Positions 1-64,000 of a stretch of 64,000 nt of DNA are shown piece after piece; the first letter of the stretch is position 1, and every line of letters begins with the position of its first letter. The translations under genes were made by a program, and so were the position numbers. This stretch comes from an uncultured Sphingomonadaceae bacterium (GTDB lineage: Bacteria > Pseudomonadota > Alphaproteobacteria > Sphingomonadales > Sphingomonadaceae), in NCBI GenBank assembly GCA_947489315.1, contig CANLCX010000002.1, forward strand, positions 620,001-684,000, written 5' to 3'. The notes below the pieces were generated by a model. That model was not told the DNA's origin. It searched no databases and saw only the letters and a program-made list of their open reading frames with translations.

Positions 1-846
1 CCGGTTATTGGGGGAATAATCTAGTGTCTGACCGCCAAGACCGCCAAAGCTGCCATCATCGTCACATACATCCAGTTCACGACCGCCCAAACCGCCAGCG
101 CCGATATTGCCACCGCCGCCGCCGCCGGCATCGGTGATATTGCCGCCACCGCCGCCATTGCCATTATGGCCGCGCCGTGCCGCGTGAGCCGATGCGTTCG
201 GGACAATACCCTCACCTTTGTTACCCGTGCCAGCTTGTACCGGACCGGTATAGTTAAACTGATCCGACGCGCAGCTGTCAAAAGGCGTGGAAGCTGCCAA
301 CGCGCCGCCAAGGAAACCTCTGCCGGTGGCATCAATATTGGCAGCCAGCGTCAGACTACCCGTCACGTCAAACGCAACAACGCCGCCGGTCTGTCCGTTC
401 CATGCCTGCGGAACAACATTCTGCGTCAGCGTTCCGCCATCGAAAACCGGTACGCTGACCATTTGAACCGATCCGCCAGTATCAAAGGCCACGGCAGGGG
501 CAGTCTCCAAGGTAGCGACATTGCCCGAAATGCTGATAATTTTGACATATTCAAAACGGCCTGCATTATTATACCCGGTAACATCACCATGGCTTGCGCC
601 GTCGGTTCGCGTGACCGAGGCGCCCTTCATCTGGACAATAAGTGCCCGGCTATTGGCACTGAAACCGCTACTGCTAGAAAGCTGAACGGTTGTAGAAGAA
701 ATTGAGACAACACGGGCGTAGCTATTGATCAGTGTTCCAGAAGGAGCAGACGTCGTTTGCGCGAGTACTGAGCTATTGGAATATGCCGCAACGACCAACA
801 AGCCTATGGCGCATATTCTCCCAATCAATGTCCTGAAACCAAGCAA
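1..846 (-). CDS. Glycine-rich secreted surface protein, 5' part only
   Basis: The frame is open from a stop at 910-912 to the left edge, so the gene continues outside the window. No ATG lies near the front. I chose TTG at 844-846 because AGGGGA lies 9 bases upstream and the product then begins with a signal peptide (hydrophobic stretch ending SSVLA, then QTT). The mature part is Ser/Thr/Val-rich, then turns into Gly-rich loops (runs of GGGGG, GAGGLGGRE) with a few Cys (DSCASD, DVCDDD). This style is seen in large exported surface or adhesin-like proteins of sphingomonads. Function and total length cannot be given. The opposite-strand frame at 166-705 is its shadow. Confidence 0.75.
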   Translation of the reverse strand, partial: MLGFRTLIGRICAIGLLVVAAYSNSSVLAQTTSAPSGTLINSYARVVSISSTTVQLSSSSGFSANSRALIVQMKGASVTRTDGASHGDVTGYNNAGRFEYVKIISISGNVATLETAPAVAFDTGGSVQMVSVPVFDGGTLTQNVVPQAWNGQTGGVVAFDVTGSLTLAANIDATGRGFLGGALAASTPFDSCASDQFNYTGPVQAGTGNKGEGIVPNASAHAARRGHNGNGGGGGNITDAGGGGGGNIGAGGLGGRELDVCDDDGSFGGLGGQTLDYSPNNR

Positions 847-1030
847 GCTTTTCCATCCCCTATGTGCTAGCAGCCTATGGGAATCAGTTACGGTCGTTAC
901 AAATTGGAATTAACCCAAATTGGGTCCATTTTTGCTTTCGTCACATTGCCGGCACCTGATTTTCTTCGATCTGTAACAGACTTGCCGCGATACTTCTTTC
1001 CGACTAGTTTTAATGAAAAAGGGATTTATC

Positions 1031-1513
1031 GTGCGCCAATTCAAAGCCATATTCTTTACCACTGTAGCGGCATTGACACTCATCAACACGTCGGCTGCCA
1101 GCGCGCAAAAACAGGTGATTATCCCCGAAACTCTCAAGGATAGTTATGATAATTTCCGTTTTGCCCCAGCGGTGCGGGCGGGTGATATGGTCTATTTGTC
1201 CGGCGTTGTGGCTCGGCTGAAGGATGACGAAACCGACGCCGATATTAAGCCAGCCGTTATCCGGGCCTTTGAAGAAATTGAAATGATTCTGGCAGCATCG
1301 GGCGGCGACTGGAGCGATGTTGTCGATGTGACATCCTATCTCACCGATCTCGACAAATATGTTGGGCCAATGTGGGCGGTAAAGCAGGAACGCGTTCCGG
1401 CACCCTACCCCGCGTGGACGGCCATTGGTGTCAGCAGTCTGTTTGGCGGTGAAAAGGCGATTATCGAGATTAAGGTCACAGCCTATTTGCCGGCAGCTGA
1501 GGCTGACGACTAA
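1031..1513 (+). CDS. Exported Rid-family (RidA/YjgF-like) protein
   Basis: A Rid/YjgF fold of about 125 residues (LSGVVA, the ASGGDWSDVVDVTSYLTD segment, PYPAWTAIGV, IEIKVTAYLP) follows a signal peptide ending SAASA before QKQ. Cytoplasmic RidA deaminates reactive enamines/imines; this copy is predicted to be periplasmic, so its substrate is unknown. GTG at 1031 is preferred because AAGGGA sits 6 bases upstream; an in-frame ATG at 1013 has no ribosome binding site and would lengthen the signal peptide. It converges on the methyltransferase gene, with 4 bases between the two stop codons. Confidence 0.85.
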   Translation: MRQFKAIFFTTVAALTLINTSAASAQKQVIIPETLKDSYDNFRFAPAVRAGDMVYLSGVVARLKDDETDADIKPAVIRAFEEIEMILAASGGDWSDVVDVTSYLTDLDKYVGPMWAVKQERVPAPYPAWTAIGVSSLFGGEKAIIEIKVTAYLPAAEADD

Positions 1514-1517
1514 AGGG

Positions 1518-2045
1518 TTAGCCCCGCTTCCCTAGCACCACATTCTCAACGCCAATGCGGTGACGGAGCAAAATTGCGTTTAATATAGAGAATAGCAAAG
1601 CCACCCACGGCAGTCCCATCAACAAGGGCACAATCGCGATTTCCAGCACCACGACAAGATAATTAGGGTGGCTGACAAATTTATAAGGTCCGCGCTTCAC
1701 AAGGTCGAAATGAGGGGCCGAGATGATCCGCGTGGTCCACCAGCGACCAATCGAGGCCAATGTCCAGACGCGCAGGACTTGTGTGCCAACAAACAGCGCC
1801 AGCAATATGGGATTCAATTGCTGCAACGGATCAACCAGCAAAAAGATAATCGCCAGCCACGCGCTGTGAAGAAAGATGAACCAGTGATAATGGTCTGCGC
1901 CAAATTCCTCGCCGCCTTCGGATAGCAAGCGCTTGGTATTGCCGTTGGCATAAACCAGCTCGCCCAGCCGCTGTGCTACAATGTAGATCAAAACCCATGT
2001 GACTAGCGTGGGAGCGTTGGTGAAAATTGCGCCCAAACCATCCAT
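1518..2045 (-). CDS. ICMT-like methyltransferase paired with type III PKS
   Basis: An integral membrane protein of 175 aa with about five hydrophobic segments and the C-terminal signature of the isoprenylcysteine carboxyl methyltransferase family (KRGPYKFVSHPNYLVVVLE, then an RHRIGVEN tail that binds AdoMet and substrate). Its ATG overlaps the stop of the upstream polyketide synthase (TGATG), which implies translational coupling. In Bacillus the equivalent pair BpsA/BpsB makes and O-methylates alkylpyrones, so methylation of the polyketide product is the likely role here. That substrate is inferred from context. An in-frame TTG one codon earlier is an alternative start. Confidence 0.85.
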   Translation of the reverse strand: MDGLGAIFTNAPTLVTWVLIYIVAQRLGELVYANGNTKRLLSEGGEEFGADHYHWFIFLHSAWLAIIFLLVDPLQQLNPILLALFVGTQVLRVWTLASIGRWWTTRIISAPHFDLVKRGPYKFVSHPNYLVVVLEIAIVPLLMGLPWVALLFSILNAILLRHRIGVENVVLGKRG

Positions 2046-3094
2046 CAATTTTCTCCTACAGGGTCCAAAATGCCCAGCACGGAAGTAAAACCGGGGCCAA
2101 GAGCCGTCAACAATATCGGCTTCTTAGGGTTACCCCTGAGTATTTTCTCCAGCACGAACAGCACGGTTGGTGAAGACATATTCCCATGATGTTTCAGGAC
2201 ATCGCGCGTCGCCGGAATGCCCGCTAGCTCCGGCGCAAAATAATCTTCCAGCGCCTCGACGACCCGTCCGCCACCCGGATGGCAAGCTGGCTCGCCCAGA
2301 TCGGATTTTTCCAGGCCCTGGTCGTTTAAGAAAGCGTCGCAAAACGGCGTAAAATCCTTGGTCACAAAGGTTGGTATATCGCGAGCCAGCACCAGATCAA
2401 ATCCGGTATCACCAATGTCCCAGCCCATCATATCGCGCGTATCCGGCCAAGTCTTTTGGCCAAATGCCCGAAACGACGGCCGATCGCCCTGCTCGCCTTT
2501 ACCGCTCAGCAAAGCCGCAGCACAGCCATCAGCGAAAAGCGCGGTCGCGATCATATTCTTTTTATCAAACTGGCTGTAATCGTAAGACAGGCTGCATAGC
2601 TCCAAAGAGATCAGCAACACATTCTGCCCGCCATTCGCATCAGCCAGATCATTAGCCAGCCGCAGGCCCAAAATACCGCCCGCACAACCATAGCCGAAGA
2701 CCGGAACCGTCTGCACCGACTGGCGAAAACCCATGGCTTCGATCAATCGGCTGGGAATGGAAGGCGTCATCGTACCGGTGGTAGAAATCATTACAATCGC
2801 GTCAATATCAGCGGGTTGTAGATCGGCTTTCGCCAATACCGCCGTCGATGCACGTTGGGACAATGTCCTGCCCACCTCATCATAGATTTGCGCACGCTCC
2901 GACCAGCTGCGCTGCTCCAGATAATAATCGGGTTCGCGTGCAATATAGCGATGATCGATTCCGCTATTACCCAATATCTGTTTTAACCGCGCTGGCAGAG
3001 CGGCCCCGCGCGCCTTGGCAAGCACGGCCAGAACATCCTCTTGGCTGATCTTGTGGTCAGGAAGGGCGGTCGCGATGGATTTCAGTTGGGACAT
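2045..3094 (-). CDS. Type III polyketide synthase (chalcone/stilbene synthase family)
   Basis: 349 aa, normal length for a bacterial type III PKS. The catalytic triad is visible: Cys137 in VFGYGCAGG, His272 in PACHPGGG and Asn305 in HHGNMSS. These enzymes extend an acyl-CoA starter with malonyl-CoA and cyclise it to alkylresorcinols or alkylpyrones. The downstream ICMT-like methyltransferase is translationally coupled. A membrane-anchored AraC-type regulator is transcribed divergently 170 bases away, followed by a fatty acid hydroxylase. Together these could form a small phenolic-lipid locus; the product is not predictable from sequence. Confidence 0.93.
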   Translation of the reverse strand: MSQLKSIATALPDHKISQEDVLAVLAKARGAALPARLKQILGNSGIDHRYIAREPDYYLEQRSWSERAQIYDEVGRTLSQRASTAVLAKADLQPADIDAIVMISTTGTMTPSIPSRLIEAMGFRQSVQTVPVFGYGCAGGILGLRLANDLADANGGQNVLLISLELCSLSYDYSQFDKKNMIATALFADGCAAALLSGKGEQGDRPSFRAFGQKTWPDTRDMMGWDIGDTGFDLVLARDIPTFVTKDFTPFCDAFLNDQGLEKSDLGEPACHPGGGRVVEALEDYFAPELAGIPATRDVLKHHGNMSSPTVLFVLEKILRGNPKKPILLTALGPGFTSVLGILDPVGEN

Positions 3095-3266
3095 GGGACA
3101 TATTCGCGCTGCATGACTAAGCTGTTACACATAGCTGTTTCAGAAACCAAAGAATAATCTCCACACTGCCCGAACGGACGTATCAACGAATTTCCCGTTG
3201 CGAACAGAAGAAGATGAGCTAGCATAGCACATAACAGGGAAGGTTATAGCAATCGCCGGATTAGAC

Positions 3267-4295
3267 TTGGCATTTGTCGATACGACATTGCGTCTGCTCG
3301 CCATTGGTGGGCAGATCATGATCATTGCCGTCTTGATCGGCGGCAGGATACGCACGAGGCTGAAAATCGCGGCCATTGGCCTGCTGGTCAGCTCAATGGC
3401 TTATATCTTGAACTCTTCCAGCTTTTTCCCCGATGAGGGCATGTTGGAAACGGTAATCGATTTACTGTCCGTATCCACGACCATCTGGGCATGGGTGTTT
3501 GCCCACGAACTATTTGAACGGCCTATCAACAAAAAAATTCTGATCGGGGCTTCGCTGGTCCTGTTCCTTTTGTGGGCCTCCGCAAACCTGCCCACGGATG
3601 GCCGATGGCTGACATTTGATGCGATCCGCATTACCTCGCTCGCCTTGATCGGCCATTTGATGGTGATTGCAATGGGCGGAAGAGCTGATGATCTGGTCGA
3701 AAAACGCAGACTGATAAGCACCTATCTGCCTCTGTTGATCGGTTTGCAGGTGGGCGGGGTGCTCGTATTCGAATTGCTGTATGGAGGGCAAACTAACCTG
3801 CCGGTAGCATCGGCCGTGAATGCTGCCTTTATCTTTCTGTTGGTTTTATGTGCGGGTTCAGCGCTTCTCATCGCGGAACCGGAAGTTCTGGTGGAGCCAA
3901 GCTATTCGCCGACCAAAGCATATACCACTGCAAATCTGTCACCCAGCGAAACGGTTTTGCACGACAAGCTGATCGCAGCGATGGAGGAAGGTCAATATCG
4001 TACGCCATCGCTCACCATAGCGACGCTGGCTTCGCAATTGGACACGCAGGAACATCGTCTGCGGGCACTGATCAACAAACAGCTTGGCCATCGCAATTTT
4101 TCATCCTTCCTCAACGGCTATCGAATCACCGAAGCCAAGGAAAAACTCGCGGACCGCGCCTTGGTTGACTTGCCGATACTGACAATTGCGATGGATTTGG
4201 GCTATGGATCGCTGGCTCCATTCAATCGTGCTTTTCGTTCCGAAACCGGCCTGACACCTAGTGATTTTCGTAAATCCGCAATTGATCAAAACTGA
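3267..4295 (+). CDS. Membrane-anchored AraC-family transcriptional regulator
   Basis: The N-terminal half (about residues 1-205) has six or seven hydrophobic helices. The last ~100 residues are an AraC/XylS DNA-binding domain (IATLASQL first helix; RITEAKEKL linker; ILTIAMDLGYGSLAPFNRAFRSETGLTPSDFR second helix-turn-helix). A membrane-tethered regulator suggests direct sensing of a lipid or membrane signal. It lies between the divergent polyketide synthase and a downstream fatty acid hydroxylase, the likeliest targets. The start is uncertain: TTG at 3267 is used, but the ribosome binding site AGGGAAGG at 3236-3243 better fits a start nearer 3252, where only ATC is available. Confidence 0.82.
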   Translation: MAFVDTTLRLLAIGGQIMIIAVLIGGRIRTRLKIAAIGLLVSSMAYILNSSSFFPDEGMLETVIDLLSVSTTIWAWVFAHELFERPINKKILIGASLVLFLLWASANLPTDGRWLTFDAIRITSLALIGHLMVIAMGGRADDLVEKRRLISTYLPLLIGLQVGGVLVFELLYGGQTNLPVASAVNAAFIFLLVLCAGSALLIAEPEVLVEPSYSPTKAYTTANLSPSETVLHDKLIAAMEEGQYRTPSLTIATLASQLDTQEHRLRALINKQLGHRNFSSFLNGYRITEAKEKLADRALVDLPILTIAMDLGYGSLAPFNRAFRSETGLTPSDFRKSAIDQN

Positions 4296-4410
4296 AATAG
4301 TCTGATCATTTTCGAAATCGCACAGCATTTTTCAGCATTGCAGAGAGACCGGCTGCCTTTTCTGTCACTTTGCCTTCATCAAACCAAATATGCCTGTGAT
4401 GGAGAAGCAA

Positions 4411-5268
4411 ATGCCTGAACTGTTAAATGAAATAGTCGACCATATGATCGGTGCCTTCACCTTTGATCTGGGGCGCTATCTAATAGCGGCGGGCGCATTG
4501 TCCTTCATCCTCTGGGCCTTTGGCAAGTGGAGCGCGGCACGGCGTATCCAATCCCGCAAAGCCGGTTTCGCCGACTATAAACGAGAATTTCTGTCTTCCA
4601 TGCGCACGGTTTTCGTTTTCGGCCTGACAACGATCAGCACCGTTCTAATGGAAGCGGCTGGTTGGGTCACAGTCATGACCGGCGAAATTGTCTGGCCGCT
4701 CTTCATCGTCCAGCTTTTGGCGATGATCGTCGCCCATGATGCCTATTTCTATTGGATGCATCGCTGGCTCCATACGAAAACCATGTTTCGCTTCTCACAC
4801 CTGCACCATCATAAGTCGCGCACGCCAACACCATGGGCGGCCTATAGCTTCTCTTCTTTCGAGGCGATGACCGAAGCGGCCTTTGTGCCAATTTATTTGC
4901 TCATTATCTCGGTCTTGTTCGGCGGCATGTATCCATTCGCGATCTTCCTGTTCCTTGCGCATATGATTGTTCGCAATGTCATGGGCCATGCTGGGGTCGA
5001 ACTGTTCCCTGCTGGCTGGACGCGCAATAAATTTGTCGGTTGGATCACGACAACGACCCATCACGACCTGCACCATAGCCAGGGCAACAGCAATTTCGGT
5101 CTCTATTTCACATGGTGGGATCGGATGCTGGGAACCGAGCATCCCGAATATGAAGTACGCTTCGATGCGGTCGCCAAGCCAATCCGGCTATCAGTTGGCG
5201 CAACGGCCAATATCTGCATCGCTGCTTTCTCGCTGCTGGCCGTCGCAACGACCGCCAATCTTATCTAA
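4411..5268 (+). CDS. Sterol desaturase / fatty acid hydroxylase family protein
   Basis: A 285-aa membrane protein with the di-iron histidine boxes of the family: HDAYFYWMHRWLH, HLHHHKS and HHDLHHS, interleaved with about five transmembrane helices. It probably hydroxylates or desaturates a lipid chain or carotenoid-type substrate; the exact substrate is not visible. ATG at 4411 is chosen because GGAGAAG is well spaced upstream; in-frame ATGs at 4390 and 4399 are alternatives. It follows the AraC regulator by 115 bases in the same direction and may share its control. Confidence 0.88.
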   Translation: MPELLNEIVDHMIGAFTFDLGRYLIAAGALSFILWAFGKWSAARRIQSRKAGFADYKREFLSSMRTVFVFGLTTISTVLMEAAGWVTVMTGEIVWPLFIVQLLAMIVAHDAYFYWMHRWLHTKTMFRFSHLHHHKSRTPTPWAAYSFSSFEAMTEAAFVPIYLLIISVLFGGMYPFAIFLFLAHMIVRNVMGHAGVELFPAGWTRNKFVGWITTTTHHDLHHSQGNSNFGLYFTWWDRMLGTEHPEYEVRFDAVAKPIRLSVGATANICIAAFSLLAVATTANLI

Positions 5269-5502
5269 CCGGTTCCAAAGGAAAGGGGCGAGCCCCTTTC
5301 CTACAAGCGTTGGTGTGTGATAGGATTGGATATGCTCATTCCCGATCCAGAAAATTTGCGAACCCGGTTATGTTGCAGAGCAGCGGAAGAAATATTTTTC
5401 TCTGATTCTGTGTATATTCTGTATAAACTCAGAAATGAGAATATCACCATATCGGCACTATATCTTTGGTAAAATTGACATTTATCGCCAGTTTTTGATT
5501 TA
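5269..5502. other. Intergenic region upstream of the phasin promoter
   Basis: AT-rich in its second half. A small frame from 5331 (46 codons) has no convincing ribosome binding site or family resemblance. I see no RNA gene or terminator I can defend. Confidence 0.4.
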
Positions 5503-5517
5503 TGTTGCACTGCAGCA
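5503..5517. promoter_or_regulatory. PhaR-like palindromic site 1
   Basis: TGTTGCACTGCAGCA is an almost perfect 15-base palindrome (consensus TGYTGCASTGCARCA). It resembles the TGC-rich palindromes bound by the polyhydroxyalkanoate regulator PhaR in other Alphaproteobacteria. It lies just upstream of the -35 box of the phasin promoter. The assignment to PhaR is an inference from motif and target gene. Confidence 0.55.
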
Positions 5518-5524
5518 TTTTTTC

Positions 5525-5553
5525 TTGACTTTTATCATCAGCCCTCCTATTTG
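5525..5553 (+). promoter_or_regulatory. Phasin promoter (sigma70-like)
   Basis: TTGACT at 5525-5530, a 17-base spacer, then TATTTG at 5548-5553. The -10 overlaps the second palindromic site, an arrangement suited to repression. Confidence 0.45.
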
Positions 5554-5565
5554 TGCACTGCAACA
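5551..5565. promoter_or_regulatory. PhaR-like palindromic site 2
   Basis: TTGTGCACTGCAACA shares the TGCACTGCA core with the site at 5503-5517 and overlaps the -10 element and probable transcription start. Two spaced copies around one promoter support a real operator. Confidence 0.5.
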
Positions 5566-5582
5566 AACAAATGGAATCACAG

Positions 5583-6470
5583 ATGGCTGATACAAATACA
5601 ACCGACACAACGGCTGCCACGGCTTCAAACAAGCCCGTCAGCCTCTCTGCTGAAGCTGCTTATAATGCAGCTGCATCAGCGCAACCCGTAACCGCTGAAA
5701 AAGCTCCTGCTGCAAAAGCAGCTGCCAAGCCAGCGCCAAAAACCGCACCAACAACCGCTGCGAAAAAGCCGGTAGCTGCTGCGACAACCAAAACGGCTTC
5801 AAAACCCGCTGCAAAGAAGCCTGCAGCAACCAAAGCGGCTCCTAAGAAGACCGTTACGAAGCGCAAAGCCGCTCCGAAACGCGCCGCTGCAACCACCAAA
5901 AAGATTGTAAAAAAAGGAACGACCAAAATGACAACAGCGAAAACAACCGCAAAAACCACTGCGAAGAAAACCGTTAAGAAAGCTGCTCCGAAAAAAGCGG
6001 CTCCAAAAGCGACTGCAACCAACAAAAAGGCGCTTCAGGACATGGCTGCTAAATTGCAAGCTCAACTGGAAAGGCTGACCGTAACCGCTCAGGAACGCGC
6101 CAAAGAAGTCGCTGACCGCGCTGTTGAAGTTTCCAAAGATGCTGTTGAATTCAACCGTCTGAATGTTGAAACCTTGGTCGAAAGCGGCAAAATCACCGCC
6201 AAAGGCGCTCAGGAAATCGGCAAAACCAACGTCAAATATACCCGCGAAAACTTCGTGGAAGCCAGCAACGTTCTGAAAAGCTCTTTCAACGCTGCTACGC
6301 CAAAGGATTTCGTTGAAATGCAAGCTGACTTCATGCGCAGCGGCCTGGACCGGGTTGTTGACCAGACTTCAAACAACATGGATGCCGTCACCAAATTGGC
6401 TGGCAAAGCCTATCAGCCAATCGCTGATCGCGTCAGCACCATCCGCAAAGAGATCAAAAAAGCCGCTTAA
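5583..6470 (+). CDS. Phasin with long histone-like Lys/Ala/Pro N-terminal tail
   Basis: The C-terminal ~145 residues form the amphipathic helical phasin domain (ALQDMAAKLQAQLERLT, AVEFNRLNVETLVESGK, DFVEMQADFMRSGLDR) that coats polyhydroxyalkanoate granules. Residues ~20-140 are a low-complexity tail of repeated AAK, KPA, TTAKTTAK motifs like histone H1 or PhaM-type DNA-binding tails, which could tether granules to the nucleoid (inference). Start at 5583 is preferred (GGA 8 bases upstream); in-frame ATGs at 5553 and 5571 overlap or abut the operator. A terminator follows. Confidence 0.88.
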   Translation: MADTNTTDTTAATASNKPVSLSAEAAYNAAASAQPVTAEKAPAAKAAAKPAPKTAPTTAAKKPVAAATTKTASKPAAKKPAATKAAPKKTVTKRKAAPKRAAATTKKIVKKGTTKMTTAKTTAKTTAKKTVKKAAPKKAAPKATATNKKALQDMAAKLQAQLERLTVTAQERAKEVADRAVEVSKDAVEFNRLNVETLVESGKITAKGAQEIGKTNVKYTRENFVEASNVLKSSFNAATPKDFVEMQADFMRSGLDRVVDQTSNNMDAVTKLAGKAYQPIADRVSTIRKEIKKAA

Positions 6471-6489
6471 GCCGCTTTTATCGTCACGC

Positions 6490-6520
6490 AAAAGGCCGTT
6501 CCTTAGGGAGCGGCCTTTTT
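6490..6520 (+). terminator. Rho-independent terminator after phasin
   Basis: Stem AAAGGCCGTTCC / GGAGCGGCCTTT with a TTAG loop and a T run, 20 bases after the phasin stop codon. Confidence 0.85.
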
Positions 6521-6617
6521 CATTTGTGCTGTAATCGGACGATTTGTCGTAAAATCATCGCGGATTCATCAATCCGCCACTTGCCCTCGGGGGTTAAAAT
6601 ACCATATCCTGTGCAAC

Positions 6618-7061
6618 ATGATTAAAGCAGAGATTCTCTCCCCAATAGCGTCCGATGCCGACCCGCTCCTCTTGCAGGCTGGCGAAGCCTTTCGGCTGGG
6701 CGAACTTATGGCGGGAGATGATGATGGCGATGGTACTGATAACAATGGTTCCGGCGATGACGATGATACGAATATTGGCATCGCAACCAAAACGCGGACC
6801 AAGACCAAAAAGCCCAATCCCTATAAAGTTCTGATCCTCAACGACGACTATACGCCGATGGAATTTGTCGTCCTTGTCCTGAAACGCTTTTTCCAAATGG
6901 ATATAGATGAAGCGACAAGGGTCATGCTGCACGTACATCAAAAAGGCGTCGGTGTTTGCGGGACGTTTAGTTATGAAGTTGCCGAAACCAAGGTCACCCA
7001 GGTTATGGACTTCGCGCGCAAAAACCAGCATCCATTGCAGTGCACTTTAGAAAAAGCCTGA
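6618..7061 (+). CDS. clpS: ATP-dependent Clp protease adaptor ClpS
   Basis: The C-terminal ~80 residues are a textbook ClpS core: [17 protein letters not shown] (with the N-degron-binding acidic residues), [13 protein letters not shown] and the QCTLEKA tail. ClpS delivers N-end-rule substrates to ClpAP in the cytoplasm. The N-terminal extension is rich in Asp/Gly ([17 protein letters not shown]), as in other sphingomonads. ATG at 6618 has no obvious ribosome binding site; ATG at 6708 would give a 117-aa protein closer to family length, so the first 30 residues are doubtful. Confidence 0.95.
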
Positions 7062-7091
7062 ACCAACAGCAAAAATTATAAGGAAATAGCT

Positions 7092-7751
7092 ATGTCAGAG
7101 ACCCCGGTAATCACCGTAGATATTGTCTCTGATGTTGTCTGCCCCTGGTGCATTATCGGCTATAAAAAGCTGGAACAAGCGATGCAGCGTTTTGAAGGCA
7201 AAGCGGAGTTCGCACTCGCCTGGCATGCTTTTGAATTGAACCCAAACATGCCGCCAGAGGGTCAGGATATTAACGAACATATGGCGCAGAAATATGGTGC
7301 CACGCCACAGCAGAGCAAGGCTAATCGCGAACGACTGCGCAATGCCGGAAGTGATCTCGATTTCGAATTTAGCTATCATGAGAATATGCGGATGGTGAAC
7401 ACCTTTGATGCGCACCGCGTGCTGCACTGGGCGGGTGAAACCGGCAAGCAGACCGCGCTGAAATTAGCTTTGTTCAAAGCCCATTTTACCGATGGCAAGG
7501 ATGTTAGTGATCATGACGTTCTGACCGAAGTCGCCGGCTCGGTCGGCCTCGACGAGAAACGCGTCCGCGACTTACTGGGTAGCGATATGTTTGCCGCCGA
7601 AGTTCGTGCCACCGAAGCGGAATGGCAAGACCGCTTCATCTCAGGTGTTCCCGCCTTTATCTTCAACAAGAAGTTCATGGTTCCCGGCGCGCAAGACAGC
7701 GACGTCTTCGCCCAGATTATCGAAAATAAGGTGCTAGCGGCAGCAGCCTAA
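7092..7751 (+). CDS. DsbA-family oxidoreductase, FrnE type
   Basis: A 219-aa thioredoxin-fold protein with the CPWC active site (Cys17, Cys20 in DVVCPWCIIGYKK) and the helical insertion typical of FrnE/2-hydroxychromene-2-carboxylate isomerase-like proteins (HAFELNPNMPPEG, ISGVPAFIFNKKFMVPGAQ, containing the cis-Pro). There is no signal peptide, so it is cytoplasmic, probably a disulfide isomerase/oxidoreductase in oxidative stress. AAGGA lies 8 bases before the ATG. It follows clpS by 30 bases in the same direction. Confidence 0.92.
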   Translation: MSETPVITVDIVSDVVCPWCIIGYKKLEQAMQRFEGKAEFALAWHAFELNPNMPPEGQDINEHMAQKYGATPQQSKANRERLRNAGSDLDFEFSYHENMRMVNTFDAHRVLHWAGETGKQTALKLALFKAHFTDGKDVSDHDVLTEVAGSVGLDEKRVRDLLGSDMFAAEVRATEAEWQDRFISGVPAFIFNKKFMVPGAQDSDVFAQIIENKVLAAAA

Positions 7752-7769
7752 ATAGCTGGATCGTTAGCG

Positions 7770-8543
7770 CTATTTATCCTGGCCGCCATCCACCGGTATA
7801 ATTGCACCAGTCATAAAACTAGCACGCGGGCTAAGCACATAGGCAGCAGCTGAGCCGATTTCTTCAGGCTTTCCGAAGCGCTGGAGCGGCACTTCACGTT
7901 TGATCCATCTCATCACCGAAGTCCCCTTTTCCCCGTTGACCCGCTTTTCCCAATCGCCGTCGGGGAAGATGATGTTGCCCGGTGCAATCACATTGACCCG
8001 TACACCCGATGGCCCGGCCACTGCGGCTAGTTCTTTGCCAAGATGGTTCATAGCCGCCTTGGCCGTTCCATAGGTTAGAGGCGTCCCCAGACCGGAAAGT
8101 CCGGCGATAGAGCTGATAAACAGGATTGATCCTTCACCCCTTGGCTGCATCATCCGCAAAGCCGCGCGAGCAAGGATGAAGGCGGAGTCAAGATTCTGAC
8201 TCATGCCGCTGCGCCAGGTTTCATCATCCACTTCAAAACCCGGAGGACAAGGATGCAAACCAACATTGGCTACCACCCCCCATAGCGGCCCGAAGCTTTT
8301 CTCAATCTCGGCAACCATGGCGTCAACCGTTGCGCTATCGCGCAAGTCACCTGTTTGAGACCAGAGGCGATCCGCCCCATAAATATCAGCCAGTCGAGAT
8401 TTTTCTGCCTCCAGCGCTTCCGCACCTCGAGCCGCCATCGCTACTTTTGCGCCTTCGGCCAAACAGGCTTCGACAATCCCAAGGCCAATACCCCGGCTTG
8501 CACCGGCTACAAAAATGACCTTATCCTTTAGCCCTAAATCCAT
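7770..8543 (-). CDS. SDR family oxidoreductase
   Basis: A 257-aa classical short-chain dehydrogenase: N-terminal GASRGIGLG dinucleotide loop, ISS serine, YGTAK catalytic Tyr/Lys pair, and the C-terminal GAIIPVDGGQ end. NAD(P)-dependent reduction or oxidation of an alcohol/ketone is expected; the substrate is unknown. It is transcribed leftward with the DUF1295 and acyltransferase genes (48 bases downstream of DUF1295), so the three may form one lipid-related unit. Confidence 0.9.
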   Translation of the reverse strand: MDLGLKDKVIFVAGASRGIGLGIVEACLAEGAKVAMAARGAEALEAEKSRLADIYGADRLWSQTGDLRDSATVDAMVAEIEKSFGPLWGVVANVGLHPCPPGFEVDDETWRSGMSQNLDSAFILARAALRMMQPRGEGSILFISSIAGLSGLGTPLTYGTAKAAMNHLGKELAAVAGPSGVRVNVIAPGNIIFPDGDWEKRVNGEKGTSVMRWIKREVPLQRFGKPEEIGSAAAYVLSPRASFMTGAIIPVDGGQDK

Positions 8544-8590
8544 CTATATTTCCCTTTTGGAGGTGCCCGATTGATAGTCAGAGCGAGTTC

Positions 8591-9388
8591 TCATCTCTTA
8601 GGCGGCATCGGAAAAAACCCTGATGTTCGCTCGATATAATCCACATAATCTGGGCGGTTTTTGCGTAGTGAATATTCAAGCATCGGCGCGCCGCTCCATT
8701 TTGTCAGCGTAAAGCTGAGAAACAAAGGCCCGACAATCGCTACCCAGACAGGCCAACCAACTTGCGCTGCGACCAACCAAATGCCCCACCATGCACAAAA
8801 GTCACCGAAATAATTGGGATGCCGCGTATAGCGCCACAGACCGGTGTCGAGCACCTTCCCTTTGTTCGACGGGTCCGCTTTGAATGTCTTGAGCTGTGCA
8901 TCACCAATGGTTTCAAACGCTATACCAGTGACTGCGAGCACTAGTCCGACAATCGCGATCGAACCAAGCCCCTGGTCACCAGCCAATAATATCCCGATTT
9001 GAGCGGGCAAACAGACGAGGAAAAGCAAGGGTATTTGCAACATCCAAGCTTTGAGCAGAGCGGTCTGCGCAAAGCCCCAACCCTTTTTCTTCATCGCTGT
9101 GCCGATGATCTTGGTATAGCGAGGGTCTTCACCTTCCTTGCTCCAGCGCAAGTAGAGATGTGTTCCAAGCCGCACACCCCAAGTCACGGTCAAACCGAAT
9201 ATCGTCCAGCCGAGCCAGCCGGCGTTTTCCACCTGCAGGATCGATGCGCCGGCCATGATCGCCATGCCGAAAGCCCAAAATGCATCAATGAAAGACACAT
9301 CACGGATCTTGACGGAAACCAGCCAGAGAATGATCATGATCCCAACCAAAAGGATAAAATTCTGTCCAAGTGCAGAAAGCAAACTCAC
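8591..9388 (-). CDS. DUF1295 membrane protein (steroid 5-alpha-reductase-like)
   Basis: A 265-aa protein with about seven hydrophobic helices and the DUF1295 hallmarks: WGVRLGTHLYLRW, then GLWRYTRHPNYFGDF near the C-terminus, related to the NADPH- or AdoMet-binding end of steroid 5-alpha-reductases and ICMT enzymes. The start is GTG, overlapping the stop of the upstream acyltransferase (GTGA, 9385-9388), so the two are translationally coupled. A membrane lipid modification role is likely but not proven. Confidence 0.9.
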   Translation of the reverse strand: MSLLSALGQNFILLVGIMIILWLVSVKIRDVSFIDAFWAFGMAIMAGASILQVENAGWLGWTIFGLTVTWGVRLGTHLYLRWSKEGEDPRYTKIIGTAMKKKGWGFAQTALLKAWMLQIPLLFLVCLPAQIGILLAGDQGLGSIAIVGLVLAVTGIAFETIGDAQLKTFKADPSNKGKVLDTGLWRYTRHPNYFGDFCAWWGIWLVAAQVGWPVWVAIVGPLFLSFTLTKWSGAPMLEYSLRKNRPDYVDYIERTSGFFPMPPKR

Positions 9389-10011
9389 TCTTTCTTTCCA
9401 CCCAGCTTTGGATCGGCATCAGTGTGCACAATATCGTCCATCGCTTTGTCGGGATATTTGGGAGTCACGCTATGATAAAAGCCACTGACCTTCTCCATAT
9501 CTGCCTCATAATCTCCGGTCAGTTGGATCTCTGGACCCAGTCCACCAGTTTTCTTGGCATAATCCATCATTCCGATAATCAACGGTACTTTGGCTTTTAG
9601 AGCAATATAATAAAAACCGGTCCGCCACTGTCGCACGCTGCCACGGGTTCCCTCAGGCGGAATAGTCAAAATGAAATCATCGCGCTTGTTAAATTCCTCG
9701 ACCATGGCATCAACCATATTGTTCGATTTTGAGCGATCGACGGGAATACCACCCATCCGCCGCATCATGTCGCCAAAGGGCCATTTGAACAGCGTGTCTT
9801 TGCCAATCCAATAAGATTTGATCTTCAGGCTATTGGTCAGGCCGAAAAAATAGATGAAATCCCAGTTGCTAGTATGCGGAGCCGCGATAATCACACATTT
9901 GCGCGGCGCGGGATTTTCCTGCACCGCCTTCCAGCCATTGATATTGTAAACGAACACAGAAAAACGTCGGACGATTTCTGATAGCCAATTAGGTTTAATA
10001 TTATTTGCCAC
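9385..10011 (-). CDS. PlsC-like 1-acylglycerol-phosphate acyltransferase family protein
   Basis: The catalytic HX4D motif is HTSNWD, and the second conserved block is PPEGTRG; both place it in the LPLAT/PlsC superfamily. It is about 208 aa with GTG at 10009-10011 as start, chosen because GGGGGAAG lies immediately upstream; the frame is open to ATG at 10068 but those 19 residues look non-coding. It transfers an acyl chain onto a lysophospholipid or related acceptor at the inner membrane. It is coupled to DUF1295 downstream. Confidence 0.87.
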   Translation of the reverse strand: MANNIKPNWLSEIVRRFSVFVYNINGWKAVQENPAPRKCVIIAAPHTSNWDFIYFFGLTNSLKIKSYWIGKDTLFKWPFGDMMRRMGGIPVDRSKSNNMVDAMVEEFNKRDDFILTIPPEGTRGSVRQWRTGFYYIALKAKVPLIIGMMDYAKKTGGLGPEIQLTGDYEADMEKVSGFYHSVTPKYPDKAMDDIVHTDADPKLGGKKE

Positions 10012-10172
10012 GCTTCCCCCGTTTGCGATCCTGCTCGCAGATGTGAAACGACAATAGGTCCATTTCACCCAAGCCCAACGCCCGATCTGGCTGACAAACT
10101 AGTGCCGGTTCAGCATTTAGCAATCTGAAAAGTCTAGATTTTACGTTGATTGTCGAAACAGGGACAAAGATC

Positions 10173-10766
10173 ATGAAAATATCAGCAATATTGGCATCTG
10201 CTACCATCCTCTCAGCCCTTTCTTTGCAACCCGCTATAGCACAAAACCAACCTCCTTCCGAAATAGCTGTAAACCCACAGGTAGATTATGCCGGTTTTCT
10301 TAGGCTGACCGAGGAACTGGCAGAATATCGGGCAGAACGTCTCGTGGAGATGGATCAGTTTAACGCAATTTCTCAGCAAGAGGACGCTGTAATATTGGAT
10401 ACGCGTTCCGCTGCCTCATTTAAGCAAGGGCATATTGACGGTGCAATCAACATTCCCTTTTCCGACTTTACCGAAGAGAAGCTGACCAAAATTCTTGGTG
10501 ATAAATCGCGACCGATCCTGATCTATTGTAACAATAATTTCCGCGACAATGTACCGCCGATCAGGCTCAAACGGGCGCCGCTGGCGCTCAATATTCCCAC
10601 ATTCATCAACCTCTATGGCTATGGGTATGAGAATATATATGAGCTTAATGGTGTAACCCATATGACCGATCCAAAGGCGCGGTGGACAGGAGAACCCAGA
10701 GCCTTCACGATCAATCCCGCATTGCTGACGCAAAATCCTAACGCGGGTGAGCGGCGCGCCAATTAG
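10173..10766 (+). CDS. Exported rhodanese-domain protein
   Basis: The signal peptide is MKISAILASA...LQPAIA with cleavage before QNQ. A single rhodanese domain follows (VILDTRSAASFKQGHIDGAINIPF, then the active loop IYCNNNFRDN with the catalytic Cys). Rhodanese domains transfer sulfane sulfur; here the protein is predicted to be periplasmic. ATG at 10173 has AGGGA upstream, and the frame upstream of it (TTG 10146) is discarded. Its 3' end overlaps the convergent nuclease gene by 29 bases. Confidence 0.87.
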   Translation: MKISAILASATILSALSLQPAIAQNQPPSEIAVNPQVDYAGFLRLTEELAEYRAERLVEMDQFNAISQQEDAVILDTRSAASFKQGHIDGAINIPFSDFTEEKLTKILGDKSRPILIYCNNNFRDNVPPIRLKRAPLALNIPTFINLYGYGYENIYELNGVTHMTDPKARWTGEPRAFTINPALLTQNPNAGERRAN

Positions 10767-11262
10767 ACGGTTTTTCAAAAGTCCCTTGCCAGATGCCGCG
10801 TTTGGCCTTTTCGGCAGCGGACTCCTCGGCTCCATATATGACGTGATCAAAGTTATCAGACGACATAGCGTGACCCTGTGACACTAGGCGCGCGCCTAGA
10901 TCATCCTCGCCGCTTATGCAGCTGACAATTGTTCGGCCATATCTATCGCGCGCTCGGACTTCACAACTGAAACGGCCGTTACGCAAAACTGCTTCCAAGC
11001 CGCTTCGCGCCGATTTGCCACATGACCAATTTTTGCCATTCGCGTCTTTACAGAATTGGCGATATTCTGGAGCGTCGATCCCATAAATACGAAATTCTGT
11101 ATCACCGTCTTTGAAACTGTCGCCGTCAATGACCGTGACAGTGTTGCCGTCGACGATAAACGTCTCTGCATCAATTGCCCAGCGCGACAGGGCCCAAGAT
11201 CCGCCAACGATCAGCAAAACCAATAGTATCTTCTTGGTATTTCGAAACATTCTGCTGGCCAT
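10738..11262 (-). CDS. Thermonuclease-family (SNase-like) protein
   Basis: A 174-aa protein with one N-terminal transmembrane or uncleaved signal segment (ILLVLLIVGGSWALS) and the staphylococcal nuclease OB-fold signatures FRIYGIDAPEY and DRYGRTIV, which carry the catalytic Arg/Glu and calcium ligands. It probably hydrolyses DNA or RNA in the periplasm. An in-frame ATG at 11250 is an equally good start. It overlaps the rhodanese gene tail to tail. Confidence 0.85.
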   Translation of the reverse strand: MASRMFRNTKKILLVLLIVGGSWALSRWAIDAETFIVDGNTVTVIDGDSFKDGDTEFRIYGIDAPEYRQFCKDANGKNWSCGKSARSGLEAVLRNGRFSCEVRARDRYGRTIVSCISGEDDLGARLVSQGHAMSSDNFDHVIYGAEESAAEKAKRGIWQGTFEKPSNWRAAHPR

Positions 11263-11316
11263 AGTTGGTCCAGCCTAGCCGATTATCCGACCTGCGCAAT
11301 GCTCATAAGGCGGTGT

Positions 11317-11673
11317 TCAGCAGTCCGATTGCTTCAGTGACGGATATTTCGACACGATATGGTCAAACACGGCAGGGTGAAGGCTTTGAATGAACTCGCA
11401 ACCGTAAAAGTCGCCTTCAACCCAGCAAATCTTGCTTTCGATTGCGGCAAACGATGGCAAAGCCATAAAAATATTCTTCTCACCGGTGAGCCGGGTCATG
11501 CATCGCATACGAAATCCGGTCAGCGATAAATCCATGATCATCGCCTCAATCCGACCAAGACCCGGTTCGCGTACTTCTGCTAGAATTTCAACGCCTGCGC
11601 GCGTGGATATCCTATGATCGCCCCGCTTCATTTGCCTCGTCATCTCTCGTAGATTAGCTTTATCGCTTATCAT
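11317..11673 (-). CDS. PilZ domain protein
   Basis: A small single-domain protein of about 118 aa. It carries the c-di-GMP binding signature RxxxR (Arg21 and Arg25 in HRISTRAGV) followed by the DLSLTGFRMRC block matching D/NxSxxG. Such stand-alone PilZ proteins act as c-di-GMP receptors affecting motility or polysaccharide export. ATG at 11673 has AGGA about 9 bases upstream and suits the domain better than the longer frame from 11754. The CHASE2-EAL enzyme at 24.3-26.6 kb is a possible source of c-di-GMP control. Confidence 0.85.
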   Translation of the reverse strand: MISDKANLREMTRQMKRGDHRISTRAGVEILAEVREPGLGRIEAMIMDLSLTGFRMRCMTRLTGEKNIFMALPSFAAIESKICWVEGDFYGCEFIQSLHPAVFDHIVSKYPSLKQSDC

Positions 11674-12238
11674 CACCAAATCCTGAATTAGAAGCTGCTG
11701 GGACGCTTTCTTCCAGAGCCTTATTATGAACCGCTGCTGCCAGTAAAAATTCAATCGTTGAGAGGTAGCACCAGATACTTATATAAAAGTTAACATGACG
11801 CCCTGTTTGTGCGGTTAACGCTGCGGTATCGCAGACCATTTCTTCTTAGATTTCCGCGATTTTCATACGGATACCGACGAGCCCGATTGCCAATGACCCT
11901 GATCGCTTCTCGGTGGCTGATGCCGAAGACCGAATATCACTTTCCTACAATCTAGTCAGTGTGATAATTTCGTCATTGCTCTTTCTCAGATTTGAATATT
12001 ATTCCGCCATGGCGTTTATATTATACCCCTGAACTATTAGGATTTGTGGGAATTTTGAAATATAATACGCAGCACAAACAGGTAAAAAGGGCTCTGTTAG
12101 CTTTGTCAACTTCGCCTGAAATTGGTTCTGCTGCTGAGATATGGATCAGATACAATTTGGCCGCCCATCACAATTGATCCTTGCCGCTTGTTGCTTTCCT
12201 CTGCCAATAGGCTCTGACGAAAAAGGGGACCAAGGCGC
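11674..12238. other. Intergenic region between PilZ and the permease
   Basis: About 560 bases, AT-rich around 11950-12080. The frame at 11992-12177 has no family resemblance or ribosome binding site. I see no RNA gene, repeat or strong hairpin. Promoters of the two divergent genes must lie here. Confidence 0.4.
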
Positions 12239-13594
12239 ATGATATCAGCAATCGGGTTAATCGGCGGGCTTGCGCTGCTCATCTATATGACAGTGAAAGG
12301 CGTAAATATCTTGATCGCCGGGCCGATTGCCGCTGCGATCGTTGCCGCCACCAGCGGATTGGCATGGCTACCACCGCTTGCAGCAGACGGCGCACCAGAT
12401 TTTGCGACCGCCTATATGGACGGGTTCGTCAGCTTCTTCAAAAGCTGGTTCTTTATGTTCCTGTTAGGTGCAATATTTGGTGAAATCATGGGAGCTTCGG
12501 GAGCTGCAGCTAGCGTTGCGCATTGGGTTATCGAGAAAATCGGGATCAAACATGCGGTGCTCGCGGTCGTCGCCGCCTGCGCTATTTTGACATATGGCGG
12601 GGTCAGCGTGTTCATTGTGGCCTTTTCCGTCTATTCGCTGGCGGTACACCTGTTCCGTGAGGCCAATTTGCCGCGCCGTTTCATTCCCGCGGCCTTAGCC
12701 TTCGGATCGGTTACCTTTACGATGACCACGGCGGGAAGTCCGGAAATCCAGAACCTGATCCCGATGGAATTCCTCGGCACCACGGCTTATGCGGGCTGGG
12801 AAGTCAGCCTTGTCGTCGCGATCTTTATGGCGGTTTCGGGTCATTTCTGGCTCAACTGGATGGTCAAGCGAGCGGTTGCAAATGGCGAGACTTTTGTTGG
12901 TCGTGAGACCGACGATACCAACACCGACTATGGCAACCTACCCGCACCCGTCATTTGTTTATTGCCGCTGGTGGCGGTGCTCGGCATTTTCCTGATCTTC
13001 CAATATCCTCAGGATATGGGGCCATTATCTGCCATATTACCGCAAAACTCGCTCGACAAATGGGCATTGGTCGCGGCCTTGGGGTCCGGCGCCATCGTGG
13101 CATTGGCCGTGGGCTATCGAAAATTAAAGGCGATGCCAGAAGCCTTTTCACGTGGTGCCACCAGTGCCGTGGTAGCGATTACGAATACCTGCGCGGTGGT
13201 CGGCTTTGGCGCCGTGGCGAAGCTGTCCCCCGCTTTTCAGGAAGCTTTGGTAGTGGTCCAAAACATTCCGGGTAGCCCGCTGATCGGGGCGGCCGTAGCT
13301 GTCACCGTGATTGCTGGTTTGACCGGGTCCGCCTCAGGCGGCCAGACTATCGCCCTGCCCCTAATTGCACCGCATTACATGGATGTTGGCGCGCAACCGG
13401 ACGAGCTCCACAGGGTCGTCGCCATATCTTCCGGCGCGCTCGATAGTTTGCCGCACAACGGCTATGTTGTGACGACGATCCGCGCCGTTTGCGGAGAGAC
13501 GCACAAGGATGCTTATGGAGCTGTCGGGGCGCTGACCGTTATCATACCGGTTATTGGTACGATCATAGCGGTCGTTCTGTTCACAATGTTCTGA
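12239..13594 (+). CDS. GntP-family permease
   Basis: A 451-aa very hydrophobic protein with about 12 transmembrane helices and the GntP/CitMHS look: SWFFMFLLGAIFGEIMGASGAA, ILTYGGVSVFIVAF, the TMTTAGSPEIQN loop and the C-terminal SSGALDSLPHNGYV block. GntP relatives import gluconate, hydroxybutyrate or other small hydroxy acids by proton symport. Hydroxybutyrate import would fit an organism with phasin, but the substrate is not determined. A GNAT acetyltransferase follows 13 bases downstream and may be co-transcribed. Confidence 0.88.
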   Translation: MISAIGLIGGLALLIYMTVKGVNILIAGPIAAAIVAATSGLAWLPPLAADGAPDFATAYMDGFVSFFKSWFFMFLLGAIFGEIMGASGAAASVAHWVIEKIGIKHAVLAVVAACAILTYGGVSVFIVAFSVYSLAVHLFREANLPRRFIPAALAFGSVTFTMTTAGSPEIQNLIPMEFLGTTAYAGWEVSLVVAIFMAVSGHFWLNWMVKRAVANGETFVGRETDDTNTDYGNLPAPVICLLPLVAVLGIFLIFQYPQDMGPLSAILPQNSLDKWALVAALGSGAIVALAVGYRKLKAMPEAFSRGATSAVVAITNTCAVVGFGAVAKLSPAFQEALVVVQNIPGSPLIGAAVAVTVIAGLTGSASGGQTIALPLIAPHYMDVGAQPDELHRVVAISSGALDSLPHNGYVVTTIRAVCGETHKDAYGAVGALTVIIPVIGTIIAVVLFTMF

Positions 13595-13607
13595 TGCAAA
13601 GGAAAAC

Positions 13608-14093
13608 ATGATTGTTATAACGCGCCGATATACCGCCGCAGACAAGCAGGCCTATATTGCCCTCAATCTCGACTGGATTGAGGAATCCTTTTCGTTGGAG
13701 AAAAGCGACCGCGACCAGTTAGAAAATTTGGAAACCACCATCCTTGAGCCCGGTGGACAGATCGTCATCGCCGAACTTGATGGCAAGGTCGTGGGTACCG
13801 GTGCGATTTTGCCGCCTCATCATGACCAAAAAGATGGCCGCAAATGGCTAGAAATCGTAAAAATGGCAGCCCAAAAAGATCTGCGTGGACAAGGTATTGG
13901 CCGGGCTGTCCTAGAGGCGCTAATTGCCGAGGGGCGAGCGATGGCAGCCGACGCTATTTGGCTGGAAACCAATAACGACCTGAAAGCCGCCATCCGCCTT
14001 TATGAACGGTGCGGCTTTCAGCATTTATCCGGCGATGAGCTGTGGCCCACGCCTTATGCACGGTGCAATGTACAGATGGTTTTGGAGCTGTGA
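13608..14093 (+). CDS. GNAT family N-acetyltransferase
   Basis: A 161-aa single GNAT domain with the acetyl-CoA loop DLRGQGIGRAVLEALI and the downstream AIRLYERCGFQH motif. It transfers an acetyl group to an amine; the acceptor is unknown. AAGGA precedes the ATG. It lies 13 bases after the permease stop and is convergent with the PadR regulator, 3 bases apart. Confidence 0.9.
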   Translation: MIVITRRYTAADKQAYIALNLDWIEESFSLEKSDRDQLENLETTILEPGGQIVIAELDGKVVGTGAILPPHHDQKDGRKWLEIVKMAAQKDLRGQGIGRAVLEALIAEGRAMAADAIWLETNNDLKAAIRLYERCGFQHLSGDELWPTPYARCNVQMVLEL

Positions 14094-14096
14094 CCG

Positions 14097-14690
14097 CTAC
14101 TTGAGTCGTTCGATTTTGCTCGCCGCTTCATCAATAATCGCTGCGACATCGAGGATCTTCTCTGACCCCTTTTCCTCATCGGCAAGCCGGATCCGGATCG
14201 CGCTTTTCATATTGCCAACGGCGCGGCGGATAGATGCACCATCCACAGCTTGATCCATTTGGGCAATACCCTCCAACCGAGCCAGGATATCAGCAACATG
14301 CTTTTCCTCTTCAGCCAGCAAAGTCGTTCCAGCATCGGCAATCGAATAAACCTTCTTGCCGCTATCATCGACCTTCTCGTCAATCAGGTCCATATCCGCC
14401 ATCAACGTCAGCGTCGGATAAACAATACCGGGACTGGGCGCATAATGCCCGCCTGTGAGCTCTTCAATCTGTTGAATCAGATCATAGCCATGGCGCGGTT
14501 CTTGAGAAACCAGATGAAGCAAAACCAGCCGCAGCTCTCCCCGCCGAAAAACCCGCGCACGACGTTTGGCTTTGGCGCCTTCAAAAGCAGCAGCGGCAAA
14601 GGCGCGCGCAAATTTCTGTCCATTCATAGCCCCCCAGCGCTTACCCCGCCGAGAACCAGATCCGCAATCACTATAGTTTGAATATCGCAT
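14097..14690 (-). CDS. PadR-family transcriptional regulator
   Basis: A 197-aa PadR-type protein: winged helix (RRGELRLVLLHLVSQEPRHGYDLIQQIEELTGGHYAPSPGIVYPTL) followed by a charged C-terminal coiled coil for dimerisation. The ATG at 14690 is supported by AAGGA seven bases upstream. Residues 1-45 are a basic N-terminal extension that is longer than usual. An inverted repeat just upstream (14707-14736) is a candidate autoregulatory operator that would also reach the divergent SDR gene. Confidence 0.88.
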   Translation of the reverse strand: MRYSNYSDCGSGSRRGKRWGAMNGQKFARAFAAAAFEGAKAKRRARVFRRGELRLVLLHLVSQEPRHGYDLIQQIEELTGGHYAPSPGIVYPTLTLMADMDLIDEKVDDSGKKVYSIADAGTTLLAEEEKHVADILARLEGIAQMDQAVDGASIRRAVGNMKSAIRIRLADEEKGSEKILDVAAIIDEAASKIERLK

Positions 14691-14706
14691 AATATTTCCT
14701 TCTTTT

Positions 14707-14736
14707 TATATCTAAGTTGTTTCTAAGATATATCTT
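14707..14736. promoter_or_regulatory. Candidate PadR operator
   Basis: TATATCT at 14707-14713 and AGATATA at 14726-14732 form a perfect inverted repeat with a 12-base spacer. The right arm also sits in the 12-base palindrome AAGATATATCTT (14725-14736). It lies between the PadR gene and the divergent SDR gene. It differs from the classic PadR site (ATGT-N8-ACAT), so assignment rests on position. Confidence 0.4.
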
Positions 14737-14894
14737 TAAAAGAAATATGCAAGAGATGAGAGAAAAGAATCTGCAAGCCACTGAATTGAAAGGCCTGATT
14801 TTTCAACCCGGCCCATCTGCCGCCGTTTATCCCATATTGGCTAGTCGGCATCGGGCTCGCGAACTGTTACGAACCAAAACGAAAGGATAGCTAT

Positions 14895-15683
14895 ATGGAT
14901 TTGGGAATTTCGGGAAAAGTGGCTCTGGTCAACGGAGGCAGCGCCGGATTAGGGCGCGGTGCAGCACTGGCGCTCGCTCGGGAAAAGACTGAACTGTTTG
15001 TGACTGCTCGAGGGGAAGAACGATTGCACCGAAGCTGCGAGCAAATGGCGAAAGAAACCGGTGCCATCATCACACCGATTGTGGCAGACCACAGCAGTGA
15101 TGAAGGACGAGAAAAAATTCTCTCCATCTGTCCCAATCCCGATATCCTGGTCGCAACCTGCTCCCCGCCGCCTTTCACGGGAGACTTCCGGACCGTTAAT
15201 CGTGAAGATTGGGAAAAAGCGCTATCATTAACGCTTTTAAGTCCGGTGGATTTTATCAAAGCGGTGATCGATGGAATGATCGAGCGCAAATGGGGGCGCA
15301 TTGTCAACATCGCAACTGGCGCGGCCAAATATCCCGCAGCCATGCGCGTACTATCCGGTCCACCCCGGTCAGCGCTGGTCAACTATAGCGTAGCAGTCGC
15401 TAAACAGGTCGCCAAACATGGCGTCACGATCAACACCATCCTGCCTGGCATGCATCATACTGACGGGATCAAGGATATGTTCGAAAGCCAAGCCGAAGCC
15501 AATGGCACCAGCTACGACGAAGAAGTCGCGCAATTCGTCAAACAAGTCCGCATCCCGGTCGGGCGCTTCGGCGATGCCGAAGATATGGGAGCGTTTGTTG
15601 CGTTATTTTGCAGCGAGATGGCCGGCTATGTGACGGGACAAAGCCTGACCATCGACGGCGGTATGGGAAATTCCATTTTTTGA
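14895..15683 (+). CDS. SDR-like protein lacking the catalytic Tyr/Lys
   Basis: A 262-aa SDR fold with a good N-terminal cofactor loop (NGGSAGLGRG) and an intact C-terminus (GQSLTIDGGMGN). The active-site segment reads LSGPPRSALVNY, where a classical SDR has YxxSKAAL, so Tyr and Lys are replaced by Ser and Arg, and the usual Ser is a Thr. This matches the NCBI BKR_like_SDR_like subgroup, which is described as lacking a perfect catalytic tetrad. It may bind NAD(P) without classical dehydrogenase activity, or use different chemistry. AAGGA precedes the ATG. Confidence 0.85.
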   Translation: MDLGISGKVALVNGGSAGLGRGAALALAREKTELFVTARGEERLHRSCEQMAKETGAIITPIVADHSSDEGREKILSICPNPDILVATCSPPPFTGDFRTVNREDWEKALSLTLLSPVDFIKAVIDGMIERKWGRIVNIATGAAKYPAAMRVLSGPPRSALVNYSVAVAKQVAKHGVTINTILPGMHHTDGIKDMFESQAEANGTSYDEEVAQFVKQVRIPVGRFGDAEDMGAFVALFCSEMAGYVTGQSLTIDGGMGNSIF

Positions 15684-15747
15684 TCTCAGCCGAATATCAA
15701 TGCGAGCCCACCTTGGTTTTGGTTCGCAGCAACTGTCACTGCCAGCG

Positions 15748-16362
15748 CTATTCTTCGGGCTTCTTCGCCACACCCACAAAAGCAGGCCGTAACAAGCGAT
15801 CCTTGATCACATAACCGGCCTGCATCTCTTGCACCACGGTTCCCGGCTCATGCTCGTCGGTCGGAATTTCGACCATCGCCTGATGCTGGTTCGGATCGAG
15901 CGGCAAGCCCACAGAAGCAACCCGCTTGATGCCGTTTTTCTCAAATACGGTTTCCAATTCACGACCGGTCGCTTCAATGCCGTTGATCAGGCCTTTCCAC
16001 TTTTCTTCATCTTTCACTTCAGCGGGAATGGCTGCCAGGGCGCGCTGGAGGTTATCGGATACGCTCAGCATATCTCGGGCAAAGCCGGTGGCGGCATAGG
16101 CTTTGGCATCCTGCGCGTCTTTTTCTAGCCGGCGACGAACATTCTGGGTTTCCGCCTGAGCGTAGAGTACCTGCTGCTTGGCTTCGGCCAGTTCATTTTC
16201 AAGGACCGCGATACGCTCTTCCAAAGACGGTTCATCAGACGCGTCCTCACCGCCTTCTTTCAGGCCCTCGGGCACGCCTTCCAGCTCTGCTGCAGCGGCT
16301 TCGTCTAGTTTCGCATCTTCATTTTCTTGCGGGTTCGTATCGCTCATTATTTCGTCACTCAT
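15748..16362 (-). CDS. grpE: Nucleotide exchange factor GrpE
   Basis: A 204-aa GrpE: acidic N-terminus, long coiled coil (ERIAVLENELAEAKQQVLYAQAETQNVRRRLEKD), then the beta wing ending with GYVIKDRLLRPAFVGVAK. It releases ADP from DnaK in the heat-shock chaperone cycle. It overlaps hrcA by the ATGA tetranucleotide (16359-16362), so the two are translationally coupled. An internal ATG (MSDTNPQE) is an alternative start. Confidence 0.96.
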   Translation of the reverse strand: MSDEIMSDTNPQENEDAKLDEAAAAELEGVPEGLKEGGEDASDEPSLEERIAVLENELAEAKQQVLYAQAETQNVRRRLEKDAQDAKAYAATGFARDMLSVSDNLQRALAAIPAEVKDEEKWKGLINGIEATGRELETVFEKNGIKRVASVGLPLDPNQHQAMVEIPTDEHEPGTVVQEMQAGYVIKDRLLRPAFVGVAKKPEE

Positions 16363-17402
16363 TTCAATAATCTAGATAAGGTCTGTGCTGTAAAGTCTAC
16401 CATGGGTACGACGCGGGCATAGTTCAAGCGAGTGGGACCAATAACCCCGACTACGCCGACCACTTGTCCGTCACCATCTTTATAGGGCGCCGCTATCACA
16501 GATGAACCGGAAAGCGAGAATAATTTATTCTCTGCGCCAATAAATATTTTTGCTGCTTCGGCGTCACGGGCGTTGTCGAGCAATTTTGAAATTTCCTGTT
16601 TGCCCTCTAGTTCATCCAGCAATTGCCGGACCCGGTCGAGATCTTCCAGCGCGCTGTCCTCCAGCAAATTTGCCTGTCCGCGGACGATCAGCACCGGTCG
16701 TTTCGAAGGATCCTGCGTCCAGGTTACAAAGCCGCGCTGCACCAAGTCTTCCGAAGCCTTGTCGATGGCCATACGGCCCGCCTGAATATCGCGATCAATC
16801 CGAGATAAGGCATCAGAAAGCGTCATGCCACCAAATTGCGCGGTAAGATAATTGCTCGCCTCAATCAAAGCGGATTCCGATATACCGATGGGCAAGTCCA
16901 GCACCCGGTTTTCAACGCCGCCATCCTGACTGACGAGAATTGCCAGCCCCTGCCCTTCCGATAGTTTCACAAAACTAAACTGTTTAAGCAAAGGTTCGCG
17001 CTTGGGTACCATCACCAAACCAGCGCAAGCCGATAGACCGGAGAGAATCGCCGTGGTTGCAGACAGAGCTTCTTCAATCGGCCCTTGGTCATTAATTTGC
17101 GATTCAATCGCCTCGCGCTCTTGCCGCGAGGGCTCCGCCGCCTGCATCATACCGTCAACAAACAGCCGCAATCCCATTTCAGTCGGCACTCGCCCTGCAC
17201 TGGTATGTGGCGCAGCAAGTAAGCCAAATTCCTCAAGATCCTGCATAACATTACGGATCGAGGCGGGAGAGAGTTCGAGCCCGGGTGCTTTGGATATGGT
17301 GCGAGAACCCACCGGCGCACCATTGCCGAGGTAAGACTCCACCACCACGCGAAAGATATCCTGCGCGCGCGTCGTCATGTCAGTGATGGATGTGGTTGTC
17401 AT
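16359..17402 (-). CDS. hrcA: Heat-inducible transcription repressor HrcA
   Basis: A 347-aa HrcA. The N-terminal winged helix is visible (AQDIFRVVVESYLGNGAPVGSRT, SPASIRNVMQDLEEFGLL, HTSAGRVPTEMGLRLFVD), followed by the GAF-like domain. ATG at 17402 is chosen because the reading frame further upstream runs antisense into rph. HrcA represses heat-shock genes at CIRCE elements; I see no CIRCE element (TTAGCACTC-N9-GAGTGCTAA) in this upstream region. It is divergent from rph with about 97 bases between starts. Confidence 0.95.
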   Translation of the reverse strand: MTTTSITDMTTRAQDIFRVVVESYLGNGAPVGSRTISKAPGLELSPASIRNVMQDLEEFGLLAAPHTSAGRVPTEMGLRLFVDGMMQAAEPSRQEREAIESQINDQGPIEEALSATTAILSGLSACAGLVMVPKREPLLKQFSFVKLSEGQGLAILVSQDGGVENRVLDLPIGISESALIEASNYLTAQFGGMTLSDALSRIDRDIQAGRMAIDKASEDLVQRGFVTWTQDPSKRPVLIVRGQANLLEDSALEDLDRVRQLLDELEGKQEISKLLDNARDAEAAKIFIGAENKLFSLSGSSVIAAPYKDGDGQVVGVVGVIGPTRLNYARVVPMVDFTAQTLSRLLK

Positions 17403-17499
17403 AACTTGTAGATAGGGGCATTTTTCATTTGATTCCAGCCTTGCAGAATTGGCTACCTGTTCTAAGACGTTGCCCAAGCAATCCACAGGAGAATCACAT

Positions 17500-18213
17500 A
17501 TGCGCCCATCAGGACGCGCGCTCGACGAGATGCGCTCTATTTCTATCGAAACCGGATTTACCAAACATGCTGAAGGGTCTTGCCTGATCAGCTTTGGTGA
17601 TACCAAGGTCATTTGCACCGCGAGTATCGAAGAGCGCATTCCGCCTTGGCTTCGCGGCAAAGGAGAAGGCTGGGTCACCGGCGAATATTCGATGCTGCCC
17701 CGGGCAACAAATACCCGCAATTCACGCGAAGCGGCGCGCGGCAAACAATCTGGCAGGACACAGGAAATTCAACGCCTTATCGGACGTTCTTTGCGTGCCG
17801 TGGTGGATATGAAGAAACTCGGCGAGCGGCAGATTACGGTCGATTGCGATGTTATTCAGGCCGATGGCGGTACGCGGACAGCGTCCATTAGTGGCGCTTG
17901 GGTTGCCCTGCGACTGGCGGTAAACGGGCTGCTTGATGAGAAATTGATCAGCGAAGATCCGATTGAACAGAAAATCGCTGCGATTAGCTGTGGAATCTAC
18001 AACGGCAATCCTGTGCTCGACCTCGATTATGATGAGGATAGCAATGCCGGTGCTGATGCCAATTTTGTGCTGACCGGCGACGGCAATATTGCTGAGGCTC
18101 AGGCAACAGCTGAAGGTGAGACATTTGACGACGAAGGCCTTATGCGCTTGATGCGCCTTGCCAAAATCGGTTGCGGCCAGATTTTCGAGGCGCAGGATAA
18201 AGCGGTTTCCTAA
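17500..18213 (+). CDS. rph: Ribonuclease PH
   Basis: 237 aa, standard length. The phosphorolytic core is visible: [58 protein letters not shown], and the [11 protein letters not shown] motif. It trims tRNA 3' ends using phosphate. ATG at 17500 has AGGAG 7 bases upstream; the frame upstream to 17449 is ignored. It is followed by rdgB, nine bases after its stop, an arrangement common in sphingomonads. Confidence 0.97.
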
Positions 18214-18222
18214 GACATAGTG

Positions 18223-18855
18223 ATGACCGAACACCGCAAACTCTCTCCGGGCAAACTGATCATTGCCAGTCATAATCAGGGCAAGGTGCGAGAAATTCGC
18301 GCCTTGCTGGCACCCTTTGGTATAGAACCGGTGTCGGCCGGAGAGCTGGACTTGCCGGAGCCGGAAGAGACCGGAACCACCTTTGCGGAAAACGCGCTAC
18401 TGAAGGCTCAGGCAAGTGCTGAGGGCGCCAATTGCGTAGCGCTCTCAGACGATAGCGGGCTCTGCGTTACCGCGCTAAATGGCGCGCCGGGTGTCTATAC
18501 CGCCGACTGGGCTGAAGCTGATACTTACGAAGGTGGGCCCGGTCGCGACTGGTACATGGCGATGGGTAAGGTCGAAGGAAAGCTGGCCGAACAGGGGCCA
18601 GATGTTGACCGCAGCGCTCATTTTGTCTGCACTTTAGCTCTTGCTTGGCCTGATGGGCATTCGGAAGTATTCGAAGGTTCCGTGCAAGGCACATTAGTTT
18701 GGCCGCCGCGCGGGAAGCTGGGCTTTGGCTATGACCCTGTCTTCCAACCCATTGGTTTTAAACAAACTTTTGCAGAATTGGACCCCCAACAGAAGCATGA
18801 CATGAGCCACCGCGCGGATGCTTTCGACAAGCTGGTAAAAGCCTGTTTCGACTGA
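18223..18855 (+). CDS. rdgB: Non-canonical purine NTP pyrophosphatase (RdgB/HAM1)
   Basis: A 210-aa Ham1 family protein: [14 protein letters not shown] (substrate-binding N-terminus), [23 protein letters not shown] with the catalytic Asp, and the C-terminal FGYDPVFQP and [10 protein letters not shown] motifs. It hydrolyses dITP/XTP to keep damaged purines out of nucleic acid. ATG at 18223 is used; GTG one codon earlier is possible. It is co-oriented with rph. Confidence 0.97.
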
Positions 18856-18865
18856 GCCAGCTTAC

Positions 18866-19540
18866 TTAAGGTACTGTTCTACCAATGAAATTGCCCGGTG
18901 GGCTATAGCGGCACACTAGCACGTCGCGTTGGGCGTTGCTCGCAACGCCGCATCCAATCTTGGTCGTACTTCGCCAGATGATCTGGGTATAGTGGCCTAC
19001 ATCCTGCCATCGACCGGTGGAACTGACATCCGGGAAGGTGCCGGCCACAAAAAATTGCTTTTCGTTGATCCAACCGTCGACCATATCCTGAAAAGAAAAC
19101 GCGCCCGCTGTTCCCGCCCAGAGATTCTCGCCCTGATTGGGTCGCGCAGAGCCGGGGCTGTGTTCAAACCGGCCATTGGCGATTAGCGTTTCCGCGTAAT
19201 CCAGAGCCGCAGCACTCAGCGCGGCGTCCAGTTCAACCGCTGGCACACCGACTTCGGCGCGCTCTGCGTTATGAGCAGCCAGCATGACCTGCAGCATCGT
19301 GCTGCCTGGGGGTGTTGGAGTGGGCGTAGGGGTTGGCGTCGGCGTAGGAGTTGGCGTTGGCGCGGGGGTCGGTGTAGGTGCCGGCGTTGGCGCTGGAGTC
19401 GGCGTCGGTGCTGGCGTCGGAGTACCGGGCAGCGTCACCGCTGGCGGACTGGCGCTTTCGCCGCCGCAACCAACCAATAGTACCAGCATTGCTGCTTGCA
19501 AGAAATAACGTCCCTGCTTAGTGGTGCGCTGATGCTTCAT
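18866..19540 (-). CDS. CAP-domain lipoprotein with Pro/Thr-repeat linker
   Basis: The N-terminal signal ends in a lipobox (VLLVGC), so the protein is probably an outer-membrane or surface lipoprotein. Residues ~38-78 are a PT/PTPA tandem repeat linker, visible as a GT-rich tract at 19310-19425. The rest is a CAP/SCP domain: [40 protein letters not shown]. Bacterial CAP proteins bind or act on envelope ligands; the role here is unknown. AGAGGA lies 6 bases before the ATG. The first nine bases overlap the start of the divergent hemW. Confidence 0.88.
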
Positions 19541-20728
19541 AATCCGTCCTCTCCCCTTTCAGCGCAGCAGACGAACCGTGAAGAGATTGCTCTCTATATC
19601 CACTGGCCGTTCTGTATCGCCAAATGTCCCTATTGCGACTTCAACAGCCATGTCCGTGATCAAGTCGATCATGAAGCATGGCAGAACGCCCTTCTTCTCG
19701 ACCTCAGGCATGAACATAAAGTTAACCCAAGCCCTCGGATTAGCTCGGTTTTTTTTGGTGGCGGCACCCCGTCGCTCATGCGCCCTCAGCTCGTCGCTAA
19801 GCTGATTGCAGAAGCCGATAAGCTGTGGGGACTGATCGAAGGTTGCGAGATCACATTGGAGGCCAATCCCTCCTCGGTCGAGGCCAGTAAATTTGCCGAC
19901 CTCGCATCTGCTGGCGTGAACCGTGTTTCCTTGGGATTACAGTCACTTGATGATCAAACATTGGAGTTTCTAGGCCGCGCACATGATGTCAAAGAAGGCC
20001 TTGCCGCGCTCGCCACAGCACAGCAGAATTTCGGCCGTGTGAACTTTGACCTGATTTATGCACGTCCCGGCCAAAACTTGGATGATTGGCAGGCGGAGCT
20101 GGAACAAGCGCTGGGTTTTGGCACCGACCATCTCTCGCTCTATCAGCTCACGATCGAACCCGGCACCCGCTTTGAAACATTGGTGCGAACCGGACAGCTT
20201 GTCCCCGCCGATGATGATCATTGCGCTGACCTGTTTGATTTAACGCAGGAGATAACCACAGCGGCGGGCCTGCCTGCTTATGAGATTAGCAATCATGCCC
20301 GCATCGGTCAGGAGAGCCGCCACAACCTCACCTACTGGCGCTATGGCGACTATATCGGCATCGGCCCTGGCGCACACGGGCGGCGGCTAAGCACAGCGAC
20401 CGAGCGGCATAAGAAGCCGGAGAATTTTCTGTCGGCAGTTGAACGCAATGGCAATGGTTTGAAAGTGGAACAGGCGCTGTCTCCGGATGTTCAGGCCGCA
20501 GAAGCCCTGATGATGGGGCTGCGACTGGGCGAAGGCGTTGATTTGGCGACGTTGGCCGAGAAAACCGGATTGGCGATGGCCGCGATGGTGGATGAGACAG
20601 AAATACAGAAGCTCTGTGGTCTCGGCTTCGTTGATCAGGAAGGTGATCATCTTACCGTCAAACCCAAAGGCATGCCGCTGCTCGACGCGATGCTACCAAA
20701 GATTATAGCTGACGTGCTCCGCACTTGA
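19532..20728 (+). CDS. hemW: Radical SAM protein HemW (heme chaperone)
   Basis: About 398 aa, with the radical SAM motif CxxxCxxC (FCIAKCPYCDFN), VFFGGGTPSLM, the GVNRVSLGLQSLDD block and a HemN-like C-terminal domain. HemW relatives lack true coproporphyrinogen oxidase activity and deliver heme to membrane enzymes. The start at ATG 19532 has no strong ribosome binding site and overlaps the divergent CAP gene by nine bases. Its stop codon lies inside the left arm of a 27-base inverted repeat (20714-20790). Confidence 0.94.
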   Translation: MLHNPSSPLSAQQTNREEIALYIHWPFCIAKCPYCDFNSHVRDQVDHEAWQNALLLDLRHEHKVNPSPRISSVFFGGGTPSLMRPQLVAKLIAEADKLWGLIEGCEITLEANPSSVEASKFADLASAGVNRVSLGLQSLDDQTLEFLGRAHDVKEGLAALATAQQNFGRVNFDLIYARPGQNLDDWQAELEQALGFGTDHLSLYQLTIEPGTRFETLVRTGQLVPADDDHCADLFDLTQEITTAAGLPAYEISNHARIGQESRHNLTYWRYGDYIGIGPGAHGRRLSTATERHKKPENFLSAVERNGNGLKVEQALSPDVQAAEALMMGLRLGEGVDLATLAEKTGLAMAAMVDETEIQKLCGLGFVDQEGDHLTVKPKGMPLLDAMLPKIIADVLRT

Positions 20729-20790
20729 TGCGGAGCCTAGAATGGCTGTTACGCTCTCAAACCCTAGGCTCCGCATCAAGTGAGGAGCAC
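20714..20790. repeat. REP/BIME-like inverted repeat overlapping hemW stop
   Basis: The left arm 20714-20740 and right arm 20764-20790 are 27 bases each and match in 26 positions as inverted copies. Each arm also folds on itself (CTCCGCA-CTTGA-TGCGGAG). No T run follows, so it looks more like a repetitive extragenic palindrome doublet than a terminator, though it may slow transcription between hemW and xerC. The left arm contributes the last codons and stop of hemW. Confidence 0.8.
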
Positions 20791-20838
20791 AACAGCGGAT
20801 ATTTGGACTTTATCCGCCAGCGCTGCTAGATTCTGCCC

Positions 20839-21750
20839 ATGGATAGCGCCAACGCCCTTGTGAAGGACTTTTCCCGCCATTTGCGCGAAGGGCGGCGGCG
20901 TTCGCTACATACGGTGCGCGCCTATGTGACAACGGCAGAGCGGTTCTGTGCTTTTCTGATGGAGCATATCGGCGGCGCTGTTGGTTCAAAGGAAATCAAG
21001 GCTCTGAAGCAGGCCGATATCCGATCCTATCTCGCCTTTCGGCGCGGCGATGGACTGTCTAACAACAGCGCTGCGCGGGAATTATCAGCAATCCGGGCCT
21101 TCCTGAAATTTGTCGGCGGTGGCGCGGACGATAACAGCGCGCAAATCCCGAAGATCAAAGGCCCCAAGGTCACGCGCGGCGTCCCCCGTCCGGCCTCTCC
21201 CGATGATATCATCGCGATGGCCGAGGATATCGCCGAAAGCGCCAGCGAAGGTTGGGTAGGCGCACGCGACTGGGCGGTGTTGCTGCTGCTCTATGGATCG
21301 GGCCTGCGGATCAGCGAAGCGCTCGACCTGACCGGCGACGCCCTGCCCTTGTCCGATACGCTACGCGTTACCGGAAAACGGGACAAAACCCGGATCGTGC
21401 CGCTGCTTCCCAAGGTACGCGAAGCGATGGAGCATTATGTCGATCTATGCCCGCACCCTATGACGGCAGAACAGGCCTTTTTTCGCGGCAAGCGCGGCGG
21501 CCCCCTCTCGCCCAATCTGATCCGCCGCGTGGTCCAACAGGCGCGCGGAAAGCTAGGCATATCGGACAAGACAACGCCCCATGCCTTGCGCCACAGCTTC
21601 GCGACCCACTTGCTGGCCGGTGGAGCCGATCTGCGAAGCCTGCAGGAATTGCTCGGTCATGCTAGCCTTAGCAGTACGCAAGTTTATACAGCGGTCGACG
21701 CGGCGCATCTGCTGGATGTGTATCAGAATGCGCATCCGCGGGCGAGTTGA
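20839..21750 (+). CDS. xerC: Tyrosine recombinase XerC
   Basis: A 303-aa tyrosine recombinase with a SAM-like N-terminal domain (HTVRAYVTTAERFCAFL) and the full catalytic set: Arg in YGSGLRISEAL, Lys in TGKRDKTRIVPL, HALRHSFATHLL, LGHASLSSTQ and the nucleophile in VYTAV. The length and lack of extensions fit the housekeeping XerC that resolves chromosome dimers at dif with XerD. It borders the accessory region with palindromic repeats, but nothing in its sequence marks it as an integron or phage integrase. Confidence 0.93.
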   Translation: MDSANALVKDFSRHLREGRRRSLHTVRAYVTTAERFCAFLMEHIGGAVGSKEIKALKQADIRSYLAFRRGDGLSNNSAARELSAIRAFLKFVGGGADDNSAQIPKIKGPKVTRGVPRPASPDDIIAMAEDIAESASEGWVGARDWAVLLLLYGSGLRISEALDLTGDALPLSDTLRVTGKRDKTRIVPLLPKVREAMEHYVDLCPHPMTAEQAFFRGKRGGPLSPNLIRRVVQQARGKLGISDKTTPHALRHSFATHLLAGGADLRSLQELLGHASLSSTQVYTAVDAAHLLDVYQNAHPRAS

Positions 21751-21764
21751 GCGTTCCTTTATGT

Positions 21765-21798
21765 AATGTCCGTTTCTGCGCCCAAAGCGGACACTAGA
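21765..21798. repeat. TGTCCGCTTT palindrome, copy A
   Basis: An imperfect palindrome, TGTCCG-TTTC...CAAAG-CGGACA, starting 14 bases after the xerC stop codon. On the minus strand it reads like copies B and F2 (GTCCGCTTTGGGCGCAGAA). Confidence 0.75.
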
Positions 21799-21859
21799 AA
21801 CTCATGTAAAAACCCGTTTCTTCATTGCAGTTGAATTCAAAAAGCATAATTAGGAATGC

Positions 21860-22264
21860 ATGCCCAACGCTCAGACGATCCATATTGCAGTTGCGATTAT
21901 CAATCGATCAGACGGAAAGACATTGCTTGTAAGAAAGCAAGACACCTCTGCGTTTATGTAAGCTGGGGGCAAGATTGAGATGATGGAAGGTCCGGTCGAA
22001 GCGCTTTGTCGAGAGCTGTTTGAAGAACTTGGGATGCAAGTTGATACTCTAGCACCAAGATATATTGGTCGGTTTGAAACTCCTGCTGCCAATGAACCGG
22101 GGTGGTTGGTCCATGCTGAAATATATGCTCTTGAAGCTACTGATCTGGTTGTTCCCGCTGCCGAAATTGCTGAAATCGCTTGAGTTAATCCAAACAACGT
22201 TGGTTCGCTTGAACTTGCTCCATTAACTCGGAATCATATTCTACCATTTGTTCGATCAATGTGA
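21860..22264 (+). pseudogene. NUDIX hydrolase pseudogene (two in-frame nonsense codons)
   Basis: One reading frame from ATG 21860 to TGA 22262-22264 gives a complete ~134-codon NUDIX protein: MPNAQTIHIAVAIINRSD, a perfect Nudix box (GGKIEMMEGPVEALCRELFEELGM) and a C-terminal end LTRNHILPFVRSM. It is interrupted by TAA at 21959-21961, just before the Nudix box where Gln (CAA) is expected, and TGA at 22181-22183 where Trp (TGG) is likely. Each is one transition away from sense. The otherwise intact protein suggests very recent inactivation. Copies A and B of the palindrome flank it. Confidence 0.85.
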
Positions 22265-22271
22265 GTTGATC

Positions 22272-22308
22272 GCGTCTGCTTTGGGCGCAGAAGCGGGACA
22301 TTGGAATT
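22272..22308. repeat. TGTCCGCTTT palindrome, copy B
   Basis: Starts with GCGTCTGCTTTGGGCGCA, then an AAGCGGGACATT right arm and GGAATTT. It begins eight bases after the NUDIX stop and ends 28 bases before the next gene's ATG. It is nearly identical over about 37 bases to copy F2 at 28921-28956. Confidence 0.85.
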
Positions 22309-22336
22309 TATCAATGAGTGTGGCACTATTTTTAAA

Positions 22337-23233
22337 ATGCATAATGATGCTTATCATATTGATGAGAGTATAGTCCGCAAGTTGGTGAATGCTCAGTTTG
22401 GGAATTGGTCACACCTAACGCTTAGGCGCATTGATTCAACTGGTACCGACAATGCAATCTTTCGGCTTGGCGATGAATTGTGCATACGGTTACCACTAAT
22501 TCCTTCCGCCTCAGAAAAACTGAGCAAAGAGCTCGCTTGCTTACCATTCCTACCCGCTCTGCCGTTGGAAATCCCAAGGCTTATGGGGTCCGGCAATGCT
22601 ACTGAAGACTATCACAGCCGTTGGGCAGTCCATCAATGGATAGACGGCAATAACGTGCAAGCAGAAGGTCTCAACGATATGCATGAGGCAGCAGAATCGT
22701 TAGCGAACTTCATTTGCATCCTACATAGTAGCGATGCCTCTATGATTCCGTCATGTGGGCAGCACAACAACTTTCGAGGATGCCCGTTGGCGAAAAGAGA
22801 CAAGCTAACGCGGCAGGCTATTTCGAACCTGTCTGATATCTATGATGCTGCCTCGTTGCAGGCTTTTTGGGAGAATGCATTGACTATCCCAACTTGGACA
22901 AATGACTCTGTTCCAATTCATGGAGATATACATGCAGGCAATTTATTGATGAAAAATGGAGAAATCACTGCTGTTCTTGACTTTGGATTGATGGGCTTTG
23001 GGGATCCTGCCGTCGATCTAATTGTAAATTGGTCGTTGCTACCAAAAGGCGCTCGCGAGCGCTTTCGCGATATCCTGAAAACAGATGATGACACTTGGTT
23101 TCGAGGACGAAGTTGGGCGTTTTCGACGGCTTTGATTGCTCTTTCGTATTACCATCTTTCAAATCGGTTTATGACTGCAATGTCAAAGCACGTCATTTCA
23201 GAAGTGCTTGAGGACTTCAGGTCAACCGGATAG
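22337..23233 (+). CDS. Aminoglycoside phosphotransferase (APH) family protein
   Basis: A 298-aa kinase-fold protein with the APH catalytic signature VPIHGDIHAGNLLM (Brenner motif) and the metal-binding VLDFGLMGFGDPAVDLI. Family members phosphorylate aminoglycosides, homoserine, choline or other small alcohols; there is no basis to claim drug resistance. ATG at 22337 begins the recognisable product (HIDESIVRKLV); the frame runs upstream to 22301 inside the palindromic repeat. The gene is flanked by palindrome copies B and C, like the methyltransferase at 29.0 kb. Confidence 0.88.
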   Translation: MHNDAYHIDESIVRKLVNAQFGNWSHLTLRRIDSTGTDNAIFRLGDELCIRLPLIPSASEKLSKELACLPFLPALPLEIPRLMGSGNATEDYHSRWAVHQWIDGNNVQAEGLNDMHEAAESLANFICILHSSDASMIPSCGQHNNFRGCPLAKRDKLTRQAISNLSDIYDAASLQAFWENALTIPTWTNDSVPIHGDIHAGNLLMKNGEITAVLDFGLMGFGDPAVDLIVNWSLLPKGARERFRDILKTDDDTWFRGRSWAFSTALIALSYYHLSNRFMTAMSKHVISEVLEDFRSTG

Positions 23234-23250
23234 TTCTTCGTACATCAAGC

Positions 23251-23281
23251 TAATGCCCGCTTTCGGGATATTAAGGACTCC
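23251..23281. repeat. TGTCCGCTTT palindrome, copy C
   Basis: TAATGCCCGCTTTCGGGATA with a decayed right arm (AAGGACT), 17 bases after the stop of the phosphotransferase-like gene. Same variant as copies E, F1 and G (TAATGTCCGCTTTCGGGAT). Confidence 0.65.
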
Positions 23282-23489
23282 GGAATTGTTCCAAATAAGC
23301 AGCTATCGTGCAAATAGGGACCAACAGTCGAATTTGTACAATTCAACAACTGCCGCCGGTGCTAACTCCGATCTCGGAACGATATTTGCGACCCGTTGTT
23401 CCAATGCCCCGTTCGACTATCCCGGTCGGCGGGGCTTATTTTTTTAAGCTGATCTGCCCAACCCAATGCCTGCCTAGAAATCTTCTTGA

Positions 23490-23867
23490 ACATCCTTACG
23501 CAAGTTCAATCGAACCCAAGGCCTTTTACGTGAAAGCCTGTGGAAGCAAACAGCCGTTGCTCTAGATTTTTTCCACGCCCATCTGCCCTATTGGGAAATG
23601 CAACCATGCAACGCACTGATGGACCGAAAAGATGCCTATTGTCTGGGCAAGACAGGTGACATTTATACTGTATATTTGTTCGATGGCGGAACCGCAATTA
23701 TTGACGTGGGCGGCAGCGGTGGCAGCTATACCATTTCCTATCATGATCCTGTGTCCGGCAACCGGGTGCAAGGAGAAGCTGCAGTTGTTACTGAAAACGG
23801 TCAACTAAGACTGACTGCACCATCGGCAACGAAAGGCAAAGATTGGATCGTGCTCCTCCAGTCGTAA
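23490..23867 (+). pseudogene. C-terminal remnant of a DUF4038/apiosidase-like protein
   Basis: Read from 23490, the frame gives RESLWKQTAVALDFFHAHLPYWEM, then DAYCLGKTGDIYTVYLFDGGTAIIDVGGSGG and KGKDWIVLLQS. This is the end of the catalytic domain plus the small beta-sandwich called the putative collagen-binding domain in DUF4038 glycosidase-like proteins. Upstream the frame closes at TGA 23487-23489 and no N-terminal domain is present, so about 80% of the gene is missing. Gene callers would report only a small ORF from ATG 23598. Confidence 0.7.
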
Positions 23868-24095
23868 CAGCTTTGTCTCTTCAGAAAACGGAACGAAGAC
23901 GCAAGGATGTCAAACTAGCGACAGCTGGAGGAGATTTCGGCAGATCCACTGCGAGCTCCGTCCTTAACTATGAACATCGTTGAGGTTGATCAGCTGTGAC
24001 AGCAGTGAGGCTCTGCAGCACGATGCGCGCGGAGGGTGTCACCAGCAAAAGCCGCAAAAATTTGTTCCCAAGAAGACATACACTCCCAAGTGGAC
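23868..24095. other. Intergenic region, nothing recognised
   Basis: About 230 bases between the DUF4038 remnant and the terminator of the small minus-strand gene. I see no supported coding frame; the frame at 23968-24216 minus runs through the terminator and is not believable. Confidence 0.4.
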
Positions 24096-24126
24096 AAAAA
24101 AAACGGCGGAAAGTCCCACCGTTTTT
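24096..24126 (-). terminator. Terminator downstream of the 34-aa ORF
   Basis: On the minus strand ACGGTGGGACTTTCCGCCGT is followed by eight T residues. The plus strand also has a T run, so it may act in both directions. It lies about 26 bases after the small ORF's stop. Confidence 0.75.
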
Positions 24127-24151
24127 GTTAACTTTTAGGCCTTTTTTCAGA

Positions 24152-24256
24152 CTAGTCCCAACTAGAACCACCGAAAAACCAGTCCCAGAATCCCTTGACA
24201 GGTTGATTCTTTTCAAGCAATTTTTTGCCTAAAGCTTTGGAATCAGGTGTATTCAT
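24152..24256 (-). CDS. Small protein of 34 aa, unrecognised
   Basis: ATG at 24256 with AAGGGG 10 bases upstream opens a 34-codon frame. It is hydrophilic at first (MNTPDSKALGKKLLEKNQ) and ends in an aromatic stretch VKGFWDWFFGGSSWD before TAG. The terminator follows and a promoter-like pair (TTGTTG, 17 bases, TACTAT) lies 50-90 bases upstream, so it may be an independent unit although it follows the CHASE2-EAL gene by 85 bases on the same strand. No family is recognised. A non-coding RNA at this locus is the alternative. Confidence 0.55.
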   Translation of the reverse strand: MNTPDSKALGKKLLEKNQPVKGFWDWFFGGSSWD

Positions 24257-24341
24257 AACTCGCACCCCTTGTTTTAACAACCAGCGACCTTGCTGAAGCT
24301 TAAAGATAGTATATACAAATATGGTTTACAACAAATTAATG

Positions 24342-26648
24342 TTAGCCAGTGGCGCGTTTTCTGTAGGATCCTTCGATATATTGAGCAGCATCTGACAGGT
24401 TCATTGGTTTTGAAAAATAGTAACCTTGCCCACCATAGCAACCGAGCTCTCGAAGCAAATCAACGGTAGATTTATGCTCTATGCCCTCGGCAACAACCGT
24501 CATATTCAATGATTCAGCCAGTTGGATGGTGGACCTAACCATTGCAGCATCACTTTTGGATTTTTCCATCTGGGAAACGAAAGACCGGTCTATCTTAAGC
24601 TCTGTGGCAGGTACTTTTTTCAAATAATCCATCGTCGCTGAGCCAGTACCATAATCGTCTATTGAGAGAGCAAATCCCGCAGACTTAAGGCGCTTCAACA
24701 CTTGAAGAGACATATCTCCAGTAGATAGAGCGGCCGTTTCTGTTACCTCCAGCATGAACTGCTGAGGCTCTATTCCATATTGCGATATGATTTCTATGAT
24801 CATTTCAGGCAAATCACGTCGAGATAGTAACTTGGCGGATAAATTAACAGAAAGAACTAGATCATCGCAGGCGACATCCAATTGTGATATAAATTTAGCG
24901 GTTTCCTCGAATCCAAACTTCGTTATGTCCCAAATTCTTCCATATTTTTCAGCGTGAATGACCAATTCACCTGGATTCATCGGACCATGTTCGGGATGTG
25001 TCCAGCGCAGTAAAGCTTCGGCTCCAATTAAACTCTGGTCGCTAAGCTTTAACTTTGGCTGCAAATACATTTCACATTCTTTATTCGAAATTGCAGTTTC
25101 CATCCGAGAGCTCAAAGATACTTCTTCATCGACCCTCTCTGCTGTTGATTGTTCGAACCGAAGAAAAATCTCACCGCTCTGGGCAGCCTGGCCAGAAGCA
25201 ATAATAGCTAGCCGAGCTTTTTCCTTAATGGAAAGGCCGCTAGTGTCTGAGACGCCTAAATTACCAATAATATCGATAGGTTTGCCATCGACATGGATTG
25301 TTCTCAAAATTTTCTGAAGGCCTTCAACGGTATCATCCAGCTGTATATTTACCAAATTTGGAAAAACACCAACTACGATGCCATGACCACCGTGGTAGGT
25401 TTCTGCACCCACAAACTCCATCGCCCTGCTAAATGATCGATATGCCTCGCCTACCCTATCTTTCAGATAGTGCTCCACATAATCTATATTCGAACATTTG
25501 AAGGCAGCTACGCCGCAAACTCCGGAAATCATCGTGGTTTCAATAGCAGTCATATTTTTGAGGCCAGATTCAACGTCTGTCCGACTAGAATTGAATATCT
25601 GATTTTTAATCGCAACGAACCAACGCAAGGCAAAAGAAACAAGAACAATAGCAACACCAGGGATGACCTGGACGCGCACATTGTAAGACTCCATCAAAAT
25701 AGGAGCGAACATTACGATAGCGGAAAAAGCCAATATCGTTGTTAGAGTCAGCTTACGATTTTTGGCAAGCAGATGAAGGCCTCCAGCGATAATACCTAAA
25801 AGCATTATTGGAAAAGAACCAAGCGCAATAGGCTGGCCACGCATAAGTGTTTCTGCCGCAGCTATGTTAATTATAGTTTTTGGTGTATAACCATGCCCCG
25901 GAGCAATAAGAGTACGAAACTCTTTTGAAGCAGTCCCGGCAATAACGACAGTCTTGCCTTTTACACTTTGGGGAGACCATCTATCGTTCAGAACATCAAC
26001 GGCGCTTATCGTCGGAATGGAGGACATATTTATCCCGTAGTCAATCGGGAAAAACGAAGCTTCAAGACGATAATTACCGGACACTACAGATGCGAGGGAT
26101 GGGATAATTTTACCCTGTACCTTAACTCCATAAGGCGCTTTGCGGACACTTCCATCATAATCTAACAAAGCGTTGGTATTCACCAACTGAGCATTTTTTG
26201 TAAATTGGGGGAGTGGAAAGAAATTAGTGATTTGATCTGAATCATCGATTGAAAACCTGTGTTGCAAAAACACTTTTGCTTCGGATTTCTCAATCGCAGC
26301 AGCAAGATTGTCATCATCTACAACTGATGTAGCGCCTGACAAATCAATATCTAATGCAACAACGTTGGCGCCAGCAGAATCTAAAGCAGAAACTATGGTT
26401 GCAAAGTTGGATCGCGGCCAAGGATGCGGATCTCCGACAGATAGACTTCTGTTATCGACAGCAACCACAACAACCTCACCAGAGGCTTCAACATTCCTCA
26501 CACGATCGCGCATTGTCTGAGGAATGATCTCTACGGGCTCAAAAACGCCCGCCAACCCAAAAACCATAAATAGAGCAGCAAATATGCCAAATACCGTCGT
26601 ACCGGCTCGGTTTGATGTTAGTCCTAATTTTCGCCTAATCTGATGCAT
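24342..26648 (-). CDS. CHASE2-EAL membrane c-di-GMP phosphodiesterase
   Basis: 768 aa. An N-terminal membrane helix is followed by a CHASE2 sensor domain (~40-270; VVAVDNRSLSVGDPHPWPRS, VALDIDLSG), then three helices (~285-350). Next comes a degenerate GGDEF-like segment without the GGDEF motif, and an EAL domain (~520-760). All main EAL catalytic residues are visible: GAEALLRW, VNLSAKLL, LEVTETA, SIDDYGTG, LKIDRSF, VAEGIEH. It should therefore hydrolyse c-di-GMP in response to a periplasmic signal. No signalling partner is adjacent except the 34-aa ORF downstream. Confidence 0.9.
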   Translation of the reverse strand: MHQIRRKLGLTSNRAGTTVFGIFAALFMVFGLAGVFEPVEIIPQTMRDRVRNVEASGEVVVVAVDNRSLSVGDPHPWPRSNFATIVSALDSAGANVVALDIDLSGATSVVDDDNLAAAIEKSEAKVFLQHRFSIDDSDQITNFFPLPQFTKNAQLVNTNALLDYDGSVRKAPYGVKVQGKIIPSLASVVSGNYRLEASFFPIDYGINMSSIPTISAVDVLNDRWSPQSVKGKTVVIAGTASKEFRTLIAPGHGYTPKTIINIAAAETLMRGQPIALGSFPIMLLGIIAGGLHLLAKNRKLTLTTILAFSAIVMFAPILMESYNVRVQVIPGVAIVLVSFALRWFVAIKNQIFNSSRTDVESGLKNMTAIETTMISGVCGVAAFKCSNIDYVEHYLKDRVGEAYRSFSRAMEFVGAETYHGGHGIVVGVFPNLVNIQLDDTVEGLQKILRTIHVDGKPIDIIGNLGVSDTSGLSIKEKARLAIIASGQAAQSGEIFLRFEQSTAERVDEEVSLSSRMETAISNKECEMYLQPKLKLSDQSLIGAEALLRWTHPEHGPMNPGELVIHAEKYGRIWDITKFGFEETAKFISQLDVACDDLVLSVNLSAKLLSRRDLPEMIIEIISQYGIEPQQFMLEVTETAALSTGDMSLQVLKRLKSAGFALSIDDYGTGSATMDYLKKVPATELKIDRSFVSQMEKSKSDAAMVRSTIQLAESLNMTVVAEGIEHKSTVDLLRELGCYGGQGYYFSKPMNLSDAAQYIEGSYRKRATG

Positions 26649-27131
26649 ATGGTTACCACTTCGGCCACCTTTTTAAACGACCATGGTTAACAGTGTGTAA
26701 ACATCGAATCCCAATCATAGACAGTTGATATGTGTCACCATCTCCGCTTGTTGGGTTGTTTCACTTTCCGTCGTTCGTTTTCTTCGAAACCAGGCATTCA
26801 GGTCAGTTGACAATCAATTAGCATAGCGGAAAACTTCAATTATGTGAGGTTCCCGGCGCATTTCATTCTGACAATATCAACGAGCAAACTAGCATCACTG
26901 CAAAAAGGCTTCGCGAAAGCCAAGGTCAATTGATTGAGGCCCTTGTTATCGAATTGCAGACGGCTAAAACTTGGCGACGCATTTGTGTCCGAAGATTAGA
27001 AATAATCTTTGCCGTTGCACCATTCCTTTTACCACTAATCACTTCCACCAAAACCGCCGCCGCATGAAACCTACTACCAAACATCATGACTGATACTACG
27101 ACCATCCCTTAGTCCAAAATAGTCGAAGCCA
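26649..27131. other. Intergenic region with a start-less open frame
   Basis: A plus-strand frame from 26822 to TGA 27065-27067 has protein-like character (RLRESQGQLIEALVIELQ, then a hydrophobic segment EIIFAVAPFLLPLI) but no ATG/GTG; only TTG at 26930 could start it. It may be a gene remnant or chance. Nothing else is recognised in these ~480 bases. Confidence 0.35.
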
Positions 27132-27162
27132 GTGTCCCCTTTGGCCGCGAAAGCGGACATTT
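27132..27162. repeat. TGTCCGCTTT palindrome, copy D
   Basis: TGTCCCCTTT-GGCCGCG-AAAGCGGACA. It lies 25 bases beyond the premature end of the isochorismatase-like pseudogene. Confidence 0.75.
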
Positions 27163-27186
27163 AGGATTAGGCGCAGCAGAGAATTT

Positions 27187-27506
27187 TCAAGTCCAACCAA
27201 GCACTTCATCCAAATGCGTGCCGATGAAGGCGCTATTCTGCTCTTTTGTTATAATAGTTTCGCCAACTATCGGTGCGACCTCTGCCTTAATGCCATTCCA
27301 CGGGCCATGGCTATGGTAAGAGGACGTTGTTGTCGGTTCATCATGCTTTACATGCAACACCGGCCAGTTCTTCTGCCGCCAATGCGCGAGAAGACGTTGG
27401 ATGACTGTCACATAATTGGGATTGTTTTTCCATTCCATACCGGCTGATCAATTGCATCTTGAACATCAAGTATCACTAGAGGTGTCGGACCAATTTGAGT
27501 GCTCAT
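27187..27506 (-). pseudogene. Isochorismatase-family cysteine hydrolase, frameshifted and truncated
   Basis: From ATG 27506 the frame reads MSTQIGPTPLVILDVQDAID, the N-terminal strand of isochorismatase-like hydrolases with the catalytic Asp. It ends at a TGA soon after NGKTIPIM. The next frame continues the same protein: NNPNYVTVIQRLLAHWR, WPVLHVKHDEP, IVGETIITKEQNSAFIGT. One A missing from the A run near 27428 explains the shift. The product also stops at 27187 after HLDEVLGW, so the half with the catalytic Cys (VTTNNCV in relatives) is missing. Confidence 0.8.
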
Positions 27507-27587
27507 ATTATGCTTTGCCTTGGACAAAACGATACCGAAAATTTAAAGCACAGAAGCTAGTGGCGCTGACTTCTTTATTTAAAATGC

Positions 27588-27619
27588 TAATATCCGCTTT
27601 TGGGATGAAGCGGTCACTA
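27588..27619. repeat. TGTCCGCTTT palindrome, copy E
   Basis: TAATATCCGCTTTTGGGAT followed by GAAGCGGTCACTA. Same variant as C, F1 and G; together with F1 it brackets the SDR gene. Confidence 0.75.
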
Positions 27620-27742
27620 ATCTCTCGCGTCTCCTAAGAGCGTAAAAGAGAAGATCAGAAATCGGAAGGCGTCAAAAATACTATGCCTCACAGCACGGCG
27701 AGGAGATTGGAATTGCTGTTTTTTTAATCAAAAGCTACTCAA

Positions 27743-28780
27743 TTAAGAAAGATACTCGCTAAAAACATCTTCCGAATAGGCCCACAGGCGATCTGCAAGC
27801 TCATCATTCTCTAGATTATTCTGACCACCGACAGACACCGGATTGGAGTCAAAAAGGAAATGTCCGGAAACATTTGTCATATTTGGATGAGCGGCCGCGT
27901 AACAATGAGTGGCGGAACCTTCCCCTACATTTCTGGCTATGACTGGACCAAGAACAGTAAAACCGGTTCGTGTTGCCCAATCCATTCCACGTGATATGTT
28001 TGTGTTCACAAGGCCAGGGTGCAGCGCATTTGAGGTTACACTGCTACCCTCATATTTCTGTGCCAGTTTGCGAGAGAATAGGGCATTCGCCAGTTTTGAT
28101 ACGCCGTAAGCCTCCCACCCGTCATACTCGCGGCTGGCATCGCTCTTGCCGAGCGCATCAAATCGGATACCCTCTGCAGTAGGCCGACTATAAGATGCCG
28201 AACTGCTTACATGGACGATCCGCCCTTGTTTGGAGGCTTCAACCGCTGGCAGGACTTTATTGGCAAACAGAAAATGGCCTAGATAATTGACGTAAAAGGT
28301 CTTCTCGATCCCGTGCACTAATTTCTTCCCGGGTCGACCGCTAATGCCTGCATTCAAAATAAGCCCATCCAACGGAACACCCAGCGCCAACATATCTGCA
28401 GCACACTTCAAAATTGACTCGGGGTCCATCAATTCCATAATCAATGGCGTTGTTGTACCGCCCACGCTGGCGCATGCGGTCTCTGCCTTCTTGGCGGTTC
28501 GCCCCGTGCCGATTACATGCGCACCGCGCTTCGCCAGCACCCTCATCGTTTCATAACCCATTCCGGAATTGCATCCGGTAACGAGAATATTTTTACCCGA
28601 CAGGTCAAGACCTTCGGTTACTAGTTCCGCGGTGGACTCGGCATCAAAACCGTTGTTGGTAAATCCAGCTTTCGGTGAGAGCGGCCACTTCGGGGGTTTT
28701 GTAGACTGATAGTATACGGTTGCAGATGTGGCACCCACTGCCGCGACGCCCGACAGCGCCAAAAATTTTCTTCGATTCAT
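27743..28780 (-). CDS. Tat-exported SDR oxidoreductase
   Basis: A 345-aa short-chain dehydrogenase of the retinol-dehydrogenase/WW-oxidoreductase type with a twin-arginine signal (NRRKFLALSGVAAVGATSA) in front. Cofactor loop TGCNSGMG, LNAGISG, HVSSSAS and the catalytic YGVSK are all intact, so it should be an active NAD(P) enzyme exported folded to the periplasm, an unusual location for an SDR. ATG at 28780 has GGGAG 8 bases upstream. A perfect palindrome in its promoter region (28828-28839) suggests TetR-type control. It is bracketed by palindrome copies E and F1. Confidence 0.88.
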   Translation of the reverse strand: MNRRKFLALSGVAAVGATSATVYYQSTKPPKWPLSPKAGFTNNGFDAESTAELVTEGLDLSGKNILVTGCNSGMGYETMRVLAKRGAHVIGTGRTAKKAETACASVGGTTTPLIMELMDPESILKCAADMLALGVPLDGLILNAGISGRPGKKLVHGIEKTFYVNYLGHFLFANKVLPAVEASKQGRIVHVSSSASYSRPTAEGIRFDALGKSDASREYDGWEAYGVSKLANALFSRKLAQKYEGSSVTSNALHPGLVNTNISRGMDWATRTGFTVLGPVIARNVGEGSATHCYAAAHPNMTNVSGHFLFDSNPVSVGGQNNLENDELADRLWAYSEDVFSEYLS

Positions 28781-28827
28781 CAATCAACTCCCAGGGTCTC
28801 AAACTAGTCTCGGCCATCATTATATAA

Positions 28828-28839
28828 TGAACGCGTTCA
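28828..28839. promoter_or_regulatory. Perfect palindrome in the SDR promoter (TetR-type operator?)
   Basis: TGAACGCGTTCA, a perfect 12-base palindrome next to a TATAAT-like box (28822-28827 read on the minus strand), 48 bases upstream of the SDR start. This shape is typical of TetR/AcrR-family operators; no such regulator is encoded in the window. Confidence 0.5.
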
Positions 28840-28883
28840 CCATACAAGATAGCATTTATAGGTTCTCACTTTAGCCTAGTTTT

Positions 28884-28913
28884 TAATGTCTACTTTCGGG
28901 ATGAAGTGGTCAT
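28884..28913. repeat. TGTCCGCTTT palindrome, copy F1
   Basis: TAATGTCTACTTTCGGGAT followed by GAAGTGGTCAT; only seven bases separate it from F2, making a tandem pair between the SDR and the methyltransferase. Confidence 0.8.
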
Positions 28914-28920
28914 CCCGCTA

Positions 28921-28956
28921 GCGTCTGCTTTGGGCGCAAAAGCGGACATTGGAATT
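28921..28956. repeat. TGTCCGCTTT palindrome, copy F2
   Basis: GCGTCTGCTTTGGGCGCA, then AAAGCGGACATTGGAATTT. Almost identical to copy B, which likewise precedes an intact plus-strand gene. Confidence 0.85.
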
Positions 28957-29021
28957 TGTGAGTGTGTTCTAATGGCATATGGAATATATTGATTGTTTAA
29001 GGTTGAAGAGAGCGAAGCGCG

Positions 29022-29753
29022 ATGACAGCTAAATATGATAGCATTGGGATCAATTATTCGCAGCTTCGTAAACCTGATCCCCGGATTGCAACTGTGATCG
29101 ATAACGCACTTGGAGAAGCTAAAACTGTTCTCAATGTTGGCGCGGGAACTGGTTCTTATGAACCTACTAATCGCGAGGTGGTTGCCCTCGAACCTTCGCA
29201 AGAAATGATCAATCAGCGCGATCAATCAGCTGCGCGTGCGATACAGGGTTACGCAGATGACTTGCCCTTCGATGACAATATTTTCGATGCCTCGATGGCA
29301 ATACTGACAATCCATCATTGGCCTGACAAGCAAAAGGGGTTGCAAGAAATGCGTCGCGTAACTCGCGGCGCGATTGTTCTGCTAACTTTCGATCCATCAC
29401 ATCGCGGAACCTGGCTGACCGACTATCTTCCAGAACTAGTGGCGCTGGATGAAGCCCAAATGCCTGCTATGTTGGATTATGAACGGTGGTTGGGTGAAGT
29501 GGAGATCACTACCTTGCTGATACCGCACGATTGCACCGACGGTTTTCTTTACGCGTATTGGAGAAGACCTTCGGCCTATCTGGATGCGCGAATAAGGGCT
29601 GGTTCATCATCTTTTTGGGCGATTGAAAATGCCGATGAAGGTTTCAGAAAATTGGCGGAAGATATAAAAAGCGGCGAATGGGAAAGACGCTATGCCGATA
29701 TCTTAGCGCTCGACGCGATTGATGCGGGCTATCGCATAGTTATAGCCCGCTGA
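29022..29753 (+). CDS. Class I SAM-dependent methyltransferase
   Basis: A 243-aa Rossmann methyltransferase of the UbiE/Methyltransf_11 kind: TVLNVGAGTGSYEP (AdoMet loop), VVALEPSQEMI, GYADDLPFDDNIFDASMAILTIHHW. The C-terminal lid is rich in Trp/Tyr. The substrate is unknown. It is an isolated gene between palindrome copies F2 and G, in the same arrangement as the phosphotransferase-like gene between B and C. Confidence 0.88.
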   Translation: MTAKYDSIGINYSQLRKPDPRIATVIDNALGEAKTVLNVGAGTGSYEPTNREVVALEPSQEMINQRDQSAARAIQGYADDLPFDDNIFDASMAILTIHHWPDKQKGLQEMRRVTRGAIVLLTFDPSHRGTWLTDYLPELVALDEAQMPAMLDYERWLGEVEITTLLIPHDCTDGFLYAYWRRPSAYLDARIRAGSSSFWAIENADEGFRKLAEDIKSGEWERRYADILALDAIDAGYRIVIAR

Positions 29754-29768
29754 TATTTTGGAAACCGT

Positions 29769-29796
29769 TAATGTCCGCTTCCGGAATTTAGCGGGC
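29769..29796. repeat. TGTCCGCTTT palindrome, copy G (degenerate)
   Basis: TTAATGTCCGCTTCCGGAAT followed by TTAGCGGGC, 15 bases after the methyltransferase stop. This is the last copy of the cluster. Confidence 0.65.
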
Positions 29797-29884
29797 GCCC
29801 CCCTCCCTTTGACATAAGAGTAATTATCAACCTTTTGGATACTCGTAGCAGTAACAAATCCGTAGTCCGTGCGTTTAGACCATA

Positions 29885-31108
29885 CTAGATTAGTCCAACT
29901 GCAGCGCTGCGCTCAGCAAGATTGATAACTACAGCTTCCAAGTCGGCAATGAACAACTTTTTACTTTTAAAGCGCCTCACATTGTGAATTTCCGAAATAA
30001 GGCGAATACTCTTCGGTGAATCTTTGTTTTCGCCAAGAGCCCTTTCCGGACGCTCTAAGAATTCCGTAACTGCCAGCGTAACATCTGCATTACGACCCTT
30101 CCAATTGAAGGAAATTTTTCCATCCTCCAATTTCATACTTTCGCAGACTTCCACCGCCCAATTGATCGAAGCTCGAGCTTTCTTTCCTGCGGGCGGTTGC
30201 AAGTCTAACGCAGCACTCAACTGGCAAGATCTCAGGCTAGCTAAAACCCTAATCATCGACTGTGTTTCCCTGAAGTGGTAATTTGCATCCAATTGATAAT
30301 TACCCGCCAACTCACTTTTATCATATTTGACCCGGTCTTCAGCAGATGCTCTCATTCCTGCGCTATGTCTCATCTCTACATGGCTTTTGGTGGAGTAAAT
30401 GAGCTTGGCACCCAAATCGCGTCTTTCCTGTTGCCAACCATGTACAATCTCGGTGATGCCTCGAGTGTTGGTTGAAAACCCAAGAGCAGTAGCAGCAGAT
30501 TCTACAAATTTTGGCCACTCAGCGGGCATAGAATCATAAGTCAATATACCAGATTCTTCGTACCAGAAATAATCGAGACAATGTCGCAACACGGCCTGTT
30601 CTGTTTCATTGCACTTTGAGTCCGAATCTAAAAATAATTCCATAAACGTACGTACTTCTGCCCATGAAAAGTGCAGTACATCCTTTCCTCTGCGCTTTCG
30701 TGCATCGAGATGATAGGGTAACTCGGCAGGACTACTGGCAAACTCATTAGAAATGCAAATAACAGCATCTACGCCCAATTTTCTTGCCAATTCTGTATAA
30801 CCCAATATCTGGTCGGGCTTGATAGTGAACTTGTCAGCCTTTGCTTCTACAAAAGCAGACCATTTCGCGGTTCCACGAGTGCAAACGATCAATCCATCGG
30901 GTCGAACATCACTATACTGATCAGATGGGTAATGAGGTTCCATATAACTTTCGTAGGAACATGATCTACCCGAACCATATTTACAACGCTCTAAAAAGGC
31001 TCCCCTAAATTCCGGTATAATTTCGAGAGCTGCCATAAAAACGGATAGCAGTTTTCTTGAAGTGTGGAATAAGTTTGGGATGGTTATTCCGAGATGACAG
31101 TTCTTCAA
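29885..31108 (-). CDS. PD-(D/E)XK nuclease-like protein (apparent N-terminal frameshift)
   Basis: About 407 aa. Residues ~68-104 carry a PD-(D/E)XK signature: RPDG (P70, D71), AFVEAK (E88, K90), then DQILGYTELA with the conserved Gln/Tyr helix. The rest is not a family I can name; the locus suggests a defence or DNA-processing role. The listed start is TTG at 31108 without a ribosome binding site. In another frame, tandem ATGs at 31121/31118 with AGGG upstream begin MMKEIEELSSRNNHPKLIPH, which fits better as the true N-terminus. A one-base shift around 31050-31085 would join the two. Confidence 0.7.
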   Translation of the reverse strand: MKNCHLGITIPNLFHTSRKLLSVFMAALEIIPEFRGAFLERCKYGSGRSCSYESYMEPHYPSDQYSDVRPDGLIVCTRGTAKWSAFVEAKADKFTIKPDQILGYTELARKLGVDAVICISNEFASSPAELPYHLDARKRRGKDVLHFSWAEVRTFMELFLDSDSKCNETEQAVLRHCLDYFWYEESGILTYDSMPAEWPKFVESAATALGFSTNTRGITEIVHGWQQERRDLGAKLIYSTKSHVEMRHSAGMRASAEDRVKYDKSELAGNYQLDANYHFRETQSMIRVLASLRSCQLSAALDLQPPAGKKARASINWAVEVCESMKLEDGKISFNWKGRNADVTLAVTEFLERPERALGENKDSPKSIRLISEIHNVRRFKSKKLFIADLEAVVINLAERSAAVGLI

Positions 31109-31270
31109 TTTCTTTCATCATAAGCCCTATTTTCATCAAATATCAATACCTTCAATGAACTCCCGCTTGGATCAAGTCCAGAATAGTTACAATAACTTAG
31201 AGCATCATCATTATTACCGCTTCTACTCGCAGCTGGTGTAGGAGAGATTATTGGCATACAAACCTAAGAA

Positions 31271-32578
31271 ATGCTCAGGCCTGTAAGCCGTATTGGAGAT
31301 TTGAATTTGCAAACCACAACGAACGCTAACCCCAGTATAAATTGCCCTGATTGCGGGACAGAAATTAAACTGAATGAAACTCTTGCTGGCCCGCTAATTG
31401 AGCAAACCCGAAGAGAGTACGAGGCCAAATTGACCGCGAAGGACTCAGCCAATGAAAAACGCGAACTAGAAATTGCAGGAGCCCAAGCTGAGTTGGCAAA
31501 GCAAAAAGAAGATCTAGACGATCTAATAGCTGCCAAGCTGAAAGTAGCAAAAGAACAGATTGCCGAAAAAGAGGCAAAAAGAGCAAAAGACCTCGTGGCC
31601 ATCGATCTAGACGCTCGTCAAAAAGAGATCGCAGACCTTAAAGAAATAGCAAAAGACCGTGAAGTTCGGCTGCAAGACGCCCAAAAACAACAGGCTGAAC
31701 TGATGAAAAAGCAGCGAGAATTAGATAACGCACGCCGAGAACTCGAAGTCACAGTGGAAAAACGTGTAGATCAATCGCTGAGTGAGATAAGAACAAAGGC
31801 CAAAAAAGAAGCCGAGGAAAGCCTTTCGCTAAAACTAACCGAAAGGGACGACAAAATTTCAGCGATGCAGAAGCGCATTGAGGATCTAATGAGAAGAGCT
31901 GAACAGGGTTCACAACAATCGCAAGGTGAAGCACTTGAATTGCATTTGGAGAATATTCTCTCGGAAAAATTTCCAATAGACAAACATGAACCCGTTGCGA
32001 AAGGAGAATTCGGCGGTGATCTATTGCAGCGCGTTGTGGGGACTGGTGGTAGCGAATGCGGAACAATCCTTTGGGAATCCAAAAGAACAAAAAATTGGAG
32101 CGACGGTTGGCTAGCTAAACTTCGAAATGACCAGCGCGCAGCCAAGGCTGACATGGCGGTGATAATATCCACCGCCCTACCGGACGGCGTATCCTCATTT
32201 GACCTCATCGATGGTGTGTGGGTTGCCAGTCCAAACTACGTCATTCCTCTTTCAATCGTATTGCGCCAATCATTAATGGAAGTCTTTTCTTCAAGAGCGG
32301 TTACCACAGGCCAAGAAACAAAAATGCAATTAGTTTATGGCTATCTGACGGGTCAACAATTTCGACACCGTGTAGAAGCAATTGTAGAACGATTCTCAGA
32401 TATGAGTGATGATCTAAACCGTGAAAAGAAAGCGATGACTCGTCTTTGGGCAAAAAGAGAACAGCAGATTAATGCTGTAATTGAATCGACAGTTGGAATG
32501 TATGGAGATCTTCAAGGGATTGCAGGGGTTGCAATGCAAGAGATCGAAGGGCTAGAAGTTCCGTTATTAGAGGAATAA
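31271..32578 (+). CDS. DUF2130 domain protein (coiled coil with nuclease-like domain)
   Basis: 435 aa: a half zinc-ribbon (NCPDCGTEI), a highly charged coiled coil (~45-215), then the DUF2130 domain (~220-430; GEALELHLENILSEKFP, KGEFGGDLLQRV, GTILWESKRTKNWSDGWLAKLRNDQ). The D..ESK arrangement in DUF2130 resembles a PD-(D/E)XK core, and the build recalls RmuC. The biological role is not established. It is divergent from the PD-(D/E)XK-like gene and convergent with the giant helicase, suggesting one functional island. An internal TTG start is possible. Confidence 0.85.
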   Translation: MLRPVSRIGDLNLQTTTNANPSINCPDCGTEIKLNETLAGPLIEQTRREYEAKLTAKDSANEKRELEIAGAQAELAKQKEDLDDLIAAKLKVAKEQIAEKEAKRAKDLVAIDLDARQKEIADLKEIAKDREVRLQDAQKQQAELMKKQRELDNARRELEVTVEKRVDQSLSEIRTKAKKEAEESLSLKLTERDDKISAMQKRIEDLMRRAEQGSQQSQGEALELHLENILSEKFPIDKHEPVAKGEFGGDLLQRVVGTGGSECGTILWESKRTKNWSDGWLAKLRNDQRAAKADMAVIISTALPDGVSSFDLIDGVWVASPNYVIPLSIVLRQSLMEVFSSRAVTTGQETKMQLVYGYLTGQQFRHRVEAIVERFSDMSDDLNREKKAMTRLWAKREQQINAVIESTVGMYGDLQGIAGVAMQEIEGLEVPLLEE

Positions 32579-32740
32579 ACTTTTGACTAACGCGAGCTTT
32601 GCGAAGTTGCCATGTGACCGACGCTTCGAAGCATCCATTCCAGCATTGAGTATTGTTGTTTCCTTCGAAGATGACCTTCTGGTGAAAGTTCAAGTTCTCC
32701 AATCAAAATTCCGGCATTGTCTCAATTCGATGAACACAAA

Positions 32741-35700
32741 TTATCGATCTAGCAATACCGCCTCTATGCGTGTTCGAGCACTAACAGCCAACCGCTGAAT
32801 TCCTAGCTGCCTTGCAACGGCAAATGGGATATCTTCCACCTCCCCCAAATGTCGAGCAGCAAGACGAATCTCTTCGGCTGGAATGTCTTCAATGGATCGC
32901 GGGTTATCGCCATCTCCTGTCCGACGACAGTCATCAAAGTAACTGCGAGGGTCCTGTTGAACCTCTCGCGTCGGCCAATAGAAATTGAGCTTACCTGACT
33001 CCGTGTGGCAATAATAATTCCGGTTTGCGAGAACGACAATGCGCTGCCGAATCAAGCTTCCAGCCCGCTTGAAGTCATGGGCACGTGCGATACGTTGGAC
33101 TAGAACGAGATCACGAATAGGTGCTTCGACCGACATAACGTGCTCAATCAGCTCCATTAATATCTCAGTATAATGGTCATCGTGAAAATTGTCGGGAGAG
33201 ATTTTGTTTGCAAAATCTTCAAAACTGGCAATTTTGTATATTCTTTCAGTTTTGCCCTCATCAACTAAGTTTACTTTTGCCGCGGGCGCAACTTGCTCAG
33301 CGAAAAGCGTGCCAACGTTTGCGATGCCATCCATGTTCTCTTGCTTCGGCGTAAATTGACCAGCAGCAACATTATTCGAAACCGCTGGAGCTCTATGAGC
33401 TTCATCTTCATCATGTTTACCGTCAACCAACATATCGCCCAGTACTTCAGTTTGGGTAACCTCATCACTGACTACATCGTTTGTATTTTTCGCTTTCTCA
33501 GCCTTGGCTCGACTTTCCTCAAGAAGGGTTCTAAGTGCGTCATCCACTCGTTTTATGGCACCTTTCGCGTTAATCCATACATCGGTGGACCATATACGGA
33601 GCATAGACCAGCCAAGCCCCTCCAATACCGCTTGACGCACTTTGTCGCGATCACGGGCGGTTGCTGCGCTGTGATACATTGCGCCATCACATTCCACTCC
33701 GGCGAGATAGTCGCCAGGTCGATCAGGATGAACAATTCCCAGATCAATGCGAAAGCTGGATACGCCAATTTGTGGATGAACCTGCCAACCGAGTTCTTCC
33801 AAACCTCCTTTTACCATGTCTTCAAGTGGCGATTCTGTTTCTCCGACAGAACCTTGATGTGCTTCAGCAAGTGATTTCGGCCCTCGGTGCGCAAACTCGA
33901 CGTAGTGCTTTAGGTCGCGAACCGCCCGAGCGGAGGTCCGGTTCAAGTCAATCATGCCAGGATCAAACGAGGTAAAAAGCAACACTTCATCTCGCGCTCG
34001 TGTCACTGCCACGTTTAGTCGGCGCCAGCCTCCCTCCCGATTCAACGGTCCAAAATTCATAGACATCGTTGGCGCACCCGGTTCGACCGGCCCATATCCA
34101 ATGCCTAATATGATCAAATCGCGCTCGTCGCCCTGCACCGTCTCAAGGTTTTTCACAAAAACAGGCTCGGCACAATCATCGCCGAAATATTCCTCCAAGG
34201 CTGGTTTCGCTGAACGACGCTTGTCGAACAAGTCTTCAATCAGTGCCTGTTGCTGGCTGTTAAGCGTAACAACACCTATCGATTTACTACCGCTAGACAA
34301 CAGGCGCTTCTCAACTTCCGCCACAATAGCTTCAGCTTCGATGGTATTGGTCTGGCCTTTACCCTTTGCATAGATCCCCTCCACACGCCGCCAATGCACC
34401 GCACTGTCCTTTGTCTCTGGAGCTGGAAATGTGACCAGCTTATTGTCGTAATATTGGGAGTTGGAGAACGCGATCAGCGAGTCATGGCGGCTGCGATAGT
34501 GCCAATCTAGACTATGCTGTCGCAATCCGGCGGTGAGGCATTCCTCCAAAATACTCTCAAGATCTTCGTCAATATCTATATCAACCGCAGCAGATCCCTT
34601 TGTGAAAAAGCTAGTCGGCGGCATTTGGCGAGGATCACCGGCTACGATGAGCTGTTTTCCGCGCGCAATCGAACCAATCGCATCCCAAGGAGTGATCTGC
34701 GATGCCTCGTCAAAGATTACCAGATCGAACAACTCATGATCGGGAGGAAGATATTGTGCGATGGAAAGTGGACTCATTAACATACAGGGAGCGAGCGCGG
34801 TAAAATCGGTGCCCATTTCCTCGGCGAGCTGACGTACCGGCTTGTGCATGCGTTGTTTCGACAGTTCGTGCCTCAGTATCCCGAACCCCGATTTTCGTGC
34901 AACATCGTCTTTATCGGGCAAGCCTTGCATAGCACGCGCACGAACATAAAGAGCGGTTAATTTACCGATTTCGTCTGTGAGATTGCGGAAGGTTTCAATG
35001 CGATCTGCGTGTACACTCGACACAAATTGTTTCAGCAGCGGTTCCGCGTCGATCGCCCAATCACCAAACCATTTTGCATAAGCCGCTTCAAATGTTTTCA
35101 GAACATCTACTTGAACTCTCGCCTTTCCATTCTCTGCAATATGGTCCGCTAGAAGCTTTAGACCCGCGCTTTGGGCTTCCGCGCAAACTGTGTTCCATTG
35201 GCAAATCGCGTTCAAAGCCGATTGCTGGTTAATAATAGTATTGCAAGCTGTTTTCAGTTTTTCGAAATCGAGGAACTTTTCGTCACTCGCCGCCGCTTTC
35301 AAAAATCGCTCTGCAGCAGTCTCATATCCTTCGAGCGCATTTTCCAACGTCTGGCGCGCCTGAAAAACACTGCTACCCTCCTGCAATAGATCATTTGCAT
35401 CAACAACTAGCCCGCGGACTTTACCATTCCATTCTGCAAGATTGGCGGGAGATTTAGCCATGTTGGAAATGGCAGTCCTTAATACACCAGCCTGTTCTGC
35501 TACGATATTCAGTGTTTCTGGATCGCTTGCCAAATAATCAAAACCCGGAACATCAGTGATTTTCTTCGCAAGCTTATCAAGACTATCACGATGCTCTGAC
35601 AGACGCTCCAACACGGGTAAATCAAATTCTGGATCAGGCTTGTTCGCCGTGCCACCACTTTGCATTAGTTGACGAATAGTTTTCCGCTTCCCTAGCGAGC

Positions 35701-38700
35701 TCATGGGCCAATATCTTTCTTCCGCCGCGGCCCACTGTTGTGTCAATGAACCGTAATCGACGGCTATTTCGGCGTCGTCATGATAAGTGACGGAAAGTTG
35801 CGTGCGATCGCGCCAATATGTTTGACAAAGTTCGGCATATCGCTTGGCTTCATCACATTTATCTCGGTAATCTGGTGCAAAGGCAAATGCGAAATTTTGA
35901 CCCGCAGTCTGTGTCATAGCAGTCAGGAGCGCTCCAAATGCATGTGCACCGGCGGCATCCTGCACCTCCGGCATCAGTCCGCTAGCAGTTTCGGCTTTTT
36001 GAATTGCAGCCTCAAGTGATTGAACCGCAGATTTCAGTTCTCCAGCAGCGGCAACAATCTCACCCTGCCAACCGTTACTCCATTCCCGTTGATCAATTCC
36101 GCCAAATGTGTTCAGCGGCGTCTTTGGAAGGCCTGCAAAAACCAACTCCAGTCGTCTTGCGATATCGCGCATTGACTCCAATTGGACCTGATTGTGTTTC
36201 AACCCAGCGTCCCAATCAAATTTCGGCATATGCGCATCATGATCACGTGCAACGCGGCCAATCGCGTTATGGATCGTTAAGCCATTTGGCCAACGGTTGT
36301 GTAGGACCGCCACAACTGCATTCAGCTCATCGCGCAGCAGTCTAAGTCGGCGTGTTTCCTTGTCCCATTCCTGCTGTGATAATGTGCCGCGTACATCCCA
36401 TGCACTTTCCAGTTGTTTCAGCACTTCTGTCTTGGTGCTTTTGTGACTGTGCAACTCGAGGCATAGCTCTCCCAGCCCCACTTCTTCAAGGCGCCGGTAG
36501 ACCACGTCCAGCGCGGCTCGTTTCTCCGCAACAAAAAGCACGCGGCGGCCTTCAGCCAGATTTTGAGCGATCATATTTGCGATAGTTTGAGATTTCCCGG
36601 TGCCCGGCGGCCCATCCAGCACAAAATCATGCCCGTTCGCCGAAGCAATAATCGCGGATAGCTGAGATGAATCAGCAGGAAGTGGTGCAAACAGATCTGC
36701 AGGATCACAGCGGTCATCAAGACCGTTTGGATTGGGAAACGGATTTTCCGCATCATTATTTGCTGGAGTTGAGAAACTCTCTTTACTGCCCTCAAGCAAA
36801 TGCTTCACAACCGCATTTTCCTTGAGAAGCTCTCCTCGATCCACCAAATCCTTCCACATCAAATATTTGGAGAAAGAAAATATCCCGAGAACGATTTCTG
36901 GACTGACGTAAAAACCAGGAGAATCTTTGATCGAATGTCGTACCATGTTCCAGATACCGTTAACGTCAATCCCGCTGGAGTCTTTTGGCAATTCGCCATG
37001 CAAGCTCGGAATTTCAATCTCGAAATCTTGGCGCAACAGCTCCAATAACGTTAAATTGAAGCGCGGCTCGTCCTGATGCATTTCAATCTTCATGCCTGAT
37101 CGGACACTTTTGCGAATCAAAGTAATCGGAAGAAGTATCAGCGGAGCTCGATAGGATTTCTCATCTTCTGCATTTTTCTTCCAGCTGAGGAATCCCAAAG
37201 ATAGAAACAATGTATTTGCGCCACCCTCGTTCAAGTCAGATCGCGCGCCTCGATAAAGTTTGATCAATTCAACATCGAGCTTTTTGGAATCGAGATTGGA
37301 ATAGATTTCCTTGCTTTCCAAACCTTGCATCGCATGCTCTTTTTCAAGATCTTCGCGAGTCCGGCTGCGATGGATCTCGACATCTCTTCCGCCTATTTCG
37401 AGATCAGGCATTGTTTTCAGCGTGAATCTTTTTCCGTCGGCAAGCATGTCTTCGAGTCGTCCTGGATCAGGGCAAACTAAAGACACCGACCGACTTCGAG
37501 CTGGCAGGTTAAGCATCCGGTTTCGCGCAGTTAGATCGAGTAATTTTCGCTGCCACAGAACCAGTCGATCAACTTCATCCGGCTGGTCAACTTCTATTCT
37601 TGTGTCAAACGCAGAAAGCGTCGGAGCTTCATCAAGCGCTTCGGCGACACGAATGTCCGCATCACCATTCTGATTGATGCTGGTGTCAAAATAAGTGGCC
37701 AGCGGTTTGATCTTCTGCATCCTTGCTCGGCGAATATCTACGGCGAGTACAAACTTGTCTTCGCGATCTTCAGAAATTTGGCGCCTAGCCTCTGTAACCG
37801 CATCTCTGAATCGAGGCACTGGATTGGCCGTTACCAGCGTCGTCTCAAACAGCACCAACTCTTCCAAATCCACACGCGTACGTACCGCGGAGACTTCGTC
37901 GGTCGTCAGTTGAGCAAATTCCTGCGGCTGCAACCAGGCGCCTGCAAACGCGTGACCTTCGGTTAACACAACGACCGGGTTCAAACCGGCTTGCTCAATT
38001 GCAGCGGTGAAAAGCAGAGCTGTGTCGAGACACGTTCCAATGCGGCCATCAAGTATCGCGCTCGGTGTTCGAATTTTCTGACCGGATTGTTCAAAGCTAG
38101 CTGGCGGCAGAACATAGCTAAGGTCTAAGCCCGCTACCGCAGACCAAATCGCCGATACAATTTCATAAACTCGTGACTTTAATCCGCTATTGTATCCATC
38201 AATCGCAGCTTCCTTGCCAGCGCGACGCAGAACATCTGAGGCTGCCTTCAGGACTTTATCCGTTGCTGGATCGTTCGGCATTGCAAAAGCTGCCAACAAT
38301 TCGGGCATAGCCTCGCCGCCCCATTCATCGCTGGCGAGCAATACGAACTCAACTTTTGTTTTGGCTAGAATTAGAGCGTAATTTTGAACTCTGGAATCCT
38401 GAACCCTGTTCTCTATTGGAGCGACTTCCTCATCTTTCTCCAAAACAAATTCAAGGTAACCGCGCTCGCTTTCAGAGAGGTCCTTCACATAGTTTGCGCC
38501 AATATCAACGTTTCGATCCAAGATGCTTAACGTCTCACCGGCTCCAACGTGATCAATCATCCACTGGCGTTCTGTTATGAAATCAGGATCTGATATGAGC
38601 TTTAATCGAACATTTGTAAGTGCTTCAGAAGTATCGTTGATTATTGCAATTTCGCGTATAGGTGGCACGGAATTTTGCTGTGACACAAATCCGATTTTAT

Positions 38701-38734
38701 CGGCGGTATCTACTTCAATCCGAATATTTGTCAT
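32741..38734 (-). CDS. DUF4011 / SF1 helicase / Vsr-like nuclease / DUF3320 giant protein
   Basis: 1997 aa. Residues ~225-265 hold a transglutaminase/papain-like Cys and His pair (GRIGTCLDTALLF, TEGHAFAGAW). DUF4011 begins near 390 (LWQRKLLDLTARNRMLN). Walker A is at ~708 (LDGPPGTGKSQT), Walker B at ~1335 (DLVIFDEASQITPWD), and helicase motif WHYRSRHDSLIAF near 1415. A Vsr/MTES_1575-like nuclease core lies near 1660-1720 (RIDLGIVHP, GVECDGAMYHS, RDRDKVRQ), and DUF3320 from ~1840 (YTEILMELIEHVMSVE). Proteins of this architecture are found in defence islands and have been proposed as single-gene antiphage systems. Confidence 0.92.
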   Translation of the reverse strand: MTNIRIEVDTADKIGFVSQQNSVPPIREIAIINDTSEALTNVRLKLISDPDFITERQWMIDHVGAGETLSILDRNVDIGANYVKDLSESERGYLEFVLEKDEEVAPIENRVQDSRVQNYALILAKTKVEFVLLASDEWGGEAMPELLAAFAMPNDPATDKVLKAASDVLRRAGKEAAIDGYNSGLKSRVYEIVSAIWSAVAGLDLSYVLPPASFEQSGQKIRTPSAILDGRIGTCLDTALLFTAAIEQAGLNPVVVLTEGHAFAGAWLQPQEFAQLTTDEVSAVRTRVDLEELVLFETTLVTANPVPRFRDAVTEARRQISEDREDKFVLAVDIRRARMQKIKPLATYFDTSINQNGDADIRVAEALDEAPTLSAFDTRIEVDQPDEVDRLVLWQRKLLDLTARNRMLNLPARSRSVSLVCPDPGRLEDMLADGKRFTLKTMPDLEIGGRDVEIHRSRTREDLEKEHAMQGLESKEIYSNLDSKKLDVELIKLYRGARSDLNEGGANTLFLSLGFLSWKKNAEDEKSYRAPLILLPITLIRKSVRSGMKIEMHQDEPRFNLTLLELLRQDFEIEIPSLHGELPKDSSGIDVNGIWNMVRHSIKDSPGFYVSPEIVLGIFSFSKYLMWKDLVDRGELLKENAVVKHLLEGSKESFSTPANNDAENPFPNPNGLDDRCDPADLFAPLPADSSQLSAIIASANGHDFVLDGPPGTGKSQTIANMIAQNLAEGRRVLFVAEKRAALDVVYRRLEEVGLGELCLELHSHKSTKTEVLKQLESAWDVRGTLSQQEWDKETRRLRLLRDELNAVVAVLHNRWPNGLTIHNAIGRVARDHDAHMPKFDWDAGLKHNQVQLESMRDIARRLELVFAGLPKTPLNTFGGIDQREWSNGWQGEIVAAAGELKSAVQSLEAAIQKAETASGLMPEVQDAAGAHAFGALLTAMTQTAGQNFAFAFAPDYRDKCDEAKRYAELCQTYWRDRTQLSVTYHDDAEIAVDYGSLTQQWAAAEERYWPMSSLGKRKTIRQLMQSGGTANKPDPEFDLPVLERLSEHRDSLDKLAKKITDVPGFDYLASDPETLNIVAEQAGVLRTAISNMAKSPANLAEWNGKVRGLVVDANDLLQEGSSVFQARQTLENALEGYETAAERFLKAAASDEKFLDFEKLKTACNTIINQQSALNAICQWNTVCAEAQSAGLKLLADHIAENGKARVQVDVLKTFEAAYAKWFGDWAIDAEPLLKQFVSSVHADRIETFRNLTDEIGKLTALYVRARAMQGLPDKDDVARKSGFGILRHELSKQRMHKPVRQLAEEMGTDFTALAPCMLMSPLSIAQYLPPDHELFDLVIFDEASQITPWDAIGSIARGKQLIVAGDPRQMPPTSFFTKGSAAVDIDIDEDLESILEECLTAGLRQHSLDWHYRSRHDSLIAFSNSQYYDNKLVTFPAPETKDSAVHWRRVEGIYAKGKGQTNTIEAEAIVAEVEKRLLSSGSKSIGVVTLNSQQQALIEDLFDKRRSAKPALEEYFGDDCAEPVFVKNLETVQGDERDLIILGIGYGPVEPGAPTMSMNFGPLNREGGWRRLNVAVTRARDEVLLFTSFDPGMIDLNRTSARAVRDLKHYVEFAHRGPKSLAEAHQGSVGETESPLEDMVKGGLEELGWQVHPQIGVSSFRIDLGIVHPDRPGDYLAGVECDGAMYHSAATARDRDKVRQAVLEGLGWSMLRIWSTDVWINAKGAIKRVDDALRTLLEESRAKAEKAKNTNDVVSDEVTQTEVLGDMLVDGKHDEDEAHRAPAVSNNVAAGQFTPKQENMDGIANVGTLFAEQVAPAAKVNLVDEGKTERIYKIASFEDFANKISPDNFHDDHYTEILMELIEHVMSVEAPIRDLVLVQRIARAHDFKRAGSLIRQRIVVLANRNYYCHTESGKLNFYWPTREVQQDPRSYFDDCRRTGDGDNPRSIEDIPAEEIRLAARHLGEVEDIPFAVARQLGIQRLAVSARTRIEAVLLDR

Positions 38735-38872
38735 TTATGCCCCAGAATACTTATTTCGAATACTGGACCAATTCTGCAAATTGATCTTTGTGATTCGAGT
38801 TGAAGTCTAACTGGGTTTTTAGAAAAAGTATAACTAACATAAAAAGAGTAAGATCACTCTCATGTTTTGAGA

Positions 38873-39106
38873 TTATACTTCGGCTAAGGAAGCCAAAATC
38901 ACCGCGCTGGCGGCCATTAAGAGGATTTCAATTTCCTGCCCGATCGATTGAAGATCGGCAACAGCTTCAACAATATGATCAGATGTGGTTTGGGGCGATT
39001 GTCCTCCAATCGCCACCTCATGAGCATCCTCAATCCTAGCGGTCACCAGTGCAAACAATGCGGTTCGCACCTTTATCGGATCAATTTCATCGTCTGTATC
39101 TGTCAT
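38873..39106 (-). CDS. Small acidic protein, unrecognised
   Basis: A frame of 77 codons from ATG 39106 (MTDTDDEIDPIKVRTALFA): an acidic N-terminus, then amphipathic helices with a hydrophobic C-terminal end (IEILLMAASAVILASLAEV). An in-frame ATG at 39142 would add 12 residues. It lies between the giant helicase and the recombinase module and may belong to the mobile module. No family is recognised. Confidence 0.5.
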   Translation of the reverse strand: MTDTDDEIDPIKVRTALFALVTARIEDAHEVAIGGQSPQTTSDHIVEAVADLQSIGQEIEILLMAASAVILASLAEV

Positions 39107-39311
39107 GTGCCAACCCATGCTCGACTTGGCATGAAAGTCCATATGCAGCTTTTAGAATTACGCGGATAAACCACTGGACTTCGGCGTTGGTTCGAGCATT
39201 GCTGTTGGTGTCGCAGGAATCTAAAGCGACAGGCCGCCCGCTCTATTTAGCGATCCGCGGCTCGGGTCAGTGGGAGCGCTGGAAAGTCCAGCACCAAGCT
39301 GGAGAACCTCA

Positions 39312-39560
39312 ATGTCATCAACCAAATTAAAACCTCAAACCAAGTCCGCAAAAGTCATCACGCTGCTGTCGCGAGCGAAAGGCGCTACTCTCGATGAGAT
39401 ATGCAAAGCAACAAACTGGCAGCAACATAGCGTCCGTGCATTTCTGACAGGCCTGCGCAAGAAGGGTTATGTGCTCGCACGCGAACAGCGTGGTGAAGAT
39501 GGCACAGCCTACCGCATCACACAAAACCCAAGCAATCAACGCGCCAAAGGTTCAGCATGA
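39312..39560 (+). CDS. DUF3489 domain protein (winged-helix-like)
   Basis: An 82-aa protein (KSAKVITLLSRAKGATLDEICKATNWQQHSVRAFLTGLRKKGY) with the DUF3489 helix-turn-helix look. GGAG precedes the ATG. In sphingomonads and rhizobia DUF3489 genes sit just before DUF2924 and a large serine recombinase, as here; the stop overlaps the next start (ATGA). It is probably a DNA-binding accessory factor of the recombinase. Confidence 0.88.
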   Translation: MSSTKLKPQTKSAKVITLLSRAKGATLDEICKATNWQQHSVRAFLTGLRKKGYVLAREQRGEDGTAYRITQNPSNQRAKGSA

Positions 39561-40015
39561 CCGTGCTCGACGATCGATTGATGGAACTCATGACCATGCC
39601 CCCCGCCCAGTTGCGGTCTGCATGGCGCGATACGTTCAAGTCACCCGCCCCTGATATCGGACCGGACCTGCTCCGACGCGGCATCGCCAATCGACTGCAG
39701 GAACGTGTCCACGGTAGCCTGACCGGTGCTACCAAACGTGAGATCGAGCGCCTTCGCAAGCGCATCGAACGAACCGGCAAAGCTGGTCACATGCATGCAA
39801 TCTCCCTCAAGACAGGAACGCGGCTCGTTCGATCATGGAATAGCAAAAGCTATCACGTACTGGTCTGTGATGATGGCTTTGAGTTTGAAGGCCGACATTC
39901 TGCAAGCCTCAGCCATATCGCACGCGAGATAACCGGCGCGCATTGGTCTGGTCCTCGGTTCTTTGGATTGAAGAAGCGGAGTGGATACAAGCCGAAAGTG
40001 CTCGCAAATGGTTGA
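39557..40015 (+). CDS. DUF2924 domain protein
   Basis: 152 aa, with the DUF2924 features: LMTMPPAQLRSAWRDTF, PDLLRRGIANRLQERVHG, then a compact beta domain (GTRLVRSWNSKSYHVLVCDDGFEFEG, SLSHIAREITGAHWSGPRFFGL). Its function is not established, but it is a constant companion of large serine recombinases. ATGA overlap with DUF3489 upstream and an 8-base overlap with the recombinase downstream mark a tight operon. Confidence 0.92.
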   Translation: MTVLDDRLMELMTMPPAQLRSAWRDTFKSPAPDIGPDLLRRGIANRLQERVHGSLTGATKREIERLRKRIERTGKAGHMHAISLKTGTRLVRSWNSKSYHVLVCDDGFEFEGRHSASLSHIAREITGAHWSGPRFFGLKKRSGYKPKVLANG

Positions 40016-41630
40016 ACGCACCAAACGCAAGCGGTGTGCGATCTACACTCGCAAATCGACAGAAGATGGCCTGGAGCAAGACTTTAACAGTCTGCATGCA
40101 CAGCGAGAAGCTTGTGCCGCCTATATATTGAGCCAAGCTAGCGAAGGTTGGGAAGCTGTTCCTGAGCTTTATGATGATGGTGGATGGTCTGGCGGTAACA
40201 TGGACCGCCCAGCCCTTGTCCAACTGCTTGACGATGTCAAAGCCGATAAAGTCGATATCATCGTGGTCTATAAAGTTGATCGCCTAACCCGTGCGCTGGC
40301 GGACTTCGCAAAAATCGTCGAGATACTAGATGAAAACGAAGCGAGCTTCGTCAGCGTGACTCAATCGTTCAATACAACAACCAGCATGGGAAGACTGACA
40401 CTTAACGTGCTTCTCTCCTTCGCGCAGTTTGAACGCGAAGTCACCGGCGAACGCATCCGCGACAAAGTTGCGGCATCTAAGAAGAAAGGCATGTGGATGG
40501 GCGGTGGTGTTCCATTCGGATATGATGTGAAGGAACGCCAGCTCCTGATCAATAGGGCTGAAGCTGAAAAGGTGCGGCTTGTTTTTGAGCGATATGCACA
40601 GCTTAAATCGGTACCACAGCTAGTTGATGAACTGGCTGCAAAAAATATTAGGACCAGAACCCGCGTATCTAAATCCGGACGGATCGCCGGTGGCATCCAC
40701 TTCAAAACAGGTACTTTGACCCATCTTCTCCAGAACCCGGTTTATGTTGGAAAGGTTCGACATAAGGACAAAATCTATGATGGAATGCATCAGCCCATCA
40801 TTTCGGATGAGCTGTTCCAACGTGTTCAATCCATCTTTGCAGAAAACCGGCACGATAATGCGCTCGGTAAGAAGAGCCGCAACCCCAGTCTGCTAACAGG
40901 CATCATAACCGATCCGGATGGCAAGCCAATGACACCGACCCACGCGATGAGAGAAACTAAGCGCTATCGCTACTATGTGACGCGAACATCTCCTGGAGAC
41001 AAATCTAACAAATGGAGATTACCCGCTGGAGAAATCGAACGATTCGTAATTGAAGCGATTGCGAAACAGCTCGTTAGAGGTAGTTGCATGGGAACTGATG
41101 ATGCCCGAGAATTGGAAGTTCAGGTCGATCTGGATCGAAAAACGTCAATCGACCTGCCCGCGATGTCTATCACCGAACAACGCGAATTATTGCTCAACTG
41201 TAAAACACGCGTTGCTATCAACGTCGAAACAATCTCAATCGAATTTGAGCCTCCCAATCAGGATCAACCGGTCAACCTTTCGATCGAAGCAAAACTAGTC
41301 AGCAGAGGATCAGAGGTGAGATTAGCAATTGCACTGGATGATGGACCTATCAAACGTGATCCCGATCCCGTGTTGCTCAGACTGATCGCTCACGCTTTCG
41401 CAGCGCAGGACCTTCTGGTTCGAGGAACATCCTCGCCAATGGTTAATCACTATAAGCAGCGGCATTTGCAGCAGCTTGTCAGGCTAAGCTTCATGGCTCC
41501 CGACATTATGTCTGCGATAGTTGATGGAACACAACCCCCTGACCTCACAGGACGCAAGATCATGCGTATCAACAAAATCCCACTAGACTGGGCCGGGCAA
41601 CGCAAGATGTTTGGGTTTCCAGCCACTTAA
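40008..41630 (+). CDS. Large serine recombinase
   Basis: 540 aa. The resolvase-type N-terminal domain has the nucleophile region YTRKSTEDGLEQDFNSLHAQREAC and YKVDRLTRAL. The recombinase domain (GGGVPFGYDV, TGTLTHLLQNPVYVGKVRHKD) follows. The zinc-ribbon Cys pairs often present in this family are not evident. Such enzymes integrate or excise mobile elements or invert DNA. With DUF3489 and DUF2924 it is the probable mobilising unit of the island to its left. ATG at 40008 overlaps DUF2924. Confidence 0.93.
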   Translation: MVERTKRKRCAIYTRKSTEDGLEQDFNSLHAQREACAAYILSQASEGWEAVPELYDDGGWSGGNMDRPALVQLLDDVKADKVDIIVVYKVDRLTRALADFAKIVEILDENEASFVSVTQSFNTTTSMGRLTLNVLLSFAQFEREVTGERIRDKVAASKKKGMWMGGGVPFGYDVKERQLLINRAEAEKVRLVFERYAQLKSVPQLVDELAAKNIRTRTRVSKSGRIAGGIHFKTGTLTHLLQNPVYVGKVRHKDKIYDGMHQPIISDELFQRVQSIFAENRHDNALGKKSRNPSLLTGIITDPDGKPMTPTHAMRETKRYRYYVTRTSPGDKSNKWRLPAGEIERFVIEAIAKQLVRGSCMGTDDARELEVQVDLDRKTSIDLPAMSITEQRELLLNCKTRVAINVETISIEFEPPNQDQPVNLSIEAKLVSRGSEVRLAIALDDGPIKRDPDPVLLRLIAHAFAAQDLLVRGTSSPMVNHYKQRHLQQLVRLSFMAPDIMSAIVDGTQPPDLTGRKIMRINKIPLDWAGQRKMFGFPAT

Positions 41631-41832
41631 AAACTTCCCAATTCCGCAAGTGCATCTGGACTCCAATATTTGGGCCATTGAGACACTTGGCCAATTTGCC
41701 CCAACATCGTGGATGACAAATGCTCTCTGGCGACAAGGCTCACGCATCATCGTCTACTAACTGACAGAAATATAGGGATAAAACCCGCACTCCATTCACT
41801 TGGTGTGAGACTTTGAATTCTAAGAAAAAAAG
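41631..41832. other. Junction between the recombinase and tRNA-Phe
   Basis: A start-less plus-strand frame ending at TAA 41758-41760 (SNIWAIETLGQFAPTSW) looks protein-like but is not identifiable. No copy of the tRNA 3' end was noticed here or at the left side of the island, so tRNA-Phe cannot be shown to be the attachment site. Confidence 0.35.
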
Positions 41833-41908
41833 TGGTGCCCGAAGGCGGATTCGAACCACCGACACAGCGATTTTCAGTCGCTTGCTCTACCAACTGAGCT
41901 ATTCGGGC
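41833..41908 (-). tRNA. tRNA-Phe (GAA)
   Basis: A 76-base tRNA on the minus strand beginning GCCCGAATAGCTCAG and ending GGGCACCA with encoded CCA. The acceptor arms pair, the anticodon loop is CTGAAAATC with anticodon GAA, and the T arm is GGTTCGAATCC. It lies about 200 bases downstream of the serine recombinase. Confidence 0.97.
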
Positions 41909-42007
41909 AACGGGTGGGATGAATGGACCCACCGAATTGGAAGCGCCGCTATAGGCGGGGCTTGTATGGCTTGTCCAGCCTAAAAATAGCCGTTTTTCAA
42001 AGCCGCT

Positions 42008-42211
42008 TCAGGACTCCCCGTCACGGCCTGTATCTCCTGAAAAATGATCGGCCAATTGGTCCGGCGAAACTGCCGGTCCGGGGACTTTATAGCCCTCCCC
42101 TAACCATTGCAGCAGATCGCGGTCTTTGCAGCCTGCGCTGCAGAAAGGCGTGAATTCTGGCGACTGTGGTTTGCGGCAGACCGGACATTTCGAGGCGCGC
42201 GTGCTGGGCAA
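42008..42211 (-). CDS. yacG: DNA gyrase inhibitor YacG
   Basis: A 67-aa zinc protein with CPVC and CSAGC Cys pairs (KCPVCRKP, PFCSAGCKDRDLLQWLGEGY), the YacG signature. YacG binds GyrB and inhibits gyrase. The start is TTG at 42211, three bases after the stop of the upstream transporter gene, with CAGGG about 8 bases before it; no ATG is available. Confidence 0.92.
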   Translation of the reverse strand: MPSTRASKCPVCRKPQSPEFTPFCSAGCKDRDLLQWLGEGYKVPGPAVSPDQLADHFSGDTGRDGES

Positions 42212-42214
42212 GGT

Positions 42215-43648
42215 CTAGCCCTGACCAATCAGATTGGGGAAGACCGCGAAAACGAAAATCATCGTCACTGCCAGCGGTGCCAGCCAAGCAATCAGAAAGC
42301 GCCACAATCCAAACATCGCGCCTTCCAGACCGGTTTCTTCTTTCACCAGCTTCTTATCGGCACGCCAACCAATGAAGACCGCTGTTAAAAAGGCTGTAAC
42401 CGGGAGCAATATTTTCGAGACCAAATCGTCAATCGCGTCGAAGATATTCTTATCCTCAAAAAGCGGAATAAACCCAAGCGGGCGAACATCACTCCAGACG
42501 TTAAGCGATAAGGCACAGGCGACACCGATCAGGAATATCACACCGCCAACCAGCCAGGCAGCAAAGGCACGGCTCCATTCAAACCGCCGCATTGCCCAGG
42601 CCACCACACCCTCCAGCAAAGATATCGAGCTGGTGAGAGCCGCAAAAAAGATCAATACGAAGAATAACAATCCAACCAGTGATCCCGCAGGCATGTTGTG
42701 AAATGCGATAGGGAGGGACTGGAATACCAATGTCGGCCCTGCCGCGACATCCAGGCCAACTGCAAACACGATAGGGAAAATCATCAAACCGGCCAGAAGG
42801 GCGACACCGGTATCGGCAAAAGCAATCATGCCGGCAGTGGGAGCGAGGTTGGTTTCCCTGGACACATAGCCGCCATAAGTGATCAACGCAGCCGAGGCGA
42901 CGCTCATGGAAAATAGCGCCTGTCCCAAGGCATCATTCACCACCGCTGGTGATAATTTCGAGAAATCAGGAGTGAACAGGAAAGAAACGGCCTTAGCGAA
43001 TTCCCCCGTAAATGCGCCATAAAGCGTGATCAGGACGAGTAGCACGAAGAAGGTCGGCATCAGATAAGTTGCCGCTTTCTCAATTCCGTCGGTAACACCG
43101 CGTGCAACAATCCAGATGGTGATAATCATGAACAATGTGTGCATGCCCATCAGCATGGGGATATTCGCAAACAGGTCGGTCATGCGGCCTGGAATGGTTT
43201 CCGGATTCTCACCGGCCAATGCACCAGCGAACGGATCGCCGGAGAATAGAGCGCCCAGAAAATCAACGCTCATCACGCCGACATAGTACATGACCCAACC
43301 GGCCACGACGCTGTAAAAGGTGAGGATCAGGAAGGCATTTAATATACCGATGCCGCCAAATATACCCCAATTTTTGCTAACCTTGGAATCTTCAGCGACC
43401 TTGACGACACTATGAAACGCATCACTACGACCATGCCGACCGATCAATATTTCGGAGAGCATCATCGGCAAACCAATCAAAAGGATGCAACCAATATAAA
43501 CGAGCACAAACGCGCCGCCGCCATTTTCGCCAGCCAGCGTCGGAAAACGCCAGATATTGCCAAGGCCGACGGCCGCGCCCACGGCTGCTAAAATAAAGGC
43601 TGTCCGCGATGACCATCCTTCTCCGGTTGGTGCTGCTGGTCCTGCCAT
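42215..43648 (-). CDS. Sodium-dependent transporter, NSS/SNF family
   Basis: A 477-aa protein with about 12 transmembrane helices. The N-terminal GAAVGLGNIWRFPTLAGENGGGAFVLVY segment is the sodium/substrate site of the neurotransmitter:sodium symporter family. It probably imports an amino acid with sodium; specificity is unknown. It is followed immediately by yacG in the same direction. Confidence 0.94.
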   Translation of the reverse strand: MAGPAAPTGEGWSSRTAFILAAVGAAVGLGNIWRFPTLAGENGGGAFVLVYIGCILLIGLPMMLSEILIGRHGRSDAFHSVVKVAEDSKVSKNWGIFGGIGILNAFLILTFYSVVAGWVMYYVGVMSVDFLGALFSGDPFAGALAGENPETIPGRMTDLFANIPMLMGMHTLFMIITIWIVARGVTDGIEKAATYLMPTFFVLLVLITLYGAFTGEFAKAVSFLFTPDFSKLSPAVVNDALGQALFSMSVASAALITYGGYVSRETNLAPTAGMIAFADTGVALLAGLMIFPIVFAVGLDVAAGPTLVFQSLPIAFHNMPAGSLVGLLFFVLIFFAALTSSISLLEGVVAWAMRRFEWSRAFAAWLVGGVIFLIGVACALSLNVWSDVRPLGFIPLFEDKNIFDAIDDLVSKILLPVTAFLTAVFIGWRADKKLVKEETGLEGAMFGLWRFLIAWLAPLAVTMIFVFAVFPNLIGQG

Positions 43649-43706
43649 ATCTGAAACTCCCCTGTATACTTTACGCGCCGTCTGAGCGGCCTAGTTGCTG
43701 CTGTTA

Positions 43707-44087
43707 CTAGCCTCTCATCAACATCGGGCCAAGTGGTTTTCCGGCAAATATGTGAACATGTAGATGCGGGACTTCCTGATGCCCGTCCTGGCCGATATTG
43801 GCGAGCAGCCGATAGCCAGGCTCGACCATAGCTGCTTCACGCGCCACATGACCGACACCGCGCACGAAACCAGCGATTTCCGCTTCACTGGCCGTGGCTG
43901 AAAAATCGTCCCAGCTGACATATCTGCCCTTGGGGATCACCAATATGTGATGGGGCGCTTGCGGGTTGATATCGTGAAAGGCGAGAACATAGTCATCCTC
44001 GTAAACCGTCTTGTTGGGAATTTCCCCGCGGAGGATTTTCGCGAAGATATTCTGGTCATCATAAGGTTGGGTTGCATCAATCGCCAT
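43707..44087 (-). CDS. HIT (histidine triad) family nucleotide-binding protein
   Basis: A 126-aa HINT-type protein with the triad HLHVHIFAG and the upstream strands ILRGEIPNKTVYEDDYVLAF and HHILVIPKG. It hydrolyses adenosine phosphoramidates or similar. It lies three bases after hisE in the same direction, so it is likely part of the histidine transcript. Confidence 0.94.
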   Translation of the reverse strand: MAIDATQPYDDQNIFAKILRGEIPNKTVYEDDYVLAFHDINPQAPHHILVIPKGRYVSWDDFSATASEAEIAGFVRGVGHVAREAAMVEPGYRLLANIGQDGHQEVPHLHVHIFAGKPLGPMLMRG

Positions 44088-44090
44088 GGA

Positions 44091-44408
44091 TCAGTCCTTT
44101 CTCGACGCTTTTTCGGCTATGCCGGACAGGCCTTCGCGACGCGCCAGTTCGGCCAGCACGTCATCTATCGATAAATCCATGTCGGCCAGCAGGACCATCA
44201 GGTGAAACAGGACGTCCGCTGCTTCGCCGATCATATCCGCTTTATCATCCTGCACCGCCGCGATGATTGCTTCAACTGCTTCCTCGCCAAGCTTCTCAGC
44301 CATTTTTGCGCGGCCTTTGGCGCGTAGGCTAGCGACGTAGCTGTCACTAGGATCCGCATCGCGGCGCGCGAGGATGGTTGCTTCCAGTTTTTGCAAAATA
44401 TCGTTCAT
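44091..44408 (-). CDS. hisE: Phosphoribosyl-ATP diphosphatase HisE
   Basis: A 105-aa MazG-like HisE (KLGEEAVEAIIAA, EAADVLFHLMVLLADM; Glu/Asp residues bind magnesium). It catalyses the second step of histidine synthesis. In relatives hisE usually follows hisF directly; here two PEP-CTERM genes and about 1.7 kb separate it from hisF, though all are on the same strand. Confidence 0.96.
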   Translation of the reverse strand: MNDILQKLEATILARRDADPSDSYVASLRAKGRAKMAEKLGEEAVEAIIAAVQDDKADMIGEAADVLFHLMVLLADMDLSIDDVLAELARREGLSGIAEKASRKD

Positions 44409-44480
44409 GGATACCCGTTTGCGCGAGCAATGGGACGGGCGTCAAGTCTTTGAGAAGCTCTAACCACTATTAGCCATAAG

Positions 44481-44512
44481 AAAGGGCCGTCTAATCCCCC
44501 GATGACGACCCT
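44481..44512 (-). terminator. Probable terminator after the first PEP-CTERM gene
   Basis: On the minus strand GGGTCGTC...GACGGCCC is followed by TTTCTT, 50 bases downstream of the PEP-CTERM gene at 44562-44954. The stem has one mismatch and a long loop. Confidence 0.5.
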
Positions 44513-44561
44513 CCCATGATGCAGCAAGATCAAGGATCTGCGCACCAATGCTGACGAACTT

Positions 44562-44954
44562 TTACAATTTCTTGCGTTTCTTGCGCGCGGCGAACCGGCC
44601 AGCGACCAGACCGGCGACACCCAGCGCCAGCATGAACATGTTTGAAGGTTCAGGAATTGGAGTGCCACCCGATGACGAACCGCCAGAGGATGAGCTGGTC
44701 GATGCCGTACCACTTGAACCGGTGGATGTGCTTGTTGTAGTTCCACCATAGCTGGACGAACCCCATCCCGAACTGCCCCAACCTGACGAACCCCAACCAG
44801 AGCTGCCCCATCCGGAACTACCCCAGCCGCCTGATGTGCTCCAGCCGCCGCGTGGACCACCGTCATGGGGATACCAGGCTGCTTGTGCCGGAGCCGCAGC
44901 GCCGATGCTAATCGCTACGCCGCCTGATAATATGGTCAATTTCAGTAAATTCAT
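44562..44954 (-). CDS. PEP-CTERM protein with GWGSS repeats
   Basis: A 130-aa exported protein: signal peptide ending APAQA, five tandem GWGSS units, a Ser/Thr/Gly-rich stretch, then PIPEPSNMFMLALGVAGLVAGRFAARKKRKK, a PEP-CTERM sorting signal (PEP, hydrophobic helix, basic tail) cleaved by an exosortase. It is probably a cell-surface or matrix protein. Its low complexity and position between hisF and hisE are odd. No exosortase is encoded in the window. Confidence 0.88.
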   Translation of the reverse strand: MNLLKLTILSGGVAISIGAAAPAQAAWYPHDGGPRGGWSTSGGWGSSGWGSSGWGSSGWGSSGWGSSSYGGTTTSTSTGSSGTASTSSSSGGSSSGGTPIPEPSNMFMLALGVAGLVAGRFAARKKRKKL

Positions 44955-45118
44955 ATTAAGCCCCGGGGAATGCCGAAAAAGTCAAATAGTTATTGCTATA
45001 GCTACGCAATTTTCCTGCCAAAATGGCGGGACCGGCGCAGTCGGCTATTCATGATGGTTAACGAATTTTCGGCACCATTAGTTATGTAAGTTAAACCGAC
45101 ATTAACCATGAAAATAAC

Positions 45119-45135
45119 TGTCCCATAACGGGACA
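45119..45135. promoter_or_regulatory. Inverted repeat upstream of the first PEP-CTERM gene
   Basis: TGTCCC-ATAAC-GGGACA, perfect 6-base arms, 165 bases upstream of the start of the gene at 44562-44954. A candidate operator; no regulator can be named. Confidence 0.3.
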
Positions 45136-45162
45136 ATGTGCATCACGGCCAAGCTTTGGAAT

Positions 45163-45193
45163 TGAAAAAGGGAGGCTGTTCAACCTCCCTTTC
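45163..45193 (-). terminator. Terminator after the second PEP-CTERM gene
   Basis: Minus strand AAAGGGAGG-TTGAACAG-CCTCCCTTT followed by TTC, about 25 bases after the stop of the gene at 45219-45920. Confidence 0.8.
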
Positions 45194-45218
45194 TGTCATC
45201 TGATAATGGCGAAGCAGC

Positions 45219-45920
45219 TTAGTCTGCTTGCTTGTTCTTGCGCCGACGCCGCATCAGGCGCCCTGCTGCAAGGCCGCCAGCGCCAAGGCCGAAAAGGACC
45301 AACACGCCGGGTTCTGGCACAGGTGTACCCCCGGTAGAACCGCCCGTCGATCCGCCAGAGCTAGAGGAACTGCTTGAAGACGAGCTGCTACTCGAGCTGG
45401 AGCTGGACGAGCTGGTTGAGCCGCCAAAGCTGGACGAGCCGCCCGTCGAGGTTGAAACGCCACCAGTGGAAGTGGATACGCCACCTGTTGATGTTGATAC
45501 GCCGCCGGTCGACGTCGACACGCCACCCGTTGATGTGGATATGCCGCCCGTTGAAGTGGATGTCGAACCGCCTGTGGATGTGCTGGAGAAACCGCCGGTG
45601 GACGTTGATGTCGAACCGCCAGTCGAACCAGAAGTCGTGCCGCCGCCGGTGGAAGTAGAAGTAGATCCGCCGCTGGTTGAAGACCCGCCGGATGATGTCG
45701 AGGTGGAGCCGCCCGAACTGGTCGAGCTTACGCTACCGGAACTGCCGGTCGAGCCACCACGGCTGGAAGAACCATAGCCGCCAGTGCTGGAATAACCTCC
45801 GCTAGTGCCGCCTCGCTTAGCACCGCCTTCAGATTTGGTAGGGTAAATAGCATAAGCCGGAACGGCGGCGATTGCCAAAGTCGATATGGAACCAATTAGT
45901 GCAGTGCGAATAATTTTCAT
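45219..45920 (-). CDS. PEP-CTERM protein with STGG/serine repeats
   Basis: About 233 aa: signal peptide ending PAYA, then long low-complexity repeats (STSTGG, TSTGGVS units, a run of about 17 Ser), then PVPEPGVLVLFGLGAGGLAAGRLMRRRRKNK, a PEP-CTERM anchor. It is likely a heavily modified surface or biofilm protein. ATG at 45920 is preferred over 45932. The complementary strand gives a long false frame (45232-45777). It sits between hisF and hisE with its own terminator. Confidence 0.87.
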   Translation of the reverse strand: MKIIRTALIGSISTLAIAAVPAYAIYPTKSEGGAKRGGTSGGYSSTGGYGSSSRGGSTGSSGSVSSTSSGGSTSTSSGGSSTSGGSTSTSTGGGTTSGSTGGSTSTSTGGFSSTSTGGSTSTSTGGISTSTGGVSTSTGGVSTSTGGVSTSTGGVSTSTGGSSSFGGSTSSSSSSSSSSSSSSSSSSSGGSTGGSTGGTPVPEPGVLVLFGLGAGGLAAGRLMRRRRKNKQAD

Positions 45921-46069
45921 CTCATCCCTCATTTCGCCCTATGGGCTTTTCCGCGTCTAGACAGGTTTTGACCGTGTCGAATGGTTTCGCCGGGCAAATA
46001 GTTTAGAAAACGTTAATGGGAAAACGACGTTAATATTATGTAAAAATATATAGTTAACAGAAGCTTTTT

Positions 46070-46106
46070 CCAAACTGTCTCAGTTTGGATCAACTTGAGA
46101 CTATAT
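46070..46106 (-). other. Alternative hairpins downstream of hisF
   Basis: The minus strand right after the hisF stop can form either GTCTCA/TGAGAC or CCAAACT-GAGAC-AGTTTGG; the two share bases and exclude each other. The minus strand continues with an A run, so neither is a normal terminator for hisF. Confidence 0.4.
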
Positions 46107-46107
46107 C

Positions 46108-46875
46108 TTAACTATTGCGACGCGCAGGCAATCCGGCTGCCCGCAGAGCATCATGGGCTTCTGATATGCTATGCTGACCAAAGTGGAAAATTGAGGCGGC
46201 AAGCACCGCATTGGCACCGCCCTTGATTACACCATCGACCATATGATCAAGATTACCAACCCCGCCGCTAGCCACGACCGGAATGGACACCGCATCGGCA
46301 ATCGCGCGGGTCAATGCCAGGTCATAGCCATCGCGGGTACCGTCGCGGTCCATCGAAGTGACGAGCAACTCCCCTGCCCCCAGTTCCGCCATGCGCACCG
46401 CATGTTCCAAAGCATCAATAGCGGTCGGTGTCCGGCCACCATGGGTGAAAATTTCCCAGCGACTCTCATCAACCCGCCGTGCATCTATCGAAGCAACCAT
46501 GCATTGGCTGCCAAAGCGTCCGGCAATATCGCTCACCACTTCTGGGCGGGAGACCGCCGCGCTATTGACCGCGACCTTGTCGGCACCAGCCATGAGCAGA
46601 GCGCGCGCATCGTCCGCTGTCCGCACGCCGCCGCCTACCGTGACAGGCATGAAACAGACTTCCGCCGTCCGCCGCACCACATCAATAATGGTATCGCGCT
46701 TTTCATGACTCGCACCAATGTCCAAAAAACAAAGCTCATCCGCGCCAGCCGCATCATAGGCGCGCGCCTGCTCGACCGGATCACCAGCATCTTTCAGGTC
46801 AACGAAATTGACACCCTTGACCACGCGGCCATCGGCAACGTCGAGACAAGGTATAACGCGGATGCGGACGGTCAT
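46108..46875 (-). CDS. hisF: Imidazole glycerol phosphate synthase subunit HisF
   Basis: A 255-aa (beta/alpha)8 barrel: [19 protein letters not shown] with the catalytic Asp, [36 protein letters not shown] phosphate site. It forms imidazole glycerol phosphate and AICAR with HisH. It is 2 bases after hisA. Confidence 0.98.
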
Positions 46876-46877
46876 GT

Positions 46878-47603
46878 CTATCGATTGGCCATTGCTATGG
46901 CTGTCGCCAGATCGAGCCGTCCGTCATAGAGCGCGCGGCCGGTAATCACGCCTTCAATTCCCTCGGGTGCATGCAGGCCCAACATGTGAATATCATCCAA
47001 TCCTTTGACCCCACCGCTAGCAATGACAGGAATATCAACCGCCCGAGCTAGATCAACAGTCGCTTCAATATTGCAACCGGTCAGCATGCCATCGCGGCCC
47101 ACATCGGTGAATAACAGAGACGCCACACCGGCGTCCTCAAAGCGGCGTGCCATGTCGATAACGCTGACTTCCGACACATCGGCCCAGCCTTCGGTCGCAA
47201 CCATATTGTCACGGGCATCGACGGCAACGACGATACCGCCTTCATATGTTTTCGCCATGTCACGAACAAATTCCGGATCTTTCAGCGCTGCGGTGCCAAT
47301 CACTAGCCGCGCCACGCCCAATTCGAACCAACGCTCTACCGTTTCCCGGTTTCTGATGCCGCCACCCAGTTGGACATAGCCCGGGAAGCTGGCGACAATC
47401 GCCTCAACCGCTTCGGCATTGCGCGGGGACCCCGCAAAAGCACCGTCCAGATCGACGACATGGATATGCTCTGCGCCAGCCTTGGAAAACAGCCCCGCTT
47501 GCTCCGCCGGATTGTCGCCATAGACGGTGGCGCGGTCCATATCGCCCTCGGCAAGGCGCACGACTTCGCCTGATTTCAGGTCGATGGCAGGAAATACGAT
47601 CAT
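46878..47603 (-). CDS. hisA: Phosphoribosylformimino-AICAR-P isomerase HisA
   Basis: A 241-aa barrel paralogue of His[19 protein letters not shown] with catalytic Asp, [47 protein letters not shown] at 47603 overlaps the hisH stop (ATGA). It catalyses the fourth step of histidine synthesis. Confidence 0.98.
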
Positions 47604-48220
47604 GGTTTCCACTCCAAAAAGCGTTTCAGGAAGGCCAGCCCATAGGCTTGGCTTTTCTCAGGATGAAATTGCACACCGACGATATTGTCGCGGCCGATAG
47701 CCGACACTAGCTGCATGCCATGATGGGTCGTCGCTAAAATATCGTCTGTATCCGCCGCATCAAAATGATAGCCATGGAGATAATAAGCCTCTCCAGCTTC
47801 TAGCAAGTCATGGCCAGCTGTCGGAGTGACATCATTCCAACCCATATGCGGAACTTTAATATCTGCTGATGGCGCTGGAATCGCGTGCACGGTCCCGCCG
47901 ATCCAGCCAAGCCCCTGATGATCGCCAAATTCTATGCCCTTGTCGGCGAGCAATTGCATGCCAACACAAATGCCGAGGAATGGAACAGCGTCTTGCCGCA
48001 CCCTTTCGTCCATCGCTGCAATCATTCCATCAATGCCCGCCAAGGCGTCACGGCAAGCGCCAAAGGCGCCGACACCGGGCAAGACGATACGATCCGCCGC
48101 CGCGACCACATCCGGGTCAGCGGTCACGACCACACCGGACGCACCAGCCGCGATCAGCGCATTATGCACGCTGTGTAAATTACCCGCGCCATAGTCGATC
48201 AGCGCAATGGTTTCAGCCAC
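47600..48220 (-). CDS. hisH: Imidazole glycerol phosphate synthase subunit HisH
   Basis: A 206-aa class I glutamine amidotransferase: [25 protein letters not shown] (catalytic Cys), [10 protein letters not shown] (His/Glu). It supplies ammonia to HisF. GTG at 48220 is preferred over the longer frame from 48268: it gives the usual N-terminus, has AAAGG upstream, and overlaps the hisB end by eight bases. Confidence 0.97.
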
Positions 48221-48806
48221 CAAGCTGGCCTTTGGTTGAAGGAATCGCGTCGCCCTTACGCGGGTCACGCTCTACCGCTTGCCGCATGGAACGGGCAAAG
48301 CCCTTGAAAATACTTTCGGCAATATGGTGGTTATTTTCACCATAAAGCAGCTCGATATGCAGCGTTATACCCGCTGCATCCGCCACACTGTGGAACCAGT
48401 GCTTGAACAGCTCCGTATCCATTTCACCGAGCCGTTCCTGTGAAAAGGCAGCTTTCCAGACCAGCCAAGGCCGCCCGGAAATATCCAGCGCTATGCGAGT
48501 CAGCGTTTCGTCCATCGGTGAATAAGTGCCACCATAGCGCACGATCCCGGCCTTATCGCCAAGCGCCTGATGGATCGCCTGACCCACCGCAATGGCGCTG
48601 TCTTCGGTCGTGTGGTGCTGATCAACGTGCAGGTCACCTTTGATCTTCAGCTTCAGATCGATCAACGAATGCCGCGAAAATTGTTCAATCATATGGTCCA
48701 GAAAACCAATGCCCGTCGACACGTCATATTGCCCGGTTCCGTCAAGATTCAACTCGACGAAAATCTCGGTTTCCTTGGTGTTTCGCTCTATTGTCGCTGT
48801 TCTCAT
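48213..48806 (-). CDS. hisB: Imidazoleglycerol-phosphate dehydratase HisB
   Basis: A 197-aa dehydratase with the duplicated manganese motifs ([40 protein letters not shown]). First gene of the leftward his cluster hisB-hisH-hisA-hisF. It is divergent from sspB across about 125 bases that must hold both promoters. Confidence 0.98.
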
Positions 48807-48932
48807 GGATCATGCCTATAAAGGCTGGATTTTATCAGGCAAGAATTTCGCTGCAAAATCAGAAATATCACAGTTGTGGAAAATTGTTCAAATGCCCTTG
48901 ACCCTGCCCCGCGTTCGCGCCACCAAGTACAT

Positions 48933-49418
48933 ATGAACGATAGCTCGCCAGATAGCCTGATTCCTTATGACGAAATAGTGCAGGAAGCCTTGCGCGCTGT
49001 GGTTGGTCGGGTGCTGGGCGAAGTCAAGGCCAATGGCCTGCCGGGCGAGCATCATTTCTACATTACATTCAAGACCCGTGCACCGGGCGTAGACATACCC
49101 GAGCATTTGATGGCGAAATTCCCTGACGAGATGACGATTGTGCTGCAAAATCGCTATTGGGACCTATCGGTTAGCGAAGACCGGTTTGAAGTGGGGCTAA
49201 GCTTTAATCAGATTAGCTCCATGCTCCATATACCATTTGCTGCGATCACATCCTTTGTCGATCCAGCCGTCGATTTCGCTCTGCAATTTCAGGTCGATGA
49301 AATCGAAGGCGACCTTGATGCGCACGAACCGGCGCAAAATGACGGCGATCAACCAGCATCAGAATTGGTCGATGATGGCTCCAATGTCGTGACCGTGGAC
49401 TTCGGCAAAAAGAAGTAG
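48933..49418 (+). CDS. sspB: ClpXP adaptor SspB
   Basis: A 161-aa SspB of the alphaproteobacterial type: [67 protein letters not shown], with an acidic flexible tail ending [11 protein letters not shown] that contacts ClpX. It delivers ssrA-tagged proteins to ClpXP. ATG at 48933 begins the family-length protein. fumC follows seven bases later. Confidence 0.95.
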
Positions 49419-49425
49419 CTGCCTG

Positions 49426-50823
<1,398 letters not shown>

Positions 50824-50874
50824 GTTAGAATAGGATAGCATCTATATCACAATCGGGGGCGCGATGAGGCAAAC

Positions 50875-51780
50875 ATGGACGACCCGATCAATGAATCATT
50901 AAACGCCGTGGACATATTGCTCCGGCAACTGCTCAGCATGTGGGAGCAGGCCGTATCTCTGCTCCCCAGCCTCTTCATCGCTACGATTGTCCTCATTGTT
51001 ACCTGGGTCATCGCTCGCTTCGCCACCCGCATTGCTGATAAGCTAACCGACAAGACCAATATGCGCGCTTCGCTGCAGGAATTAGTTGAGACCATGGTGC
51101 GCCTAGCGATCTGGATAATCGGCCTGATGGCAACACTGACCATATTGCTGCCCGGCCTGACCCCAGCCAGCCTGATCGCCGGCCTTGGCTTTGGCGCGGT
51201 TGCTATTGGTTTTGCCTTTCAGGATATTTTCGAAAATTTCATGGCCGGTGTGTTGATCATGATCCGCGAAAAAATGCGAATTGGCGATTATATTGAATGC
51301 GAAGGCGTGGAAGGCATTGTCGAGCAAATTGCGCTGCGTGAAACCCATGTCCGTCGCAATAACCGGGAACTTACGATCATTCCCAATTCGGTCCTTTTCA
51401 AAAACCCGGTCAAAATCCTGACCGATGCGGAAAAACGCCGCCATGAGATTATTGCCGGTGTATCCTATGACAGCGATCTGGAAAGCGCCAAACAAGTTAT
51501 CTTGAAAGCGGTACAATCGGCCGAACATGTTGACCCAGCGGAACCTGTTGATGTCTTCGCCTGCGAATTCAACTCCAGCTCAGTCGATTTCAAGGTCCGC
51601 TGGTGGTCCGGGTCAAAACCACGCGCCATGCATGACAGCCGCGACAGCGTTATCCGCGCGATAAAACGCGCTTTGAACGAAGCCGGTATCGAAATCCCCT
51701 TCCCTTATGTTACACATACATTCAAGGAGCCAGTCCCGTTGGTATTCAAGAAACCCGTGCCCCTCGCCGGAAAGGAATAA
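50875..51780 (+). CDS. Mechanosensitive ion channel (MscS family)
   Basis: 301 aa, with three N-terminal transmembrane helices and the MscS core: pore helix PASLIAGLGFGAVAIGFAFQDIFENFMAGV, then the beta domain (RIGDYIECEGVEGIVEQIALRETHVR) and cytoplasmic vestibule. It releases solutes on hypo-osmotic shock. GAGGC precedes the ATG. A small membrane-like protein follows 4 bases downstream. Confidence 0.95.
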   Translation: MDDPINESLNAVDILLRQLLSMWEQAVSLLPSLFIATIVLIVTWVIARFATRIADKLTDKTNMRASLQELVETMVRLAIWIIGLMATLTILLPGLTPASLIAGLGFGAVAIGFAFQDIFENFMAGVLIMIREKMRIGDYIECEGVEGIVEQIALRETHVRRNNRELTIIPNSVLFKNPVKILTDAEKRRHEIIAGVSYDSDLESAKQVILKAVQSAEHVDPAEPVDVFACEFNSSSVDFKVRWWSGSKPRAMHDSRDSVIRAIKRALNEAGIEIPFPYVTHTFKEPVPLVFKKPVPLAGKE

Positions 51781-51784
51781 ACCC

Positions 51785-52054
51785 ATGTCGCTCATTCGTA
51801 ATGTCGCCACCGCCCTAGTCGGCAATGAAGCGCGTAAGCGTGGTAAAGGCAATGGATTGCTTGGCTTTGGCGTGGGCGTGCTAGCGGCGAGGATAGCGAC
51901 CCGTTCCCTGCCTGGCGCGCTACTGGTCGGTGGCGCGATGGTTGCCAAAGCGCTCTATGACCGGTCGAAGGAAGAAGAAGCAGAGCTTCCCGCATCCGAT
52001 CAGGTTATCGATATTGTCGGGACGCCCGCACCAGCAGAGCAGTCCGAAAGTTAG
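51785..52054 (+). CDS. Small membrane-associated hypothetical protein
   Basis: 89 aa from ATG 51785: a basic, glycine-rich start (GNEARKRGKGNGLLGFGVGVLAARIATRS), one or two weak hydrophobic segments (PGALLVGGAMVAKALYD) and an acidic tail. It is probably co-transcribed with the MscS gene, four bases upstream. Similar small proteins are common in sphingomonads without known function. Confidence 0.7.
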   Translation: MSLIRNVATALVGNEARKRGKGNGLLGFGVGVLAARIATRSLPGALLVGGAMVAKALYDRSKEEEAELPASDQVIDIVGTPAPAEQSES

Positions 52055-52121
52055 CGCTTAAGCCTTGCAGAATATCTAGGGTCAGATCGTATAAGGGCCG
52101 ATCCAAAACTTTGTGCGATAT

Positions 52122-52652
52122 TCAGCCGTAGCTGACTTTAACATTCGCCTTTCGCTGACGCCGCCGATTGAACCGCAAGCTACCACCTATGGCACCAAAG
52201 CCGAATATCATCAGCCCCCATGCCGCTGGTTCTGGAACAGCGTTCGCGGAAAAGGCCAATGTGCCGGAATAGGATCCTGTCCCACCAGAGGTGCCGGACA
52301 CAATCAATGTCTGGAGACCGCCCGGTATGAACAAATCTTCTATAGTGCGGAACTCAATCCGGCCGACTTGAGCAATATCAAATTCTACGCCGTTAAGAGT
52401 CACGGAGGTGAAATCAATATTGCTGGATGGGTTGGAGGACGCGATGGATGAAATCGTTGCGGATAACAGGCCTACCGATAGGCCGGTGTCAAAAATAAAC
52501 TCGTCGGAAAAGGTGTCGGCCGTTACGTCATCATTTCCAAACACGCCATCGCTGCCGTCAAAGTCGAGAAATACTGCGGCATTAGCAACGCCAGGAACCG
52601 CTAGGGCCAACACGGGCGCTAGAGCAAGCGCACAAATAGAACCAAATTTCAT
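52122..52652 (-). CDS. FxDxF-type PEP-CTERM protein
   Basis: About 176 aa: signal peptide ending GVANA, an FSDEF match to the FxDxF motif, an all-beta body rich in Ser/Thr/Ile, and the C-terminal VPEPAAWGLMIFGFGAIGGSLRFNRRR sorting signal typical of sphingomonad PEPxxWAMMIxGFG proteins. It is predicted to be exported and processed by exosortase. ATG at 52652 is preferred. It is convergent with the small protein after mscS. Confidence 0.9.
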   Translation of the reverse strand: MKFGSICALALAPVLALAVPGVANAAVFLDFDGSDGVFGNDDVTADTFSDEFIFDTGLSVGLLSATISSIASSNPSSNIDFTSVTLNGVEFDIAQVGRIEFRTIEDLFIPGGLQTLIVSGTSGGTGSYSGTLAFSANAVPEPAAWGLMIFGFGAIGGSLRFNRRRQRKANVKVSYG

Positions 52653-52799
52653 TACAATCTCCCCGAAACGGGTAAAAGACTGCCCCACCGGAATTTTTTA
52701 CAATAATTAAATCTAGTCCGACAGCATCTATTTGTAATTTCATCGCTTTATTTGCACGTGCTGCCATCAAAGCGCGCACAAAGCCGCCATGCCGCAAAG

Positions 52800-53375
52800 C
52801 TAAGCCGCGCCCTGCCATACCTTCACCGCTTCAATCGGAAAGGTCAGCATCAGCACATTGAGCGTCAGATTGTCGCGAATGGTGTAGAGCGTGAACAGTT
52901 CGAAGATCACCGCAATGGTCACGGTCCATTTGACCGGCATCCGCCGCGCCGCAAAAAAGCCCAATGTCATCCAACCTATATCGGCCATCGAATTGATGAT
53001 GCTGTCCCCGGCATAGCCAAAGGCAAAAGTCGCCTCCCGATAGCGGTCGATAATGATCGGCGAGTTTTCCAGAATTTCCCAGAAACCCTCAATAAATACG
53101 GCCAGACATAAAGCAAAACCAAGCCGCGCCGCTTCCGGCTGTTTTCGGAACAACCAATAGCCAAAGCCGTAAAACAGAAAGCCATGAATGATATGGCTGA
53201 ACGTATACCAGTCCGAAAGATGCTGACTATTCTCCGCCGACTGCACCGCACCATGCCACAGCTTTATGTTGCCGCATTCGCAAATCGGCGGCCGGTCCAT
53301 CCCGAACAAGATCGCTAGAGCGAATAAAGCCAAACCGGCCGCGGCCAATACATGGTTGCGTGATAATATCGTCAT
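52800..53375 (-). CDS. DUF2585 family membrane protein
   Basis: A 191-aa protein with about four transmembrane helices and DUF2585 hallmarks: [70 protein letters not shown]. It is conserved in alphaproteobacteria with unknown role. Confidence 0.92.
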
Positions 53376-53615
53376 AGCGCCCCTCAGTGGATCAAGAACA
53401 CAGCATTATCAGCAAATGATTGCAAGTTTTGTTAACGAGGGTCGCAATGGCTTCAAACTCTATATCGGCGCAGGGCCGATGCAAGCGGAGATGGTGACAA
53501 GCGCAACAGCCCCAGTTTTCTCCAACTTAAATTTGGGCGGTTGTTGCACCTGTCATCACTCTATCCATCGTCTTCTATCGCCGTCATTCTAGCGGAACCA
53601 AGGATTTGGCGGTTG

Positions 53616-53789
53616 TCATTGTTCTGAAGAAGACTGTGTAGGACCTTCTTCCCTTTCCGGCACATAGGGCTCGGAGGATGAATCAATATCTTCATCCTGA
53701 ACTGTATCGCTGCAACCACTTAATGGTATCAGCGCGACGCTGGCCAAGACGAAAAGGGATGGCGTTACGGATTTACGCATAAAGCTCAT
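53616..53789 (-). CDS. Small lipoprotein, 57 aa
   Basis: ATG at 53789 with AGGA about 10 bases upstream. The product is a lipoprotein signal (FVLASVALIPLSGC lipobox) followed by a short acidic tail (DEDIDSSSEPYVPEREEG) and nothing else. An in-frame ATG at 53780 is also possible. It is probably an envelope lipoprotein. Function unknown. Confidence 0.65.
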   Translation of the reverse strand: MSFMRKSVTPSLFVLASVALIPLSGCSDTVQDEDIDSSSEPYVPEREEGPTQSSSEQ

Positions 53790-54133
53790 GGGGGCTGTTC
53801 CTTCTATTGGTCTGCCCCGCTTGAGCGGCTACTTCTACAAGCCGACCATCAGATTCCGAAGGATTTGCGCTGTGACGAGCCGCTAGGACGTTTTGTCGTC
53901 TGTGACGGTTACATTACGGTATTGAATCTATTCGAAGGTTGCTTGCATCCCGAAAGCTACCTTCGAAAACCCTCCAAAGTTAGGTCGTTGGTGGTCAAAA
54001 TGCGCTGGATTTCTTCCTTGCTTCCAATTGTGGAGCCGTCAAACCGCCCATCGATAATGGCCGGTTATCGGCCAGGCGAACAGCCTATCCTCTTCGCGGG
54101 TGCCGCGTCCGACATTGTGGATCAATAGCGGAC
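53790..54133. other. Intergenic region beside the IS, with a hairpin and gene scrap
   Basis: A minus-strand scrap (IIDGRFDGSTIGSKEEIQ...LEGFRR) of about 35 codons ends at a stop near 53957 inside a perfect hairpin (TTCGAAGGT 53931-53939 with ACCTTCGAA 53959-53967). It has no start and may be the tail of a gene broken by the adjacent IS. Nothing else is recognised. Confidence 0.4.
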
Positions 54134-55135
54134 TGTAGATATGTAGGGACTCGTGAGACATCTTCTGTAAATTCCTGACGCAGGAAGGAGATGATCGAAT
54201 GACCAAGGACGACGAACGCGAAGTACAACGCAAATTACGGATATTACGGCACGCAGAAAAGATAGGGCATGTTGCCAGGACATGCCGCTATTTTGGCATT
54301 GGCCGGGCCAGCTTCTACAGATGGAAGTCAGCGTACGAACGCGATGGTGAAGCTGGCCTAGTCAATGCCAAAACCATTCCTAAAAATCCGCCCAACCAGA
54401 CGCCGCCCGAAGTGGCTGAGAAAGTTCTTCATTTGCGGCGCAAATACTACCTCGGACCCGAACGGATCATGTGGTATCTCGCGCGCTATCACAGCATCAA
54501 GCTGTCCGATGCAACAATATACCGGATACTTAAGCGCAATGGCTTAAATCGGCTCCCGCGCGGAACGCGCCTTCGCAAAGTCCACACCAAGCGTTACAAT
54601 AAACAGGTCCCTGGTCACCATATCCAGATGGATGTTAAGTTCCTGACTTTTATTGGAAAGAAGGGCGAGAAGACACGCCGCTTCCAATATACCGCCATCG
54701 ACGACGCCACTCGTGTTCGCGCGCTAAAGGTTTACAAAAAACATACTCAAGCCAACGCAATCGACTTTGTCGATCACATCATCGACAAGTTCCCGTTCCG
54801 GATACGCGAAGTCAGAACCGACAACGGTCACGAGTTCCAGGCCAAGTTCCACTGGCATGTCGAGGACCTCGGTATCCGTCATGCCTACATCAAGCGCGGC
54901 ACCCCGCAACTGAATGGCAAAGTTGAGCGATCGCACCGCTCTGATCAGCAAGAATTTTACCAGCTGCTAAGCTATAAAGGGGACGTCGATCTGGAAGCCA
55001 AACTTGATGAGTGGGAGCGCTTCTACAATTTCCACAGACCGCACGGAGCATTCAAAGGAAAAACACCTTACGAAGCGCTTCGCGAAAGGCTATAACAACA
55101 TGGTGTGAATGTCTCGCCAGTCACTCGATGCTACA
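54134..55135 (+). mobile_element. IS481-like insertion sequence (~1.0 kb)
   Basis: One transposase flanked by imperfect inverted ends: left TGTAGATATG...GACTCGTGAGACAT (54134-54161) and right, read inward, TGTAGCATCG...GACTGGCGAGACAT (55109-55135). I found no clear target duplication. The exact ends are provisional. Confidence 0.7.
54199..55095 (+). CDS. IS481-family transposase
   Basis: 298 aa and apparently intact. N-terminal helix-turn-helix (HVARTCRYFGIGRASFYRWK), then an rve-type DDE domain with Asp in HIQMDVKFL, Asp in VRTDNGHEF and Glu in GKVERSHRSDQQ, and the YNFHRPHGAF end typical of IS481/IS3-like enzymes. AGGAAGGAG precedes the ATG. It may be active. Confidence 0.92.
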   Translation: MTKDDEREVQRKLRILRHAEKIGHVARTCRYFGIGRASFYRWKSAYERDGEAGLVNAKTIPKNPPNQTPPEVAEKVLHLRRKYYLGPERIMWYLARYHSIKLSDATIYRILKRNGLNRLPRGTRLRKVHTKRYNKQVPGHHIQMDVKFLTFIGKKGEKTRRFQYTAIDDATRVRALKVYKKHTQANAIDFVDHIIDKFPFRIREVRTDNGHEFQAKFHWHVEDLGIRHAYIKRGTPQLNGKVERSHRSDQQEFYQLLSYKGDVDLEAKLDEWERFYNFHRPHGAFKGKTPYEALRERL

Positions 55136-55176
55136 TTAGGACGCACCATGACCGGCCGTTCAATACAATATTGCAG

Positions 55177-57186
55177 CTAGTCGGGTTCAATCGGTTGTGT
55201 GGCGGTGGAGATGCGTATGCAAGTCCCTCGATCAAGTTTGGAACTGATGTCCATATGAAGGTCATTTTGTTTCGCCAGATCATGGCAGATTGCGAGCCCT
55301 AACCCTTCGCCTTTTGATTTATCGCTTTTTTCATATGCTGTCTGAAAATGGATAATCTCATCATCCGACATGCCTAGGCCAGTGTCGAGAACGACAATCG
55401 TGAATCCATTCGAACGACGCCTGGTTCCGATCAATATCTTTCCCGTATCCGTATATTTGATGGCGTTGGAAGCGAGGTTACTGAGGATCCGCATCAACAC
55501 CAAGGGCGGAATTGTAGATTTTACGCTGCTCTCAACGATACGAAGCTGGAGCCCTTTCGAAACTGCTTCTTCACGAAACATTTGCCCCACGGTCTCGAAA
55601 ATCATCGACAGGGAATAAGGCTCATCAGCCGTCTCGGGTTCAGAGGGCGACGGTCGGCTTTCCACCAGATAATCCCCCGAAAGTGTTTCGAGATAATCCA
55701 GTGCTTCACGAATATTGGCTTTCTCTCCGTCTCCCAATTTGGCCGAGGCGGCATCCAGGCTCATGCGAAGGCCACTGATTGGCTGTCTTATATCGTGAGA
55801 TGCGGTTGCAAGCTGCCTTTGCCTTAGCGCAGCCTGATCCCGGGCACGCGAATAATTTTTCTCGGCCTCCAATAGACGCTGACTTGTCTGCGCGTCCTGT
55901 TTGAGGACGCGGATTTTTTCCGCCTGAGCCCGGTCATGTTCTCTTCTTAGCGAGATTATGCCGTAGGTCAGACCCAACATGACCAATGTCCCGATCACTA
56001 TGAATGTCGTTTTGGCAAAATTGCGCAGGACGATCTGGTTTTCCAGATAACCGCTGAACATTAACGTGGCGTAGATTACAAACGCGATGAAAATAATGCA
56101 CAGTCCAGCCCACATCTCCAACAATCTGCGATTGGACGATTTCTCCCACCAGTAGAGCGGCAGGAAATGCGCAAGGCACATGATGCCAGTCCAGACGAGC
56201 TGGATCTTGTAGCTGGTAACGCGAGGAATAAACGGAATCATTACCAAGGTCACGACAGGGACCACAGCCAGCCATTGGACATGTTTGGACCAGCGGTGGC
56301 TGCCCTTGCGGGTGACCATCGAGGATCCGGCCACATAAAATCCGAACATGATGCACGCATAGCTGATCAGAAAGCCGATATAGGCATTCCACTCCGGATG
56401 ACCCGGATACAAAAACCGTAGAGGAATATTGTCATCAAAGGATAGGGCTGCGAGCAACAACCAGAAAAGCAAGGCATATCGGACCCCGACGTAACTTTTC
56501 AGCGAAATATTGACCCCAAGCATTACGATCAGTCCGAATATGGCGAGCGTGTAGAACGCCGCGTTGAGCGCTGCCGTGCGCAGCTCATGTTCGACAAGAT
56601 CAGCTTCGTCCCTGATCGCAAGGCTGGGCGAAGCTGCCATGAGTTTGGACGTTCGCACCATCAGGATGGCCGATTCTCCAGGCCGCAATATCAGCGGTTT
56701 TGACTTGAGCTGGGTGCCGCTGAATATTGTCGGATCATAGGGTTCGGCCGAAGAGAAAGACAATAATCTGTCAACATCACCGGACTGCCGGACCAGCACG
56801 ATATCGGCATCCCGCACCGCAAATGCGTCGAAAGTTACAATCCACTGGTCTACCAGCCGTCCATCGGGTTTTGAGCCGTTCCTTAACGTGACAGCTGACC
56901 AAAGATCGGAATAGGCAATGAATTCCTCTTCAGTTGTCGATATGCGGGTTTCAAATCTGCCCGCTTCATATTCCGAAACCATTTGCGCGGGCGTCCGATT
57001 TTCGCCCAGACCATAAGCCATATGGCCTGCCAAACCCGTCTGATTTTCACCGGGTGCCAATGTGACAACGGATGCCGCCGTTGCCGGCCTCAGACTCATG
57101 TTCGCTATCATGATGAGAATGACCATGAAGCCCATGAAGCGGAAAGCCGCTTGGACTGATTTCTTGCTTAAGCTAGGAAATGTCAT
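55177..57186 (-). CDS. 7TM sensor histidine kinase
   Basis: 669 aa. A signal segment and a periplasmic 7TMR-DISM-like sensor (~40-205) are followed by seven transmembrane helices (~210-405), a coiled coil (~410-455), the HisKA box (ATASHDIRQPISGLR) and a HATPase domain (LSNLASNAIKYTD, DTGLGMS, GEGLGLAICHDLA). The DIRQPI form of the H box is typical of kinases paired with LuxR-type regulators. It is divergent from such a regulator 70 bases away, its probable partner. Confidence 0.92.
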   Translation of the reverse strand: MTFPSLSKKSVQAAFRFMGFMVILIMIANMSLRPATAASVVTLAPGENQTGLAGHMAYGLGENRTPAQMVSEYEAGRFETRISTTEEEFIAYSDLWSAVTLRNGSKPDGRLVDQWIVTFDAFAVRDADIVLVRQSGDVDRLLSFSSAEPYDPTIFSGTQLKSKPLILRPGESAILMVRTSKLMAASPSLAIRDEADLVEHELRTAALNAAFYTLAIFGLIVMLGVNISLKSYVGVRYALLFWLLLAALSFDDNIPLRFLYPGHPEWNAYIGFLISYACIMFGFYVAGSSMVTRKGSHRWSKHVQWLAVVPVVTLVMIPFIPRVTSYKIQLVWTGIMCLAHFLPLYWWEKSSNRRLLEMWAGLCIIFIAFVIYATLMFSGYLENQIVLRNFAKTTFIVIGTLVMLGLTYGIISLRREHDRAQAEKIRVLKQDAQTSQRLLEAEKNYSRARDQAALRQRQLATASHDIRQPISGLRMSLDAASAKLGDGEKANIREALDYLETLSGDYLVESRPSPSEPETADEPYSLSMIFETVGQMFREEAVSKGLQLRIVESSVKSTIPPLVLMRILSNLASNAIKYTDTGKILIGTRRRSNGFTIVVLDTGLGMSDDEIIHFQTAYEKSDKSKGEGLGLAICHDLAKQNDLHMDISSKLDRGTCIRISTATQPIEPD

Positions 57187-57256
57187 AGGTTACAATCATT
57201 TGTGCCATGTTGTAGAACAGGAAAATGCCCCAAGGCAAGCAGAGTAGAAATTTGAA

Positions 57257-57904
57257 ATGAGCCACTTTACCGCCGTTATTGCCGACGACCATGCGATCGT
57301 CCGTTCGGGATTGAAAGCCGCTCTGGAAAACGAGACGCTTGTTGACGGGCATATTATCGGCGTGGTTGCAGAAGCCGGTAATGGTCTGGATGCCATCGCT
57401 GCAGTCAAACAACATAGGCCTGATATGCTTGTTCTTGATGTTTCGATGCCAATGGCAGGTGGTGTTGAAGTGCTCGTCGAAACGCGGCGCTGGTCGCCTG
57501 ATACCCGGATCATCGTGTTCACCGGCATATCTGCGATGGGAAAAGTCAGCGAACTTGTCGAGGCCGGCGTTGATGGCCTGTTTTCCAAAGCCGAGGACAA
57601 TCAGGGTCTTTACCAGCATGTCCCGATGATCCTTCAGGGCGTCCGATATATTTCGCCATTTTTCACCAGTATTATGGACAATGCACCCCAGCGGAGCGCC
57701 CTGACCGACCGGGAAAGACAAATATTGAACCTGATCGTGGCCGGACAATCCAACAAGGAAATTTCCGGCCATCTTGGTATCAGCGCCAAGACCGTGGATC
57801 GTCATCGCACCAATCTCATGCAGAAACTGGATGTCCATTCGGTCGCCCAGCTTATCGCTTATTCCTTGCGCGAAGGATTGATCGATCCCGCGGCGGAAGT
57901 CTGA
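57257..57904 (+). CDS. NarL/LuxR-family response regulator
   Basis: A 215-aa protein: receiver domain (VIADDHAIVRSGL, phospho-acceptor Asp in MLVLDVSMP, IIVFTGIS, Lys in LFSKAED) and a C-terminal LuxR helix-turn-helix (LTDRERQILNLIVAGQSNKEISGHLGISAKTVDRHRTN). It is almost certainly partnered with the divergent histidine kinase. The next gene, an unusual exported Ala/Gly/Lys-rich protein, is a plausible target. Confidence 0.94.
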   Translation: MSHFTAVIADDHAIVRSGLKAALENETLVDGHIIGVVAEAGNGLDAIAAVKQHRPDMLVLDVSMPMAGGVEVLVETRRWSPDTRIIVFTGISAMGKVSELVEAGVDGLFSKAEDNQGLYQHVPMILQGVRYISPFFTSIMDNAPQRSALTDRERQILNLIVAGQSNKEISGHLGISAKTVDRHRTNLMQKLDVHSVAQLIAYSLREGLIDPAAEV

Positions 57905-58074
57905 TCCCTTAAAAGATATAGTGTCGGAAGAAATTGTTACCATGACCGGCAAATAGCTGCGGGGGCCCCGATTTTGAAATGGGGGATTCACCTCATTCAG
58001 CATCACATCCTTCCTTGCTACTCAGGATGACAGGGAGTGGGATCATATTGGTCCCCGAAGAAAAGGAAGAGATG

Positions 58075-59748
58075 ATGAAAAAGGGAAGCAAAACCATTCG
58101 GGGTAAGAAAATCGGTTTGAAAATTTCAGGCGCCTTGCTGACGCTGGCTGCAGCCGGTGCGGTCATCGCACCGCTGCCACATCAAACGGCGCAGGCGCAG
58201 ATTCCGGGATTGCTGCCAAAAGCGGATCAAGTAGCGGTCGCGCAGCCCATGGCTATTGATGGCGTCTGGCAAATTCGCGAACTGGGCAAACATATTATAG
58301 TCGAGGCTGGACGTGCTTACGCGCTTGAAAGCTGGATCCACGCCTTCGTCTTCGAAATTCAGCCCGACATGGTCGTATTACGCAATTTCAAACAGGAAGC
58401 ATCCAATGTCTATGTGGCGGACGACCTGCCCCTGATGGCGAAGGCCAATATGGTGGTTCAGGAAGACGGTTCGATCACGGCGACGGTCGCATCACTGGTT
58501 CCAGTCACCTACCATCTTGATCCGGTCGAGCTATTCTATCCCCAGCATTTCATTGCGGCGATACAGGAAAGCCGGGTGCCTGCCCAATATCATAATCGCC
58601 CCGGACCGCCATCACACGCGCTGGGGCCACCACAACCAGGCGTTATCGGGCATCCCGGAATTGAAGCTCAACCGGCATTGGAGCCGGGCATCACTGAGCC
58701 TTTTGTAGAGCGGTGTGGTAACTGTGGTCTTTCACGCCCGGGCGTAGCCGGGCAGGCCGAACTTGCCACCAGCAGCAATGACAGCGCCGATGAAGGCGGT
58801 CTTTCCGACGGGGCCAAGCTGGGTATCGGTACGGTAGTGGTTGGCGGTATCGCTTACAAGGCAAGCGGATCCATCGGCAAAACGGCAAAAATGGTTGGCT
58901 CGGCCGGAAAAGTCGCTGGCAGCGGTAGAGCCGCAGCGAAACTGACAGAAGGCGCCTTGAGAGGAGGCATCTTGCAAAAGGCCGGTCCCAAGGGAACCGG
59001 ACGGCTTATCGGGAAAGGCACAGCCGCGCAGGCAGCCCGCGGAATCGGCGGAGCCACCAGCGAAGCCCAGCTGATGCAGCGGATAAACAAGGCGGGCGAT
59101 ATTTCCAAACTGAACAAAGCCGGTCGCGCGGCTCAGGTAGCGCGCGGTGCGGGCGGAATAAAAGCCGCATCCACCGCTGCGGACGCTGCTAAGCTTGCCA
59201 AAATGGCCAAAGCCGGCGCGACCGCCGGAAAACTGGGCAAGGCGGGCCGTGCAGCGGTGGCAGGCACAGGCGTAGGTGCGGTCGTAGTGGTGGCTGAAAT
59301 CGCCGCGACCGAAGGCATTGAGGCCGTCACCGGAGCCGATATTCAGGATCCGGTCTCCACCACGTTCCAATATGGAGCCGCGATTTTCGACAAGGATGTA
59401 ACCTTGGGTGACGTCGCAAAGGCACGAGCAGCGCATCACCGGGAGAATTTCCGCAAAATTGGTGAAACATTCACCACAAAGGGAAAGATGAAGGAGAATC
59501 TGCAAGCCTATGGCGATAAAAATCGTGCGAAAGTCGAAAATGCCACCGGCATGGACCTGCAAAGCGGCAGGGAACGGCGCGCAGCTTATGGAGCGGCCAT
59601 GACCAGTGACAAGCCTGTCGCGGCGACTGCAAAAGTCATGGGTGATCGCGCCAAGCACCATTTGGAAAATACCGGTAAGGTGACGAAAAAAATCGGCTGC
59701 GGTCTGGGCAATATTTTCCGCAAGAAGGAAAATGACAAGGAGTGCTGA
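58075..59748 (+). CDS. Exported Ala/Gly/Lys-rich protein, unrecognised
   Basis: 557 aa. Basic signal peptide (ISGALLTLAAAGAVIAPLP...AQAQ), an N-terminal beta-rich domain to ~150 (DGVWQIRELGKHIIVEAG, ITATVASLVPVTYHLDPVELF), a Pro/Gly linker and an RCGNCG Cys pair. A long Ala/Gly/Lys-rich helical region follows (~220-420; GKAGRAAQVARGAGG-like units), then a hydrophobic stretch (GTGVGAVVVVAEIAATEG) and a charged C-terminus. I recognise no family; the build recalls secreted polymorphic or matrix proteins. ATG 58075 has AAGGA well placed. A strong terminator follows. Confidence 0.7.
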   Translation: MKKGSKTIRGKKIGLKISGALLTLAAAGAVIAPLPHQTAQAQIPGLLPKADQVAVAQPMAIDGVWQIRELGKHIIVEAGRAYALESWIHAFVFEIQPDMVVLRNFKQEASNVYVADDLPLMAKANMVVQEDGSITATVASLVPVTYHLDPVELFYPQHFIAAIQESRVPAQYHNRPGPPSHALGPPQPGVIGHPGIEAQPALEPGITEPFVERCGNCGLSRPGVAGQAELATSSNDSADEGGLSDGAKLGIGTVVVGGIAYKASGSIGKTAKMVGSAGKVAGSGRAAAKLTEGALRGGILQKAGPKGTGRLIGKGTAAQAARGIGGATSEAQLMQRINKAGDISKLNKAGRAAQVARGAGGIKAASTAADAAKLAKMAKAGATAGKLGKAGRAAVAGTGVGAVVVVAEIAATEGIEAVTGADIQDPVSTTFQYGAAIFDKDVTLGDVAKARAAHHRENFRKIGETFTTKGKMKENLQAYGDKNRAKVENATGMDLQSGRERRAAYGAAMTSDKPVAATAKVMGDRAKHHLENTGKVTKKIGCGLGNIFRKKENDKEC

Positions 59749-59793
59749 CCTGATCGAGATCGTAAGCGACCCGCGATCTCGACAGGTCAATTC

Positions 59794-59827
59794 AAGGAGG
59801 AGCGGCCACCGCTCCTCCTTTTTCTTT
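59794..59827 (+). terminator. Rho-independent terminator
   Basis: Stem AAGGAGGAGCGG-CCA-CCGCTCCTCCTT followed by TTTCTTTT, about 45 bases after the stop of the 557-aa protein. Confidence 0.92.
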
Positions 59828-59886
59828 TGGCGCATCGCAATCGAGCATTGGAATCTTCAATAATTTCATTTTGGAAGTTTGTTATT

Positions 59887-59915
59887 GTGTCCGCTTTTGC
59901 GCCCATAGCAGACAC
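59887..59915. repeat. TGTCCGCTTT palindrome, copy H
   Basis: TGTCCGCTTTTGCGCCCATA followed by GCAGACA. The same family as the cluster at 21.8-29.8 kb, but 30 kb away next to housekeeping genes. Confidence 0.75.
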
Positions 59916-60178
59916 TATTGATGTGTCGCGTGCATGGCCAAACGCTATCCGTCCTCGCGCAACATAATTTCCAACATCAGTAATAAATAATCCAACACCG
60001 AAGCTGGCATCACCTCAAAGGACAGTGTCCGCTTTGTCAACTTCGTCGTTATTCCGCGCCTTCCAGCCTTGCTCTTGTTCTGCTTTCGACCAATTCGGGA
60101 CGGTTGGCACAAACTGCTTTCCTACTGGGCGCCTAGCCTGCTACCACCGCTTGTTGACGGGGATCGCAGGAGAAGGCT
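59916..60178. other. Intergenic region upstream of the MFS gene
   Basis: Contains a half-copy of the palindrome (AGTGTCCGCTTT at 60024-60035). No coding frame or hairpin is convincing. The MFS promoter is probably here. Confidence 0.45.
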
Positions 60179-61507
60179 TTGACGAGCATAGAAGCCAGAG
60201 AAAATGACGGCGGGGTAACAGGCCAAACGGCGCGGCGGAAATTTTATGGCTGGCATAATGCTGCCCTGCTATTTTTGATCCAATTTGCCGCTTCGGGCTT
60301 TGTCTATTTCGCCTATGCCGCGATTTTTCCAGCGATGGTCGAGGCGATGGATTGGAACCGTGGTTCCGCGTCTCTCGCCCACAGCCTCAGCTTTCTGACC
60401 CTGGGTCTCAGCTATCCGCTTACCGCCTGGATGATCGGTAAATGGGGCGTACGACTGACCCTCACCACGGGTCTCTTGATGATGCTAACCAGCCTGTTGC
60501 TGACCATTTTTTTCGTTACAGAGATTTGGCATTGGACGCTCGCTTGGGGTGTGGTCATGGGTATGGCCATGGCCTTAGCTGGTCCGCTATGTGGACAAAC
60601 CGTAGTTATTCAATGGTTTAACGTCAAACGCGCCACTGTTTTAGGGATTATCATGACCGGCAATGCGCTCGGCGGATTTGTGGCGCAGCCGGTACTCATT
60701 CGCGTGATGGAAGGGTCTGGTACTTGGCAGTCGGGATGGTATGTCAGCCTAATTGCGGTCGTCATCGCCATATTGCTGGCACAGTTTATTATCAACCGGC
60801 CGGCGGATATCGGTCAGCATTCGGACAATATCGATCCCGGCGCCCTATCGGCCGATGCCGCAAAGGCCGCCGCCAAACCACGCACCTATCGCAGCGAACA
60901 TAGCTGGACCATCCCGCAGGTTTTTCGCACCCATGCAGTCTATTTGATCATCACGATCAACATCTCCTATCTGGCGATCGGTACGTTTCTATTGACCCAT
61001 GGTTCGCTTTATATTTCGGACACTGGCATGTCCAAAATCCAGACAGCATCCGTCGTCAGCATTTTTATCATGGGTAGCGGGCTTGGCCGGGTGCCCGCGG
61101 GCTGGCTCGGCGATCGGTTCGAGCTGCGCTGGCTGATGGCCGCGATGATGGGCGCCATGTTGTTCGGTTTTGTGCTCCTGTGGGCGAGCGCCGATTTCAT
61201 CGGATTGGGCATTGCGGCTTTCATATTGGGGCTATGCTATGGCGGATTTTTCGCCCTATCGCCTGCCCTGACGAGCAATTTTTTCGGCCCGGAAAGCTTC
61301 GCCAAAATCAACTCTGTTTTTGCGCCGGTGCTGTTGCCTTTCGTCGCCATGGCGCCTGCCGGTGCCGGTTATATTTTTGAGATATTTGGCAGCTATGACC
61401 TTGCCTTTTTGATCGGTTCGATCCTGCTAAGCCTGTCCCTGATCTCGGCCATTTGTTTGAAACCGCCGAAACATGAGGCGACGCAGGAACCGGTAACGCA
61501 GGCTTAG
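60179..61507 (+). CDS. MFS transporter (monocarboxylate/OFA-like)
   Basis: A 442-aa protein with 12 predicted transmembrane helices, a central loop and the MFS motif GRVPAGWLGDRFE between helices. The NWNRGSASLAHSLSFL segment resembles oxalate/formate or monocarboxylate transporters. The substrate is unknown. The start is TTG at 60179 with AGGAG 8 bases upstream. It overlaps the convergent AI-2E gene by four bases. Confidence 0.9.
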   Translation: MTSIEARENDGGVTGQTARRKFYGWHNAALLFLIQFAASGFVYFAYAAIFPAMVEAMDWNRGSASLAHSLSFLTLGLSYPLTAWMIGKWGVRLTLTTGLLMMLTSLLLTIFFVTEIWHWTLAWGVVMGMAMALAGPLCGQTVVIQWFNVKRATVLGIIMTGNALGGFVAQPVLIRVMEGSGTWQSGWYVSLIAVVIAILLAQFIINRPADIGQHSDNIDPGALSADAAKAAAKPRTYRSEHSWTIPQVFRTHAVYLIITINISYLAIGTFLLTHGSLYISDTGMSKIQTASVVSIFIMGSGLGRVPAGWLGDRFELRWLMAAMMGAMLFGFVLLWASADFIGLGIAAFILGLCYGGFFALSPALTSNFFGPESFAKINSVFAPVLLPFVAMAPAGAGYIFEIFGSYDLAFLIGSILLSLSLISAICLKPPKHEATQEPVTQA

Positions 61508-62622
61508 ACTTTCCCGTCGCTCGATAGCAAAGCGGCAATCGGCTTGGTGCCCTTGCGACCGGCCAATATGATCATCAATATGGTGGTGAACGGGACCGCC
61601 AATATCGCACCGGGAATGCCCCAAAGCGTGCTCCAAACCGAGAGCGCGACGAGCACGACCATCGGGCTAAGATTGACCGATTTGCTAAGCATGCGGGGTT
61701 CTACCACATTGCCGATAATCACCTGAGCCGCTGTCATTAGGCCGGTTGCGATCAGCGGTACCGTAAGTGTTCCAAACTGCGCCACCGCGAACAAGGCCGG
61801 AAAGGCGACGCCAACAATAGATCCGATATAGGGGATATAGTTGAGCAAGCCGATGATGATCGCCCACAGCGCAGCATATTCGATACCCATGACCACCATG
61901 ATGACCCAGCAAATCACGCCCAATATGATATTGATGAGCGTCTTGGTTGCCAGATAGCTGCCAATATCATGGTTGATCCGCGCGATCATATTCAGCGTGT
62001 CTTTGGATTCAGTGGCACTGCCAAATGCCCGGCGCACCTTGGTCGGAAAGCCGGTAATCTCGCTCAGCATGAAAGACGCATAGAGGATCGTAATGAAGAT
62101 GAAGCCACCAAAGCTGGTCAGCGATGACAATACCGATTGCGCAATCGCGGCGATATCGATTTCTGTCAGCAGCTTCGTGGCAAATTCGCTGACTTCTTTG
62201 ACGACCACTTCACTGCCACGATCAATGATCAGCCCAGGCGAAGACATCATGTCCCCCATATCGGCTTCGGCCGCTGCCGTCGCTGGCTGCACTGGGAACC
62301 AGGCGGCGAACAGGCTTTCCAAATTGGTCTGATAAGTCGGCAAAGAGGGTACCAATGTCTGCAGGCTGGCCACCAGCATCCGGGTCATCGCAAACAGCAG
62401 TAAGACCACGCCAAACAAAGCCAGCGTCGCGCGCAGCCACATAGGCGAGCGGCCTAATCCCGGAATTCGGGCGACAGCGGCACTGGCTGCATAAAGTATC
62501 TGGAGTAGGATGATTGCCGTGACAATCGGCAGGATAATATCCTTGCCGACATAGAACAGCCAGCCGATCATAATCGTTATGCCGACGGAGAAAAATATGG
62601 TGCTGACGCGGCCCTGTAACAT
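61504..62622 (-). CDS. AI-2E family transporter
   Basis: A 372-aa protein with about eight transmembrane helices and the family's long periplasmic loop plus C-terminal GLLNYIPYIGSIVG and SVWSTLWGIPGAILAVPFTTIL motifs. Members export small molecules (AI-2 in TqsA) or act as sodium/proton antiporters; the function here is open. Confidence 0.93.
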   Translation of the reverse strand: MLQGRVSTIFFSVGITIMIGWLFYVGKDIILPIVTAIILLQILYAASAAVARIPGLGRSPMWLRATLALFGVVLLLFAMTRMLVASLQTLVPSLPTYQTNLESLFAAWFPVQPATAAAEADMGDMMSSPGLIIDRGSEVVVKEVSEFATKLLTEIDIAAIAQSVLSSLTSFGGFIFITILYASFMLSEITGFPTKVRRAFGSATESKDTLNMIARINHDIGSYLATKTLINIILGVICWVIMVVMGIEYAALWAIIIGLLNYIPYIGSIVGVAFPALFAVAQFGTLTVPLIATGLMTAAQVIIGNVVEPRMLSKSVNLSPMVVLVALSVWSTLWGIPGAILAVPFTTILMIILAGRKGTKPIAALLSSDGKV

Positions 62623-62789
62623 TATCTTCGATCACCATTTTCATTATCGGCGGAAAACCCTTGCAACCGGTTGTTAAACATAAAAATCCCGCCTGTCATC
62701 ACATCAGTTTTGCAGCCCGCCCTGAAACATCTGCATCGGATCGCGACTAGCATCTTGACGGCATGCACCCTTCTCGGCCAATAGCCGCT

Positions 62790-63455
62790 ATGGCCGACGA
62801 TATTTCTTCCCTTCCGCATGATGAACTGAGCCGCCGCGGCCTACTGTTTGTCCTCTCTTCTCCTTCTGGAGCCGGTAAATCGACTCTGGCACGGATGCTG
62901 CTCGAAGCGGATGAACAGATCGCCATGTCGGTGTCTGTCACCACCCGGCCGCAACGCCCGGGCGAAGAACATGGCAAAGACTATTTTTTCGTCAGCGGCG
63001 AAGAATTTGAAGAGATGGTCGCCGATAACGCGTTTCTGGAATATGCGACCGTGTTCGGCAATCGCTATGCAACGCCCGCCGCCCCGGTCCAGAAAAATCT
63101 CGAAGACGGTCAGGATGTTTTGTTCGACATTGACTGGCAGGGCACACAGCAGCTTTATCAACGCGGCGGCGAAGATGTGGTACGCATATTCATCCTGCCG
63201 CCCTCACTCCCAGAACTGCGTGAGCGTCTTGAGGCGAGAGCCACCGATAGCAATAATATTATCGACAGTCGCATGCAGCGTGCGGCCAGTGAGATCAGCC
63301 ATTGGGATGGCTATGACTATGTCCTGATCAACGACGATCTCAACGCCTGTTTCGCTAAGGTCCAAAATATCCTCGCCACAGAACGTATGCGCCGTTCGCG
63401 GCAAACCGGCCTGATCGGCTTTGTCAGAGATCTCGTGGCGCAAGAACGCGGATAG
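62790..63455 (+). CDS. gmk: Guanylate kinase
   Basis: About 221 aa. P-loop LSSPSGAGKSTLARML, SVSVTTRPQRPGEEHGKDYFFV (GMP site), LEYATVFGNRYATP, DVLFDIDWQGTQQL. It phosphorylates GMP to GDP. ATG at 62790 (MADDIS) is preferred over 62763, which adds nine non-family residues. Confidence 0.97.
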   Translation: MADDISSLPHDELSRRGLLFVLSSPSGAGKSTLARMLLEADEQIAMSVSVTTRPQRPGEEHGKDYFFVSGEEFEEMVADNAFLEYATVFGNRYATPAAPVQKNLEDGQDVLFDIDWQGTQQLYQRGGEDVVRIFILPPSLPELRERLEARATDSNNIIDSRMQRAASEISHWDGYDYVLINDDLNACFAKVQNILATERMRRSRQTGLIGFVRDLVAQERG

Positions 63456-63559
63456 GACTGAATTTTACCTTTATTTTCGGCATAAAATACTGACAAATAT
63501 TAGTTAATTTTAACATTCTCCGTATATGGCTCTGGACCAATATTGGGTGAAGGCCAGGA

Positions 63560-64000
63560 ATGTTAAACGAAGTCAAAGCGATATATATCGGGGTGCTGCG
63601 CGTTTTTGCGCTTTTGTTCGCCGTGATGGCTTTGCCTTCGACAGCCTTTGCCGCTCAAACGCTCAACACCACCAGCACCACCTCTTGCTCGGCGCAAGGC
63701 GGCACACTGGTCGGCGGTAATATCCTGACCGATTTCGACAATGGTACATTTGGCAGCGAGGATGGTTCTCCCGATCAATCCCCCAGCACCAATCCTTATC
63801 CCGGTCAGGTTTCTGGCGGCGTTTTTGCCAATTTCTATAGCTTTTTTCACGGTGCCTATGGTTATGTTGCTAATCCGGTCAACCCACGCAACAGCTTTCA
63901 ACATCCCGATATTACCGACCCTGTCTATAGCACAACCGGGCGGTTTTTTGCCTCTGATCCGAACGTCAACACGCCAATAATCAATTTCACCGCGCTGAAC
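63560..64000 (+). CDS. Large secreted surface protein, N-terminal part only
   Basis: ATG at 63560 with AGG 9 bases upstream opens a frame that continues through the right edge (147 codons visible). A signal peptide (VLRVFALLFAVMALPSTAFA) is followed by QTLNTTSTTSCSAQGGTLVGG and DNGTFGSEDGSPDQSP, a beta-rich, Cys-poor region like DUF11-type surface proteins. Function and length are unknown. Confidence 0.75.
   Translation, partial: MLNEVKAIYIGVLRVFALLFAVMALPSTAFAAQTLNTTSTTSCSAQGGTLVGGNILTDFDNGTFGSEDGSPDQSPSTNPYPGQVSGGVFANFYSFFHGAYGYVANPVNPRNSFQHPDITDPVYSTTGRFFASDPNVNTPIINFTALN

Follow-up and report, generated by a model that had tools for sequence, protein, structure and literature searches.

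A tRNA-Phe-associated island with a large serine recombinase in an uncultured Sphingomonadaceae bacterium, and three nuclease-like genes as its probable independent cargo

Results

Genes and composition of the locus

The window, that is, the whole stretch of 64,000 nucleotides analysed here from an uncultured Sphingomonadaceae bacterium, contains an accessory stretch (21751..38800) followed on its right by a recombinase module and a tRNA gene. All open reading frames (ORFs) listed in a preliminary description of this DNA were recovered at their positions and on their strands, and for all of their products except the 407-aa protein Pfam gave family matches. Three genes for nuclease-like proteins lie side by side: an orphan PD-(D/E)XK-like protein, here called P1 (407 aa; 29885..31108, minus strand), a DUF2130 protein (435 aa; 31271..32578, plus strand) and a giant protein of the ProA family (1997 aa; 32741..38734, minus strand). 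The module comes next, and consists of ORF89 (89 aa; 38873..39142, minus strand, absent from the preliminary description) and, divergent from it on the plus strand, genes for a winged-helix-like DUF3489 protein (96 aa; 39270..39560; Pfam DUF3489, 79.9 bits), a DUF2924 protein (152 aa; 39557..40015; Pfam DUF2924, 140 bits) and an intact large serine recombinase, or LSR (549 aa; 39981..41630). A right arm (41631..41832, plus strand) leads from the LSR gene to tRNA-Phe(GAA) (41833..41908, minus strand), which was called by ARAGORN and is the putative integration target. The hexamer TGGTGC (41833..41838, plus strand) is common to element ends and tRNA 3' end, as tandem junctions in relatives indicate.

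The region had been described as accessory, and both composition and distribution agree with this: G+C content is 0.43-0.50 at 22-39 kb versus 0.51-0.56 between 42 kb and the right-hand end of the window. Of the tRNA-Phe flank loci fetched, 18 gave hits, and in these the genes at 22-38 kb were matched only weakly, by paralogues. DNA similarity to the xerC flanks of seven relatives ends at approximately 21.75-21.79 kb, and the accessory stretch, all or part of which may belong to the tRNA-Phe element, is provisionally taken to start there. The xerC gene was rejected as the other flank of the element, since it does not adjoin tRNA-Phe in relatives where both were mapped.

The recombinase module

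The LSR scores 126.7 bits for the Pfam domain Resolvase and 64.2 bits for Recombinase, and has the catalytic serine motif YTRKS and the motif DRLTR. The earlier report of a serine recombinase adjoining a tRNA gene holds. Its relatives within the order, of which we counted 52 loci singly, close relatives included, mostly keep the same company: a DUF2924 gene lies upstream in 51 and a DUF3489 gene in 42, and ORFs similar to ORF89 are found at the same place in most relatives that have the module. DUF2924 was also upstream of all 80 LSR genes examined on viral contigs, and the DUF2924 protein is possibly a DNA-binding partner of the recombinase.

Two known groups share the Resolvase plus Recombinase architecture. 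Among NCBIfam models the top match by score is CcrB, one of the cassette recombinases CcrA, CcrB and CcrC, but the window LSR falls far under all their cut-offs (CcrB 145.5 of 900, CcrA 90.8 of 700 and CcrC 73.8 of 900 bits), and we therefore rejected it as an SCC cassette recombinase. SCC elements target rlmH, unlike the tRNA 3' end proposed as the target here. The second likeness is with gp31 of Wolbachia phage WO, which is 35.9% identical to the window LSR; in a WO region, one recombinase is reported to lie directly downstream of a DUF2924 gene (PMC10299305), as in the window.

Association of the recombinase with tRNA 3' ends

Classically, genomic islands land at tRNA genes. An LSR match lies beside tRNA-Phe in 18 of 29 same-genus loci (14 long and 4 short matches), and the cargo differs between them. 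Across the order, 41 of the 52 LSR genes face a tRNA gene whose 3' end is 185-263 bp away from the end of the LSR gene; these tRNA genes represent 13 anticodons, and every one of the 41 is on the strand opposite the LSR. The window and its relatives alike thus have an integrase gene next to a tRNA 3' end, with the tRNA gene intact. In a control set of ORFs of at least 300 aa, a facing tRNA gene was near none of 291. As for the remaining 11 LSR loci, a tRNA-like fragment is found at a TGGTG junction in four, and the left end of another element in one more. On the LSR tree the tRNA label clusters, requiring 26 changes versus a shuffled mean of 35.3, with none of 200 shuffles as low. On viral contigs, some of which may be unintegrated or trimmed, a facing tRNA gene was rare, being present at 6 of the 55 LSR loci that could be used, and for this reason we limit the tRNA habit to the sampled order rather than extending it to the wider family.

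It is conceivable that tRNA surroundings are merely tolerated spots, the LSR recognizing intergenic sequence and not the tRNA gene. The few bases shared by element and tRNA would fit such a view, as would the weak association in viral contigs. We nevertheless consider it improbable, because the spacing is uniform, because orientation is single, because the aligned junctions begin with TGG (CCA), exactly where the tRNA gene has its 3' end, and because the control ORFs have no facing tRNA.

Element ends, borders and empty sites

Elements and tRNA have in common only approximately TGGTGC (about 6-7 bp), which contains the CCA end of the tRNA. At the tandem junctions of two relatives (G030 and G018) the sequence reads on as TGGTGCGCGACGCAG, and in the tRNA as TGGTGCCCGAAGG, the hexamer alone being common. 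The right arm can be aligned to its counterparts in other elements, even to those of copies away from tRNA genes. In complete elements the left end is conserved and reads TGGTGCG(C/T)GACGCAGTC. A ParB-methyltransferase gene often comes next, then variable cargo, and then ORF89-DUF3489-DUF2924-LSR. Six stretches of 23-69 kb lie between a left-end motif and tRNA-Phe in relatives; hits to the left-end pattern with 2 mismatches are in part due to chance, as a backward control also matches in several genomes. At one of these bounded stretches, that of G029, the tRNA lacks an adjacent LSR match, and G018 and G027 have a gap of some hundreds of bases between LSR arm and tRNA. The pattern had no match in viral contigs.

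One genome, G024, has elements of 28 and 33 kb at tRNA-Phe and tRNA-Leu, whose LSRs are 46.6% identical. On its far flank, the G024 element is bordered by sequence that matches LSR-free tRNA-Phe flanks of two other genomes (G016, 84% over 1334 bp; G028, 77% over 1241 bp), although the final 100-160 bp or so beside the tRNA were unaligned in this empty-site comparison. In the window itself, searches for repeats and for the left-end pattern found no left end, and the left-end methyltransferase has only a 24% match (E 1e-8); the borders of the element are therefore taken from relatives.

These elements resemble tRNA islands of the Islander kind (PMC4383910) in their position next to a tRNA 3' end, with the tRNA gene kept intact, in tandem stacking and in mixed cargo. 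They differ from them in having a serine and not a tyrosine recombinase, and in sharing only approximately TGGTGC with the tRNA: no long displaced fragment of the tRNA 3' end is present at the far end, relatives sharing just the short sequence. This raises the question of whether the islands were placed at tRNA genes by a tyrosine integrase that has since disappeared or works in trans, with the LSR as a passenger at the end. Tyrosine integrases do serve the known tRNA-directed islands (PMC4383910), and the G024 tRNA-Phe element contains one broken tyrosine recombinase. We regard this scenario as unlikely, given that tyrosine recombinase domains are absent from five of the six bounded tRNA-Phe stretches and from the G024 tRNA-Leu element, and that the only PF00589 match within the window is xerC. 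Moreover, the gene that keeps a steady distance from the tRNA is that of the LSR, on whose tree the tRNA label clusters, and an overlap of 6-7 bp is all that ends and tRNA have in common.

Three unrelated nuclease-like proteins

The preliminary description had called the three proteins nuclease-like and the giant one a member of a defence family, and conserved motifs and the family match support both statements. The giant protein matches NCBIfam NF058533, 'anti-phage protein ProA', over its full length (model positions 3-1903 of 1903; 2106.8 bits versus a curated cut-off of 1500) and PADLOC PDC-S37 (1178.9 bits). Pfam finds DUF4011, AAA_11, AAA_12, REase_MTES_1575 and DUF3320, and the domain order is transglutaminase-like, DUF4011, SF1 helicase, Vsr-like nuclease and DUF3320. 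Alignment with eight relatives indicates that the window protein retains the transglutaminase Cys/His, the Walker A motif and an intact Vsr-like D...ECDG...YHS; the last two are present in all nine proteins, while the Cys/His is lost in two (L130 and L131). Of 296 genomes sampled from the order, 35 have the family at E<=1e-100, and 12 of these exceed the curated cut-off. The literature search found no source paper for the name ProA. Giant proteins of the MTES_1575 type, as described in a 2013 paper (PMC3710099), likewise have transglutaminase-like domain, SF1 helicase, Vsr-like nuclease and DUF3320 in this order; those proteins have an N-terminal HEPN domain, whereas HEPN is not among the Pfam hits of the window protein at E<=0.01. 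ProA would most likely work alone against invading DNA, using its helicase and Vsr-like nuclease, with the transglutaminase-like domain as an extra.

The 435-aa protein is a member of the DUF2130 / COG4487 family (254.2 bits versus a cut-off of 26.7), for which the literature search found no tested function. It is built of a short amino-terminal part, a long coiled coil, a PD-(D/E)XK-like core and a helical carboxyl terminus, with E227, D250, E269-x-K271 and Q288 invariant in 16 of 16 aligned sequences. A search with its AF2 model (mean pLDDT 76.6) gave human Rep15 at ranks 1-3; no match reached E<=0.001, and the best, all weak, include chains of MspJI, the SPARDA nuclease, Bax1, DdmD, PaqCI and EcoRV. 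The family is present in 6 of the 296 genomes. Neighbours of DUF2130 relatives include SIR2-HerA, AbiE, AAA_13, HEC-06 and methyltransferase proteins.

P1 belongs to no family in Pfam, PADLOC or NCBIfam (E <= 0.01) or in PHROGs (E <= 0.001). We read it as PD-(D/E)XK because E57, R-P-D71-G, E88-x-K90, Q100 and Y104 are invariant (12 of 12 aligned sequences). The helix and strand order of its predicted model, made from 3 sequences (mean pLDDT 68.9), suits this fold; no nuclease was among the best Foldseek hits listed and no PDB match was convincing with a model of that quality, and profile searches of PDB gave nothing useful. The P1 family occurs in 15 of the 296 genomes, that is, in 14 besides G000, with relatives 26-28% identical. 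A P1-like region is also fused to TerD in TerD-linked stress proteins of actinobacteria, in both plasmid proteins that were checked, one of which has a TerF-like vWA gene after it; P1 itself lacks a Pfam TerD domain and is approximately 24-25% identical to these proteins over 70-76% of its length. A comparison of P1 with DUF2130 gave no sign of homology (hhalign probability of 0.8, where 100 is the maximum). The two appear to be separate nuclease-like proteins, for which a role in stress or against foreign DNA is likewise plausible.

Nothing that we found in these sequences unites the three unrelated families as one system. Their genes, being divergent and convergent, do not form one operon. 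In the single sample of 296 genomes used for all three families, G000 being counted in each total, P1 and ProA occur together in three genomes besides G000, where approximately 1.6 are expected from the totals, and DUF2130 meets P1 or ProA in no genome other than G000. A neighbourhood with two of the three genes was found at none of 14 P1 loci, 18 ProA loci, and 5 and 21 DUF2130 loci, several of which are short. The link suggested earlier among the three genes is unsupported in these samples, and the caveat that accompanied it, of independent genes gathered by one island, is the part that survives. For the giant protein, NCBIfam already provides a name. That P1 and DUF2130 cooperate with the giant helicase-nuclease in a new defence system of several genes is accordingly very improbable, and this reading was rejected: adjacency within 9 kb of a low-G+C island and a nuclease-like motif in each protein speak for it, whereas the directions of transcription and the lack of recurrent co-localization in all fetched neighbourhoods speak against it.

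Cargo of related elements

Four sister elements yielded 54 PADLOC families at E<=1e-10 from 86/87 called proteins, many of them from the same few proteins and Hachiman HamA/HamB among those listed; a very long ORF piece (L198:7782-20000) was excluded from the 87. A control of 67 right-flank proteins gave 4 families. At E<=1e-20, two larger elements with 114 proteins gave only 4. Pfam matches in the cargo of related elements comprise efflux, metabolic and other genes. Since defence cargo is patchy across sister elements and other genes are mixed in, we rejected a dedicated defence island: the earlier label is too narrow.

Discussion

The sequences show how the locus is built, which motifs are conserved, where related elements end, that the LSR genes are associated with tRNA genes, and that the three nuclease-like genes do not co-localize elsewhere in the sampled loci. 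We read the locus as the right part of a mobile island inserted by the LSR at the 3' end of tRNA-Phe, with P1, DUF2130 and ProA carried as independent cargo, and give this reading a probability of about 0.8. The LSR, encoded with DUF2924 and DUF3489 partners of DNA-binding type, would most likely join attP to the chromosome within approximately TGGTGC. Crossover there, in the CCA end plus three acceptor-stem bases, would leave the tRNA gene intact, and related recombinases would act likewise at many other tRNA genes. As its left end is gone in the window genome, this element is probably stuck.

More generally, the LSR clade that travels with DUF2924 and DUF3489 partners is probably dedicated to tRNA 3' ends. 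It may switch tRNA species, as the 13 anticodons suggest, with a near-constant element arm, because the core corresponds to little more than the CCA end and neighbouring acceptor bases. Our literature search turned up no published account of tRNA-associated LSR islands from this clade; an earlier mention is possible in Mageeney 2020 or Williams 2002. According to a 2015 island database paper, tyrosine recombinases are the only ones known to target tRNA genes (PMC4383910).

For defence biology the lesson is sobering, as neighbours in one island need not share a system. If our reading of the clade is true, it would break the rule that tyrosine recombinases alone specify tRNA genes. Island detection would change as well, since such islands would escape tools that depend on finding a tyrosine integrase together with a long fragment of the tRNA. 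The clade would also be a source of recombinases with short, conserved and naturally varied attB sites, suited to studying how serine recombinases switch targets.

Gene content and surroundings

The window (G000:C2:620001-684000) belongs to a genome of 3.88 Mb in 11 contigs (G000). It had been described as holding a candidate defence island, and the genes named there were all confirmed: a PD-(D/E)XK-like protein (P1, 407 aa, 29885-31108, minus strand), a DUF2130 protein (435 aa, 31271-32578, plus strand), a giant protein (1997 aa, 32741-38734, minus strand; assigned below to the ProA family), a DUF3489 protein (39270-39560, plus strand), a DUF2924 protein (39557-40015, plus strand) and a large serine recombinase (LSR, 39981-41630, plus strand), followed by tRNA-Phe(GAA) (41833-41908, minus strand). 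The xerC gene (20839-21750) lies 20 kb from tRNA-Phe, compared to about 90-400 kb or more in relatives having both on one contig; G000 is therefore rearranged around the island. A palindromic element at 20708-20796, with 33-nt arms that are 91% complementary, has many dispersed copies in G000 and its genus.

Three nuclease-like genes, not one system

Co-occurrence was examined in one set of 296 genomes of the order, G000 included. P1 relatives were present in 15 genomes, ProA in 35 at E ≤ 1e-100 (12 of them over the family cut-off) and DUF2130 in 6. P1 and ProA co-occur in three genomes besides G000, and DUF2130 shares a genome with either of them in G000 only. No fetched neighbourhood of a relative, several of these being short, contained a second member of the trio (0/14 for P1, 0/18 for ProA, 0/5 and 0/21 for DUF2130); the 18 ProA loci came from the 11 other over-cut-off genomes and 7 of the rest. 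We thus rejected a three-gene system, and the combination pointed out in the preliminary description is not supported as a linked set.

P1 has its own invariant pattern (12 sequences). It received no family assignment, comparison of its structural model gave no useful fold match, and profile-profile comparison did not align it with DUF2130. Several genomes of the family have common neighbour genes around P1 relatives, a setting not typical of defence islands. On Rhodococcus and Streptomyces plasmids, a P1-like nuclease region is fused to a TerD domain (L071:5074-7221 and L072:5155-7194), with a TerF-like vWA gene downstream in L072.

The giant protein matches the NCBIfam model 'anti-phage protein ProA' at 2106.8 bits (cut-off 1500; positions 3-1903 of 1903) and PADLOC PDC-S37 at 1178.9 bits. 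Alignment with eight relatives (41-54% identical) shows the transglutaminase Cys/His, the Walker A and the Vsr-like D...ECDG...YHS motifs all intact in the window protein, while two shorter relatives lack the transglutaminase Cys/His and retain the nuclease motif. The same architecture was described in 2013, in giants bearing an additional HEPN domain, for which a role in attacking invading DNA was predicted (PMC3710099). A literature search for the publication behind the name ProA found none.

In DUF2130, an E...D...ExK...Q pattern is invariant (16 sequences), and the predicted structure places a nuclease-like core after a long coiled coil. The top three structural matches are human Rep15; MspJI, the SPARDA nuclease, Bax1 and EcoRV are also among the hits, none of which reaches E ≤ 0.001. 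Genes near DUF2130 relatives include SIR2 and HerA, AbiE, AAA_13 and ParB; an uncontrolled scan of 106 proteins from 19 loci added HEC-06, methyltransferases and a CARF regulator. At L144:6119-10512, SIR2-like and HerA-like genes come immediately after the DUF2130 gene on the same strand, and L150:7980-12368 matches this set in size and order; the arrangement is possibly a three-gene operon.

An element at tRNA-Phe

Among the 29 same-genus relatives whose tRNA-Phe flank was examined (two further genomes had no usable locus), an LSR match adjoins tRNA-Phe in 18, over 289 aa or more in 14 and shorter in 4. The cargo beside tRNA-Phe varies, and P1, DUF2130 and ProA occur in none of the relatives' flanks fetched. 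Element ends are visible in the tandem elements of G018 and G030 (right arm ...AAAAAGTGGTGC, left end GTGGTGCGCGACGCAGTC); the left-end pattern recurs with zero mismatches in seven genomes and with one, in the right place, in G013. From left end to tRNA-Phe, the stretches measure 23 kb (G029), 28 kb (G024), 29 kb (G030), 32.5 kb (G018), 60 kb (G013) and 69 kb (G027); each of the longest two may contain two or more elements. No LSR match was found at the tRNA-Phe end of the G029 stretch. That stretch also carries one apparently continuous ORF of about 4800 codons (L198:7782-20000 with L199:1-2226), with genes matching M50 peptidase and HlyD nearby.

On its far side, the G024 element is bordered by sequence 84% identical over 1334 bp to the tRNA-Phe flank of G016 and 77% identical over 1241 bp to that of G028, neither flank carrying an LSR; the final 100-160 bp, next to the tRNA, were not alignable. 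In 8/13 left-end loci, the query's own counted, a gene with N6/N4 methylase and ParB-like matches lies close to the left end. G000 lacks the relatives' left end as well as any close copy of this gene, and its element is therefore truncated or rearranged. Similarity of the window to the xerC flanks of seven relatives ends at about 21.75-21.79 kb, which places the left border somewhere between there and the ORF89-DUF3489-DUF2924-LSR module.

tRNA genes facing the recombinase

LSR matches at E ≤ 1e-130 occurred in 40 of these 296 genomes of the order, and all 52 matches listed (three in G000) were examined, uncollapsed and with close relatives among them. An opposite-strand tRNA gene, 3' end first, lies 185-263 bp beyond the LSR in 41/52 loci: Leu-GAG (12), Thr-CGT (7), Thr-GGT (4), Phe, Lys and Ser-GGA (3 each), Met and Arg-TCT (2 each), and Thr-TGT, Arg-CCT, Ser-GCT, Val-TAC and Glu-TTC (one each). 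Among the 11 others, on our reading, TGGTG is followed by a tRNA-like 3' fragment in four, and the left end of another element is seen in one. None of 291 control ORFs of at least 300 aa had such a facing tRNA. Upstream of the LSR, DUF2924 was present in 51/52 loci and DUF3489 in 42/52. Mapped onto the LSR tree, the tRNA label requires 26 changes against a shuffled mean of 35.3 (0/200 shuffles as low); targets are therefore inherited yet often switched. G024 has a second element, of 33.3 kb, from a same-motif left end to tRNA-Leu-GAG, and its LSR is 46.6% identical to the one at tRNA-Phe. The left-end motif TGGTGCG(C/T)GACGCAGT(C/T) with GAAC..GTCTC was seen repeatedly, in loci of several genomes. 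Five of the six tRNA-Phe stretches, and likewise the G024 tRNA-Leu element, lack tyrosine recombinase domains; one broken copy lies inside the G024 tRNA-Phe element. Two extra G000 LSR copies, with one internal stop each, adjoin tRNA-Thr(CGT) (C2:1010076-1011584, L251) and tRNA-Thr(GGT) (C4:360161-361405, L252).

Viral contigs count against the tRNA reading: of 185 related LSR loci, the 80 best were retained and 55 could be used, and a facing tRNA, 171-265 bp away, was seen in only 6 of the 55. DUF2924 was upstream in 80/80. Many of these contigs may be unintegrated or trimmed; otherwise, recombinases of the wider family act at different sites.

Taken at the level of sequence, these comparisons suggest that the islands integrate at tRNA genes through putative recombination by the LSR. 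DUF2924 is reported to match partly the RAMA DNA-binding domain (PMC11342252), and a Wolbachia phage WO region has been reported to carry a recombinase downstream of DUF2924 (PMC10299305). In a large survey of LSRs (PMC10083194), the word tRNA is absent from the main text. That islands integrate at tRNA genes is already known; this class of recombinase is not credited with it in the literature searched, which stops short of later island surveys.
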